Shown piece after piece: positions 1 through 64,000 of a stretch of DNA of 64,000 nt. Within the stretch, counting starts at the first letter, position 1; the number at the start of each line of letters is the position of its first letter. The stretch comes from Platerodrilus igneus (taxonomy: Eukaryota; Arthropoda; Insecta; Coleoptera; Lycidae), in contig JARFIW010000999.1 in the NCBI GenBank assembly GCA_036346225.1, positions 7,807,501 through 7,871,500 of the forward strand. Direction: 5' to 3'. A program made the translations under genes and the position numbers. The notes under the pieces were generated by a model. The model saw only the letters and a list, made by a program, of their open reading frames with translations. It did not search any database and was not told the origin of the DNA.

Positions 1-1580
1 ATACAGAATTGACTTATAGAATTTTGACAAATTAATTAAATATTACTTTAAATCGAAATTAATTAATAAAGGTACTATTTTGAGTAGTAAGTAAACTGCA
101 ATGCAAAAGCGGATCATTTGACTGACTGCCGGTCCTTGAGCTCCCGGGCTTTTTATAATGTTTCTACCCCCTCACATGGCTGTGGGAACTTGCAGATCTC
201 ATGTCTGCTTATTCTTAACTCTATTCATAATTACATTGTTGTAATCTTAATTTCTAAGTAATCACGTCTGTGACAGTTTGTGACCTGACATCTGCAGTGT
301 CACTATCGTCTGCGATACAAAGTAGCGCATCCGTTCTCATGAACGTTAATAAACTTTACAAATTGTCCTTGTATTTACAATGTTGCACTTCACTTAACTT
401 TTTATTGCACTTTCTAATAATTTTCTAATTATTCTATTTTAATATGTATACATCAATTGGGGAGGCGAATTTTACTTATATAATCACTGGCTCTCTTTTG
501 CTCTTGCTTTTTTGTTGAGATTTTATCCACCATTGGTGAACTAGTGCAAGTTAATAAAATCTTATGTACAAACTAAAAGCATCTTTGTGGTAAAACGTTA
601 AAGTGGTACGTAAGTACAAAGCTTGTTAAGTTTGGTATTGGAATGCACGAAACTTTTAAAGTTTGAAAGTGTTTGGATGATACAAAAAAGCGATGTTTGA
701 ATAATAAAAGTTAAGTTTGGATATTGGAATTTTTGGAGTGGAAATTGAAAACAGCGGTATGCATGGCGGAGATGGTAATTGGATCAGGGAGTTAGCTGAT
801 GGACTGGGTAGTTACTAGACGGCAGCATCTTCAAGGAGCTAGATGGTGGAGCACACTTAGAAGTTAAAAACCAGGTAGGCGATAGAATGAACATTGAGTG
901 GTGAATATTTTTTATGGTGTTTGTGATTATTTGGATTTGAATTTGATGTTTTTTATTATTATTTGATATTTTATGAACAGACATTTATGGGACTTTAAAA
1001 GAAAATTGATCTTTGAAAATAATTAATGAATTTACAGATAACCAAATGTTGTAAAGAGGTGTAGAGGGCTTATTGATATTTGGTAGTGCAGTAAATTTAT
1101 ATGCACAGTTGTGAAGTTTTATTATGAGCTCATGCTAAGACCAAAGGATAACGTAAGGGATGAGGAATGCCCTCTTACTTTAAATAAAGATATGTGTTTA
1201 AAAGGTTATCAATTTGCATGATTATTATTATAAAATTATTGAAATTTATGGATGTACTTAAAGGAATGGTGTTTTAAAATGTATCTAATTTAAATAAAGT
1301 GTGATGTATTTGGTCAATTGAGTTATTTTGAGTGTGTGATTGGGGTGAATGTCTATTTAAGTTTTAGCATGAGGATATTGAGAGGAAGTTTTTGGATGTA
1401 ACAGGTAGGGGTCAACGATATTATTTAGGAAATTAGGTTAGAAACATCATTAGGAGCAGCCGAGAAATTATTAGGAGCAGCCAAGGGCAAGATTCGAGCT
1501 AAAATATGTTAGAATTATATCAGCCCAACAGTGGGGCATGATTCTAGAGACGTTTTAGAGAGCTAACCTCACAATAATAT
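1..1580. other. no gene recognised
   Basis: AT-rich sequence without a convincing exon on either strand. The upstream exons of the neurotactin-like gene (2977-3860) are not visible here, so its last intron probably starts left of the window. A short direct duplication (ATTAGGAGCAGCC, twice near 1449-1485) is the only structure noticed. Confidence 0.5.
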
Positions 1581-1584
1581 ATAT

Positions 1585-1745
1585 ATTATTGAAAGTAAGG
1601 TTGATGTATGGTTGCATACAGGGTTTAGATTTGTATATCTTTCCAATTGTAATTACTCGTCTAGGTGGCGCAGTTGGTAAGCGCATCGACCACGAAAACC
1701 AAAGATACAGGTTCTAATTTTGTTCAGGACCATATATTTTTATCT
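1585..1745 (+). repeat. SINE-like repeat with 3'-located tRNA-like module, copy 1
   Basis: A tRNA-like stretch with a box-A-like GGTGGCGCAGTTGGTAAGCGC near 1665 and a degenerate box B (GGTTCTAATTT) near 1708 follows about 80 bp of non-tRNA sequence. The same order (GTTAGGTTGATATATGG block, tRNA-like block, then GGACC or GCACC + TTATATTTT) is seen in minus-strand copies at 7173-7388 and 7571-7810. It is not a functional tRNA gene because the arms are degenerate. Divergence between copies is high, so the family is old. Confidence 0.6.
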
Positions 1746-1931
1746 TTTAACTTACTAATTCGATTTGAAATGATCATTTAGTTTTTGCATAGAAGTCATT
1801 AGTTGTTAGTTCATCTTATTAACTAATATACGGGATGATTTAATTTCGAGGCACATTACAAGGATTACGTTGACCATAAGAGATAGAATATAGGTTTAAA
1901 TTTGGCAAAGTCGCTAAATCTTATAGCATTC

Positions 1932-2043
1932 AAGAAAAAATTGATAAATTTGGTTTTTTAAATGTATATCAAAAACAAATCGTCCTATCTTGAATTTCTT
2001 TTTAGATATACATTTAAAAAACCAAATTTATCAATTTTTTCTT
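1932..2043. repeat. perfect 39 bp inverted repeat, 34 bp loop
   Basis: Positions 1932-1970 and 2005-2043 are exact reverse complements, with 34 bp between. The stem is AT-rich (it contains ACCAAATTTATCAATTTTTT on the right arm). It may be the remains of a foldback element or MITE. No protein or RNA gene is evident. Confidence 0.85.
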
Positions 2044-2385
2044 TCTGCCTGTAACTTTTTATCATTAAAAATCAAAAACATATGAAAAAACTTTTTCTTA
2101 GCAACTTTTTGTGCAAAACCTAAATAAATCAGAATTCTACGAACACTTTTCGTATTTTCAGAATCATCATCAGGTTAATTTTTGTTTTGGGCAACATGTT
2201 GGATTTATATCTCATTTAATAGACAATTTAATGCCCATTTCAATGGTATTAAAGTTAAATCTAAAATTAAAGAAAATCCTTATTATACAGAACTGCATCA
2301 GGTATGCCGTGATTTGGTACTTTTTTTTATTTCTATTGTCAATTATAAACATTTGTTACTGCATTTTGTGCTAGAAGGATAGGAA

Positions 2386-2655
2386 GCGACCCCGTGGCTT
2401 AGTTAGTTTGCATGTAACTACCAAGTCCATGGTTCTGGGTTTGATTCCCGATACGAACCGTTTGAAAAATGTTGGGCGAGCATTTTTCACGAAGTACGCA
2501 CTCGTTCAGATTAGAGGTAAAATCAAAGTTCGATGTGCGAGTTTGGTCACACATGTTAAAGATCCATATTTTACTTGGAATAGGAAGGGTTCAGCAAAAT
2601 TTTAAATTTCCAGGTTAAAAAAACACTTTCTGGCGAATGTACCTTTGAGTGAAGC
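2386..2655 (+). mobile_element. tRNA-derived SINE, copy 1, with LINE-like tail
   Basis: The tRNA-like head at about 2388-2460 has box A-like TGGCTTAGTTAG and box B-like GGTTTGATTCC. A core (about 2462-2600) and a 3' tail (about 2622-2655, GAATGTACCTTTGAG...GCATTG) follow. The core and tail match, in reverse orientation, the segment at 53012-53249, including GAAAAATGTT(A/G)GGCGAGC, CGTTAAAGATCC and GGGTTC(A/G)GCAAAATT. The tail also resembles the 3' end of the R1-like LINE at 32031-36083 (minus strand), which suggests that LINE machinery mobilised this SINE. Copy 1 keeps the promoter head; copy 2 has lost it. Confidence 0.75.
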
Positions 2656-2976
2656 ATTGAAAACAAAATGCAGGAGGTTGAAGAGTAGGTAGGAGAATTT
2701 AAAATACAGTACACTGTTGAAGAAAAGCAAGATATGTTGCAATTATTTTATATTTATAATCGAAATATAAAAACTGTAGCGGAAGCTGTTATTGTTGCTG
2801 TGAAATGAACAAAGCACATTAATTTAACCAATAATTTTGAACTTCTTATAAGTTGCCTATCGGAAATTATACTAAATTATGTGTATAAAAGCCACTATTT
2901 ATGTAAGGAAATTTATGTACTGCATGCAATTGTTTGTTGTGAAATGCACATTACTATATATAGATTGCATTTTTAG
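2656..2976 (+). pseudogene. DUF4817-like transposase N-terminal scrap (2707-2808) in intron
   Basis: From 2707 a short open stretch reads QYTVEEKQDMLQLFYIYNRN and continues to a TGA at 2806-2808 (33 codons). The start resembles the helix-turn-helix opening of DUF4817/mariner-like transposases common in insects (consensus like Y-[ST]-x-E-E-x-x-D-M-x-x-x-Y). The rest of this interval up to the splice acceptor at 2975-2976 shows nothing else. A matching C-terminal type scrap lies at 4154-4288, on the far side of the neurotactin-like exon. The assignment rests on a short motif. Confidence 0.35.
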
Positions 2977-3860
2977 GTGCAACATTAGTAACAGCACTCG
3001 CTACAACACCAAGTGCAAAAAAGCTTTTTGCTAGAGCTTGGGCGACATCGGGAGCAGCAATTTTTCCTGGAAAGTTGCTCGTAGAATCTGAAGCTGAAAA
3101 TCGAGATTATGTATCTACAATTCCATGTAGCGACATAAACTGTCTTCAAAATACTGATGCAGAATTTTTAACCAATTCAGTTCCAGATACATGGAGAAAA
3201 CCTCAAACTGATTTACCTTTAAAAACAGAAGAACCAGATAAACGTCATCACTGGTTGGTGTTAGATGGCAACATTTTGAAAGAAGATCCTGCAAAAGTTT
3301 GGGCATCTGAGGAAGGATTACCTATTCAACTGGTACTGGGAACAACTGCTCATGCAGCAGCTAATGACATGCTGTATTACAAACACAAGGAATGGAATGA
3401 AGATCTTGTAAAACAACATGTCAAGGAATCAAAATTGGGACAAATGAATCTTACTGAAGAAATTTTTCAAATGTATCCAGCAACTTATCAAGGTTTGATA
3501 TCTATAATTTCAGATATTCGAATAGTATGCCCTTTGTTAGCGATATCGAGTCAAATGCCCAAAGTTGCTCTTTATATTGTAACACAAATTCGGAGCGAAC
3601 GTAATCTGACTGATATCGATTCAGATGTTGATGCTATTTTAGGACGGTATGAACCTAAAACAGTTGAACAAAAGCGTTATATATCTACTGTTCAACAATT
3701 ATTTTATTACTTTGTTTCGCATGGAACTTTGCCACAAATGAGCTCATACTCAAAAAAACTTTTTAAATTAGGCCAAGACCTTGAACACGTCAATAACTAC
3801 AATCATTGTGATTTTTGGATTAAGAAAGATATTGTACCACGATATGGCCAAATTGAGTAG
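2977..3860 (+). CDS. Nrt: neurotactin-like protein, C-terminal exon (cholinesterase-like domain)
   Basis: This is a terminal coding exon of about 294 residues, preceded by an acceptor (TTTTTAG) at 2971-2976 and entered in the middle of a codon. It is open through TAG at 3858-3860. The first residues (ATLVTALATTPSAKKLF, then ARAWATSGAAIFPG) match the region just after the nucleophile elbow of cholinesterase-like adhesion proteins, and the end (DFWIKKDIVPRYGQIE) matches insect neurotactin C termini. Neurotactin is a type II transmembrane, catalytically dead esterase homologue used in neural cell adhesion and axon guidance, with this domain outside the cell. The membrane anchor and elbow exons are not in the window. 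A frame opening at TTG 3075 is not the start, because the conserved reading continues upstream to the acceptor. Other esterase-like adhesion proteins (gliotactin, glutactin, neuroligin) fit less well by eye. Confidence 0.7.
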
Positions 3861-4153
3861 ATTTATTACATTTACATTTATTACATTAATTTATTATTTA
3901 TCAATTTTTAGTACAGTTTGTGTGATGTATGAATGGATATTTTAATTGTTTAATTTATTTCTAGCAATGTAAAAATTAATGCAACTCATGAAGATTAATA
4001 ATGGCAATCATTAGTCTTAAATTTACAAAAAAAATTAATTGAAAAACTGTTCACAAATTGCTGTTTTCTGCAAATTGTATTTTTAATTATGATCCTCTGG
4101 TATTTTGCTTAATCAAAACCATATTATACAAGTGACAACCACATGATTGACTA

Positions 4154-4288
4154 GAGTTAATACGAAAAATAAAAGTAGCATGTGCAGAAATTACTCCTCG
4201 TCAATTACAAAATTTTGGTAATAATATTCGAAAGCGATATGCAAAAGGTATTGAATTTAACGAACTTGTTAAAGCAACAAACATTTAA
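4154..4288 (+). pseudogene. DUF4817-like transposase C-terminal scrap
   Basis: The frame from 4154 reads ELIRKIKVACAEITPRQLQN, continues to GIEFNELVKATNI and stops with TAA at 4286-4288. Insect DUF4817/mariner-like transposases end in a similar way (…RI..AC..I.P..LQ…R……..G.HFEHL). The Asp/Glu catalytic middle is absent. The position just downstream of the neurotactin stop, with the N-terminal type scrap upstream at 2707, is noted as a finding. The match is a motif resemblance only. Confidence 0.35.
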
Positions 4289-5530
4289 AAGATGTTGTAT
4301 TAGTTAAAATACTCGATTTTTTAACTACATATAAAGTACCCAATTAATCAAAATTGTAGAGTATAAATTTGTTATAGCGTTGTTTTCAATATCAACGAAC
4401 TTCGTTCGTTTATGAAATCTATTTGTCTGTGTGTCTGTCTGTGTGTCCGAGGCCTTTTTAATGGTCGGACATCAATGTGTAATACATCAATCGATTCAGC
4501 TCGGTGTCTAGAGCTTAAGTTTTGATGTCAGTTAAAATCGGGCCACGGGGACGCCGAGCCCCCGGGAAAATCCACAGGGATAATTAAAATTTTAAATAAG
4601 TTTAAAATCAATATGCGACACATATTTGAACAATTTATGGCATTTCATGCCAATTATTCCAATATTATAGACATTGTTTAAACTTAAATTTTGATTACCG
4701 AAAATAATTAGATTCATATAAAAAAAAGAAATTTCTTATCTTATTGATGAGAACTAATATATAGCTTTTAAAATATTTATTCAATAAAATAAAATATATT
4801 AAAATGTCTCTTTTGTTGTTTATAAATTTTTGTATTTTATCTGAATACTTATAATTATTATAACATAATAATTTTAATTTCTTTAAATTGTTTTAAAGTA
4901 AGTCTACATTTGGAAGTTCGTTGCGACAATGCCTTGCATTTTCAACTTGTTTTTTAATGATATTTAAGGAAAAATTTGTTTAGAGGATTGCAAATCTAGT
5001 GGTATATTCAATTTTTCTTTGGGTAAAAAATCACTAACACGATTTTGCTATTTTCAGTCTTGAAAAACAATCATAAGGTGTTTTCTTGCGCTGCATTGTT
5101 TTGAACTGTATTTGTGAATATATTTGAACCAGTTGCATCCCTGATGTCCCTAATTTTGTCATCACAAGAAAATTGCTTTTTAAATACTTCGGCCAAAATT
5201 CAAATCTAATCTGAAAACCAATTATATTTACAGAGTGGGGTGTGGGGATTGGTTTGAATACATGTGCCGAGGTTGGTTTGAAAATATTTGAACTTGGTGC
5301 ATGTCTGACGTTGCCTTTGCAACGCCGGAATGCGAAGTTTTAAAACTTTGTCGAACTGGTTGAAACAATTGCAACGCCAGAAAACACCTTTAGCGTGGCT
5401 TGAAAATATATTTTGAACCATGAAATTTTGTGTTCCAATAGAATTTTTGATTATCTATGTCACAGAAAAAATTTGACAGAATCAGTAGTTAAAAATTAAA
5501 CAGTTTACAGGGGTGGTTCTAAGTGAGCCA

Positions 5531-5533
<3 letters not shown>
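4289..5533. other. no gene; imperfect internal repeats
   Basis: No exon is recognised. 4410-4455 is a TGTGTGTCTGTC-type low-complexity run. Between 5110 and 5430 a unit containing ATATTTGAACC/TTGGTGCATGTCTGACGTTGCC recurs imperfectly, which suggests an old tandem duplication. Confidence 0.4.

Positions 5534-5571
<38 letters not shown>
5534..5571. repeat. (TA)19 microsatellite
   Basis: Uninterrupted TA dinucleotides. Further TA runs lie at 7137-7172 and 13884-13922. Nothing coding surrounds this one; 5572-6098 holds no recognisable gene. Confidence 0.95.
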
Positions 5572-5575
<4 letters not shown>

Positions 5576-6098
5576 AAGTAAAAAGGAATTATTGCCAAGT
5601 GACTCAAATTCAGCTACGAAGGCATCCTGTCGACGCTTTTTCCCTAATTGGGGCTCATCCGGACAGGAGTAGCAAAGTTATAATATTTAATACAAACACC
5701 TATGGGAAGTACAGCATCACCTAGCTCACAATTTGTGTCTTCGTGTCGTTTCACCTGACATTGCAGGTTTTTAGCAACAGTCGGCACGGAGGAGATCCAG
5801 CTCAACTGCCTTTTTCCATAGCCAAAAGTTATATTTTAAATATAAAAGACAAGTTATTTGCAGTCCGCAATAAGAAATTGTGTAGAACAATATATAAAAT
5901 AAGATGTATCTGTAAACAAACTCTTATGAAAATAATAAGAGCTTATTGACGAATACAAATCAGGCTAATAGTTGTATAGCCATTATTGCAGCCAGCAAAT
6001 AATTTGTCTGTTATTATTATGAATTGCCTGGTATTGGTGGAATTATTTACTTTTGCCATAGTACAGAGATTTTTCGAAATTATATATATATATATATA

Positions 6099-7126
6099 AT
6101 AGGGTAGTTTAGAGGTAGGTTAAGTCATAGGGGTCGTAGAATAAATATAAACAACATCCAGTTTAATAAAAACACATAATTCCAGATATTATAAGAGTAA
6201 ATCGGTCACTCTACATAATGTTAATTAATAGGACACTGTATACAAAATATGCGGAATTAAATGCATAAGAACATAAATATGTCTAAGTGTAGTTTAAAAG
6301 TAAAGATAATATTTTAAAACGCAATAAATTGCATCAAAATTAAATCACCGGAAAGCATAGATTATTGCAAATATTTAACAATTGTGTCGAAAATATCAAC
6401 GTACACGCATTCTAAATAATTCATTATTAGAAAATCGTTACGTGACTGGAAGAGAACACATTTGTTCAGAAAACCAATATTCTGTAGAAACAAATAAACA
6501 CCAAGCGGTTAAATTATACGATAAAATTAACAAACATCCAAATACGCGAGTTAATGAAAGTCAAAAGTTGTTTTGGGAAATTTACCAATTGTATGTATTT
6601 TAATTGCATGACGCGGTGCTCTAAGTCACGTAATTCAAATGTTATACTTTACATCTACTTCAGGAATCCTAGGAATTTTCGTACATATTGATCACGTAGT
6701 GTTGTTTGTTGGCCTAATTCTAATCTAAATCGAATAAATTTGGTGTTTGTTTATTTCCTAATAAATTGAATTTTTGAACAACTGTGATTCTCTTAGATCA
6801 CGTACGCTTTTAAATAATGCATTATCTCTGCGTGCGTTTACGATAATATCTTAACACACTTTATGAATGTTTATCTAGCCAATTCATGCAGGTTTTTCAC
6901 TGATTTAATTTTAATGCGTTTCGTTACCTTTATAAATTCTAATCTTTGCTAGTAGCTACTCTTGGATATGTGTTTTAATTGTTTGTACTGCTATATACAG
7001 TGTGCTTGCAACTAATAATTTTTATAATAACCTATTTACTCTTCTAATATCTATAATTCCGTGCTTCTGTTACTTGGGAGTTTCCTTTGCTTATTCTACG
7101 ACCCCAATGACTTAACCTAACCCTAT
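6099..7126. mobile_element. 1.03 kb element with terminal inverted repeats in a TA-rich site
   Basis: The left end (6099-6144) and right end (about 7090-7126) are inverted copies: ATAGGGT..GGTTAAGTCAT(A/T)GGGG, then TCGTAGAATAA. The left arm carries a roughly 9 bp extra stretch. Both sides abut TA dinucleotide runs (to 6098, and from 7137), so a TA target is plausible. An unidentified 80-codon open stretch (about 6364-6603, +) sits inside and has no motif I can name. It is most likely a non-autonomous DNA transposon. Confidence 0.6.
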
Positions 7127-7134
7127 AATTACAG

Positions 7135-7136
<2 letters not shown>

Positions 7137-7172
<36 letters not shown>
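7137..7172. repeat. (TA)n microsatellite
   Basis: A TA run between the right end of the 6099-7126 element and the 3' end of a SINE-like repeat. Confidence 0.9.
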
Positions 7173-7174
<2 letters not shown>

Positions 7175-7388
7175 ATGAAAAATATAAGGTCCTGAACAGG
7201 ATTTGAACCTGTATCTTAGGCTTTTGTGGCCTATGCGTTTTTCAATTTTGCCTCCGAAACGAGTGACAACAACTGGAAAATTATAAAAATTTAAATCATG
7301 TACGCACCATATATTGACCTAACCTTGAATTACGTTTGACATTTTTTTGTTAATTATATCTGACAGTGTCATGTTTTTGATTTATGTT
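7173..7388 (-). repeat. SINE-like repeat with 3'-located tRNA-like module, copy 2
   Basis: On the minus strand it reads: TGTCAGATATAATTAAC block, AAGGTTAGGTCAATATATGG, a tRNA-like module with TAGGC..GCCTA anticodon-stem-like pairing and a GGTTCAAATCC box B, then GGACCTTATATTTTTC. It shares order and sequence with 1585-1745 and 7571-7810. Confidence 0.7.
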
Positions 7389-7570
7389 AGATATGGTCAG
7401 GAAACGACGCTCAAAATTACGACTGATTCCAACTATTAAATATACATATTGGATAATTGCACAAGGCAAATTGATTAATACTAAAATATTAGTGAATAAG
7501 ATGAAATAATAACTTAGACTTTTATGCAAAGTCCAAATGATCATTTCAAATCGAACTAGTAATTGAAGCA

Positions 7571-7810
7571 TGGAAAATATAAGGTGCCAAACAGAATTCG
7601 AACCTGTATCTTAGGCTTTCGTGACTTGTGCATTTTCCAATTACGCTACTGAGATGCATTGCACCACCTACATCTGTGATAACAATTGGAAAATTATACA
7701 AATCTATATCGTGTACGCAACCGCAACCATATATCAACCTAACTTTCAATTACGTTTGGCATTTCTGTCAATTATATCTGACAATGTCTTGTTTTCGGGA
7801 TGTTATCGCA
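7571..7810 (-). repeat. SINE-like repeat with 3'-located tRNA-like module, copy 3
   Basis: This is the best preserved box B of the three copies (GGTTCGAATTC, with an ACAGG/TCTGT T-arm). About 130 bp of non-tRNA sequence precedes the tRNA-like module on the minus strand, and the module is followed by GGCACCTTATATTTTCC. Same orientation as copy 2, about 180 bp away. Confidence 0.7.
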
Positions 7811-9389
7811 ATAAAGAGTAGGTCCTGTTGGATGATATTACAAAGCCGTCAGTTAATTATTCAGACTGTCGCACGTGTAACTCCTAAAAGGGCTATTGCA
7901 TCTCTTTCAGGAACAATTTATTAGTCTGATTTCTTCGTAGATACCCTTACAATATGGTTTGCTCACCCTTGGTTTGACTATGTGTCTCGGATTTAAATAA
8001 AAATTTATTTTGACGAATAAAGAAATTTTGAAATTGTACAAACTCGAGTATGATTTTTTTACAAATTATTTCCATTTAAATGTCATGTTTATAGAAATCT
8101 ATCTAAATTCTGCTGTAAGTTTTTAGAATTTAAACAATCTGTATAGAGCGGCATTATTGTTGTATAATACTGAATCTCAAAAATTGAATAAATTTAAGTT
8201 TATTTCAAATTTACTTGAATATTAATCCGAGCATTAGCTGTATTTTTTTACTTCATGCTTATTATAAATGTGAACTTGAAAGAATGAGTGAAATATTAAC
8301 GAACTAATGTGCTTTTAATGTAACACATGGCCTCTGTAGTTTTATAGCTTAAGTATTATATTAGCACGTCCAAAATTTTTGACGATTCAATACTCAAAAT
8401 AGTTAGTTGTATGTATTTTATAATCGTGTATTTATAAAACATAATTTTTGTATTTTAATCTGTACACTATTTTATAATGTATTTATTGCCTTTTGCTAAT
8501 AATATATCGATCAATTTATTCTTAAATAATAAATTGCGTAAGTTTTACATATGTATCATTTTTTCTAAAATTTAGTTAAGTTGAACAATGAGCACAATAA
8601 AAATTGTTGATGGACAAAACAATGGTTTAACGTATATTCCTCTTGATAGGATGTTACAGTACAATAATTTTTTTGTGCTTAATGTCATACATAATGGCTG
8701 CAATATTAAATGCATTTAGTAGTAATATTAAAGAATCACGAAAACAGAAGATTGTTGCAGTTTTCGACAGTTTGCAAGTTTCTAAGCATACTTACGATGC
8801 AAAACGTTCAAAAACTTGATAGAATCACGAAAAGAGTAGAAATTCATTTTTATCAAATAATACACCTTGTATTTTATAGTAACATTTTTTGCTGCAGCAA
8901 TTTTGACATTAATTTATTCAATATTAATTTCCTAAAGAATTTTCCACAGTATTAAGTTGATTAAATAACAAGTGGATTATATTTAATAGCTGGTTTTGTT
9001 TAAACTTTGATATTTGCAATTATCGCCATATGTTTGTAAGCTGCAGTTTCCATATGTAAAATTTTGAATGTTAACCTGTATGTGGTCAACACAATTTACC
9101 CATGTTGAGATTAGTATGTTCGAATTTACCCCCAAAGGCCCCTGACTTCATTGTGTGGTCGTGCATGAATAAAGCACCAAAGTCAGAAATAAGAAAACGT
9201 GAAAGCAGAGTTGAACGGTTTGTATTTCCTGCACTGAGGTTTTGTTTTAGGGTGAGATGATTAGCAATTAATTTTTAAAAAGAAACAGTCTAGTGCACCT
9301 AGCTTGAAATTAATTTTCCCTTTCTTTCAATGGTTAGCTGGTTGAACATAATGGTTGTTTACATGCTGTTACACTTTAGGTCTACTTTT
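7811..9389. other. no gene recognised
   Basis: AT-rich sequence. A 44-codon frame from ATG 8588 (+, MSTIKIVDGQNNGLTYIPLD...) has no recognisable family, splice context or neighbours and is not called. Confidence 0.4.
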
Positions 9390-10002
9390 AAGGTCCCGGC
9401 GGCAATGTATGAGAGTCACTACGGCAGTTGGTAACAATGATAAATATTTGCAAAATATTACGTCATAAATAGTTACGTCATACCTTTAATCAAATTATTA
9501 TCACATACCAAAAAATGTTTATTTTAATTATAAGAGAAAACAAAAGGTACTCACGTAAACTATTGGACTCCTCACAGCATTACGGCTATTTTGGCGGCAG
9601 CTGGGCGTTGTGGAGCATTGTGGGCGTTGCCGGACGTGGGTCGTCCTTTGCCCCCTTGTCGAATCCAAATTCAAATTTGTCTTCTTTTTCTGTTGCGGAA
9701 CGGTAAAGGAACTGGTATGAGGAACGATAATTAGGTAGATAAAAGGAAACTTACATAACCTGAAAAAGAAGACAAGGTAACGGCACAAAGATAAACACTT
9801 CGTTCGACGTCTCTTTGACTAGTCTCGACGTGACGAAAATCACCACTCCTCTTTCACTCTGCGTCTGCGCAATCTCGAGCGCCGACGCAACTAACTAAAG
9901 TGACGGAAATGCACGCACAAGTCTTTTAAATTATTGGCGCGAAATCACTTACAAATTAGGAACTTATAGAAATGTTTATATGCCGATTTTCGGCTTGTAA
10001 CA
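9390..10002 (-). repeat. solo LTR related to the gypsy-2 LTR (approximate left edge)
   Basis: It resembles 47167-47806 over most of its length: AGTTGGTA(G/A)CAAT, GGTACTCACGT(G/A)AAC, AGTGACGGAAAT(A/G)C(G/A)C, TGGCGCGAAAT and a GCCGA…TCGGC hairpin ahead of GTAACA. On the minus strand it starts TGTTACAAGCCGA. There is no internal element next to it, so it is a solo LTR. The left edge is uncertain because similarity fades near 9390. Confidence 0.65.
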
Positions 10003-10194
10003 ATGCATTAAGAGTTTTTTTTTTTTTTTTTTTAATTTCACTTTCATCCGCTTCCACCTTTACAGTTATTAGCGGAGGTTGGAAGTATTATTTATAATCT
10101 ATGGTACAATATATGTTTATCTTTTATATATTTTATATACGATGTTGGATTTCTATGTCTTTAAGATAGTTCAGCAGTGGTTCAATATTGGATG

Positions 10195-10567
10195 TGTCTC
10201 TCAGGATAGTTTGTACATCTTGTTGTATGTTGTTTGTTGTTTACTAGAATTGCCACCCCTCCGCTAGCTATATGTGTGTTTAGTCTGTCCTTGCGATATT
10301 GTATAAAATTGTATGTATTTATGTTTTGATGTTCTTTGAAGTGTGTTTCTTGTAAGCATATGTAATGAGGTTGTGTTTCTTCAATTAGTTTTGGAATTCA
10401 GCTTTATGGGATTGAAGTCCATTACAATTCCATTGAATGATGTTCATGTTATTGATTATCGACTGAGGAATCAGACATTTCTGACTCAATTTGTTGTTCC
10501 TCCATTTTTTAGTTATTCTTGTTATTGTTGTTTTATTTTTTGTCATCAGTATTGTTTTGGATTTCAT
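10195..10567 (-). pseudogene. jockey ORF2 fragment: start of the AP-type endonuclease
   Basis: The frame reads MNIIQWNCNGLQSHKAEF, the canonical opening of LINE endonucleases. After one frameshift near 10390 it continues with QPHYICLQETHF and then SGGVAILVNN, which carries the catalytic Glu of the L-Q-E-T motif. It then decays and reaches the 3' end without any reverse transcriptase. Confidence 0.75.
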
Positions 10568-10679
10568 GCATCATTTGTATGAGTTGGTTTGTATCTTTGG
10601 TATAGTTTTTACTTAATTCTAGTATTTTTGTGTTCCGATCGTGTTTTCTAGAAAGTCCTGAAATTCGTCGAATGAGATA

Positions 10680-11560
10680 ATGTATTTGGCTGGATCACTT
10701 TCTATGATTTCCTTTATTGTATTGTGTTTTGGGGATTCAGTTTGTTCCAAGTTCTTCTTTTTAATTGTAGGATCCTTTTTTGTTTTTGTTTGTCCGTTTG
10801 GTTTGTGATAAATTCGACAGGGTTGATTCTTGGTTGGTTTCTTGTTTTTCTTTTGTGTTGCTTCTCTTATTTGATGTTCAATGTAAGTTTCATTTAGTTC
10901 TTCTGTAGGTGTACTTTCAGGTGACTGATTTGGTCTTTTATTTCTTATTGTTTCATTTAGGTTTGTTATTTGTTCAGGTTGTTTTGTTTCACTCTGTATA
11001 TTATGTTCCTCACAGCTTGAGGTTGAATGGCGGTTTGTTTACATGTATAGCAGTATGTTTCTGTAGATAAAAATAGTCTGTAGGGGTTTCTTCAAATAAT
11101 ACTATTATTGATTCTGGGATGTTTAAATTTGCAGTTTGTTTAACATAGATTTGTCTACGAAAGCTAAGTATGTGTTTAAATTTTATTTCTGATAATGCAG
11201 CTTTTATAAATGACATCTTGCCTGTTAAAGTTATATTTAGCTTAATAAGTGCGTCTTCTATTATATTGTGTGGTATGGATGGGCTAACATTTGAAATAAC
11301 CACCCTTATGGTCGGCGTTAGTAATTTACGTATTTCCACTTCTGTGTTATTTACTGTTATATTAGGATGGTTGTTTACAAACTGGTCAGCATCTTCTTTT
11401 GTAGATAAATAAATACAGATCCGGTTGTTTGCTATTCTTGATGCAAAGGTTATATTTTTAGGATCTATTATTTCCGTGATTGCATTTAGATAATCTTCTA
11501 ACTTCGTGTTTGGCAATGAATTTAATATAATCGCATTTTCTTTTGACGGAAACTGCTTGC
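10680..11560 (-). pseudogene. jockey-type ORF1 (gag-like) remnant
   Basis: The minus frame runs from NSLPNTKLEDYLNAITEI through PTIRVVISNVSPSIPHNIIE and ILSFRRQIYV to a stop at 11010. In a shifted frame the C-terminal part continues to IIESDPAKYIISFDEF about 300 bp further on. These are hallmarks of jockey ORF1 RNA-binding proteins, which package element RNA. The zinc knuckles expected between the two parts are not visible, so either an internal deletion or decay has removed them. Confidence 0.7.
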
Positions 11561-11897
11561 AGATGTTTGTTCATTTGGTGCTTTGCTTTTTACTGCATTC
11601 GAATATGTCCCTTCTTTTATTGTCTGATGGGCGAGTGGGTTTTTTGTTTGGCTGGTTGAATGATTTATGGTTGAGGCTGTTATTGTTGGTAAAGGATACA
11701 TTTCAGGTAGTTTTGGTAAGTGGTTTGGGTTAGGTTTATTTAATGTAGCTGTAATAAAAGGAAGAGGAATGTTTAGAAAACAATACCTGTTTTGGTTTTA
11801 TCACTTGTTAATTTGTTATTTCCGAGGTCGTATTTTATTATCAACGAATTAACTTAGAACTGTACTGTTGAACATACGGTCGCGGAATGATTAAGAG

Positions 11898-12242
11898 TTT
11901 AAATTACAAACGAGCAAGTAATGCCTTCAACTTAAGTTACCCATGATTTATTGTTTGGTTTTATGTTAACTAGTACATGATAAATTTATGATTAATATTT
12001 AGTTTTGTTGTAATTTAATGTGATGTGGACAGGATGGATGTCACAGCTGTTGGAGTCTGCAAGTGGGTAAGGTAAACAACTCCTTTATGGAAATGTTTAT
12101 GGTATAAGCATTCCTTCTTTAAATAACGGTGAGTTTGTAGAATTGTAATTTTTCTTATTGTTATGGTTTGTGTCATTTGGTTAAGAAAATTGTTTATGAT
12201 GTGTATCAAACTACCATAATTTATTTTGCTTACTACTTGTGT
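11898..12242. other. short gap between jockey and RTE copies; no gene
   Basis: Unique-looking AT-rich sequence that ends with the left TSD (TACTTGTGT, 12234-12242) of the RTE copy beginning at 12243. Confidence 0.5.
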
Positions 12243-13880
12243 TAGAACAAACAGCAGTAATAGAATTAGAGCAGAAACACAGGGAAGTAAATATTAGGAA
12301 AGGGGTGGGACAGGAATGTGCCTTATCCCCATTAATTTTTAACTTGTACATTGAAGAGGCATTGAATACTGTCAAATGCAGGAAGACATTTGGAATTAAT
12401 ATGCAGGGACAAAAAATTGATATGCTTAGATTTGCAGATATAGCAGTATTAGCATCTAGCAAAGAAAGAAGCTGCTCTCATTGAAATGGACACAGTTTTA
12501 ATAGAGAGATACGGTATGAAAATTAACAAAAATAAAACTAAAGTTCTAGTGTGCAAAGGAGGGGAAAATAAACCAAAAACAAGAATACAAATAGGTAACG
12601 AGAACTTACAAGAAGTTAAGGATTTCTGCTACCTAGGAAGCCAAATAATGCAAGATGGGAAAAGCACAAAAGACATAAACAAAGATTAGCACAAGGTCGT
12701 GCTAGATTTAACAAGAAAAACCAACTACTGTGTTCAAAGACAACAAACAGAAACAAGGAAAAGATTGCTTAAAACATATGTGTACAGCTGTGAAGTCTGG
12801 ACAGTAGGAGAAGCGCACAAGAAAAAGGTAGAAACCTTTGAATTGCGGTGCTACAGACATATAATGAAGATATCATGGACAGACAAAGTTAATAATAAAG
12901 AGGTACTAGAAATGGTAGGGGAAGAAAGAAATATGTGGATAAGAGTGAAAAATAGGAAAGAAAGGATGATAGGTCACATACTAAAATATTAAGGAATAGT
13001 GTGGAATATATTAGAAGCAGAGATAGGAAAAAAGAGAAATAGAGGTAGAGCTAGGTTAGACTATTCCATACAGACAGGATTTGGGAATTTCAGGGAAATG
13101 TGTAGGCTAGGTCAGAATAGAAATTGATGGAGGTATGCATTCAACCAGTCTCAAGATGAAAACACTAATGACGAAAAAAAATAAATGTATTTAAACATGA
13201 TGATTAGTATTAACAACTACAAGTATTGTTTTTGCAATATTCTCAACTAATGTTAATTGTACGAAAGTATTTACTGGAAAACTATTAATTCAGCAAATAT
13301 CCAAGTGTCGGGGGATTCTTGGTACTGAATATCAGTGAAATAGGGCATACAATTAGAAAACAATAGAAGGGGAACTGAACTGTATGTAGGCTGTTGTGGG
13401 AATTTCAGGGAACTGTGTAGGCTAGCTCAGAACATGAATAAGTGGAGGTATGCGTCTAACTAGTTTCAAGACTGAAATCTAATGACAAAAAATAAGTGCA
13501 CTTAAATCTGACGATTATTATAAGCAAATACAGATGTTGGTTGTGAAATATTTTCTACTAACGTTGATTGTGCGAAATGATATATTAGAAAAACTATTAA
13601 TTCGACAAATATTCAAGTGCTGGGGGAACTTTGCAACCATAAGCGTGGGACGCAGCACAGTACGACTATGAAATAGGGAGTACGAAAAGCAGACATAAAG
13701 AGATATAAGTCTTCTGGAATGTTGTGTTCCAGATGTATAAGGATGATAGCATGGACAGACAAGGTCAATAACAAATAGGTTATAGAAATAGTAGAGAAAG
13801 AAAGATGTCTGTGGAAAACATAAAAAGAATGGAGAAATAGAAGTGAAGAATACGTGCTAAGGCATTTTGGGGAATAGTAC

Positions 13881-13924
<44 letters not shown>

Positions 13925-14093
13925 CAGAGATAGGAAAAAAGAAGTAGAGGTAGACTGAGATTAGTCTTTTGCATGCAGATAGTGATAAATGCAAACTGCA
14001 AATTTCAGGGAAATGTGTAGGTTAGTTCGGAATAGGAAACAATGAGGGTACGCATCTAACCAGTTCCAGGACTGAAGACCTAATGATGATGAT
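12243..14093 (+). mobile_element. RTE-clade LINE copy C, 5'-truncated, with TSD
   Basis: TACTTGTGT is repeated at 12234-12242 and 14094-14102. The element starts within the reverse transcriptase palm (QTAVIELEQKHREVNIRKGV), continues through the thumb and C-terminal region (ISWTDKVNNKEVLEMV, about 12850-12905) and ends in GATGATGAT. Coding is broken by several stops and frameshifts. The FADD catalytic motif has lost one Asp codon (RFADIAVLA near 12430). After the normal 3' end (AATGACGAAAA, about 13170) come two roughly 290 bp monomers and a diverged second copy of the RTE 3' end. This arrangement is shared with copies A and B. A TA run (13884-13922) has expanded inside the tail. Confidence 0.85.
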
Positions 14094-14102
14094 TACTTGT
14101 GT

Positions 14103-14382
14103 GAAAAAGTAGGTTAAATTTTATGTTTTTACCCATGTTTAAGAAATTTTGCTCTAGCTTCAATAATTTCGGTTTTCTGTAAAGAATGTATTTGATAAAC
14201 ATTTATGGTTTTAAATTTTCAAAGATCAAATTATATTCCACATTGTGCCTTGATAACTATAGGGCCTCCCAAACCAAAATTAGTTTTTACATTAGCTCTT
14301 TTTTTAAAAAAATTTCTTAGTACATTGTTTTATTTTAATGATTAGGTTAAATTGTAAATGTTTAGTGTTTATCTTTATCTTC
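14103..14382. other. 280 bp spacer between tail-to-tail RTE copies
   Basis: No gene. It is bounded on the left by the TSD of copy C and on the right by the TSD of copy A. Confidence 0.8.
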
Positions 14383-15456
14383 AAAGTTATCTTCATCATC
14401 ATTAGGTCTTCAGTCCTAGAACTGGTTAGACGTGTACCATCATTGTTCCCTATTCTGAACTAACCTACAGATTTCCCTGAAATATGCACAGTTTGCATCT
14501 ATAACTGTCTGATCTAGGTCTACATCTACCTCCTTTTTCCTGTCTCTGCTTGTAATATATCACATACTACTCCCCAAAAATGCCTTAGAACGTATTCCGC
14601 CCTACTATTTCTCTTTTTCCCCAGATATGCTTGTTCCCCTACTATTTCTGTAACTTATTTGTTATTATCTTTGTCTGTCCATGCTATCGTCCTCATACAT
14701 CTGAAGCACAGCATTTCAAAAGGCTGCTACCGTTTTTCTGTCTGCGTTTCAGACTGCCCATATTTCATAGGCATACTGTGCTGTGCTCCACACATATGCT
14801 TTCAACAATTTTCTTCTTATTCTATGTTTGTTGTCTTTCCTCATAGGCGCTGTTCTTTCTTGTTACATGCAGTTCGATCACTTTCTATTGTTTTACCGTT
14901 ATATGCCCTATTTCTCCGACCTTCAATGGTTGTGAAGGGAGGTAAGCAGCCTGTGGCTGCCAAGTTCCCCCAACACTTAACCATTTGGCGATTTAATATA
15001 TTTTCCAATTTATCTTTTCGCACAGTCAACATTAGTTGTAGGTATTTCGCAACCAACAACTAGTTGTTTATACTAATCATCAGATTTATCTGCGCTTATT
15101 TTTTCGTCATTAGGTTTTCCGTCTCAAAACTGGTTGGACACGTATCGGCACTTATTTATATTCTGAGCTGAGCTAGCCTACATAGTTCCCTGAAATTCTC
15201 ACACAACATGTGTATTCAGCTAGTTTCCTTTCTATTGTTTTCTAATTTTATACCCTATTTTACCGAGATTCAGTGAAGGAGGTGAAGCAACCTGTGGCTA
15301 CCAAGATCCCCCAACACTTAGACATTTGCCGAAATAATGGTTTTTCAGTAAATCCTTTCACACACTTAACATTATTCGAGAATATTGCCCAACCAATTCT
15401 TGTAGTTACTTATAATAATCATCATGTTTAAGCACAGTTATCTTTTCGTCATTAGT

Positions 15457-15882
15457 TTAGCCATCTTGGGATTGGTTGGATGCGTACCTCCATTGATTTC
15501 TATTCTGGGCTAGCCTGCACATCTCCCTGAAACCTCTACAGCCTACATCTTTTACTATCTGTGTGCAGTAGTCTAATCTAGGTCTGCCTCTTCTTCTCTT
15601 TTTTCCTATCTCTGCTTCTAATATATTCCGCACTATTCCCTCATGCCGTAGTATGTGGCCTATCATCCTATCTCTCCTATTTTTTATTCTTTTCCACATA
15701 TTTCTTTCTTCCCCTACCATTTTTAGTACCTCTTCGTTCTTGACTTTGTCTGTCCATGATATCTTCATCATACGTCTGTAGCACCACATTTCAAAGGTTT
15801 CTACCTTTTTCTTGTCCGCTTCTCCTACTGTCCAGGCTTCACAGCCGTACAGTGCTGTGCTCCACACATATGTTTTAAGCAA
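15457..15882 (-). pseudogene. RTE copy A: ORF C-terminal region
   Basis: It reads LKTYVWSTALYGCEAWTVGE, FEMWCYRRMMKISWTDKV and GHILRHEGIVRNILEAEIG, then the basic RGRPRLDY, the standard end of RTE-type polyproteins. A frameshift near 15885-15950 separates it from the palm. The stop lies within NQSQDG*, shortly before the first AATGACGAAAA 3' end. Confidence 0.85.
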
Positions 15883-15937
15883 TCTTTTCCTTGTTTCTAT
15901 GTTTGTGATCTTTGAGCACAGTAGTTGCTTTTTCTTG

Positions 15938-16821
15938 TTAAATGTTGCACAACATCGTGCTTAATCTTTGTTTTATATCTTTTGTGCTTTTCCCATCTTG
16001 CGTTATTTGGCTTCCTAGGTAGCAGAAATCCTTAACCTCTTGTAAGTTCGTGTTAAATACTTGTATTCTTGTTTTTGATTTATTTTCCCTACCTTTGCAA
16101 ACTAGAACTTTAGTTTTAGTTTTGTTAATTTTCATACCATATGTCTCTGTTAGAACCGTTTCCATTTCATTAAGAGCAGCTTCTAACTCTTCCTTGCTAG
16201 ACGCTAATACCGCAATATCATCTGCAAATCTAAGCATATCAATTTTTGATCCCTGCATAGTAATTCCAAATGTCTTCCTGCATTTGACAGTATTTATTGC
16301 CTCTTCTATGTACAAGTTAAAAATCAATGGGGATAAGGCACATCCCTGTCTCACCCCTTTCCTAATGTTTACTTCTCTACGTTCCTGCTCTAATTCTATT
16401 ACTGCTGTTTGCTGTTTGTATAAGCTATGTACTATTTGTCTATCCCTATAACTCATTCCAATCTTTTTGAGTATTTCAAACATTTTTTTCCATTTTACAT
16501 TGTCGAAAGCTTTTTCCAAATCTACAAACCCTATATACACGCTTTCCCCTTTTTCTATTGTTTTCTCCATTATCACTCTCAGAGCTAAAATAGCCTCCCG
16601 TGTTCCCCTGTTTCGCCTAAACCCAAATTGGTCTTCTCCTAGTATTTCTTCAGCTCGTTTTTCCATTCGTCTTTGCACAATTCTAGTTAATATTTTTGAC
16701 ACGTGTGCTGTCAAACTTATTGTTCGAAAATTTTCACATTTATCCGCGCCTTTCTTTTTTAGTATAGTTACTATGATGCTACGTTTGAAATCTTTGGGTA
16801 TCTCGCCTGTCTCATACATAT
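15938..16821 (-). pseudogene. RTE copy A: reverse transcriptase palm
   Basis: It is continuous from YMYETGEIPKDFKRS through FGFRRNRGTREAI, GFVDLEKAFDNVKW, RQGCALSPLIFNLY and FADDIAVLA (the metal-binding Asp pair) to CYLGSQITQDGKSTKD. This is the best preserved palm of the three RTE copies. It is an RNA-directed DNA polymerase that copies the element at the nick. It is cut off from its upstream part by the 1.9 kb insertion. Confidence 0.9.
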
Positions 16822-16825
16822 AGCT

Positions 16826-18759
16826 TGTAATGAATATATTTTCTGTAGCACTATTTTTGCAAAAATCACATCTGTACAATTTTAGTCGGTGGTATTTAAT
16901 TCTCGTATTTAATACTGTTATATCTGAAAGAAACAATTCCACAATGGAACAGGAAATCATGACCGTCTAAATAACTTAAATGCTTTACTCAGAAATATTT
17001 AATAATAATATACGCTCACAAAACATATTTAAAAGGGAACGGGTCGTTTGTGTTGCCTAACTTACAGGCGGATTATACCCTTTCTAGTCGTTAAAATTAG
17101 GATAGCGCCTGCGTGATTACGGTCACGAGGTGATGCGCCACGCAGATAAGCGGCGCCGTGCTTGCTAGGAATGAAGAACAAAGCGGCCATTTGTATTTGA
17201 GAATGTAGCTTAGACAGGATCATCTACAGATGTCCTCCCAAATTTTATATAAGTGGGGCCTCAGAATAGGCGTGCCGGAGTAGAGGCAGGAGGGCTGGTC
17301 GTCTTGGGACACAGAGAAGATTTTTATTCCTGTGACACCGGCAAGGCGCTTGATCACGCTTCTCCTTTGAAATGGTTCGAGTCGGTATTTGTTAACGGTA
17401 AGACCGCATTATTCAAATAATTTATAAAATATCTTTATTTCCTTAGCGCATGATGTAGTAACATACATTTGAAGTACACATGAATTAACTAGATATACGT
17501 ATAAAGAGACTGGGACAATGTTCGTTTGTTAAGAAACTACAGCTGTTGTTTGGTGTTTGGTTACAACCATTTAGTAAGCAGATTTCAGAAAACGTGCGTC
17601 GCAGTTTGATAACTAGGGATGACGGCTTTATTAAATACAGGTATCAAACCTTTTTTTGTTATGTTTGTGAGACCTTGAGTGTGCTCACATAAATTGTAGT
17701 CGAAAATTGCTTAGTTATACTACATTTTGTGCATAAAGAACAGCGTGGAGGATTATTGTTACGAAATGCTATTTCAATAATTTTGTAAGATATGCAGAAC
17801 ATTCACATGTTAAAAATGATGAGATTCTAAAGTCCATTTCCTGTTGTCTAGAAAGTTCCTTACAGATGTCAAATTTTAACAAGCTCATTATACTTGAATA
17901 AATTGAAATGTTATTTATCCAATTTAGCTACATGTGATTTAATTTTTTTAGAAATAATTTAAACTCAATGTGAAACACATGTAAGCCAATAAACAGATCT
18001 GAGTATTTGGTATCAGAAACTTGTTATAAAATATTATTAAACTTAAGGTTTTGTTATGTCAAGGCAGATGTATAAAGACTCCAATCTTATTATTTCATTT
18101 TTGTAAACATATTTAGAAAAAAAACGAAAAGAGAGAAACTATATTAAATTTCATTTTTAGACTCAAGTTTTTTATTCCATGCACAATTAATTTTACTAAA
18201 ATTTTTTTAAAGAAAATAAATCTTTGAATAATGAAAGTAGACGAATGCTGAAGTAATTTAAAAAACACATATGCTACAACTGATTTGTTCTAGGTATTCA
18301 TTTTTGATTTAAATATCTTTGGTGTGGTAATCTTAACATTATACACCTGTAATTATTAGTATGCTTTTTTATTGGAAAGCACAAACAGTGTCTTTTTAAT
18401 AGAAAGTTTGTTGTGTATTTTTTCTTTCAGGGTCTTCGAGATTGAAGAGGTTGTAAGTATGTTCCAGAGGTTTACAGATACATTAGTTCAGTAAGTTGTA
18501 AGTTTTTTATGGTGCTTATATCCCATGAGTTTCTGTATCTTCTCATAGGAGTAATGAATTTCTAGTGTTATCGTCCATATAGATACAGTGGCGCTCAATC
18601 CCCCTTTTTCTTTTTATGTTAGCTTATTGTAGAGTTTAGACCATCCCCCCACCCTTTCTCATTGCTCACCCTTGGGGTAATTCCCAGACTTAGCTGCGAA
18701 CCAATAAGGCTTCATTTGTATCCAACTAGTGGAGGCCATAAAAAATAAAAAAGGTTACA
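16826..18759. mobile_element. 1.93 kb non-coding TG...CA insertion with 4 bp TSD, inside RTE copy A
   Basis: AGCT is repeated at 16822-16825 and 18760-18763. The inserted DNA starts TGTAATGAAT and ends AAGGTTACA, that is TG...CA, the ends expected of an LTR. No long frame is present. On the plus strand it has a TATATAA (17246-17252) followed by a GC-richer stretch and a consensus donor (AACG|GTAAGA at 17398), and later a 22 nt acceptor-donor bounded segment (18431-18452). It may be a solo LTR, an LTR element without genes, or another class with TGTAA/TTACA ends. Confidence 0.65.
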
Positions 18760-18763
18760 AGCT

Positions 18764-19536
18764 TACAAGTTGGAAGAGACGTTCTGTTACTGCTTGTCCA
18801 GCGGCTTTTAGAGTTTCTGCTTGCACCTTATCTGTACCCGGCGCCTTACCATTTTTCAGACTCTTTAATGCTAATTCAAACTCGTCTCGTAGTATAGGAT
18901 ATCCCAAGTCATCATTTTCAATGTCCGATTCCTGTTCTAATGCAGTTAGTTCCTCTCCTGCATATAAATTCCCTATATATTCTTGCCATCTACTCACTTT
19001 CTCTATGTTTTCTATAATGACGTTTCCTTGTGCGTCCCTTATATTTTTGCTATCTTGTTTTATATCCCTAAAATTCATTCTAATTAATTTGTATGCTTCG
19101 TCTGTCTTTCCTATTTCCATCTTAGTTTGTACCTCTTTGCACTTTTCATCAATCCATTGTTCTTTAGCTTTCCTGCATTTTCGAATAATTTCCCATTTTA
19201 TTGCTTTGTATCTCTGTTTTCCTGTTTCGTCTGATTTATTTTGTATTTTCGTCTTTCATCTATTAAATTCACGATATCCTTTGTTATCCATGGTTTCTTA
19301 TTTTCTTTTTGTGTATACCCCAGAATATCTCTGGCCGCCATGTCTAGGCTGGATTTAATGTTATCCCATTCTGTTTCTACTTCCTTAGTTTCAGATATTT
19401 TCCCGATATCATTCAGCAATTCATTTGACTTTTTTTCGAATCTTACTTGAATATCTTTATCTTTTAGTTTCTCTAAGTCCAAGTGCCTTTTTCCGTTCCT
19501 TTTTTTCAGATTTTTAAATTTAAGTGCGACCTTCAT
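18764..19536 (-). pseudogene. RTE copy A: linker and first reverse transcriptase motifs
   Basis: It covers LKFKNLKKRNGKRHLDLEKL through the basic linker to LRDEFELALKSLKNGKAPGT and DKVQAETLKAAG, the N-terminal reverse transcriptase segment. There is a frameshift between the pieces near 19120-19200. The sequence breaks off at LFQLV exactly where the 16826-18759 insertion begins, and resumes on the other side with YMYETGEIPKDFKRS. Confidence 0.85.
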
Positions 19537-19664
19537 AATTACGATGTTGTGGTCAGTATCTATATCTGCTTCTGGGTAGCTTATACAGTCTTTTACTTGA
19601 TTCCTAAACCGTTGTCTAACAAGAATGTAATCTATTTGATATCTCTATCTATCTCTATCTCTAT

Positions 19665-20393
19665 CTATCCTATATCTCCTGGCATCTTCCACGTATATCG
19701 TCTTTTAGCATGATGTTGAAATAATGTGTTTGTGATGATTAAATTGTTCTTGTCGCAAAATTCTACCAGCCTATTTCCCCTGTCGTTTCTCGTGCCTAAA
19801 CCAAATAAACCTACTACCGCTCCTTCCCTCCCCTCACCTACCACGGCATTAAAATCCCCCGTAATTATTAAATTTTCATGTCCTTTTACGTATCTTAATA
19901 TGTCTTCGATATCTTTGTAGATGGTTTCTACCTCTTCGTCACTATAGTTAGAGGCGGGCATGTATACTTGTATTATTACTGTGTTTACCGGTTTAGATTC
20001 TAATCTAACCATGAGTACTCTTTCGTTCTTTTGTAAGTAATTTTCTACACAGTATCCTATCTTTTTCCGCATAACTATCCCCACACCCTAATTTCCTTCC
20101 TCTGCTCCTGTATGAATTACCCTGAAGTCTCCACTCCAAAAATCCCCCGCCTCTGGCCACTGAACTTCGCTGATCCCTACTATGTCTAGTGATAACCTAT
20201 TCATTTCGATTTTTAGGTTCTCTAGCTTACCTACTTGCTTCATACTTCTAACATTCCACGCTCCGACTCGCAGAATGTTCCCGACTCTTATTTTTAACTT
20301 TCCGATCGCATCCTCTGAAGTAGTCCTCTCCCGGAGATCCGAATGGCGAACTATTTTAACTCCGGAATCTTTTACCCCAGAGAATGCCAACAT
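19665..20393 (-). pseudogene. RTE copy A: AP-type endonuclease domain, broken
   Basis: It reads [18 protein letters not shown], then [13 protein letters not shown] with the catalytic Glu, GDFNAVVGEGREG and RYTWKMPGD. The frame is open except for one TAG (20088-20090, probably from TTG) after HTGAEEGN. At 19640-19675 a TATCTC/TATC microsatellite has expanded in the coding region, between the MPGDIG and QIDYILV segments. This enzyme nicks genomic DNA to prime reverse transcription. Such fragments are often named craniofacial development protein 2-like because of a domesticated RTE endonuclease segment in that family. Confidence 0.85.
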
Positions 20394-20705
20394 GTTTCTA
20401 ACAATTTAAGTACGCTGTGTATTTGGGAGATAATGTGGTGGTTTCCCGTTGCCTTCCACATCGCGGTAGTGTGTCTTAGACTGCCATACCGACCCCTATG
20501 GTCTCTGCCAATCTAAGTACCGAAAGAGCCGCTGCCCTCTTTCGGGGACCTGTCTTAGTCTGGTTCCTCACTAACAACCCTACTACTTTGGTTGGACCTG
20601 TAGTTTGGCTCTTTAGCTCATTAGAACACGCAAGCCATTTCACCTGTTCTAGTGATTTAGAACTTCGGCAAGGTGCAGGTCTATTCGAAATGGTAAAGTT
20701 ATCTT

Positions 20706-23700
20706 AGGGATTTTATTTTATCTAATTTATATATGACCATAACTGGTTAATTATCTTTATCTGAAATATCTTACGGGCTTTATCATACCTTAAATAATAC
20801 CCGAACCCATAGATGGTTAGATATTTATCTTTCTCTCTACAATTATCTTGGAGATGTTATCCTTATCTTGTAACCATTTTTTTTGACGATTATAAAAGCT
20901 TATAAATTTATTAATAAAATACACTGCACTGTTTATTCAAATAAACAATTAATTTTATGATGCTAATAAATGTTCAGATCAGTATTGTGTAGCCCAATCA
21001 CGAGGCGTATATTAATTAATAATAATAGTTTGAGCTCCGTTCGTAAACGTTGGTCATTTGAATTGCACTTCCAATGTCAGACGATTCTTGTGCCTTGTGC
21101 GCATCCCGTTGACAGTAGAGTCTGTCTGGCTTGACCACTCGTTGCAGTTACAAGCATCATGGAGAATATTAAGGTCCGAGCTAGCAATCTATGCATGGCC
21201 ATAAACGTGGTGGTGTAATAAAGTGCTGAATGCACTTGACTTTTGTTTGTTTCTAATAACGGTAAGTAAGTTAAATAATTATTAAAGTAGACTAAATAAT
21301 TTTATTATAGCGCTCAAGCTAACGCTCACCCTCACCTATATCGATTTTTAGTTTCGTTAATTCACAAACTTATAAGGTTGTGAACCTGCAAGTTCAAATA
21401 TCATGTTTAATTTTTCGATTTACCGTTAAATAAACCCGCTTTAACATAGGTTAAAGAAGAGTCAAAAATGATGCGCATTGAATAGTTCCTTTTATGGATA
21501 GGTTTTATGTTTCGATTTACTTCGAAGGATTGTACAACAAATTGATGTAAGTGGTTCCCAGTAATAATTCAGTATAATACGCAATAATGCATTTAATTAG
21601 TCATCAGTTCAAAAGAACAAACTCAAGCTTATACTTTGTAAACGCAGATGTGGAAGTTTGCTAACGTCACTTGTTTGTCGAAGAATTGCAGGTTATCACA
21701 TGTGGTCTCGACAATGTATTTGTTACAGTGAAGTTCAAAGTACAACTGACTTGCCAAGGTAAGCGTAGCATAAGGACTTGACCTGGCAACAGCTGTTTTA
21801 TATAATTTGACAGGGAGGCGAATACCTGAAACTTAAATGGTAGCGTTTTTTATTTGTTTTACAATGAAGTCGATTGACCTTTTATCGTTTGGATTTCACT
21901 ATTATTTAAATCATTACTTACATTTGATATTACTGCTAATAATTAAAGTTATGGATTTTTTTTATTTAATCTGGAAAAGTATTGCTTTCAAGTTTAATAA
22001 CACATAAAGTAATTATGAAAACTAATTTATTTAGCATTGAATATATAACAGATATTTGTAAACCAAGGTAAACAGATCTGTGCATTTTAGGTATTTAGAA
22101 ACCTTACGGTCCTATTTAATTTATTGTTGATATCTTGATTCATTCCTAGTGCAAATTATCAAAGTTTTTATATTTAAATAAATGTGTCTAAACGATTAGA
22201 CTGCCTTATTGTTGTACATTTTTGTATATAAAATTTTTACTACAGAAAAAAGATCAATTTAATTAAAGAACCATCATATGATTTAATCGAACAATTGTTT
22301 TATTTTGGACAAATGCGTCCAAAAGGTAGAGATAAATGAGTTAAAAGATAAAAAGAATATATACCTTTTTATAAAAATAGGTTATTGACTGTGACTCAAT
22401 GAAGAAACACCAAACAGCGCTTTTAAGAAATTTGTTATCTAAATTTCCCTTTACTATTTATACTTAAATTTTTGATATCAATAACTACTCTTTTTCTTTA
22501 TTGTATAAGGTAGCAAGAGTATCTCTTGCGTCCTTCGTTATTATAATAAGATTGTTCTTTTCAAATCCTGCATGTTTGCAGTAAAAGCAATTTTTTCCCC
22601 TGAGGATTTCCAAGTTCTCCCTTAGGGTAATCCATGCTTTAATATTTCATGGAGTTGATGGCGCCCCTTTTGCACCCCTATTTTGTATTTTAGAGTCAGT
22701 ACATAAAGTAATAATTTTGTTGTGAAACCCACGACCACTCCTCATAAACTCTACTGGAGGAATAGACCCCTAGTTTAGTCAGAAAACCGGCGATTTCCCT
22801 TCATCATAAGGGCATCGAATAAATGGTTATATTTATAATAACATAAATAAGCAATTTTGTTATAATCTTGGTTTTACCCTAGGTAAAAAAATTATCTATA
22901 TTTTTCTCGTGAAATGCCTTTGAGAAACCAGTTCATTTATTTGTTGTTCCGAACCTGTGGTATTTATGACCAAATGTAGGATTTATTATTGCAATGTGAA
23001 AAAAATCTAACTTGTATTTTAATATTATAGTTGATATGATAGGATTAAGAGAATTATGTATCGTAAATGCACTAGCACTGACTAATTTGTGAACTTAACG
23101 TTTGCGCTGCTGCATCATATTTTGCCTTATCCTATTAAAAGCCCAGCAAGCAATTTGTTTAGCTTAAGAAAATATTTTGAAAGATATTATTGAAAATTTG
23201 TATGCATTCGTAAACCAATATGAAAATAAACTTTGTATTTAGATTTATAGTGAAGTTAAGTGCTAACTTTAAGTGGTTGAATCTCAAGCTGTTGACCACA
23301 TTTGTGCAGTCAGTGTAGTGGCAAACAAAACCTTTGCACGCTTAGTTGAGTTAACCGTTTCCTGGTATCCCAAATATTGATATGGTTTTAAAAACCAGAC
23401 AAATTTAATTTAAGTTTGTCATGCTTGTGAGATTTCGTACAAAGAGATTATTTCTTTTTGAAGCTTTAAGGCGATTGTTGCACTTTTTTTAGGTAGTAAA
23501 TCCCTTGAATATTAGGTTCTGACACATTTCAGGACATTAGCCTGTGATTTGTGGTGTAAAAAATCGCAAGTGTTGCATTTGCAGGCCATAAAAATGCAAC
23601 TGCGTTTAACAGTTTTAGTGCAGGAGAACAAAAATTGTGCGGATGGAACTATAGTTGGTGAGAACTAAAGCTCTAAAAGGACGGGACTTGACTATCGACC

Positions 23701-25196
23701 GTGAACGAATATGGACATGTGTGGTGAAGTGAGTCGGTGAAGTGATCCTTCCCTTATTACCATCTTCCTGTATCTAAATAAAAAATACCTGTGCTTGGTC
23801 GTCGAGGAAAAATGCAGAAGAATCCACTAGCCCACGATCTCCAGCCGAGATGCAAAAACCAACCAGGCCTTGTAACCATTTTTTATAAAAAAAGAAACAT
23901 GAAAAAATTTGCTACATTATTTATTTGAAATCCTAAAAAATAAATTTTTGTGTTCATTGTAAATTTTTAGTTCCAGATGGAAAACAATAAACAATCCGTT
24001 ATTTCCTGTTAATTCTATTGCAAGGTTAAATTCCATACTTCTTTGTAATAACAAATTATATACTTCAAGTGTTTGAAATCTTGCTGTGAACATCGTCAAA
24101 ACCTCAAGGTAATTGTTTAAAATTTAACATTAGAAATTGTAAGTAAATACATTATTATTCTCAAATATTTCAAGGTTTTCCGTGTTGTTTTATAAATATA
24201 GCTGGTTGTCTGTCCTGGTTCTGTTAGGTATTTGTCTTCTTCACATAGTTCTGTGTAGATAGGGTTTTCCGGAACCCATCGTTCTTATAGTCATTTTGAT
24301 AATTTGGTCACTTCTATTCCATCCTTCGAGACACCCATAATGAAGTCGTTGATGCACAAAACCTAAGAATCCTAATACAGCTTAGCCCTTCCAAGATGTG
24401 GTCTGAAATAGTATGAATTTTTACAGGAGAATGTGCAATGCAATTGATGTCAATAAACTTTTATGGTTCCATCTAATAAAATCCTGCAACACCACAGAGT
24501 TGTTTCATCAGAGTGACTATCCACAACTTGCTATTAAGGGCAAGTGATTTATTCTTTTGCTGAATTTTTTACAGGATTTATGAAAAGCCGGTTGTATTAA
24601 ACAACTTTCCTTAGGGCTTAAGACGTCTACTCACCCATTATCCTAATTAGACGTAAAAGTACTGTCTTTTCAGTCCATAGGAATTTCTTCGTAAAATAAA
24701 TTATAATTGAAATTTCAATTCTTTAATTTAAGATTTTTTGTTAAAAAAAAAATAACTTAAGTAAATTCCCTTTTAAAATTTGTAAAAATTAGAACTTTCC
24801 TTTGTTTGTTCTTCTCATTTATAAGGTTGGACTAAAGAAATATTTTTTAAAAATTTCTTCGAGTAGTGATTTACAACAAATTTGTCTTGTATAAAAGTGG
24901 GAAAAAACTCGTTAATTCTTATTCTATAATTAAAAATTTAGCTAATTTATTTTATGGAAATGTATGTGGTATGCCAGATCTGACAAATCATTGTTGAACT
25001 AACAACTTTGTAAATGTGTAAACTATTTAGAAATTCGGTTTGAGTAATTGTAAACCTAAAACCTGTGATATTATTAGATAATTTTATAAAATATGAATTT
25101 TATAGTGTTATGATAAAAATATTTATTTCTGAAAAACAAAATAGACGTCATTATGTTGGCAGTTTTTTTGTATCTTGTAATTTAAGAGTTACATAT
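20706..25196. other. 4.5 kb without recognisable genes
   Basis: No coding exon or transposon protein found. The sequence CTTGTAACCATTTTTT occurs at 20869-20884 and 23869-23884, possibly as TSDs of a 3 kb non-coding insertion. A segment on the minus strand around 22650-22785 belongs to the dispersed family also seen near 18590-18690 (minus) and 60170-60300 (plus). A GGTAAGTAAG donor-like site lies at 21262. Confidence 0.4.
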
Positions 25197-25779
25197 TGTA
25201 GCGGGCTAATACTACCGCGTTTCTTTAATTTAAAACAAGTAATAACAAACGTCTTTATTACTTACTGTTCACAAGTCTAATTAACAGTATATGCCTTATT
25301 TATAGATGTTTTCAGGACACTTAACAATGAAGCACTACTACACTAATGAATTGACAAGCACTAATATCTTCTTAAACTAACTCCTCTACCATAAGTCCAT
25401 TAACCACTAACACAACTATTTATTTATACACTTCTATTTATTTATGTACACTACAAGCTGCATGTACATTAGACACAGCATATCATTTATGTATATATTC
25501 TAAAAGCTCAACTACGCTTACTGTACACGATATAATTTATATTAGACATTCAAGAATAGACTGACTCTTGCATTCATTAGCGGTCTTATATATACTCTGG
25601 ATTACAAGGATGACTCATGCTCCCGTAATTTCTAGAAGAATTCTGGAATCCTTGAGAATACGCTGTGCCTAGAGCGTTTGTATGTAATTGATTGTTAGAA
25701 GAATTCTCGTATCCTGAAAAGTATGCAGAGTCTACAGCGCTTGTGTGTTTGATGGGTTGCCTAGTAGTAGCTCGCAACA
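25197..25779 (-). repeat. gypsy-1 3' LTR
   Basis: On the minus strand it runs TGTTGCGAGC...CCGCTACA. Its first 194 bp also encode the C-terminal 63 residues of the macrodomain frame, with the stop at 25586-25588. It differs from the other LTR at GGACAC/GTCCAC (near 25315) and GTTAG/GCTAG (near 25694). Confidence 0.95.
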
Positions 25780-26359
25780 CTACCCCCTCTTTAAAACCGT
25801 TACGTCTCGTAACTGTAGATACATTTTGGCGCCAATTGGATGACTTATGACGGTATCGGCAGCTATCTCCTCTGGTGCATCCACCACGTCGTTGGAAATA
25901 ACAGTCAACACTCTTTTCTTGGTCTTGGTAGGTAACCGGTTGAAAACAACAAACAAGGACCTGGATGTTGGTTCCCTGGAAAACTACTTCTAGCATATTT
26001 CGGACTATCCTCCAATCCAAGCGATCCAGTCCACAGCCCAGCTTGGGCACCGCTAGTCTCGTTACTCCATTTTCCATCATCTGCGCCTTAAGATTTAGCA
26101 AAGCCTCCCATAGATGTCCATAACTAGGTCTCTGCCATGAAGAATTTTTGGTGACCAGATAGTAAACATAACGATTTTTATCTTGAAGAACCAAAGCTTT
26201 TCCTACAGTTGGCCGCTGTTGTACTAATTCATCCACACATCCAAACTTTTTCTTGAAAACAACAGCTATTCCCCTTGACATTTCCAGATCTTGAGCTACG
26301 CAATGTGCAAGGGAATACTCTTCTGGTGCTCTTGTGCTCTTTGTGGATTGTACAACCAC
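25586..26359 (-). CDS. gypsy-1 accessory frame: TARG1/OARD1-like macrodomain + CCCH finger + repeat tail
   Basis: A 257-codon frame in the -1 register to integrase, overlapping it by 64 bp. It has no ATG before codon 27, so translation probably comes by frameshift or fusion to Pol. Residues 16-140 match ADP-ribose glycohydrolases of the TARG1/OARD1 type: YSLAHCVAQDLEMSRGIAVV, FKKKFG, YYLVTK with the catalytic Lys (71), and VPKLGCGLDRLDW with the catalytic Asp (112). The first strand carrying the family GDLF motif is missing, and loop 1 reads SRG where GAG is usual. Residues 153-171 form a CCCH finger (C-x7-C-x5-C-x3-H). The tail (about 200-250) has two 20-residue repeats (SAVDSAYFSGYENSS, TNALGTAYSQGFQNSS). 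FKEGVV (189-194) is encoded by the polypurine tract and the rest by the LTR. The family enzyme removes ADP-ribose from proteins; the role here is unknown. Confidence 0.88.
   Translation of the reverse strand: MVVQSTKSTRAPEEYSLAHCVAQDLEMSRGIAVVFKKKFGCVDELVQQRPTVGKALVLQDKNRYVYYLVTKNSSWQRPSYGHLWEALLNLKAQMMENGVTRLAVPKLGCGLDRLDWRIVRNMLEVVFQGTNIQVLVCCFQPVTYQDQEKSVDCYFQRRGGCTRGDSCRYRHKSSNWRQNVSTVTRRNGFKEGVVLRATTRQPIKHTSAVDSAYFSGYENSSNNQLHTNALGTAYSQGFQNSSRNYGSMSHPCNPEYI
25780..25795 (-). promoter_or_regulatory. gypsy-1 polypurine tract
   Basis: Directly before the 3' LTR the minus strand reads TTTAAAGAGGGGGTAG, the expected primer for plus-strand DNA synthesis. It is also in frame as codons 189-194 of the macrodomain protein. 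Confidence 0.8.
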
Positions 26360-27890
26360 ACTAAATCTCCAGGTTGATAACCACCTTCTTGCGCTCTCGT
26401 GTCATATTGTGATTTCATTCGATCGCTTGCTGCCTGTATATTCTTTCGGACGCTTTCGTGAATACTATTTGATCTTTCACGAAGCTTACTAACGTAATCT
26501 TCACCGGCGATCTCTTCTCCAGGTTTAAATCCAAACTGAAGATCACATGGTAGCCGCAGTTCACGTCCTAGCATTACGCAAGCGGGCGAGTATCCTGTGC
26601 TGTCGTGTACCGAAGATCGGTACGCCAGTAGGAACAAATGCAGATATTGGTCCCAGTCTCGTTGATGTTCAGAGACAACTTTGGCCAGGTACTTCCCTAA
26701 CGTCCTGTTCATTCTTTCAACCATTCCATCTGATTGGGGATGAAGTGGCGTGGTTCTAGTCTTCCTGATTCCAAGATGCTTGCAGACATTTTGAAACAAT
26801 GCTGATTCGAAGTTTCGACCTTGATCGGAGTGTAATTCCAACGGAACTCCAAAACGACAAAACAACTCCCTGACTAGTACATCTGCAACCGTCTCGGCTT
26901 CTTGGTTAGGTATAGCATATGCCTCCGGCCATTTGGTAAAATAATCCATTGCAACCAAGATGTATTTATTTCCTTTCTCTGATTCAGGAAACGGACCAGC
27001 TATAGCAATGGCTACCCTCTCAAAAGGATTCCCCACGTTATACTGTCTCATTGGGGCTTTCCGTTTTGAGACCGGGCCATTTGCAGAGGCACACAATTCA
27101 CATTTCCGGCACCACTCCTTCACATCTTCTTTGCAGTTCACCCAATAGAATCCTTCTCTCACTCTTTCGAGAGTTCTTTTCACGCCAAAGTGCCCTCCGG
27201 AAATACCGTCGTGCAAGTGCTGCAACACTTCCGGCACTCTGCTTCTCGGCACAATCACTTGAAGTCTCTCAGTGCCATCTTCAAATTCCAGGCGTCGTTT
27301 CAAGATTCTATTTTCCATCATCAAGGAGTCCCACTGTGCCCAGTATGCCTTCAGGCTCCTACTTAAAATACTAATTTCTTCCCAAGCTGGTCGTTGTCCT
27401 CTATTTTTCCACTCAATAATACGTCCCAATTCGGCGTCATTCTCCTGGTCTTCTCGCATTCTTTTGGGTTGCCAAGTATCATCGGTTACCGTCATTCTAT
27501 GGATGACACTTATTTTCTCTTCCATCTTGGAGCAATGATTGCAGTCCACCGGACAAGGTCTCCTTGATAGAACGTCTGCATTCCGATGGCTAGTTCCTAC
27601 ACGATGTTCTGTATCAAAGTCATATTCCTGCAGCCGCTCTATCCACCTTGCCACTTGCCCTTCAGGATTTCGAAACTGCAATAACCATTTTAATGTAGCG
27701 TGGTCTGTTCTCAACAGGAATTTACGGCCGTATAAGTACTTATAAAAGTGCTCTACGGATTTGACGACGGCCAACAGCTCCCTTCTTGTCACACAATAGT
27801 TTCTTTCCGGCCGCGACAAGACTTTGCTAAAATACCCAATAACTTTTATCTTGTCCGTCCTGCACTTGAGAAAGAACGCCTCCTATAGCT
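26296..27890 (-). CDS. pol: gypsy-1 Pol part 3: RNase H and integrase
   Basis: The RNase H part begins at [19 protein letters not shown] (about 27890) and passes one more frameshift at an AAAA run near 27845. It then continues LSRPERNYCVTRRELLAVV and RTDHATLKWLL. Integrase follows with an H2C2 finger (HDGISGGHFG..CRKCELC) and the core: HSDQGRNFES and PQSDGMVERMNRTL keep the second Asp and the Glu. The first Asp, expected in the AIDIAGPFP-type motif, is Ala here (RVAIAIAGPFP). The C-terminal GDLVWLYNPQR is followed at once by the overlap with the macrodomain frame. Integrase inserts the cDNA; this copy should be inactive. Confidence 0.9.
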
Positions 27891-27893
27891 GTG

Positions 27894-28718
27894 TTACTGG
27901 CATCGGTATCCAACACAAATTTCCTCCATCCGTGGATAACTCAAAATTGGTGCTGTAACTAGTAGCCGTTTCAGTTGTTCAAATGCTCTGTGGCAGTCGT
28001 CATTCCAATCATATTCTTGTCCATCTTCGGTTAATTTTGTTAACGGTTTGGCAATGTTTGCAAACCCAAGTATAAAACGTCGGTAATATGTGCACAATCC
28101 TAGAAAACTGCGTAGTTGGTGTATATCTGTTGGTGTAGGCCACTCTTGTACCGTTTTTATTTTGTCAGGGTCAGCTCTTATTCCGGTCTCCGAAACGACA
28201 TGTCCTAGGTATTTCACCTCTTTTCCAAACAGGTGACACTTCTTGGGGCTCAATGTAAGGTTTGCCCCCCGTAATCTTTGGAATATCTCCTCTAGGTTCT
28301 TAAGGTGTTCTTCAAAAGACCGACCTAACACTATCACGTCGTCTAGGTACACCAGGCAAGTCTTCCAAGACAGTCCACGCAGTATCGACTCCATCAACCG
28401 TTCAAAAGTAGCAGGAGCATTGCATAATCCAAACGGCATGACCTTGAACTGCCATAATCCAGTTCCAATTGTGAACGCAGTCTTTTCTTTATCGTTTGGC
28501 TCCAAGCCCACCTGCCAGTATCCGCTTTTCAAGTCCAAGGTCGAAAACCATTTGGATTTGGATAGAGTATCCAAGGTGTCATCAATTCTGGGCAAGGGAT
28601 AGCTGTCTTTCTTTGTCACATTGTTAAGCCGCCGGTAGTCTACACAAAACCTTGTCGACCCGTCCTTTTTCTTGACAAGCACTACCCGGGGATGCCCATG
28701 GACTATTCGAGGGTTCAA
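27894..28718 (-). CDS. pol: gypsy-1 Pol part 2: reverse transcriptase
   Basis: The conserved order is [50 protein letters not shown] (YxDD active site) and [11 protein letters not shown]. The conserved reading starts at about 28695 at VVLVKKKDG; the few residues upstream in this frame are out of register. It ends by frameshift near 27905, where an A run is too short (the SYPRMEE... reading shifts before FVLDTDAS). This enzyme copies element RNA into DNA within the particle. Confidence 0.92.
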
Positions 28719-29817
28719 TTACTCCCTGTTCTTCCATGTCAGTAATAATTTGCTCGGCTTCCTTACGTTTTGCCAAAGGAAGCCGCCTGGGGTGTTGTCT
28801 TATCGGTTGCGCATCTCCAGTATTGATCTTGTGTTGCACAACATTCGTCCTTCCTTTCTCACTATCATCCAGTGCAAACACATTTCGATATCGTCCGACC
28901 AGCTCTTTTACCTTGCCCAGTTGGTCGCCATTTAATCCTTGACACGAGGGTATCAACATATCCAGCAATTTCTGTGAGCAACCGTTGGTTGGTTTATTTT
29001 TCGTGTCGTCCACACAACGTTTAATATGACATACTGGAATGCAACTTCCCACAATCATGCCTTTCTTCAGGGTCACTGTATGGGGATTAATGTTCAGCAC
29101 CCTTACTGGTACCATATTTCGAGACTTTACCAGCGTTCTTCCAATCAGAAGTCCCTCCTGACCCATTCCCGATTCAGTTGCTTCCATCATGCATACTTGT
29201 CCTTCCCGGAGCGTACCATCCGGGTGTCCCATTACTATCATTTCCGCCTTCTCGGGTATTTTCATATCACAAATCATTCGAACTTGCATCGTCTGGTTAC
29301 TCCTACCTTGAAATGGAATCTCATCATCATCTATCCGAAGCACATTTTCTTTCATGTTTACATGAAACCCATATTCTCCCATGAGATCCATTCCCAAGAT
29401 CACTTCCTCTGTAATTTCAGCTACCAACACTCGATGATTAATTAATTTGTCCCCAATTGTCAACATAACGGCAGTCTCTCCGTGAGTACCAATCTTCTCA
29501 CCACTTGCCGTTCGGGGACACACCGATACAGGTAGCACTTTTCCACGACCAACCAAATCTGGTCTCACAATAGTTCTTGTCGCTCCTGTATCTACAAGTA
29601 ATCGGACAACGCTACCATTAATTCTACCATCGATATAAATGCTGTCCAGACTTTCCACCGACGATGCAGCACGGATGATAATCTCCGGGGCACTACGCTG
29701 TGCTGTCGAAGTTCGCCCCTTTACATGGACCAGTTTTGGCACAACCGGTTGTTTCTTTGGTTGAGTACAGCGTCTCTGCATATGGCCAACTTCACCGCAG
29801 CTCCAGCATCGTAGACG
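28624..29817 (-). CDS. pol: gypsy-1 Pol part 1: zinc knuckle and aspartic protease
   Basis: It is in the same frame as gag, just past the UGA. It opens with a CCHC knuckle ([15 protein letters not shown]-x2-C-x4-H-x4-C) and continues to the retropepsin motif [12 protein letters not shown] and [13 protein letters not shown]. The C-terminal part reaches the reverse transcriptase N terminus ([13 protein letters not shown], [18 protein letters not shown]). After PWASP the frame is lost: one extra G in a GGGG run near 28690 shifts it, and the true reading continues in the next frame. The protease would cut the polyprotein. Confidence 0.88.
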
Positions 29818-30891
29818 TCATCTCCGCGGTCGTTGTCTTTTCAGCCTTTCCGCCTTTCGCTTTTCAAACACACGGTTGATTATTTCATCTATGCTGTTCT
29901 GAGCTTGACCAGGTTCCTCTAAGGCAGATCGAACTCTGTGACTCACCCTATGTGATGTCTGCTTAGCTGCTTCAAATTCAAGCGCATGGGCCAGTGCATT
30001 ATCTAACATTATTGGCCGTGCTAATCTTAGCGCTTGCTGTATTTCGCCATCTTTAACGCCATCCACAAATGTTTGTACAGCCAGTTGTTCGAGGAAACTC
30101 TCTGGTGCCGTTGGATATGCCAATCTAACTAATCTGGCGATGTCAGCTTCGAATTCTTGCAGGCTTTCACTTGTCTTTTGCGAGCGGTTCTTAACTTGTG
30201 CGTGGTAAACCTGTTGAAGGTGGGCATCTCCATATCTCATCTCAAGCTTTGATGTTAAGAGGCCGTAATCATTCTGCTGGTGATCGGGAATTGTTTGTAA
30301 GATGTTAAGAGCCTCCCCCCGTATGGCCACTATTAAGGAGATAGCCTTCTCTGTGTCGCACCAACCGTTGGCTATTGCAGCAGCTTCAAATTGTTTCAAA
30401 TATGTGGGCCAGGGTGTTTTGCCATCGAATGTGGGTGGTTTCACTTTAAATTTAGACGGTATGGACTCGCTTCTTTCCATGGTTCTTATTTCTGGAATGT
30501 TCTGATTAACAACTTGGCTTGGTAATTCAAGTGGTCGCGTTGTTAGTGAAATCATTTGTTCTTGAAGTCTCATCACATCTTCTTCCATTTTTACCAATTT
30601 ATTATCCAACTTTTGCTCAACTGTTTTTACCTGTTCAGTTAAATCTTCTTTCAAGGCAATGGAACTTTCCTTTAATCTTTGTTCTAACGTGTATGTACTT
30701 TCATTCAACTTTTCTTCCACTTTGGCAGCATTTTCACTTAACCTTTCCATCATCTTAGCGTTTTCAGTAAACCTTTCATCTATTTTTATAGCATTTTCAG
30801 TAAGTGTCACTTGCATTTCGGATTTAAAATCCTTAAGGAAGTTCATTAAAGTTTCTGCCTCCATTTTACTTCGATTTCTTGTAACTGGCAT
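29818..30891 (-). CDS. gag: gypsy-1 Gag
   Basis: About 357 residues from ATG 30891 (MPVTRNRSKMEAETL). The open frame extends two codons further upstream to TTG 30897. A long heptad-rich helix (about residues 10-130, with repeated ENA.K and LNES.. patterns) is predicted to be a coiled coil. A gypsy capsid domain follows (PPTFDGKTPWPTYLKQFEAA, then ESLQEFEADIARLVRLAYP, to about 300) and a basic end (KRQRPRR). Gag forms the cytoplasmic particle that packages RNA. The frame ends at UGA (29818-29820), after which the same frame continues into a zinc knuckle and protease. The intact frame contrasts with the broken pol. Confidence 0.9.
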   Translation of the reverse strand: MPVTRNRSKMEAETLMNFLKDFKSEMQVTLTENAIKIDERFTENAKMMERLSENAAKVEEKLNESTYTLEQRLKESSIALKEDLTEQVKTVEQKLDNKLVKMEEDVMRLQEQMISLTTRPLELPSQVVNQNIPEIRTMERSESIPSKFKVKPPTFDGKTPWPTYLKQFEAAAIANGWCDTEKAISLIVAIRGEALNILQTIPDHQQNDYGLLTSKLEMRYGDAHLQQVYHAQVKNRSQKTSESLQEFEADIARLVRLAYPTAPESFLEQLAVQTFVDGVKDGEIQQALRLARPIMLDNALAHALEFEAAKQTSHRVSHRVRSALEEPGQAQNSIDEIINRVFEKRKAERLKRQRPRR

Positions 30892-30955
30892 ATACAAACT
30901 ACTTAATGTCTTTAGACTTGTGTTTTAAATTAATCACTATATACCCCACAAATGC

Positions 30956-30964
30956 CTGACACCA
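30956..30964 (-). promoter_or_regulatory. gypsy-1 primer-binding site, tRNA-Leu type
   Basis: One base after the 5' LTR the minus strand reads TGGTGTCAG, complementary to the CTGACACCA 3' end of insect tRNA-Leu(CAA)-type tRNAs. Only nine bases match well. Confidence 0.65.
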
Positions 30965-30965
30965 A

Positions 30966-31548
30966 TGTAGCGGGCTAATACTACCGCGTTTCTTTAATTT
31001 AAAACAAGTAATAACAAACGTCTTTATTACTTACTGTTCACAAGTCTAATTAACAGTATATGCCTTATTTATAGATGTTTTCAGTCCACTTAACAATGAA
31101 GCACTACTACACTAATGAATTGACAAGCACTAATATCTTCTTAAACTAACTCCTCTACCATAAGTCCATTAACCACTAACACAACTATTTATTTATACAC
31201 TTCTATTTATTTATGTACACTACAAGCTGCATGTACATTAGACACAGCATATCATTTATGTATATATTCTAAAAGCTCAACTACGCTTACTGTACACGAT
31301 ATAATTTATATTAGACATTCAAGAATAGACTGACTCTTGCATTCATTAGCGGTCTTATATATACTCTGGATTACAAGGATGACTCATGCTCCCGTAATTT
31401 CTAGAAGAATTCTGGAATCCTTGAGAATACGCTGTGCCTAGAGCGTTTGTATGTAATTGATTGCTAGAAGAATTCTCGTATCCTGAAAAGTATGCAGAGT
31501 CTACAGCGCTTGTGTGTTTGATGGGTTGCCTAGTAGTAGCTCGCAACA
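30966..31548 (-). repeat. gypsy-1 5' LTR
   Basis: Same length and ends as the 3' LTR. It carries an orphan copy of the macrodomain frame tail (31355-31549), open and differing by one residue (Asn to Ser). The flanking ATAT is at 31549-31552. Confidence 0.95.
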
Positions 31549-31552
31549 ATAT

Positions 31553-31753
31553 GTTAAAATATTTTTGTTGGGAAATGCATCTAATTGATTGGAGATAAGA
31601 TTAAAACGTACCCATTAAACCAGGACGAACTTGTTGTGAACTCTTGTGCACCACAAGCTTTACAGTTTTTAATGTAATGGCAAACAGATTGTCTTAACTT
31701 GCGTCAATAATAAAAATCATGTATTTTCGATATATTGTTTGTAACACCTAAAT
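31553..31753 (-). pseudogene. gypsy-2-family integrase fragment
   Basis: The minus strand reads LGVTNNISKIHDFYY, then KLRQSVCHYIKNCKACG. This parallels the zinc-finger region of gypsy-2 integrase (LGVTKTLAKISELYYW, KQSVCRYIRNCKICG, at about 42540-42715). There is a stop in the middle. It is a diverged second copy, not the missing half of gypsy-2. gypsy-1 inserted on one side of it and RTE copy B on the other. Confidence 0.8.
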
Positions 31754-33385
31754 CCATTTCGAATGGACCTGCACCTTGTTGAAGTTCTAGATTACTAGAA
31801 CAGGTGAAATGGCTTGCGTGTTCTAATGAGCTAAAGAGCCAAACTACAGGTCCAACTAAAGTAGTAGGGTCGTTAGTGAGGAACCAGACTAAGACAGGTC
31901 ACCGCAAGAGGGCAGCGGCTCTTTCGGTACTTAGATTGGCAGAGACCATAGGGGTCGGTATGGCAGTATAAGACACACTACCGCGATGTGGAAGGCAACG
32001 GGAAACCACCACATTACCTCCAAAGTACACATTATAATTTGAATTAGGGCCGCTATACTTGTGGCCACGTCCCCAATGCTCCACCCGGAGGTACTACATT
32101 GGGTTTAAACGCGAAAATAATCGTGCTTCTGATTAATTCTGACTTCGTAGTTAATCCACCCTAAATAAAAAACTAAATAAAAATCTAACAAACCTAAAAA
32201 TCTAACAAACCTAACAAGCTCTAACAATCTAACAAACATAAAAATCTGACCAACTGAAACAAAACTAAAAACAGGGTTGTAAATAATGGTATCCCAAGCG
32301 CTGACTTTGGAGTGTACCCGATCAACAAGACACAAGCAAAAATAAGATGGGGAGGGATCCGTAATACCGGATAGCAGACGCCGGCTCTGCTTACCAGTGC
32401 GACCTGAAGGGTCGTCTTAAAACTATCCAAATCTAGCTAACTAATTTAAATTCATCCCTAGCTTTGCCTATCATTCCCTAACTGATTTGTATTATGATTA
32501 CAATCTTCACTATTCTACTCTTCCTTCCCAAATATATACTGCAACCAATATGGCGACAGAACGTCAAACAAAATAAATATGCCACAAAATGCTACAATGC
32601 ATGCTAATAAATAAATAAATAAATATAAAGTGTAAATATAAAATATAAATAAATATATAAATAAATGTCTAATAAGCGTTAAGCATATAGCAGTGCACAA
32701 AAAAGCAAAAGCATCACCCTATTTATCAGGTGCACTGGCACAAGCATTATGTCGGCTAGCGCCATTACTCACAAAACGTGCTTGTTAAATTATTTCAAAA
32801 ACTACTAATTAATGTAAATCAAAGCTTGTGCGAGTACAACCGCCACAATTTAAGTCTTACCTCCATGATAAAATTCTCCAGCACCCGAAGATCTGGTCGT
32901 CTGCTTACATCTAACTGTAACTTACTTCTAAGGGTAAGATGGGGTGCACTGCTAAAGTCCTGGTGGGTATGCACTAAATGTTCTGGGGGGGGGATCACAA
33001 TCACTATCACTATTACTTCACTTTTAAGTCCTGGGGGGATGCGCGGTTTCACTCTATTTTATTATCTTTGTTTATTTTATTGATTTAATTTAATGAGGGT
33101 TTCTGATTTATTTGTTATTGTTTATTTGTTATTATTTATTCCCGATTTTCCGCACATAATTATGAAGATAGGCAGTGATTGTATTAATGGTGTGGGGGTT
33201 TCTTGTGCATATTGGACATTTGGGTATAATTATCATGTTATTTTATTATTATTATTTTTTTTTTTTAATTTTTAATATCAGGTTTTGGTTATATCTATGC
33301 TCGTATCCTTACTCACGCCAAGTCAATCTAAAATTTTCCAATTCTCCCACCGACCCCACCGAATTTTACACGTGGTTATCATTGT

Positions 33386-34876
33386 CTAATCTCGCGCCCT
33401 TCCCGCGAATTCTTTTAAGGCTGTCCAGAACGCCTTCTGGTTAACCACTTCCCCGACTTCCTCTAGGCTCTTTGGCCATGCCAGACCTAAGATAGCTAGT
33501 TTGTTATCAGCCAACCCACGATTTCCCGCCTCAAGCGGGCAGTCGAAGAGCACGTGCTCTGCGCTTTCCGCGTCCTCACCGCATTCGCAGCGGTCGCTGT
33601 TGGTTAGCCCGAACCTTTGTAAATACGCCTTCAGGGCGCCGTGCCCTGTTATCAACTGCACCATTTTGTGATCGAGCTTAACCTCGATCCTACCTCTAGC
33701 TTCTATGCTCGGTATGAATTTGTGGGTCAACCTGCCCGTGATAGCGTTGTTCCACCTCTCTTCCCATTGTCGAATTGATTTTTCGCGCAGCTTTCTTTTA
33801 ATCAAAGATTTCGGTATTGACGAATGTGATATTCGAAAGTCTCCCGTCGCGGCTTCTTTAGCTAATTCATCAGCCCTATCGTTTCCTACGTTACCATTGT
33901 GCGACCTGACCCAACAGAACTTTAAACGTCGAAACTCGAGCGCCGTACGCGCTATCCTCCAGACGTCCGCTTGGAGGTCTGTCGAGGTGTTCATGTTTGT
34001 TAAAGCCGTCAGCGCCGATTTACTATCACTGATTATATAATACTCGTTTCTGCCCGTATGGTTTATTACGTAATCGATAGCCTCTCGTATGGCTACCAAT
34101 TCGCACTGGAAGATAGTGCACCAGTTCGCGAGTTTGGTTTGAAACCGAAACACCTCCCTTTCCTGCTTATACACGACAAACGCCGCGCCTGCTTGCCCAT
34201 CGTCCATACGTGAACCGTCCGTATAAATTCTGATACCCATCGCGTCCTCATCACCTTCGACAAACTCGATTCCTCTAATATCAGCCGGGTGCCCCAACTC
34301 AGATACAACGATCTTTTTTGCAATTTCCCTATTACCAAGATTAAGATCTTCGATAATTTCGCGCCCTTTTCCTATATTTATTAATCGCCTATCTCTAATC
34401 TCCCTAACGACATATTCGATAGGGAGAGTCCTACTGATCACCAGGACAGCCTCCGTGGAGGTGGTCCTGTACGCCCTCGACGCTTTTACCGCGGTTATGC
34501 GTTGTACGCTCGTTAATTGACGCATCTCCCGAACTTTACAACCTTCTGCCCATACAGAAGCGGCGTACAGTATTGCTGGCTCAATTGCTCCGGTATAAAC
34601 CGTCCTCAGCGATTCGCCCCTGAAACCCCACTTTATTTTAGCCGCCGTCATCATTTTATTTGATATTTCGCCGCCCTTAATTTTTACGTATTGTACGTGC
34701 GCTTTCCAATTTAATTTATTGTCGATCTTGACGCCGAGGTAGGTAATACAATCTTTAAACGGGATTTTCTCCCCTCCTAGCTCTAACCTAGGAGGTCTCT
34801 GTCCTGGTTTCGTGCCGAAATAAAGCGCCTCTGACTTCGCCGTGTTAAATTTTAATTTTACCGCCTGCGACCCCAT
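33386..34876 (-). pseudogene. R1/LOA-like LINE: thumb, RNase H and C-terminal zinc-knuckle region
   Basis: About 490 open codons. They carry VKLKFNTAKSEALYFG and YLGVKIDNKLNWKAHV (thumb), then RNase H with IYTDGSRMDDGQAGAAF, CELVAIREAI, SDSKSALTAL and WVRSHNGNVGNDRADELA. All four acidic/His signature regions are present. A C-terminal Cys-rich motif (CECGEDAESAEHVLFDC) follows. The length and openness suggest a fairly young copy. Confidence 0.92.
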
Positions 34877-36083
34877 TCGTGTAATTTATTAAGCGCCTCG
34901 TTCGGTTTTGTGCGCATATCCCTTAGCAATCTCGATCTTACAATTAAAAGCGTGTCATCTGCAAACCCAACGATTGAGCATCCTGTGGGCAACTTGACCC
35001 TAAAGATGCTCTCATACAACAACTTCCAAAATGTGGGACCAGAACATGACCCTTGCGGGCATCCCCTTTCCACCTCACGCGACAGAACTTCACCCGTAAT
35101 TTCGACCTGTGCCAATCGCCTCGAGAAATAGCTCTTGACCAAAGACATCAAGTTTCGCGGACAACCCCTACGATCTAACTCGCAAACGATTAATGGCCAC
35201 CAGGCAGCATCAAATGCTCCTGAAATGTCCAAAGTAACAACGACACAGTACTCTTTAGCATCTCTTGCCTGCTTAATTTCCCCGACAACGAACTCTAACG
35301 CGTCGATAGTCGACTTGCCCTCCACGAAACCAAACTGTCGGTTATTAAAACCGCCGCTGTCTCGCACTAGGTGCTCAACACGCGTAGTCATAACGCGATC
35401 TAAAACTTTCCCCAGCAAGCTAATTGGACGATAGCTGCCCGGATCTGACGTATCCGTCTTTTTAGGTTTGGGTATAAATTTTACATTCTGGATTTTCCAG
35501 CAACGCGGAAAAACGCCCCTTTCTAAACAAAGATTAAACAACCCAACAAAGATACACGGGGCTAACAGGCACGCCTGCAGAGCTACGTCTGAGGTGATTC
35601 CATCATGCCCTGGTGCCTTCTTAGGGTTCATCCTCCTAAGAGCCCTGACGACCTCGTGAACTAGGATTGCTTTATCGGCACCTGTTCCTTGCGCTTCTGC
35701 AGCTTCCCGACGTACTAAATCGTGCGACCCTTCATCCCCCTCGGGATTATCCTATGGGAAACATTTCTCTAGTAAATATTCCGCTGTGGTTTTAAAACCT
35801 TCCGTGTTTTCGCCATTTGTTTTCTTTATATTACTGAGCGCGATTTTTTGTTGTTTTCCTCTAATTACGCGGTATGCGGTTCCCCAGGGTTCTTTCTGTG
35901 AGTTTTGCGTGCAGAATTCTTTAAATTTATTCGTTCGCGTTTCTTCTATTAATATTTTATATTCGCTGTAACTTTGATTATATTCTATTCTCCGTTGTTC
36001 TCTTATTTCTCCCGAGGCGCGTTGATAGCGGCGCCTCAGGTTACGCGTTTCTGCCCGCTTGGTGGTTAGTTCCCGGGTCCACC
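34858..36083 (-). pseudogene. R1/LOA-like LINE: linker and reverse transcriptase
   Basis: One frame is open from the truncated 5' end except for a TAG at 35752-35754. It covers APGHDGITSDVALQACLL, NVKFIPKPKK, SYRPISLLGKVLDRVMTT, QFGFVEGKSTIDALEFVV, TLDISGAFDAAWWP, GCPQGSCSGPTFWKLLY and FADDTLLIV (active-site Asp pair). A one-base loss in a G run near 34870 (HEWG) moves the remaining coding sequence to another frame. Confidence 0.9.
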
Positions 36084-36234
36084 AAGTACACAGCGTACCT
36101 AAATTATAATAAAATGATGGCATTCTCTGGGGGTAAAAGATTCCGGAGTTAAAATAGTCCCCCATTCGGATCTCCGGGAGGGGACTTCTTCGGAGGATGC
36201 GATCGGAAAGTTAAGAATAAGAGTCGGTAACATT

Positions 36235-37038
36235 TTGCGAGTCGGAGCGTGGAATGTTAGAAGTATGAAGCAAGTAGGTAAGCTAGAGAACATAAAAATC
36301 GAAATGAATAGGTTATCATTAGACATAGTAGGGATCAGCGAAGTTCGGTGGCCAGAGGCGGGGGACTTTTGGAGTGGAGACTTCAGGGTAATTCATACAG
36401 GAGCAGAGGAGGGAAATTTGGGTGTGGGTATAGTTATGCGGAAAAAGATAGGATACTGTGTAGAAAATTACTTACAAAAGAATGAAAGCGTACTCATGGT
36501 TAGATTAGAATCTAAACCAGTAAACACAGTAGTAATGCAAGTATACATGCCCACCTCTAGCTACAGTGACGAAGAGGTAGAAGCGATCTACAAAGATATC
36601 GTAGACATATTAAGACACCTAGAAGGACATGAAAATTTAATAATTATGGGGGATTTTAATGCAGTGGTAGGTGAGGGTAGGGAAGGAGCGATAGTAGGTT
36701 TATTTGGTTTAGGCACTAGAAACGACAGAGGAAATAGGCTGGTAGAATTTTGCGACAAGAACAATTTAATCATTACAAACACATTATTTCAACATCATGC
36801 TAGAAGACGATATACGTGGAAGATGCCAGGAGATATAGGAAGATATCAAATACATTACATTCTTGTTAGAATACGGTTTAGGAATCAAGTAAAAGACTGT
36901 AGAAGCTACCCAGAAGCAAATATAGACACTGACCACAACATCGTAATTATGAAGGCCGCACTTAAATTTAAAAATTTGAAAAAAAGAAACGGAAAAAGGC
37001 ACTTGGACCTACAGAAACTAAAAGAGAAAGATATTTAA
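36235..37038 (+). pseudogene. RTE copy B: AP-type endonuclease domain
   Basis: It is open from [18 protein letters not shown] to a stop after LQKLKEKDI. It carries ISEVRWPEAGDF (Glu), MGDFNAVVGEGREG, RYTWKMPGD and TDHNIVIM (Asp-His). In the QIDYILV motif Asp is replaced by His (RYQIHYILV), which removes one metal-site residue relative to copy A. Further decay follows; between FRDI and APGTDKVQAE about 70 codons present in copy A are missing. Confidence 0.88.
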
Positions 37039-37453
37039 GAAAGATTCAAAAAAGGTCAAATGAATTGCTCAAAGATCGGGAAAATATCTGATACTAAGGA
37101 AGTAGAAACAGAATGGAATAACATTGAATCCAGCCTCGACATGGCGCCAGAGATATTCTGGGGTATACACAAAAAGAAAATAAGAAACCATGGATAACAA
37201 ATGATATCCTGCATTTAATAGAAGAAAGACGAAAATACAAAAATAAATCAGACGAAACAGGAAAACAGAGATGCAAAGTCATAAAATGGGAAATTATTCG
37301 CAAATGCAGGAAAGCTAAAGAACAATGGATTGACGAAAAGTGCAAAGAGGTACAAACTAAGATGGAAGTAGGAAAGACAGATGAAGCATACAAACTAATT
37401 AGAATCAATTTTAGGGATATAGAACCGTATATAATGCGCCGGGTACAGATAAG

Positions 37454-37897
37454 GTGCAAGCAGAAACTCTAAAAGCCGCTGGACAAGCAGTAACAGAACG
37501 TCTCTTCCAACTTGTAAACTATATGTATGAAACAGGCGAGATACCCAAAGATTTCAAACGTAGCATCATAGTAACTATACCAAAAAAGAAAGGCGCGGAT
37601 AGATGTGAAAATTTTCGAACAATAAGTTTGACCTCACACGTATCAAAAATATTAACTAGAATTGTACAAAGACGAATGGAAAAACGGGCTGAAGAAATAC
37701 TACGAGAAGACCAATTTGTGTTTAGGCGAAACAGGGGAACACGGGAGGCTATTTTAGCTCTGAGGGTGATAATGGAGAAAACAATAGAAAAAGGGGAAAG
37801 CGTGTATATAGGGTTTGTAGATCTGGAAAAAGCATTTGACAATGTAAAATGGAAAAAAATGTTCGAAATACTCAAAAAGATTGGAATGAGTTATAGG
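37454..37897 (+). pseudogene. RTE copy B: reverse transcriptase, first half
   Basis: It reads MQAETLKAAGQAVTERLFQL, NYMYETGEIPKDFKRSII, FRRNRGTREAILALRV and GFVDLEKAFDNVKWKK. It stops where the 558 bp palindrome is inserted, at the end of IGMSYR. Confidence 0.9.
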
Positions 37898-38455
37898 ATA
37901 AAATAAAATGAAAAAACCCTTATCACAAAAAATATTTAAAATACCAGATACGTATTTCGACTGCTATGTGGTCATCATCAGTAGGAAATCTGTAATTAAA
38001 TAATAATTAGTTGTTGTTCTGAAACACTTCAGAGGATATTCTCCTCACCACTTAGGCTGAAGTGAACCTTCCCAACATACAATTTACTATATTGTTGCTT
38101 TATACACTATCGAGGATATTCTCCTCACCCGCAGGCTGGTGTTACTCACAACAAACAAGTGAATTCACTTGTTTGTTGTAACACCAGCCTGCGGGTGAGG
38201 AATATCTCGATAGTGTTTAAAGCAACAATATAGTAAATTGTATGTTGGGAAGGTTCACTTCAGCCTAAGTGGTGAGGAGAATATCCTCTGAAGTGTTCCA
38301 GAACAACAGCTAATTATTATTTAATTACAGATTTCCTACTGATGATGACCACATAGTGGTCGAAATACGTATCTGGTATTTTAAATATTTTTTGTGGTAA
38401 GGGTTTTTTCATTTTATTTTATTCAAATTGTGCCACAGTGTTTCTATAGATTATT
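37898..38455. mobile_element. 558 bp palindromic (foldback) insertion, 12 bp TSD
   Basis: ATGAGTTATAGG is repeated at 37886-37897 and 38456-38467, splitting the RTE reverse transcriptase. Positions 37898-38163 and 38164-38422 are near-perfect inverted copies with no spacer (centre GTGAATTCAC). 33 unmatched bases (38423-38455) close the right side. Each arm ends with a small hairpin (CCACATAGTGG) and GTCGAAATACGTATCTGG. The long TSD favours LINE-type retroposition of an inverted dimer over a cut-and-paste MITE. Confidence 0.85.
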
Positions 38456-39337
38456 ATGAGTTATAGGGTTAGACGGATAGTACATAGCTTATACAAAGAG
38501 CAAACAGGAATAATAGAATTAGAGCAGGAACGTAGAGAAGTAAACATCAGGAAAGGGGTGAGACAGAGATGTTCCCTATCCCCATTAATTTTTAACTTGT
38601 ACATTGAAGCGGCAATGAATACTGTCAAATGCAGGAAGACGTTTGGAATTACTATGCAGAGACAAAAAATTGATATGCTTAGATTTGCAGATGATAAAGT
38701 GGTATTAGCATCTAGCAAGGAAGAGTTAGAAGCTGCTCTCAATGACATGGAAACGGTTCTAACAGAGAGATACGGTATGAAAGTTAACAAAAGTAAAACT
38801 AAAGTACTAGTATGCAAAGGAGGGAAAAATATATCAAAAACAAGAATACAAATATGTATCACAAACTTACAAGAGGTTAAGGATTTCTGCTACGTAGGAA
38901 GCCAAATAACGCAAGATGGGAAAAGCACAAAAGATATAAAACAAAGATTAGCACAAGGTCGTGCTACATTTAACAAGAAAAAGCAACTACTGTGCTCAAA
39001 GACCACAAATATAGAAACAAGGAAAAGATTGCTTAAAACATATGTGTGGAGCACAGCACTGTACGACTGTGAAGCCTGGACAGTGGGGAAGCAGACCAGA
39101 AAAAGGTAGAAGCCTTTGAAATGTGGTGCTACAGACGTATGATGAAGATATCATGGACAGACAAAGTTAAGAACGAAGAGGTACTAAAAATGGTAGGGGA
39201 AAAAAGAAATATGTGGGAAACGGTAAAAAATAGGAGAGATAGGATGATAGGCCACATACTACGGCATGAGGGAATAGTGCGGAATATACTAGAAGCAGAG
39301 ATAGGAAAAAGAGAAGAAGAGGTAGACCTAGGTTAGA
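38456..39337 (+). pseudogene. RTE copy B: reverse transcriptase second half and C-terminal region
   Basis: It resumes after the palindrome with MSYRVRRIVHSLYKEQT and carries LSPLIFNLYIEAAMN, RFADDKVVLAS (Asp pair present) and CYVGSQITQDGKSTKD. After a frameshift near 39105 it continues with MWCYRRMMKISWTDKV and HILRHEGIVRNILEAEIG, then another shift (REEEVDLG*). The element's 3' sequence runs on to CCCAAGATGG (about 39448), just before the TG...CA insertion. Confidence 0.9.
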
Positions 39338-40498
39338 CTACTGCACACAGATAGTGAAAGATATAGGCTGTAGGAGTTTCAGGGAAATGTGTAGGCTATC
39401 TCAGAATAGAAATCAATGGAGGTACACATCCAACCAGTCCCAAGATGGATAAATTGCACCTTACTCTTTTCTCGATGTTATAAAAAGAGTAAGTGCACGA
39501 CGAAGTATAAGAAATACTTCGGCACAGCTTGCATCGACCTTTATGGTTTCCGAGGCTGCATGAGACTTGAAATCATCAGGGTAAGGGGAATGTTTAGAGA
39601 ATATCTGAATGTTAAAATTTAAATATCAAAACACTTGTTTACACCACTGTAAAATAACTTAGAGAAACAAAAGTTAAAACACGATAAGAGAAATTTGACT
39701 AAATATGTATATTAATACTAGGTTATTACAATTCCAAAGGCATGCATAAGATATACGCTTGTGTCATTAACATAGTAGACATCGCTATATATTATAACAT
39801 AATATAATTCACATATTTAATAAAACGTACACGAGAAACTTTTATAGAGAAATCAAAATAAATAATCTCTGTTTAGAAACTCAAAATTTTACTTAATACG
39901 GCAGTAAATCAAAAAGTGATCATAATTGTAATAATGTCATGTAACAAAATGCACATGAAATGAAAGTTCAAGTAATAAACCTTTTCACCATATGAAGCTT
40001 CATGAAGATCCAAATGTTTACATATTTTTAGGTTATGTATTAGATAATTATATTTGAAATCATTTAAGCTAAGGTTATATATTAGAGAATGCTATTTGAA
40101 ATCAATTAAGGTAAGTAAAAGGTAATTAATAATCAATACAAAATATTTGTAGTGACAAAGACAAATTTAAATAGAGGTTAGGCCTCTTTATTTTAACAGA
40201 AAAACGATAAGGTAAAAGTTTAAATTTCATACTACCTGTAGTATCCGTAACTGAACTAAAGTTACTTAATTTATAGGAATCCTTCAATATCCAGGAAACT
40301 GAGATATCCTGCGTTGGAGGAACTCCTAGTGTAGGTACAAAACAAACATGTGGTCAACTTCAAACGTTGTCCTTAACAGACTTCTGTTCCATAAAATTAA
40401 ATTTGTAGATATTTTTCAATAAGATAATAACTGAGCATCATAATGTAATGTAGAAAGAAACGAAATATAAAATACTTGTGATGATTATTTATTTTACA

Positions 40499-40605
40499 TC
40501 ATCTCGTTGTGCGACAAGCAACTTTTCCATGTGGAAAATCCGAAGGAGAGAAAACACGTCGCCGTGACGCATATTTGACCGGAGAATAAACCGGAGGAGC
40601 ATATG
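40499..40605 (-). CDS. possible terminal coding exon, unidentified
   Basis: It follows an acceptor (CCTGTAG) and reads YAPPVYSPVKYASRRRVF, SPSDFPHGKVACRTTR, then TGA at 40499-40501. AATAAA lies about 10 bp beyond on the minus strand. An alternative upstream acceptor (TTTTCTAG, about 40623) would add residues in the same frame but in a phase that does not match the other candidate exon. I do not recognise the protein. Confidence 0.25.
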
Positions 40606-40692
40606 CTACAGGAACACCCTAGAAAATTTAGTTGTGTTACAAAAGTGACTAACACGAGGTGCAAAGGAAAATTAAATCGGTTAATATCTTAC

Positions 40693-40756
40693 CATCAGTA
40701 TACATATTTGATGGGCTTAACGAAGAAACAAACCCTTCATCCATTAGATAACACAT
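40693..40756 (-). CDS. possible internal coding exon, unidentified
   Basis: A 64 nt segment bounded by an acceptor (ATTTCTAG) and a donor (GATG|GTAAGAT), open in only one frame: MCYLMDEGFVSSLSPSNMYT, then Asp and one base. The donor phase matches the 40499-40605 candidate. There is no family match. It lies inside an inserted element, so it could be a chance frame. Confidence 0.25.
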
Positions 40757-41249
40757 CTAGAAATATATTTAAATGTTAATTTAGGATTTATAATTGGAAA
40801 ATTTACATACCAGGTAACACATGAGGCAAGGCAGAAATTTAAATCAGAAATGCAGTGCCAGATAAGCAATCAGGTATTCGAGAAATGAAAATTTGACACT
40901 TCTAATAAATTATTTTCGGCCATCTTCGGGATGGACGATTTCTAGCGATTATTCTCAATAATACAAAATTAGAACCACTCCAGTTGTGACTTTGGAATAA
41001 ACACTTCAGGAATAACCAATAGGAAAATTTCATATAGATATATTTATTTGTACTATGTAAACAAATTAGTAACATGTGGATTAAAACTAATAATCCAGGA
41101 TTATGCAAGATAAATTCTTATAGGAAATATTATTATATAATAAAGAGAGTAATTTTATATTTAAATGTAGATATTAGCATTTATATGCTAATAGTGCCAA
41201 GCACAGATGTAACATGCTGAAATATAGGCAAAAAGGCATGTTACAAAAT

Positions 41250-42295
41250 TAATGACGAAGAAAGTAACTGCACTTAAACATATATTTATTATAAGCAACT
41301 ACAAGCATTGGATGGGCAATATTCTCGAATTATGGTAATTGCGTGAAAGCATTTACTGGAAAACTATTATTTTGGCAAATGTCTAAGTGTTGGGGGATCT
41401 TGGCAACCACAGGTTGCTTAACCCCCTTCAATAAATCTCAGTGAAATAGGGCATAATATTAGAAAACAATATAAGGGGAAGCGAGCTATATTGCTGTGTG
41501 AGAATTTCAGAGAACTATGTAGGTTAGTTTAGAAAATAAATAAGTGCAGGTACATGTCCAACCAGTTTTGAGACAGGAAATTCAATGACGAAAAAATAAG
41601 CGCAATAAATCTGATGATTACTATAAACAACTAGTTGTTTGTTGTGAAATATCTGCAGCTAATGTTGACTGTGCTAAAAGATATATTGGAAAAAATATTA
41701 AATCAGTAAATGTTCAAGTGCTGGGGGAACTTGGCAGCCACAGGCTGCTTACCCCCCTTCCAACCACTGAATGTCGGAGAAATAGGGTATATAATTGTAA
41801 AACAATAGAAGGGGACCGAACTGCATCTAACAAGAAAGAACGGCACCTACGATGAAAGACAACAAACATAGAACAAAAAGTTGTTGAAAGCGTATGTGTG
41901 GAGCACAGCACAGACAGTATGCCTACGAAATACGAGCAGTCTGAAAAGCAGACAGAAGAACAGTAGCAGCCTTTGAAATGCCGTGCTTCAGATGTATGAG
42001 GATGGACAGACAAAGGTAATAACAAATATGTTATAGGAACAGTAAGGGAACAAGGATATCTTTGGGAAAAAATATGAGAAATAGAAGGGCAGAATACGTT
42101 CTAAGACATTTTTGGGGAATAGTATGGGATATATTACAAGCAGAGATAGGAAAAAGGAGGTCGATGTAGACCTAGATCAGATAGTGATAGATGCAGACTG
42201 TGCAAATTTCGGGGAAATCTGTAGGTTAGTTCAGAATAGGAAACAATGATGGTACGCGTCTAACCAGTTTCAGGACTGAAGACCCAATGATGATG
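41250..42295 (+). repeat. RTE copy B: 3' tandem array (two monomers and a diverged second 3' end)
   Basis: It starts AATGACGAAG exactly where copy A continues after its coding region. Two roughly 290-330 bp monomers (each with ..GTGTTGGGGG(A)..TGGCA(A/G)CCACAGG) are followed by a diverged RTE C-terminal/3' segment (KAYVWSTAQ-like near 41890, then CAGAGATAGGAAAAAGGAGG) and AATGATGATG. It is collinear with 13170-14093 and, in reverse, 14394-15447. Confidence 0.85.
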
Positions 42296-43271
42296 AACTC
42301 TTAACGAAATTTTGAAAATCTTTAGAGATAAATTGTGCACCATTGTCACACAGAATAATCTGAGGAACACCGAAGATAAGAAATACATTTTGCTCTAGAA
42401 ATTTAATTATAGTAGCAGATGTAGCTTTACGTAAGGGTTGCACCATAACAAATTTAGAAAACCAATCGGTGACAACTGAAAGATATCGGTTACCTTTTTT
42501 CGATCGGGCGAGAGGTCCTAATAAATCAAGTGATATTAATTGAAAGGGATAAGATACACGTTTAAAGTTACCCATTAAGCCAGAACGAGCCTCTTGTGAG
42601 CTCATATGAGAACCACAAATTTTACAGTTCCTAATATAACGACAGACAGATTGTTTTAGTGTGGGCCAATAATATAATTCAGATATTTTAGCGAGAGTTT
42701 TTGTAACACCAAGGTGCGCAGCAATGGGATCATCATGACATAATTTAAGCACTTCACTGCGGTTAGCGGTAGGGACGACAAGTTTCCATTCAGGGATGTT
42801 AGATATTTTGTGAGGTGAAGAAGATACAAATTTATATAATATATTATTCGTTACACGAAAGGTAGGAAATTTATCGGGGTTTTCAGAAACTTTTTTAATC
42901 ATATTAAGATACCATGTAGCAGGAATTAGATCTGGAAGGTTAAGAGAAACGACATCACGAGATAATGCATCAGGTACGATATTCAATTTGCCAGGCCTAT
43001 GCCTAACGTCAAAGGTAAATTGAGAGATACGTAAGTTCCATCTTGCCAAACGACCTGCGGGTTGTTTTAAGTTATTTAACCACGTGAGAGCTGCACAATC
43101 AGTAATTACGGTAAAATGTGTACCTTCAACATATCCTCTAAATTTTTCAATGCCAAAGATAACTCCCAATAATTCTCGTTCAGTAGCTGAGTATTTTTGT
43201 TCAGCAGAAGTTAAGGCACGATTTGCATAAGTGATCGGATGTTCTAGACCATTGCTCACCTGGAACAACAT
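42296..43271 (-). pseudogene. pol: gypsy-2 RNase H and integrase, 3'-truncated
   Basis: RNase H: YANRALTSAEQKYSATEREL, DCAALTWLNNLKQPAGRLAR and HRPGKLNIVPDALSR. Integrase: an H2C2 finger (HDDPIAAHLGV..CKICG) and the core with SLDLLGPL (first Asp) and LCDNGAQF (second Asp). The catalytic Glu region is lost, because the frame runs at FQNFVKS into the RTE tail sequence. Confidence 0.9.
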
Positions 43272-43435
43272 TGCACCTAAACCAGTAAGTGAGATATCGG
43301 TTTGTATATAAAATTTTTCATCGAAATTGGGTGAGATTAAGATAGATGCTGAAGTGATTAACGTTTTAATTTGTTCGAAAGCCTGTTGAGCTTCTAAATT
43401 CCACTTGATAATTTGGGACTTCTTTTTATTTTTAA

Positions 43436-44481
43436 TTAAAGCGGTAATTGGTGCAGATATAGTTGAAAGATTGGGTAAAAGATGCGATAATAGCTAATCA
43501 TTCCAATTAAACGTTTGATTTCGGTAACAGTTTTAGGTGTTTTGAATTTAGTAATAGCGTCGACTTTAGCTGGATGGGCTCGTAGACCAGTTCCATCGAT
43601 AATGAAACCAAGAAATGTAAGGGACGAACAACAAAATTGACATTTCTCCCAGTTTATCTTAAAACCTGCTGCATTTAGGCGTTCTGCAACTTCATTCAAT
43701 GTGGCGATATGTTCGTCAAAGGAACTTGAGATTACTAAAATATCATCTAAAAATACAAAGGCACGTTCCTGATGTAAGATAGGACCTAACGTTTGATCCA
43801 TAGTACGTTGTACGGTTTGAGGTGCGTTACAGAGACCAAATGGCAAAAAATTATATTCGAAAAGACCTCGGCCTGGAACACAAAAAGCAGTTTTAGGACG
43901 GAAAGGTAAGTGAGGGGTATCTGATAAAAAGCTTGTCTAAGATCGATAGATGAGATAATTGCGTTTCGAAGCCGACTTAAAATTGATTCAGTTCGTGGTA
44001 GAGGGTAAGCATCGGAGACAGTTACAGAATTAAGCTTTCTGCCGTCAACACAAACACGCCATTCGTCATTTTTCTTACGGACTAATAACACGGGAGACAT
44101 CCATGGTAAATTTGAGGGAGAGATAACACTAGATTCTAACATTTTATCTATTTCGGAATGCAAATGCTTTTGTAATGCAGGCGATAACGGATATTGACGT
44201 TGCTTAAAAGGGAGGGCATCACCTGTAGAGATAATATGTGTTGCAGTAGTAACGCAACCAAGTTCAGAGGTATTAAGTTTACGAAATTTGTCGATTGTAG
44301 AGTTAAGAATTACATTTTGGGAATCGGTAAGAGAAATTTTATTAGATATTCCTGCAGATGCACAGGAATTTGTTTTAAGGGAAGTTTGCCAAGAAAAATC
44401 TTGGAAATAAAGCGATAAATTAAAAAGTTTACAAAAATCTACACCTAGTTGGAATAGATAAGCTAATGTAGGTACTATCAA
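43436..44481 (-). pseudogene. pol: gypsy-2 reverse transcriptase, frameshifted
   Basis: The first part (44481-43900) reads VISPSNLPWMSPVLLVRKKN, RVCVDGRKLNSVTVSDAYPL and SSIDLRQAFYQIPL. After a frameshift near 43900 the second part reads [31 protein letters not shown] (FLDD active site) and LGFIIDGTGL, stopping at ISYYR. It is a non-functional remnant. Confidence 0.88.
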
Positions 44482-44567
44482 AAATGGAACGTCACGTTCA
44501 AGTGATTCTACTCGAATTTTTAATTTAAGGCAACCCGTTACATATATTTGATTATCATCAGCTAAAT

Positions 44568-44864
44568 TTATATGGAAGTTTTTTCGGAAGAAATTTGAAT
44601 TTTAATATTCTGTTTAGATAATTGTTTTAGACCTTCGTTGTTTATAAGGGAGCATGATGAACCTGTGTCCAGTAAAGCTATTACATTTAAAGAACCAATA
44701 GAGATGGGTAAATGTGGGTGATTATCAAAGGGTTTTTTAATAAGCTGTAAGGCAGCAGACTTTTTATGGTAAAAGGAATTAACGGTTTGTAGCCAACTCG
44801 ACCATTCTGACGGGGTAGTATAACATAATTCAGTTAATGAAGGTAAGGCATTTTGTAAATTCAA
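44568..44864 (-). pseudogene. pol: gypsy-2 aspartic protease
   Basis: It reads HLPISIGSLNVIALLDTGSS followed by CSLINNEGLKQL, the retropepsin DTGS active site. The frame closes after about 98 codons and the conserved reading goes on in another frame toward reverse transcriptase. Confidence 0.8.
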
Positions 44865-44899
44865 GGTAGCGATATTATTGTTAGATATATTTGATAAAG

Positions 44900-46199
44900 G
44901 TACAGCGTTCGAGGTAGTTTTATGCTTTAAATTTATTGACGTCTGGGTCCGTTGAATGGTTGGTGTTGAGGACGATTTTGATTCCTTGAGATATTCACGT
45001 CACGGGTAGGAATATCTCGACGGGAGTTTCCCGATACGTTAGAATTACAATTCGTACAGCTAGATTTATAGGTATTAGCGCGACCACAGCCATATAGTTA
45101 TGTCCACTTTTCTTACAATTCCAACAGGTGAGTTATTTGTTGCGGTAGAAGGAATATTAAGGGTAGATACTTTATGAGAAGATTGATCTTGACAAGCTAA
45201 ATCGGGTTCTAAATGACCAGATTGTTTTTCTGGAGGAGGACGGTATTTATCCACCCGCAATTTTACTTCTTGGAGCGAACGACATAAATCTTTGAATTAA
45301 GGTAAAGAAGAAATGTGTTGTAACGCTAACCGTTCGGAAAAATATGGAGTTAAATTCCTACGCAACTGATCGATAATTTCAAATTCTGATGGTTTATTAT
45401 CTAGTCTTATAGAGCTTCTATTGAGGTAATAAAGGAAATTACATTTTCGTCAGGTTCTTGGATTCGATTTTGTATCTCATTCCAAAGGTCGGTAATATAA
45501 CCATGCAGTAAGAAATCTCGTTTTAAACATGTAACTAATTCCTCCCAGGTAGAAATCTGACCTCTAATATTACGATACCAGATTAAAGCGGAACCAGAGA
45601 ATAATTCACCCGCTGAAACAAAAAAATCTTGATCCGTACAGTTGCGTGAAATTCTGAAATCGTTAATTCTATCAAGAAAAGATATTAAAGAAATTTGGGT
45701 GTCAAAGCCCTGGAAAGTTAAACCCCATTTATAGACGTATGGATTTCCACAATGATGGAGCTTGAGAAATTACGAGATCCGATAAAGGTACAGGCATATC
45801 TGTGTTTGCATTTGGGTTAAGTATCAAGAACTATTCCTTCAAGTAACAGAATGTTTGATAAAAAGGTTTGTTTAGCTTGGTTCGCTTGTTCATTGTCAAA
45901 TAAACACAACAACTCTATTCGTTGCTTAAGGTGAACTATGCAAGAAACAACACGCTTCAATTCAGTTTCGCTTGAGTCGGGATCAATTTTGTTTACTATA
46001 TTAGCTATGTCTTCAAGGGATTGTTTAATTTCGGACATATATTGGAAACGATTACTTTCGAAATAGGTAGCCCTTTAGCTTCTTGCGCTAGTATAGCTTT
46101 AAGTTGCAATCGTCTGTCATTTTGGTTAGACGCGGGTTTAATATTTCTATATTGAATTTCGTAGATTAGTTCGGATGACTTAAGATGAAGAATATTCAT
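44900..46199 (-). pseudogene. gag: gypsy-2 Gag remnants
   Basis: The N-terminal piece (46199 down: MNILHLKSSELIYEIQYRNI, a typical gypsy gag opening) and a second piece (46038-45817: MSEIKQSLEDIANIV, helical, LKQRIELLCLFDNEQA) are in different frames. Near 45115 a CWNCKKSGH zinc knuckle is followed, in a shifted frame, by a further Cys-rich stretch. The middle of gag (45300-45800) is too decayed to read as one frame. Confidence 0.7.
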
Positions 46200-47150
46200 T
46201 TTAAGATAATATTTAAGACAAAAAAATATAAGAAATTTAAGATACTATAATATTTCGCAAGATAAAAGGTATACCAAAACCCAATTGGTTACATTAGCTG
46301 TATTTAAAGGCAAAATCTTCTTTAAAAAGGCATTTGCAGGTTACAACTATTTAAATTACTAAGGAAACACTTTTAGAACGGTATGAGGGCAAGATAGTGT
46401 TTAATGAAAGAAATACATCAAGATTAGGTTAATATAACGCTTTAAAAGACATACTAAAGACTCAATTGATTGCGGTAACTGTTTTAAAACGCAAAGTTTT
46501 CTTTAAAAGAAATTTGCAAGTCATAGCTAAATATTTAAATTACTAAAAACACTTTTAAAACGGTATCAAAACAAGATAGTGTTTATACATGATTTAAAAA
46601 CACCCCCAAAAAGTCAAACCCAAAAAACAGGCATAAAATTATATTTAGTATATTATTAAACAAACAATTTCCATAAGGGACACGGAATAAGGCAATGAAT
46701 TATTTATATTTATTTATATTTAAATGTACTTACAAGCGAAATTGTATCCGCTCCAAATACGAAAGTTGGGTTATACTATATAATAACCACTCCTAAAAAA
46801 AACACTTTTAATTCCATTCCAAACAAACCAGGCACTTATTTAAGAGAATTCAAGTTAGAAAGCACACCATTTTTTATAGTTACAAGAGAATTAATTGGGT
46901 TAGCAACACATTACAAAAACATATACCAGGAAATCAATAGTCAATATGGCTGCTTCTGTTAAATTAACATAACAGCTGTCATGTCATTTTAGGTAATTCT
47001 ACAATAAGTTTCAGAGCTGCCACCCTAAATTTTTATGAGTTAATAAATATTAAAGATATTCCTAATTATTTATTTTTTAAATGAAAAAGCTAGAGTTATA
47101 GTTAATTAATACATTATAAGGTATAAAAACAAATGATTATCAACCCTGAC

Positions 47151-47166
47151 CACGTTTTGGGCGCCA
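47151..47166 (-). promoter_or_regulatory. gypsy-2 primer-binding site, tRNA-Lys type
   Basis: The minus strand reads TGGCGCCCAAAACGTG. TGGCGCCCAA is the classic binding site for the tRNA-Lys 3' end in gypsy elements and many retroviruses. Confidence 0.8.
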
Positions 47167-47806
47167 CTATTAGAACCCCATAAACGAGGTACGCGCGCCA
47201 CTAATGACAGTTGGTAGCAATATTACATAATGTGAAAATTGACGCGCAAATTGTCGATGACGTCACACAATATGCAAATTAAGGCGACACAATTTACCAA
47301 TTACACAAATTATATAGAAAACCCCCACGGGGTACTCACGTGAACATGTAAAGCTTCCTTCAGGATCACTCCATGATGGTCGCGGCTTCCTTCAGGATTA
47401 CTCCATGATGGTCGCCCGTGGCTTCGCTAATATTTCTCGGGTGTGGGAACTCTTGAGCCAGGTTGCATCCAAATTCACTTGTCTTCTTCCTATATGTAGA
47501 CAAAAATAAGGTACGGGAGACAGGTAAAAGGTACGATAATTTGGAAACACAGGAAACCTACATATCAGAAAAAAGACACGGTAAGATACAAAAGACAACC
47601 TTCTTCACATCTCGGAGGCTAGTTCTCACGCGTCTCTCAGAAATTCCCCACTTCCTTCTTCCCCCACACGCGTCGACGCGAATCTCGCGCAACGCACTAT
47701 CTGAAGTGACGGAAATACGCACACGTCCTTTTAAATTTATGGCGCGAAATTCTCACATATTAAAACTTATATGAAAGTTTAGTGCCGAAATTTTCGGCAC
47801 GTAACA
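47167..47806 (-). repeat. gypsy-2 5' LTR
   Basis: It starts (minus) TGTTACGTGCCGAAAA with a perfect GTGCCGAAA/TTTCGGCAC hairpin. A 32 bp unit (GCTTCCTTCAGGAT(C/T)ACTCC...) is tandemly duplicated at about 47349-47412. A related solo LTR lies at 9390-10002. The right-hand border is clear; the left is set by the primer-binding site. Confidence 0.75.
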
Positions 47807-48249
47807 ATATACTTACATAAGAAAAATTTCTCATATTGCATTTTGCTATGGAAGTTATAAGATTTGGTATTTACATTTAGGCTGTATAAATACTTACTTT
47901 TTTTGTATTGAACGTAAAATTTTAAAACGTATAAAAAAAACAAGATTAACAAACTATATAAACTCACAAGAAAACATATATTATTTAACAGTACTGCAAA
48001 ACAAAAAGAATATATATAGTTAAAGCAGATTTATCAAAATACAATCAAATAATTTCACTAGATTATTAGGAGGGGGGGGAGACTGGGCTGGGCTGCAGGG
48101 GTCCATGGCCATCAGCTTCCTAGTGCCACAAGATACCTAAATCTGGCACAGTGTGTTCGCAGTACATTTTGAATTCTTCCAAAACACAATCATATGGCTC
48201 AGTGCTGCCTATTAATGAAACCACCATTTGACTAGAGGTTTACCACGTT
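47807..48249. other. no gene; G-rich spot
   Basis: Sequence between the gypsy-2 LTR and the 48250-48639 frame. An 8-base G run with GGGCTGGGCTGCAGGGG lies near 48070. No exon recognised. Confidence 0.4.
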
Positions 48250-48639
48250 TTACAGTCTAACATAGAAACCGGCAATAGTCGCCTCCGACAATAGTACTCT
48301 GGGCAATATGTCGTACCAACAGTTTTGCAAACATGCGTTGTTTACACGGTTTACTAGAGCTACAAAGAAACACACGAATTTCCCATTCTCATCGCCAAAT
48401 AGTTATGTTCCTGGTAGGGCAGTAAATACAAACAAAATGTCGTCCACGAGTTTTATTGTTCCCAGAAGTTTAAAATACAATTCTACGACTGACATCGTCG
48501 GATGATTTTTGTGCACCCTCTGATCCTCAATCAAAAACCAATATATCAGAGCAAGTCTAGTGAACTCTTCCGGAATTGCAAACCACCTCAACCATACAAT
48601 AATACATAACAAAAAGTTCCCAAAATATGCTTTAATCAT
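48250..48639 (-). pseudogene. unidentified frame of about 130 codons with one internal stop
   Basis: It starts MIKAYFGNFLLCIIVWLRWF and continues through EEFTRLALIYWFLIEDQRVH to TALPGT, a TAA (48403-48405), then in the same frame LFGDENGKFVCFFVALVNRV to a second TAA (48250-48252). It is hydrophobic at its start. It lies about 120 bp beyond the SLC41 stop on the same strand. I do not recognise a family. It could be a decayed mobile-element protein or a chance frame. Confidence 0.3.
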
Positions 48640-48760
48640 TTACTTGTATTGCTGACCAAAAAAAAATCAATAAAACTTGTTACAAGTCATATATTGAATA
48701 AAAATGTATCTTACATAATAGTGAGTTAATAATAATACTGTGAAATAAGATAATAGAATC

Positions 48761-49095
48761 TTACACTACTGGACTGTAATCATATCCAATGGATTTTAAA
48801 AATATGAATGCTACTAAAAGAAACGCAGATCCTATAAAATCACCTAGTGCAGTTAAGTAAGGTATAGCACAATTATCTGGATCTATTTTGAACTTCCACA
48901 TACAATGAATGATAATGTGGGCAATATACAGCAGTATCATTACTTGGAAAACCACAATGGTTAAATAAGTTAAAACAAATGGTGCTGTTAATGTCGATGT
49001 GCCTTCGTTGTATATTAAATCAACAACAAAAACAAATATAGTTTGGCCAGGTATGCAAATGAGAATTAGAAGTCGAGCAGTTTTTGCTGGTAAAA
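48761..49095 (-). CDS. SLC41: SLC41-type Mg2+ transporter, terminal exon
   Basis: 335 nt from the acceptor at 49096-49097 (TTTTTATAG) to TAA (48761-48763). It encodes LPAKTARLLILICIPGQTIF, a membrane helix, VVFQVMILLYIAHIIIHCMW, then KIDPDNCAIPYLTALGD and a last helix (AFLLVAFIFLK) before YDYSPVV*. PDN..P..T.LGD mirrors the PDN..TP..ASIGD motif of exon 58264-58410, as expected from the duplicated MgtE fold. The six exons visible join with consistent phases into 388 codons. Vertebrate SLC41A1 is about 510 residues, so roughly the first quarter lies right of the window. Confidence 0.92.
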
Positions 49096-49153
49096 CTATA
49101 AAAAGAAATAGTCAATTTAGAAATAGAATCGTTTAATGAAGATTATACTATAC

Positions 49154-49359
49154 CTCCAGAAAATAGTGCCGTCCATGGCCATACCCATTGCTTAGTGTGA
49201 GGTGGAAAAATTCCAGGAAGAGAGGTCTTATGCAACATTGTTGAAGTACGACTTGCTTGAACTGATACCAAATTACCTCCAATTCCATTTGCAATTGGTT
49301 GAAATATTGTAAAGCCACGGAACTCATTAACTGCTCGTTCCAGTATTAAACCACTGCCT
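49154..49359 (-). CDS. SLC41: SLC41-type Mg2+ transporter, exon with second G-GN-SR motif
   Basis: 206 nt between TTTCAG and GGAG|GTATAG. It encodes GSGLILERAVNEFRGFTIFQ, PIANGIGGNLVSVQASRTST and LPGIFPPHTKQWVWPWTALF. The NGIGGNLVSVQASR segment is the second copy of the pore-lining GxGGN...SR signature of SLC41/MgtE, facing the first copy in exon 63754-63933. The intron to the next exon is short (58 bp); the intron upstream is 8.7 kb. Confidence 0.93.
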
Positions 49360-51086
49360 CTGAAATAGAGTAAAGTATTAAAAATTAAATAGTACGTAAT
49401 TTCCTAGAAAAGTATTAATTGTTAAGAATAAACTGTTTGTTTCTTGTTGGAATTCTGCACTGTGTACTGTGCATAATCTATGCTAAACAAGCTAGAATAC
49501 TAGATAAAAGAGGCTGAAAGTTTGAGAAGTTGTTATATGTTATGTCAAAGTAAAATACACGTTTTTCTGTGCTTGTGTTTTTAATTAAATATATAATTTT
49601 ACCACTTTCGTTACATCATTGAATCACTGTAAAACTATCCATTGCATAATAGAAAATAACAAGATGTTATGGTTCCAGGTTACACATCAACTGTGCAATG
49701 AACTTTTCGGTGAAAGAATCTTTTATGATATATCGCAAGACTATTATTTTGTAGTGTGATTATGGAATTAGATTAAGTGAAATTCAACTTCGTTCGCGAT
49801 TCTGAAAGTGTGTTAAAGCATAAACACATTTATGAGGCAATACTACCTACGTACAGAAACTGTGAACCTACTATGCTTGCATTTGATGCCAATAAGACTA
49901 CAATTTCGCACAATTGAAATAGGTGAATGCTGACTTAGATGCTCAAACATTAATCCATATCTCAACAAGTGAGAATTTGGGCTTTGTGTTGTTAAGTTGC
50001 TCAAATGCAAGTTCTATGTTGGACAAACTTCTGAGTATTTTTGAATAACACTCTGAACAAAGGTTAGATCTGCTCTATACCAAGTTCTTCACTTATATAA
50101 AGGATCCTTGCATTAATATTACTACACATTGTCATAGAAAATATTGCAACAGAAATCATAAATACAGTAGGTTCTATGGCGACAGACAAGGTAATACATT
50201 CAATGGTTATAAATCGCATCTTAAATATACTCCTATAGAGTCCTTTGAATTTAAGGATATCTAGTTTCCAATGACAAAAAAAGATCAAACGATTTAAAAT
50301 TTATTTGAGCGACAATGCTTGAAGGAATTGCCTCTGTAGATCGTGATGATAGTGGTGTCTATTACTAATGCTATGTATTTGAAAGCAAAGAAAAGTGAAC
50401 CAAAGAAATGTGAATCTAAGGGACGCCATAGTAGACTCCCTAAGAAATAACCAGTCTAGTGTTATGCTTGTAAGAAATTCAATCAAACAAGAGAATGTTG
50501 AAGAAGCATGCAGAATAAAAGCAGCACAAGCTACAGCAAACCAGTGAAAGGCCAGTTAAGGATAGAAATTTTGCTGAATGTATACTCCCTGAATCGACCA
50601 AATGTTACCTGATTAAATCGACAACTATTATATCTGTTGCGTAGATTTATTCATTAATTGTATATCACATGAGTGAATGGCATATCATCAAATTAATAAA
50701 TTAAAATAATACACATTAATAATTAATAATGTACTATAAAAATAGAACTGGATGAAATTATTAATATACTTTATGAATCCAATAGAAAACATAACTTAAT
50801 GACTAAGAAAGGTTGCCACACAGATAATTTGCAGCTTATTAGCATTATCTAAAAATTCTTGCATAAGAGCGTTTTCTAATTAAAACTTTTTCGTCGACAT
50901 TTTTAAAATGGAACAGTGGTAATTGCTAGACACCTGAATTCAAGGCATTCTAAAACTAAATGCTGTAATAATCAGTTCCACTTTTTGATTTAGATAGTCT
51001 GTGGTGTGACAACATGCAATTGAGTTTACCGTGAGTGCTAAAATCATGGACTTTACTATGTGAAGAGTAATCATTCAGGTATTTCT

Positions 51087-52250
51087 TTAAATACAAAAAC
51101 ATTGAAAAACAAAGATGGAAGATAAAGTATGAACATTGAATTTATAAAAATAAGATTGACCAATACACGTACTATACGATTGGCTACATAAGAATGACCC
51201 CCAGACCTCCACGCCATACATAAGATGACAATTAAACATAGCAAGGTAGATAGATTTTAGTACTTCCGCTGATACTAAGGATTTAATAGATATGATGAAA
51301 AAAATTGCTTGATAAAACTTTTTGCTTAAAGAGTCGCAGTGTTTCGTCCAGTTCAAAGATGCATCTAGAGTCACACCTATGAAAGTTACTGCATACTTAT
51401 TACCAAAAGCATTATTTTTTAATGAAAGACGCATCTACAGATAACTTATGGTAAAACAAATGTTGGCATAATTAAGAGGTGTTATGTGAGTTCAAAACAT
51501 TTAATAAATTATCTCCTTAACAAAACATTGTGGTATAGCCCGCGTAAAGGATGTTAATAAAGGAAAGTGGTCGGATATTAACGAAGCACTAAAACAGTAG
51601 TGGCTCAAGGATCACGCCTTGTTATACCCTGTGGTAAACAGAAACCCTGTAAGACATTTATTATTATGCCATACCTTTTGAGTTCTATTAGTTAAGTAAG
51701 AAACTATTAAAGACACTACTATTGTCAATGTTAAAGAAAAACAGTTTCTTAGATAGAAAAAGATGATCAACACAATCAAAAGCTTTTCTCAAGTCATAGA
51801 CTCTTGCCATTAAATATTCACAGTGATGAAAAGATGCTGGAACTTTATTCACCAAGGTGATAAAAGCATCAATGATATATTATTTTTTCTGAAGTCATAT
51901 TGTTTGACACGTAATAAGTTGCTTATTTTCACATAATTAACCATTTGAGTATGCAACATACTCTTAAAATTTTTTGAGAAAACTGATAGTTAAGAAATTG
52001 GACGGTGATTTTGAATATTAGATAGCTTGTTATACTTGTGGATAGCAATAAGTTTCGCATGCTTTAGCTCGTTTGAAAAAAGCAATTCGTTAATGCAATA
52101 ATTAACAAGTTTAGTGAATGGTATCAAAATGAGATTTAAAAGTACCAGAACTAAAGCTCCATTTAACTTGTAGATATCTGTAGCATATGATTTTTTTAAA
52201 AGATTTAATAGCATCTCTAATCTGATTGTAGGAAACACTCAGACAATTTA
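51087..52250 (-). pseudogene. jockey/CR1-like LINE reverse transcriptase remnant in intron
   Basis: The minus strand reads ELLFSNELKHAKLIAIHKYN, NIQNHRPIS (RT motif), then, with frameshifts, LLRVKQYDFRKNN and DLRKAFDCVDH. The thumb GVTLDASLNWTKHCDSLSKK and FNCHLMYGVEVWG follow at 51434-51200. Many stops and indels make it an old copy. Orientation is the same as the host gene. Confidence 0.8.
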
Positions 52251-53011
52251 AATTTAGCATTACATAATCTCATTACATTAGAATGAGATACAAGCCTGTT
52301 CTTAGGTGACGGTGAGGCTCGATTTCTTATAATAGTCTTACAAGATTTGTCCCAAGACATCAAACGCTAATACAGCCATTTGGGGTTCCTAACATACAAA
52401 GACGAGTCTAAGTACGAAAAGTTAAAGGGTGGCTACAAAATTGGACGAACACTTGTTACTTGCGGGCTAAGTTTAAGAATTACCTTATGCGGAGAGACAT
52501 GAGCTCTAGGGTCATGAGCGATTTTGTTGACCAAAAAAAAATTTTTTAGGTGCCATTGCGTTTATGAAAATATCAATAAAGGAGAAACCACAAGGGAAAT
52601 GCAGAAACCTTCTAGTATGAACAAAAAAATATTAATTATTAAACCTCATCAATGGACCCATGGCTAGAGTGCAATTAAAAACACATTTAAACCTGAAAAA
52701 TAAACATAGTTAAATTATCAAAGAGAGAACACTTTTTGCGTTCTGACAATAAATATTTTCTTTCAGAAATCATCGGCACTCAGAAATAAAAAATAGATAT
52801 TTAAAGTGGAAAATATGCTTATTAAAATATTTTTTTATAAGCATTTTCAATTTAAAAAATAAATTTAACGATCAAAAGTCGTTCAATTTTTAAGATATGC
52901 TAAAGCAATTAAATTATTTACAACAAATGTTACTCCAATTAGACAGGCCCGGCATGTTTGGATCACAAACACAAGGACAGCACAAGCTGTTTGTTACATG
53001 ATAAAATTTAG

Positions 53012-53249
53012 TATTATATGTGATTTTCCAATGCACCACCTGAAGGTACTACATTGGCTAGGAAGCGAATTTTTTTTTACCTGGAAAATTTGTAATTTTG
53101 CCGAACCCTTGCTGTCGCAAGCAAGGTAGGGATCTTTAACGTGCGTGACAACACACACACGGGACTTCCGTTTTACCTCTCATCCGAACGAGGGTGTATT
53201 TTTGTGAAAAATGCTCGCCTAACATTTTTCAAGCAGACCGTGTTGGGAG
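53012..53249 (-). mobile_element. tRNA-derived SINE, copy 2, 5'-truncated, with 11 bp TSD
   Basis: ATAAAATTTAG is repeated at 53001-53011 and 53250-53260. On the minus strand the core (GAAAAATGTTAGGCGAGC..., CGTTAAAGATCCCTACC..., AGGGTTCGGCAAAATT) matches copy 1 (2386-2655), and the tail CCAATGTAGTACCTTCAGG...GCATTGG matches the 3' end of the R1-like LINE (about 32070-32105, minus). The tRNA head is missing. Confidence 0.85.
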
Positions 53250-54573
53250 ATAAAATTTAGCATCTGGACAACAAATAGAAAGTTTTTCTTGTAAACTTTT
53301 ATGAAAAATAAAGCATATTTAATTTTGTAAATATAAAATTCTGCTTAGAGCAGCTGCAAAACCTCCAATTTTAAAACTTATATCACTTGACTGAACAAAA
53401 TGCAAGTTCACTCATAACAGGTAGTAAACTTAAAACTTACATACAGGATAGTCTATTCTTTTAAACAAGCATTTGAATATTAAAGCAGAAAACCAAAACA
53501 CAGAACTCTCGATAGTCCGTAAAACTAACAGCAACATGCTGTTAATCCTAAAACGACATTGAAAAATCTTGTAGATCCGAGTTAAACCATACGCTTGTAA
53601 AAGCAAGTTTGCTAAATCTCTGAAAAAATATATACATATCACAACGACAATACATTCTAATAAATGCACCCACTGCTATTGTGAACATCTGGCATGCTGC
53701 TAATAGGGTTGGATTTCCATTTTAGTAGATTAACGTATATTTATTTAACAATGGAGCAGATCCATTAAAAATGTACCATAATAACAAGAATGGAATGGCT
53801 TCGCCATTTCAGAGACTCGTTTTAGCAACCAATACATTAGTTCCGCACTCACTTTTAATGTAATTTTCATTCTTTGTACTACCGAAGGTGCGAATTTATT
53901 ATATCTATGAACCAATCCTTCCTTTTAAAGGAAGGCTCCATTCTAATACTTTAATTTGCACCATGACAGTATGTATAAATATCAAAATTAAAATAATAAT
54001 GAGTGGCCCCATTATACTGTTCATTGTTTCATTTATCTAACCTCACTTCCATATGCTTGCGCTAATACCTGTTTCAACGTACAACTCAGAAGTGTTAAAT
54101 GCATTTTTAAACACACTTGACTTGGGAAGCAATTAAAATAAGAACCAATAGCAAAACACGAACTGCTAATGACAAAATACACAATAAAGAAGGATACCAT
54201 AATGATATTAGTATTTATATTAACCGTTTAATACTTAAAACAAACTGTAAAATCAAATCAGCATAATTTAATGTAGCGACAGTGCAATTATATACCAAAA
54301 TTTGCCTCAAAATTTTAACATGCTACAATAGTTTTAACAAAGTTTGCAAAATAATTTTTGAAATCAGTTGCAGTTAAGTTATTAGCACTATCTGCCTCTG
54401 TATCAGATGTATTTCGATTGTCATTAGAGCCGTCATTTAGCCCATTTATTATTAGTTGGAATATGCATGTATCACAAGCTTCAAATTTAGCATTTTTAAC
54501 GCTACTCTATACTGAAATTAAAATTTTGTGGTGATCCAGAGAATAATTTATGGTTGGATTTTGAGCACAGGTC

Positions 54574-54969
54574 TCATATCACTTTCAAATCATTAGTGAA
54601 CCACCTGATTTTATGATGTGAGTTAGAGGTAATATTCCTAAGTTTAGTAGGAAAACAGAGTGCTAATGCATTACCAAGAATGGATATAAATATGTTAAAC
54701 TTATCATGAAAATATAGATTAGTTGTTTTCCTCAATAAAACAGCAGCTTTGTTGTTTGATATAGTTGTAGGACTTAAATTCATCATAATTTGTGAAAGGT
54801 TGATATTCCAACATGGGATAGGTACGAAAGAATTTGGGACGGGCGTGTATTGCAAAGAAATACCATAATGGGGAGGGAAACTTATATGAATAATATCACG
54901 ACAGGAATCAACCACTAGATTGGTAATAACATCAAGGCAGTTATTTAACTTGGTCTGTTGCATATTCAA
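54574..54969 (-). pseudogene. LINE fragment (endonuclease-RT linker type) in intron
   Basis: An open stretch of 131 codons ending HHKIRWFTNDLKVI, a motif common in the linker of jockey/CR1-type LINEs ([KR]-I-[KR]-W-F-[TN]-x-[DE]-L-K). It is probably the upstream part of the LINE whose reverse transcriptase is at 51087-52250, with other sequence, including the SINE, between them. Confidence 0.45.
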
Positions 54970-57284
54970 ATAATGAAGCCAAAAGTTACAAAAACCAACT
55001 AAGTAAATAATGTTTTTATTCTTTGTGCCAAAATAAACATTAAGATTCCTACAGATTACAATGTTTTTAATTTAAAAGACCAAATTAAATTATGAATTTA
55101 ACATATGATTTCACAAAAAAAACTTCTACAGATTCTTTATTAGAAGATCTGCAAATGTTATGACAACAAGATCCAGGAGAGATATAGAAATAGCAGCTAC
55201 TTTAGAATGTAAATCAAGGAGCAATTATTTATGCAGTCCAAATCGTGTTGGATTAAAAATTCTGGTACACTCTGCAAAAATTGATATACAACCTCATGAC
55301 AAGGAAGATCTATAGTATCCAGAAATCTTGGGAAGTTTATGATTTTGCCAAATCTGTAATAATCCTTTAGAAATGCTAAAATCAAAGTTAAATTCTGTAT
55401 TGGAAGAATTTCAAATAATAGTTTTCTACTACATATTTTTTGGAAAATATTTAGTTAGTATTTAATATACGTAGGAGAGGGGTTTTGGTGTTATAATTTT
55501 AGAAAAACAAATTTTTTAAACTATTAAACAATTAAATATCACTTAATAGTTGCTATGTTAGAGTAATTTTAATAATTTGCTCATTATCATCTATTGAGAG
55601 GAACTACATACTCATTATTTACAATCTTATTCAATACAGAAAAACTACGATATTTAAATCTAGGGATTTTCGAAAAACCATGTATTCTTACTACTAAAAA
55701 AAAGGTAACCTATTAGTTCCCAGTTTAGTTAAGCTAGTGTTGTAATTCCTCAAGCCAGTAATTCACTAATCTACTATTGACTGGTACTGATTATCTAATC
55801 ATGTATTTTAAGTGGTCAAACAGTTTTCATAGTCTAGCTGCTGAGTTATTAATTTTTTAGAATATGCAACATTCAAACATGAAATTCAAAATATTGTGTA
55901 AAAAAGAAAAATAATGTTAAGTGGCATGGACATTTAGTCCAACAATTTTTGGGAAATTTGGTGATTCAACGAAATTATGAACTTGAGACAGGTGTTTACC
56001 AACAATAATCCTTCAGCCCTATTTCCTTTCCCTGGGTTAGTTAACAACCAATACCCTGTTGTGTACAGTCGAGATCAATGAAAATTCTTCATATCGGGGA
56101 TTTTGGGCATTCATTGTGTTTCTCAGTAAAGTGTTACCTAATTTTCGGGATCGAAACTGCACCTAACAAACCTTTGCTGTTTTAAGCAATTTATCTATAA
56201 GAAGGTATATTATTTGGAGAAAAATGAGTGTTGCATTTTTCAGAGGTACTATCTAAGAATTGAATCTGAAATCTTAGTGCCAAGAAGCATATCTATATCC
56301 TATTATGCCACAAACCCCTATTTTGGATTATTACTAATTCTTGTCACCTAATCTGTCCATTTCCTTAGTTTAAAGGGAAGGAAATTTTATTTACTGCTCA
56401 ATACAATACATAACAGCACTTTTCTTATGAACAGTTTGTTACGTTAATTTTTCAACATAAATTACATACCCTTTTTTCCCCTGGTTAAGTCATTACCCGC
56501 TCGAATAAATTCCATTTCTATTCTTAAATTCTCCAACAATACCCTATATAGTGTACTTGTTCAGAATAAGCCTGCCTTAACATAATTTTAACTCAAATCT
56601 ATTTTGCTTTTAAAACGAATATTTTTCCATTAATTAAATAGTCAATACCTTGTTTTAGGTATCTGTTAATTTGTTAAACATTCCGATAACGTATAATTGC
56701 TTTCTCTTGTGTTTCCCATCTAAAGACTTGTCGAAATTATAGATCCTGCTATTATTTGATAGTGTGTTTTCTAGTTTGATAATTGCACTTTGAACGAGGA
56801 TTGCAGTTCGAACTCGTCTTATTTGAACCAATTTTTAATTTGATTCTACAGCTTGTGCGTTGAAATATTTTCTACATTACTCGTCCCCGTACTTCAAGAG
56901 CGATGCACATTTTTTTTTGTTCGACAAGTAGGAGGTATCTTGCATGTATTGCTCTTAGCTGGAGGCCAAATTAGTTCTTTTTTATGTAGGCCCCACTGTT
57001 CTTTGCCACAGATCAACTGGCGTTGCTTGTAGATTGCTAGTGTCGTTATGATAACAGGGTAAAAAGATCCTGACGACCGTGGTGAAGCGGTGCTGATTCA
57101 CTCTCGATGATGTGCAAGCTAAGTATCTCGACACATACAGGTATACCACTTGTTTTCTTTTGTATATCTCAAGGGAATATTCCTTATCAGCGTTGGGTGT
57201 AGTTACGTAATAAGAAACGTGACAAGGCATGACTATTGTTTGTTGCTGCGAATCGATATTATCACTCTACAGGTGTGATGTACC

Positions 57285-57436
57285 ATTGTTAAAAATGTTT
57301 GACAAAAGTTCCCACACGCTTATTCTTTTCTACTAATTAGTTTTTTTTACAAACGGTATTATGTGCAATTTTAAAAACGCTTGACAAAAGCTCACATGTT
57401 TATTTTCTACTGATTAGTTTTATTTTATGTAAAATA
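57285..57436. repeat. diverged tandem duplication, two units of about 75 bp
   Basis: GTTTGACAAAAGTTC...CTACTAATTAGTTTT and GCTTGACAAAAGCTC...CTACTGATTAGTTTT follow each other directly. Non-coding, inside the SLC41 intron. Confidence 0.7.
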
Positions 57437-58060
57437 CGAGATGCGCACTTCGTATCTTTGAAATAGTAACGCTTAATTTATTTCTTTTGCTTGTTTGTAC
57501 AGAATCCTTTATTTATTCTTATTGTTAATAGATCATCGTGGGCGACATGCTTTTTTTGGTTTTTTTGGTATTTAGGTGAATCCCCCCACTCTCCGCATTT
57601 GGTAGTTAGCCTGGTATTTACGTTTCTTCCGGATACGTCTAGGCACGTAACAAGTTTACAATAAAAGCTTGGTCTGATACAGAAGTGTACAGGTATTACA
57701 CACAAAATTTATATATTGTATTGAAATTTTTTTGTTTTTCGGTTTTTAAAAATCTTATGGACTGCAGTGCAAGTTTTTTATTTATGCAAATCGTTTTAAA
57801 ATTACTACATATTTCATTGTATTTCAATTAGGATGTGCTAACAGGGTTTACGGTAGAGAAAGTTAGGAACAACACAGTAACTCAACTTTAGTGATAACAT
57901 TTTGCCAATCAATGAATTCGTTTTGCTGCTTATGTTATCTTGATGAAGGTCTTTATGAATGTGAGTTATATGTTAATACACAACACTTACAAGAAACATG
58001 TTCATATCCAAAAAAAGATTCTGACAGTGAAAGTCTTTAATATAATATCAGTTCACTTAC

Positions 58061-58211
58061 CCACTAATAAAAAGGGCAGATATGACTGGAATCCAACCTT
58101 GCGTTAGTACACTCCTTGTATATTTATTCTTTAAAACAATAATAATCCACATCGGTAGTAGAATTAACAAATATAACGCTAATATGATGTAAAAACACCA
58201 ATGGGTGTGTT
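58061..58211 (-). CDS. SLC41: SLC41-type Mg2+ transporter, membrane-helix exon
   Basis: 151 nt from CAATTTCAG to AGTGG|GTAAGTG. It encodes HTHWCFYIILALYLLILLPM, then WIIIVLKNKYTRSVLTQGWI and PVISALFISG: one long helix, a basic loop and the start of another helix. Phase 1 in, phase 2 out, matching its neighbours. Confidence 0.92.
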
Positions 58212-58263
58212 CTGAAATTGTTGAAATATAGGATAATTCGTTCACAATAAAATACAAATTTAC

Positions 58264-58410
58264 CATGTAAACCATACAGCAAATTAGCAAATGTGGATAG
58301 AAAAGTGAGTGATATCATATCACCAATACTTGCTGCAAGGGGAGTTGCCAAATTGTCTGGATTTAAGTGAATTCTATATGCCAAAACGATAATGGTTGAT
58401 AAGAAAATAT
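58264..58410 (-). CDS. SLC41: SLC41-type Mg2+ transporter, exon with first PDN...GD motif
   Basis: 147 nt from CATTTCTAG to CATG|GTAAAT. It encodes IFLSTIIVLAYRIHLNPDNL and ATPLAASIGDMISLTFLSTF. The NPDN..TP.AASIGD segment is the best known SLC41/MgtE signature; its Asp residues contribute to the Mg2+ pathway in MgtE. A 52 bp intron separates it from exon 58061-58211. Confidence 0.95.
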
Positions 58411-58466
58411 CTAGAAATGTTTCGCAAATTAATAAACAATTTATAAATGTGCTGTTTAAAACTTAC

Positions 58467-58614
58467 CCAGAATAAAACACGAAATTGTAGCTGTTAATAC
58501 ACTACTGCATATCAGTAATAATGCATTTTCAAGTAAAAGAGGCCGACTTGTAAGTAGTGATGATACGCATACAGCATATACTGCAACTATTATAGCTGCT
58601 ACAATTGCTTGTAC
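58467..58614 (-). CDS. SLC41: SLC41-type Mg2+ transporter, exon after the first G-GN-SR motif
   Basis: 148 nt from TTTGTTTAG to CTGG|GTAAGT. It encodes VQAIVAAIIVAVYAVCVSSL and LLLENALLLICSSVLTATIS: two hydrophobic helices. It joins in phase 0 to IGNIGLVQ of the upstream exon, as in other SLC41 proteins (…GN.ALVQVQA). A 56 bp intron follows and a 5.1 kb intron precedes. Confidence 0.93.
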
Positions 58615-60004
58615 CTAAACAAAAATTAAGAATATAAAAAATAAACTATACAAAGTTACAAGTATAATTAACACACTAGATGCGGCTTGCTATCCAAACC
58701 TGCATATGCATATATGCGGGTCCATAATTGAGTTGCCAACAGGTAAAAAAAATTAAGTTTGTGAAAAAAATTATTTATTACCATGGAAAGTTTTCCGCTT
58801 TTTATTTATAATTATTATAAAAAAGAATTTTGAATAAAAAAAGACGTTTTAGGTTTTAATTTTGGTTTGCAAAATAAAAAAAGTGTAACGCGCCATATAT
58901 ATAAACATATATTAATCTTATATTTCATAAGTTTATTTAAAATATGGGTGCTGCGCAGTAAATGCATGAGCCTGGTATTTCCAGCCGTGCTTGATAAAAA
59001 TATAGGGTGCTTAGCTAGCAAGGTCAATCGAGGGGATGGGTAATTAGTTGATGTTTAGATGCGCGTGGATACAGGTGGCTATGTCAGCTGTCTATGCCGA
59101 GGATGTATCAGGTTGATTAATTATAAAGTATTTTAGTCGTCGGATGTTCTCATACCTCTGGGATAAAAGCTTTGATATTTACTCTGTAAATATCAATTGT
59201 AGATATTTGCTAGTTGTGTTTTAGAGATTTACCTAGTTATGTAAAGCGTTATGGGTAATGAAGATGCTATTGTAGCGTAATTTTATGTGTTGACGATGGT
59301 GTTAGTGTAAACTCCGTCTGAGGATAATGCGGTGAAGCCACCCGGCGCACCGGCAGGAATTTATACGTGTGCACCTGCAAGGACTTCTAGAACGTAAGTA
59401 TTGACCTTTATTTTAATCTGATAATTTGTATAAATCTGTGCGCTAGCGCGTGCTGTAATCTGTTCGCATTAAAGGGGTGTTTAATTGCGTGTATTATAAA
59501 ACATTATAAACATTGTTAAGTTGGCTTTTTACTACCAGTAGTACGACGTGTGAAGTAATTTCTGTATGTACTTCAGCAGTTAATAATAAATGTTATATTG
59601 CCCTGGCCTGTTGTTGTATATTTGCTAACTGAACCCCTGAGAAGTATTAAGAGTATCACGTCTTTCTTCGTGCTCAACATGGATTGACATCTACAAAATT
59701 ATTAAAAATATTTTCTTCTTATTTTTGTTAAACCTACAAAATGCTCTACAATATACTTTAAAGTTTATTTATATTTATCTATTGCATGATACCTATAAAA
59801 ACAATCGTCTTTATGCTGGGAAACATTAAAGCTGCTGTAGTTGTAACAAGTAACTTTTCTTTTTATGTACAACACAAACACAGCATTGTCTTTGAGGTTG
59901 TGCTTTTTTGTTAAAATGCGAAAAACATCATGACTATGTTTTTTAGGATCATTTAAGTTTTACAGGGGGATCTCTTGTAACTATTTTTTTCTCTCTCTAA
60001 ATTG

Positions 60005-60300
60005 GCTCCGCTAGCCTCACGCATGGGCGCTAGTGTAACGAATTTTCCTGGCCAATCCCACACATGGGTGCCAGTGAAATGTTTTCCTATATTTCTCTGG
60101 CCGACACTACTTTATTATCACCATGCTCCAAGTCAGGTGTCTGCAAAACAAAGTCTTCCGACGTAACTAGGGGTCTATTCCTTGGGTAGAGCTATGAGCA
60201 ATGGGGGGGTAAGTCGAAATCTGTAGGGGGGTCACACTCAAACTAAAACAAACAGGCGCCACCAAGTCCAGATTGATTTATGTTAATGGCATGGCAAATT
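60005..60300 (+). repeat. dispersed repeat member with internal duplication
   Basis: 60005-60085 holds two imperfect units (CTCACGCATGGGCGCTAGTG / TCCCACACATGGGTGCCAGTG, each followed by AA..TTTTCC). 60170-60300 (GGGGTCTATTCCTTGGGTAG, GAGCAATGGGGGGG, AGGCGCCACC) resembles minus-strand segments near 22650-22785 and, less well, 18590-18690. Confidence 0.5.
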
Positions 60301-61954
60301 TCTAAGGGCGGACGTGGAGACCCAAAGAAAAAAGATCGCCTTCGCTGACACAAAACTTGTCTTAACAGAATAAGACGCTGTTCCTGTAAGGAAAAATAAT
60401 AATTAAGTCACATAGAAAATGGGAACACAATTTGCGTCCCTCAAATATACCTAAAATGCATAGAGAATATTTTCTACATAAGGGTGTCATAAAATTTAAC
60501 TCTTATTGCTTTTTGTTTATCAGGTCTGATCAAACTAGATCAGAATAAAAGACTTTAAGCGTGGATTATAAATTTACTAGAGAGAATTTTTCCGTTTCTG
60601 TAAATAAAATTCAATGCTATAAAATAAAATGAATACTTGAAATACTTGCAAAGTTAATGTAAGGTTTATCAACTTGATCCTTACTCAAATATATTACAAT
60701 CCAGTGTGACTGGTTATACTAAGGTTTCATAACCCAATCAGATCTGTGTAGGTCATTTACAAATTAATATACAAAATTTTCTCTTAAGTTAACGGTATTA
60801 AAATCAATTTGAAGTCAAAATATTCACAAAGATATTCTCTAATTTTATCAAAGGTGGTAGTAATGTAATACTAAACATCTGTTAGCAATTGTGCAATTGT
60901 TGACGGCATATTTCAAACAAACAGGTGACGTAACCGCAGCTGTTAATTTATGTTGAAGCCACGTGTAGTCACATATCTACGAAACTAAGTGAAATTAAAT
61001 TTGATACTGGAGAAAACCAGCTTAGCTACAGATAAACTGAATAACAAATTTGTACTTCTATAAAACGAAACGAAATAATGTGCTTTCAGAATGAAGTACT
61101 GAGGAAGTTCTTAAATCTACTACGAACCAAATCCCGGGCTGCTGTCCTTGGTTAGATTGGGAACTGCATCGCCGTGCGGAATCTGCAGCTAATTATTCCT
61201 GCTTTCCATGCTTCAAATACAGGTGTTGCAGCGAAGTGTGTTTCTTACTTTGATTCAAGGCTGCATAACTTTTGTAGCGTAATCTTCCGTTGTCTAATCT
61301 TAGTTACAAATGTAATTTTTCATTGCGTAGTCTATAAGTTAGAGTTTCTAAATTGTAGATTCTAAGTTGTAGTTGCGCTAAACAAATTGTTAAATTAGGT
61401 ACTATGATAACGAATATACAATACCAACCGTTACTCAGGAAGTGTGTCACATAAATAATGCGACCCGGAGATCACTCGCCATTAATTTCAAATGCATGCT
61501 GTCGCTGCTCTTACCTATCGACGAGTGCTTTTGCCGCGTTCTTCTATCGTGGGAGGGTCCCGAGTGGGGTTGTCAAACCTCTCACGCGCGCGCCAGTGGC
61601 TGTGGAATACACCGAACTCCGAAACAAATAGACTAACGACTCTAGATACTGTATTAATGTAAGGATTTGATTGTTACACGTATTATTACTTTAGTTAATA
61701 AAGGTGTTTTAACATTCGTTGTACCTTTCATGAATAGATTTTTTACTGCGAAAATAAAATTGTTACACTCTTATTGATGGAGTACCTGATGTGGGTGGTT
61801 GGGTATCATTTACATTTTGTTGTTTTTTACTTATTCATTCCATGGAAACCTCGAAGTAGAATTATTTGTCATTTTCGAGTTCTAGTTTAGTATTTGAAAA
61901 ACTATATGAATTATACATGCCCAGTTTAACAAATACATCACTGTTCTTTAGTTA

Positions 61955-63146
61955 ATTTTTTTCGTTCAACGTGCAATTGAATAATTTGATAGATATTGAT
62001 CCGCATGGTCAACACCTTTCATGTACTTATTGTACCTAATAGCACAAGCTGGCTTCCAAAATTTTTGTTTAGTTGTCCAGTTAATGTTATGGCTTTCAAC
62101 CATATCTGCATGTATGGTTAAAATCATTTGAACAGCCCTCTTTGATGGCCAACATTGCAACAAAATGTTGACACTTCTTAAATTATCAGAGTGGTCTCTA
62201 TTTTATTTATATTGTGTTGCATGTTTTATTTTTATTCTAGCAACATTTTGCAGGTAGCAACACTGCTGTAATAGTTGTCAGTATAAAAATGGTACCATAA
62301 ATTTTGATACGGTTCCAAGAACTGCAAAATTGTTTGCTGAAGTGGTCTCCTTTGTCCGCAATAAATTCAAAATTGCACATGCATCCAATAGAGGCTTTGC
62401 AAACCATTCTAATCAATAAACCATGTTTGATATTTTTCGAAGCATTAGGTTTTAAATGATAGTCATCCCCTCCAGGGCATAATTCTTTCGTCAAGTGACA
62501 GCTCTCTCTGTAGCTTGTAAATTTGAAGTTTTTGCACAAAGTATGACGTAATTGGTTGAATCTTTTCTAAACGGTCTCTGTTATTTGCTGGATTTGTTGG
62601 AAAAATGCCACATGTCAAATTTTCCTAAAGCAATCTCTACTCATGATCTGGAAAAATATTGTTGTTTAAATAGTCCGATCTGTCGACCAATATTCTTCTC
62701 TACTGTCTTTGTGAACTTTACCCATTAGCAAAAGTAGTGCGAGAAACTTTTTCAGTTCACTAGTATTTACATTTTTCCACTTTACAGATTTTGTTCCATT
62801 TTTGAGGTTCAATATATTTTGTTCACGGTATTGATTGGTTTCTTGCACCATATGGTCAAATAAATCGTTGCCTATAAACAATTAAACTACATCAGTCACA
62901 CTTTGTATATTGTTTGGCACCACAGAAACACAAGTTCGTTCTAGAAACTGTTCTATTATTGGGGATTGTCATTTCCAACCACAACATTAATTCTTCATTC
63001 TCACTTTCTTCCGAATCACTGATATTGCGTGGCAATGCTGGAATTCTTCTATGGTAAATAATATCGTCGCTGTCATCACTTGGTTTTGCAGATAAATTAT
63101 TTGCGAATACTTCAAAATTGCTTTCAGATTGAGAATTCATTTTCAT
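61955..63146 (-). pseudogene. piggyBac-like transposase remnant in intron
   Basis: In order: an acidic N-terminal segment (SAKPSDDSDDII, SDSEESENEELM), then LFDHMVQETNQYREQ, VNTSELKKFLALLLLMGKVH and REEYWSTDRTI, then KHGLLIRMVCKASIGCMCNF, then KRAVQMILTIHADMVE and YNKYMKGVDHADQYLSNYSI. All are recognised piggyBac segments in correct order, separated by frameshifts and a missing catalytic middle. It cannot encode an active enzyme. Ends with TTAA were not located. Confidence 0.85.
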
Positions 63147-63753
63147 TTTAACTTTTTAGTGCCTTGAAGTGTTTATAAGTTAACAGAAATTTTACCGATT
63201 TGTTCATTATCAACTATCTACGTTCGTAGGGATTTTACAGTTCTATATTTCTACTACTGTATCATTACATAAATAAATCAGGCCTCTCTCTGCTGTAATT
63301 TCTAAACTTCATAAAAAAGGACACCACTTTAAAAATTGTGTTTAGTATTTGTTCCTGTTGTACATATTTACAATTTAGCTCTTGCTAACTTAGCAGGCAT
63401 ACTTATGATAATATTATTCTAATTTACTTTTAATATTTACAATATAGGAAAAGTAATAATTTGAAATATAAACAACAGACATAAGTTCACTTATATTGAG
63501 TACTTGTACCTAAACCAAAATTAACGAATGTTGATTATGTGGGTACAAATACCTGCCCCTCCAATACATGCCAGTCCACACAACTGGTACTAGTATCAGG
63601 TTCGCTAATATATACAGTCGATAAAGCAGATACAAATACCTTTGCATGTAGTGTGTTAAAATATGCTTTTGGTTACGAGATATTACAAACTCTTAAATAC
63701 AAAATGCTGTAATTTATTTAGACTTTTCAGAAAATTAAATTTAATAAGCATAC

Positions 63754-63933
63754 CTGAACAAGTCCAATATTTCCGATTATCATTTTAAACATTTCAATAT
63801 CCCAATGTATATTTCCTAAATTTGCTTGTGTGGATAATCTAGAAGCTAAACACATATCCAAATTTCCCTTTAAACCAATAATAGCTGGAACCAATATATA
63901 CAGAGATTCCACTTCTTGAAACACTTCATAGTT
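63754..63933 (-). CDS. SLC41: SLC41-type Mg2+ transporter, exon with first G-GN-SR motif
   Basis: 180 nt (exactly 60 codons, phase 0 at both ends) between TTTTTTAG and TCAG|GTATGC. It encodes NYEVFQEVESLYILVPAIIG, LKGNLDMCLASRLSTQANLG and NIHWDIEMFKMIIGNIGLVQ. PAIIGLKGNLDMCLASRLST is a strong match to SLC41A1-3. The protein is a plasma-membrane (or organelle) Na+/Mg2+ exchanger or Mg2+ transporter in animals. Upstream exons and the promoter are beyond position 64000. Confidence 0.95.
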
Positions 63934-64000
63934 CTAAAAAATACATAAGTAATCCTATCGAAACGAAAAAATAAAAATCAAGAAAAAATTTTGACTTGAT

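What the first reader, a model, noticed from the sequence alone, without database searches (positions are those of the whole stretch)
25586..26359. Macrodomain + CCCH zinc finger captured by a Ty3/gypsy element, in a nef-like position
Seen: a 257-codon frame directly after integrase, -1 to pol, with a TARG1/OARD1-type macrodomain that keeps the catalytic Lys (residue 71, in YYLVTK) and Asp (residue 112, in GCGLD). A C-x7-C-x5-C-x3-H finger and a repeat tail follow. Known: TARG1-type macrodomains remove ADP-ribose from proteins, and several RNA viruses use other macrodomains against host ADP-ribosylation defences. Inference: the element may carry a counter-defence or RNA-targeting ADP-ribosyl hydrolase. 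I know of no described gypsy family with this architecture, but could not search.
Basis: partly seen in the sequence, partly recalled or inferred. Interest (0 to 1): 0.93.

Follow-up and report, generated by a model that had tools for sequence, protein, structure and literature searches.

The report
Retrotransposon integrase fused to ADP-ribose hydrolase
A jumping gene related to retroviruses carries, fused to the end of its DNA-inserting enzyme, a predicted enzyme that strips ADP-ribose marks off proteins or nucleic acids, which hints that such marks matter in the contest between insects and their jumping genes.

Summary
In detail: on the MINUS strand, 26359-25586, lies a TARG1/OARD1-type macrodomain with its catalytic Lys and Asp, plus a C-x7-C-x5-C-x3-H finger, inside a Ty3/gypsy element with 583-bp LTRs (580/583 identical). 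The reading needs correcting. It is not a separate accessory frame. In 30 of 37 sibling copies read, and in beetle relatives, the module is the in-frame C-terminus of Pol, right after the integrase GPY/F domain. The window copy lacks 300 nt there, which shifts the frame and removes the first macrodomain strand. The "repeat tail" is 3' LTR. The module is general: 19 of 20 copies chosen by integrase alone carry macro sequence, and relatives occur in 8 named beetle species of 6 families, one clade apart from cellular OARD1. Changes shared among copies are mostly synonymous (macro omega 0.15-0.24; integrase 0.14), although many copies have broken frames, probably in part through homopolymer errors. 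I infer an integrase-tethered ADP-ribose eraser; activity and substrate are untested. I found no paper describing this architecture in an openly licensed library; macro-domain frames are reported in fish endogenous retroviruses. New variant of a known kind.

The parts
30966..31548 (-). 5' LTR, 583 bp, TG..CA
   Evidence: 580/583 identical to the 3' LTR
25197..25779 (-). 3' LTR; encodes the last about 64 residues (the 'repeat tail') of the reported frame
31549..31552 (.). target-site duplication ATAT, one side
   Evidence: read
25193..25196 (.). target-site duplication ATAT, other side
   Evidence: read
29818..30897 (-). gag frame, ending at an in-frame stop just before the CCHC knuckle
   Evidence: frame; none of 20 siblings has a stop at that place
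28624..29781 (-). frame with CCHC remainder and aspartic protease, running into RT
   Evidence: Pfam gag-asp_proteas 6.3e-10
27894..28718 (-). reverse transcriptase frame
   Evidence: Pfam RVT_1 1.1e-39
26296..27819 (-). RNase H and integrase frame (H2C2, core), cut short in the GPY/F domain
   Evidence: Pfam RT_RNaseH, Integrase_H2C2, rve
26332..26338 (-). junction where 300 nt of siblings are missing (5 nt in their place): most of GPY/F, linker, first macrodomain strand
   Evidence: private among 88 aligned copies
25952..26329 (-). TARG1/OARD1-type macrodomain, N-terminally shortened; Lys71 and Asp112 of the frame are the catalytic pair
25847..25903 (-). CCCH zinc finger C-x7-C-x5-C-x3-H
25780..25792 (-). 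purine-rich run next to the 3' LTR, probably the polypurine tract, inside the coding frame
   Evidence: by eye

Best explanation
This is a Ty3/gypsy LTR retrotransposon lineage, known so far from beetles, whose Pol polyprotein ends in an extra module: integrase, GPY/F domain, a linker of about 35 residues, a TARG1-type ADP-ribosyl hydrolase domain, a CCCH zinc finger, then a tail running through the polypurine tract into the 3' LTR. The window holds a recent, defective copy. SHOWN: the anatomy, its generality across copies and species, one clade of the captured domain, kept catalytic residues, purifying selection on shared changes. INFERRED: the module stays attached to integrase (or is cut free by the element's protease) and removes ADP-ribose from proteins or nucleic acids in the element's own complexes, most likely the pre-integration complex and the nicked target site, where host PARP would be activated; the finger holds it on RNA or DNA. 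That would spare the element a host brake on reverse transcription or integration, or speed repair of the joint.
Against: No activity, expression or processing was tested. In the 18 scorable integrase-picked copies 16 have a frame-changing gap in the macrodomain; these sit in homopolymers and recur on different backgrounds, so error or slippage is likely, but spread of copies with a dead module is not excluded. The finger is intact in only 13 of 17 relatives and its 2-3-copy class gives omega 1.09. Distances of integrase and macrodomain correlate only weakly (p 0.33; p 0.079).
Confidence: 0.5

Rival explanations
1. One reading: the macrodomain mainly binds ADP-ribosylated chromatin, for example at breaks, and steers integrase there, as the chromodomain at the same end of integrase does in chromoviruses.
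For: Same place in Pol, after GPY/F; a chromodomain at the integrase C-terminus is the hallmark of chromoviruses (PMC3605345, start of abstract in the listing).
Against: The catalytic Lys/Asp pair is kept, which a pure reader would not need. Integration sites were not examined.
Confidence: 0.2
2. Cytoplasmic counter-defence: the module acts on the element's RNA or on host proteins during assembly and translation, like macrodomains of RNA viruses, with the CCCH finger holding the genomic RNA; being on Pol is only a way of expression.
For: CCCH fingers of this spacing resemble RNA-binding ones such as CPSF4 (weak); TARG1-type enzymes act on uracil in RNA (PMC13036486, passages).
Against: No RNA binding or RNA modification was tested; the finger is lost in 4 of 17 relatives.
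Confidence: 0.2
3. A separate accessory gene after integrase, nef-like.
For: The frame stands alone in the window copy and runs into the LTR.
Against: Siblings and relatives have it in frame with Pol; the separation comes from a private deletion.
Confidence: 0.04
4. Passenger: host sequence carried along without function.
For: Many copies have broken frames.
Against: Shared changes depart from neutrality in macro plus CCCH (20 N, 35 S, p 1.3e-8, or 3.1e-5 with the lower singleton ratio as baseline; 11 N, 21 S, p 5.7e-6 in integrase-picked copies; relatedness of copies makes these optimistic). Relatives in 6 beetle families.
Confidence: 0.06

Closest known systems
TARG1/OARD1/C6orf130, terminal ADP-ribose protein glycohydrolase
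   Different: Here fused to integrase and a CCCH finger in a retrotransposon; element domains form their own clade, 100/99, against 23 cellular rows; activity not tested
Macro-domain frames in ray-finned fish endogenous retroviruses (Basta et al. 2009, cited in PMC4977317)
   Same: A macrodomain captured by a retroelement
   Different: Vertebrate epsilon-like retroviruses with additional frames, in one sentence seen; the original paper is not held, so type of macrodomain and position were not compared
Chromoviruses (Ty3/gypsy with a C-terminal integrase chromodomain)
   Same: Extra domain at the end of integrase after GPY/F
   Different: A TARG1-type domain plus CCCH finger instead; no chromodomain listed in 5 relatives scanned
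DarG and other TARG1-like macrodomains of bacteria
   Different: 25% identity; DarG keeps only the Lys of the Lys/Asp pair, this family keeps both; antitoxin of a toxin pair
Macrodomains of alphaviruses and rubella virus
   Different: Another branch, about 15% identity; in RNA-virus replication proteins, not on integrase

Membership tests
Ty3/gypsy (Metaviridae) LTR element | LTRs with TG..CA ends and short target duplication | tested here: met
   583 bp, 580/583 identical; ATAT both sides
Ty3/gypsy (Metaviridae) LTR element | Order protease, RT, RNase H, integrase | tested here: met
   Pfam matches in successive minus-strand frames
Ty3/gypsy (Metaviridae) LTR element | Named clade by RT phylogeny; tRNA primer site | not tested
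   no reference set was used
TARG1-type ADP-ribosyl hydrolase | Sequence and fold of TARG1 | tested here: met
TARG1-type ADP-ribosyl hydrolase | Catalytic Lys84 and Asp125 | tested here: met
   window; Lys 86 and Asp 87 of 88 copies; both in 17 of 17 relatives
TARG1-type ADP-ribosyl hydrolase | Hydrolysis of ADP-ribose from Glu/Asp, thymine or uracil | not testable with these tools
   needs an enzyme assay
TARG1-type ADP-ribosyl hydrolase | Complete domain in the window copy | tested here: not met
   about a dozen N-terminal residues of the fold lost by the deletion; sibling copies have them
CCCH zinc finger, RNA-binding type | C-x7/8-C-x5-C-x3-H | tested here: met
   Pfam CCCH models match the window frame only below their cut-offs
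CCCH zinc finger, RNA-binding type | RNA binding | not testable with these tools
   needs a binding assay
Chromovirus | Chromodomain at the integrase C-terminus | tested here: not met
   none among Pfam matches up to E 0.01 in 5 relatives
nef-like accessory gene | Frame of its own, separate from pol | tested here: not met
   in frame with GPY/F in 30 of 37 siblings read
nef-like accessory gene | Overlap with the 3' LTR | tested here: met
   residues about 194-257

The most novel reading that the evidence does not exclude
A beetle-wide lineage of LTR retrotransposons encodes an integrase-tethered eraser that cleans ADP-ribose from the element's own RNA, cDNA or integration site, which would imply that insects use ADP-ribosylation as a brake on retroelements and that integrase can carry a counter-enzyme as well as a targeting domain.
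Probability: 0.3. Interest if true: 0.9.

Novelty: new variant of a known kind. Interest (0 to 1): 0.74.

Why it matters
Macrodomains that oppose host ADP-ribosylation are known from RNA viruses; here a retrotransposon lineage has kept a TARG1-type one, with its active-site pair, in hosts from fireflies to ladybirds and leaf beetles. It makes two questions testable: does ADP-ribosylation restrict retroelements in insects, and can integrase be fitted with an eraser or reader of ADP-ribose? The fusion is easily overlooked, since Pfam's Macro model does not reach its cut-off in any of the five relatives scanned.

Tried and rejected
Rejected: a separate accessory frame (deletion of this copy). Rejected: a chance single insertion. 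Rejected: the repeat tail as a protein repeat (LTR). Tried without clear result: distance correlation of integrase and macrodomain (46 aa, p 0.33; 102 aa, p 0.079 with P0001 left out because of its deletion). A scan of viral contigs gave 1 locus (L001), an OARD1-like gene with no integrase among its listed frames as I read them. Host OARD1 as query in the own genome returned 150 scored matches of 8,818 candidates; the 12 loci cut out all read as copies of this element family, so the host's own gene and the donor of the capture were not found. Named gypsy clade, tRNA primer and host species were not determined; 'beetle' for the host of the window is inferred from relatives. Structure comparison was done by pdb_via only, which tested model residues 151-298; the fold of the finger was not tested.

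Ascertainment: the first 92 copies (L010-L101) were chosen by macro matches, which favours intact macro frames (macro intact in 39 of 40 and 47 of 52); 4 without the anchor motif were dropped, leaving 88. The integrase-picked set was added for that reason; 2 of its 20 (L135 partial and divergent, L139 no macro hit) were left out of the counts. The 18 element and 23 cellular rows of the tree were picked by me.

'Not found in print' rests on (642 papers, 20 listed; 0; 13,281, 20 listed; 1; 80, 20 listed; 3; 1; 7), in openly licensed PMC papers only; only listed rows were seen. Repbase and subscription journals could not be searched.

Full report
What is there. On the minus strand of the window lies one Ty3/gypsy element, 31548 to 25197, with 583-bp LTRs that are 580/583 identical and ATAT on both outer sides. 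Pfam finds protease, RT, RNase H, integrase H2C2 and core in this order. The reported frame (25586-26359) has a macrodomain (Pfam E 9.3e-6, above its cut-off) and CCCH models below their cut-offs. Against solved structures by sequence, human TARG1/C6orf130 stands far ahead (five distinct sequences at E about 1e-35, residues 11-136; next DarG at 1.4e-4), with Lys71 and Asp112 aligned without gaps to what I take to be Lys84 and Asp125 (the role of that pair is given in PMC9411070, passages).

The frame is not a separate gene. A protein search with the frame gave 79 matches; the best ones include proteins with an integrase C-terminal domain, a macrodomain and a CCCH finger in one frame, the rest being mostly cellular OARD1. 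A second search, with the macro-CCCH part of the Molorchus protein P0004, gave 82 matches; by my count of the table 55 of 82 carry a precomputed integrase-type Pfam domain (PF22938, PF24626, PF17921 or PF00665). A third, with the same part of an Aromia protein, gave 197 matches, of which 120 were listed, all named Aromia moschata, in proteins of up to 1,182 residues. In the window's own genome (2.71 Gb, 1,723 contigs) the frame has 181 matches from 148 scored of 19,332 first-look candidates, with open frames of up to 1,683 codons around the match as the tool reports them. Of 40 copies fetched, 37 could be read from the anchor motif; in 30 of these 37 GPY/F, macrodomain and CCCH lie in one open frame, in 28 of them with both catalytic residues, and the other 7 have a break between GPY/F and macrodomain or no recognisable GPY/F motif.

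Why the window differs. Compared with three siblings, the window lacks the same 300 nt, with 5 nt in their place, at 26332-26338. That removes most of GPY/F, the linker and the first macrodomain strand and changes the frame. The junction string occurs in 1 of 101 loci, the window's own, and none of 88 aligned copies lacks more than 20 codons there. The window copy also has a stop in gag that none of 20 siblings has at that point, and its Pol is split over several frames. It is a defective copy although its LTRs are nearly identical.

The tail. Residues about 194-257 of the frame lie inside the 3' LTR, which holds two copies of a repeat of about 59 bases. The purine-rich run before the LTR, probably the polypurine tract, is itself coding. 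The conserved-looking ending LRRGQCN of related proteins fits the same situation, but I saw no DNA of those.

Generality without macro-based choice. Because the first copies were chosen by their macro match, I searched again with the integrase core (144 scored of 63,614 candidates) and took the downstream region of 20 copies from that list: 19 of 20 have macro sequence by tblastn. The result against my reading: of the 18 that could be scored, 16 have a frame-changing gap in the macrodomain and 1 is free of gaps and stops. For comparison, in the 92 macro-picked copies the integrase core is free of frame-changing gaps in 44 of 92. The recurrent one-base gaps sit in runs such as GGGG, AAAAA, CCC and GGG and, judged by eye, appear on different nucleotide backgrounds. 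I read this as sequencing error or slippage more than as spread of broken modules, but it is not settled.

Selection. In 88 copies, changes seen once are close to neutral (omega 1.06 integrase core, 0.95 GPY/F, 1.35 linker, 0.65 macro, 0.65 CCCH), while changes shared by four or more copies are mostly synonymous (0.14, 0.10, 0.32, 0.24, 0.12; Fisher p 3e-12, 7e-4, 0.037, 0.005, 0.036). The class of 2-3 copies lies between for integrase (0.44), stays at 0.58 for macro and at about 1 for GPY/F (1.02) and CCCH (1.09). The stretch after the finger gives 1.06 on only 4 shared changes. For macro plus CCCH, 20 N and 35 S have p 1.3e-8 against neutrality and 3.1e-5 with the lower singleton ratio as baseline. 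In 18 integrase-picked copies macro plus CCCH gives 11 N and 21 S at two or more copies (omega 0.19, p 5.7e-6) and macro alone 0.20, or 0.15 at three or more. Copies are related, so these p values are optimistic. Lys is kept in 86, Asp in 87, the three Cys in 88, 85 and 86, and His in 83 of 88 copies.

Origin and spread. Macrodomains of 18 element rows (the window, 8 named species, 9 environmental) form one side of a branch with support 100/99 against 23 cellular OARD1-type rows; the window pairs with Harmonia at 93/85. The named hosts are Molorchus, Exocentrus and Aromia (Cerambycidae), Callosobruchus and Gonioctena (Chrysomelidae), Brassicogethes (Nitidulidae), Harmonia (Coccinellidae) and Pyrocoelia (Lampyridae): all Coleoptera. 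Integrase Pfam domains stand in the same protein for Molorchus, Exocentrus, Aromia, Callosobruchus and Harmonia; the Gonioctena and Pyrocoelia proteins show only pieces of it by eye and the Brassicogethes one begins after it. Lys and Asp are present in 17 of 17 relatives, the finger in 13 of 17. Between 11 families macro identity averages 56% and the integrase C-terminal part 68%; their correlation is weak (p 0.079), so one capture with joint descent is likely from the tree but not proved by that test.

How it may work. TARG1 removes ADP-ribose from acidic residues and goes to damage sites when overexpressed (PMC4695847, passages); TARG1 also acts on thymine and uracil bases, and Drosophila Targ1 and Targ3 on uracil (PMC13036486, passages). 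Tied to integrase, such an enzyme would sit at the element's RNA, cDNA and target site. I favour an eraser there; a reader like the chromodomain of chromoviruses (PMC3605345, start of abstract in the listing) and a cytoplasmic RNA role are the main rivals. None was tested here.

Known or new. In the listed results of my searches (openly licensed papers only) nothing describes a gypsy element with a macrodomain. The nearest statement is one sentence in PMC4977317 (section 7, passage) that some ray-finned fish epsilon-like sequences include frames for macro domain proteins, citing Basta et al. 2009, which is not held. Repbase could not be searched, and consensus sequences of this lineage may well be there without comment on the domain.

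Noticed in passing
L102-L121 (gag/pol junction of 20 sibling copies): Two arrangements of gag and pol: in 6 of 20 the CCHC knuckle and protease are in one frame, in 11 of 20 the gag frame ends at ..VEQQEN* shortly after the knuckle, 3 of 20 are variants.
   Followed up: partly
L122-L141 and other G000 loci: One-base gaps recur at homopolymers in this genome's copies on different backgrounds: assembly error, slippage, or real decay.
   Followed up: partly
window 25197-31548: LTRs 99.5% identical although the copy has a stop in gag, split Pol frames and a 300-nt deletion; some lesions may predate insertion or be assembly errors.
   Followed up: no
P0148 and P0145: Other unusual TARG1-type fusions by reading: P0148 has an N-terminal part that looks like a flap-endonuclease piece, and P0145, a protist protein, has a precomputed WWE domain (PF02825) with the macrodomain.
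   Followed up: no
L001:512-1033: An OARD1-like gene of 173 codons on a 78.8-kb contig of the viral collection, perhaps a eukaryotic stretch.
   Followed up: no
window 42270-44481 (-); 15938-20393 (-) and 36235-39109 (+); 33386-35631 (-): Frames that look like a second Ty3/gypsy element, without a macrodomain among the listed frames, and pieces of two LINE types (read from translations, no family search).
   Followed up: no
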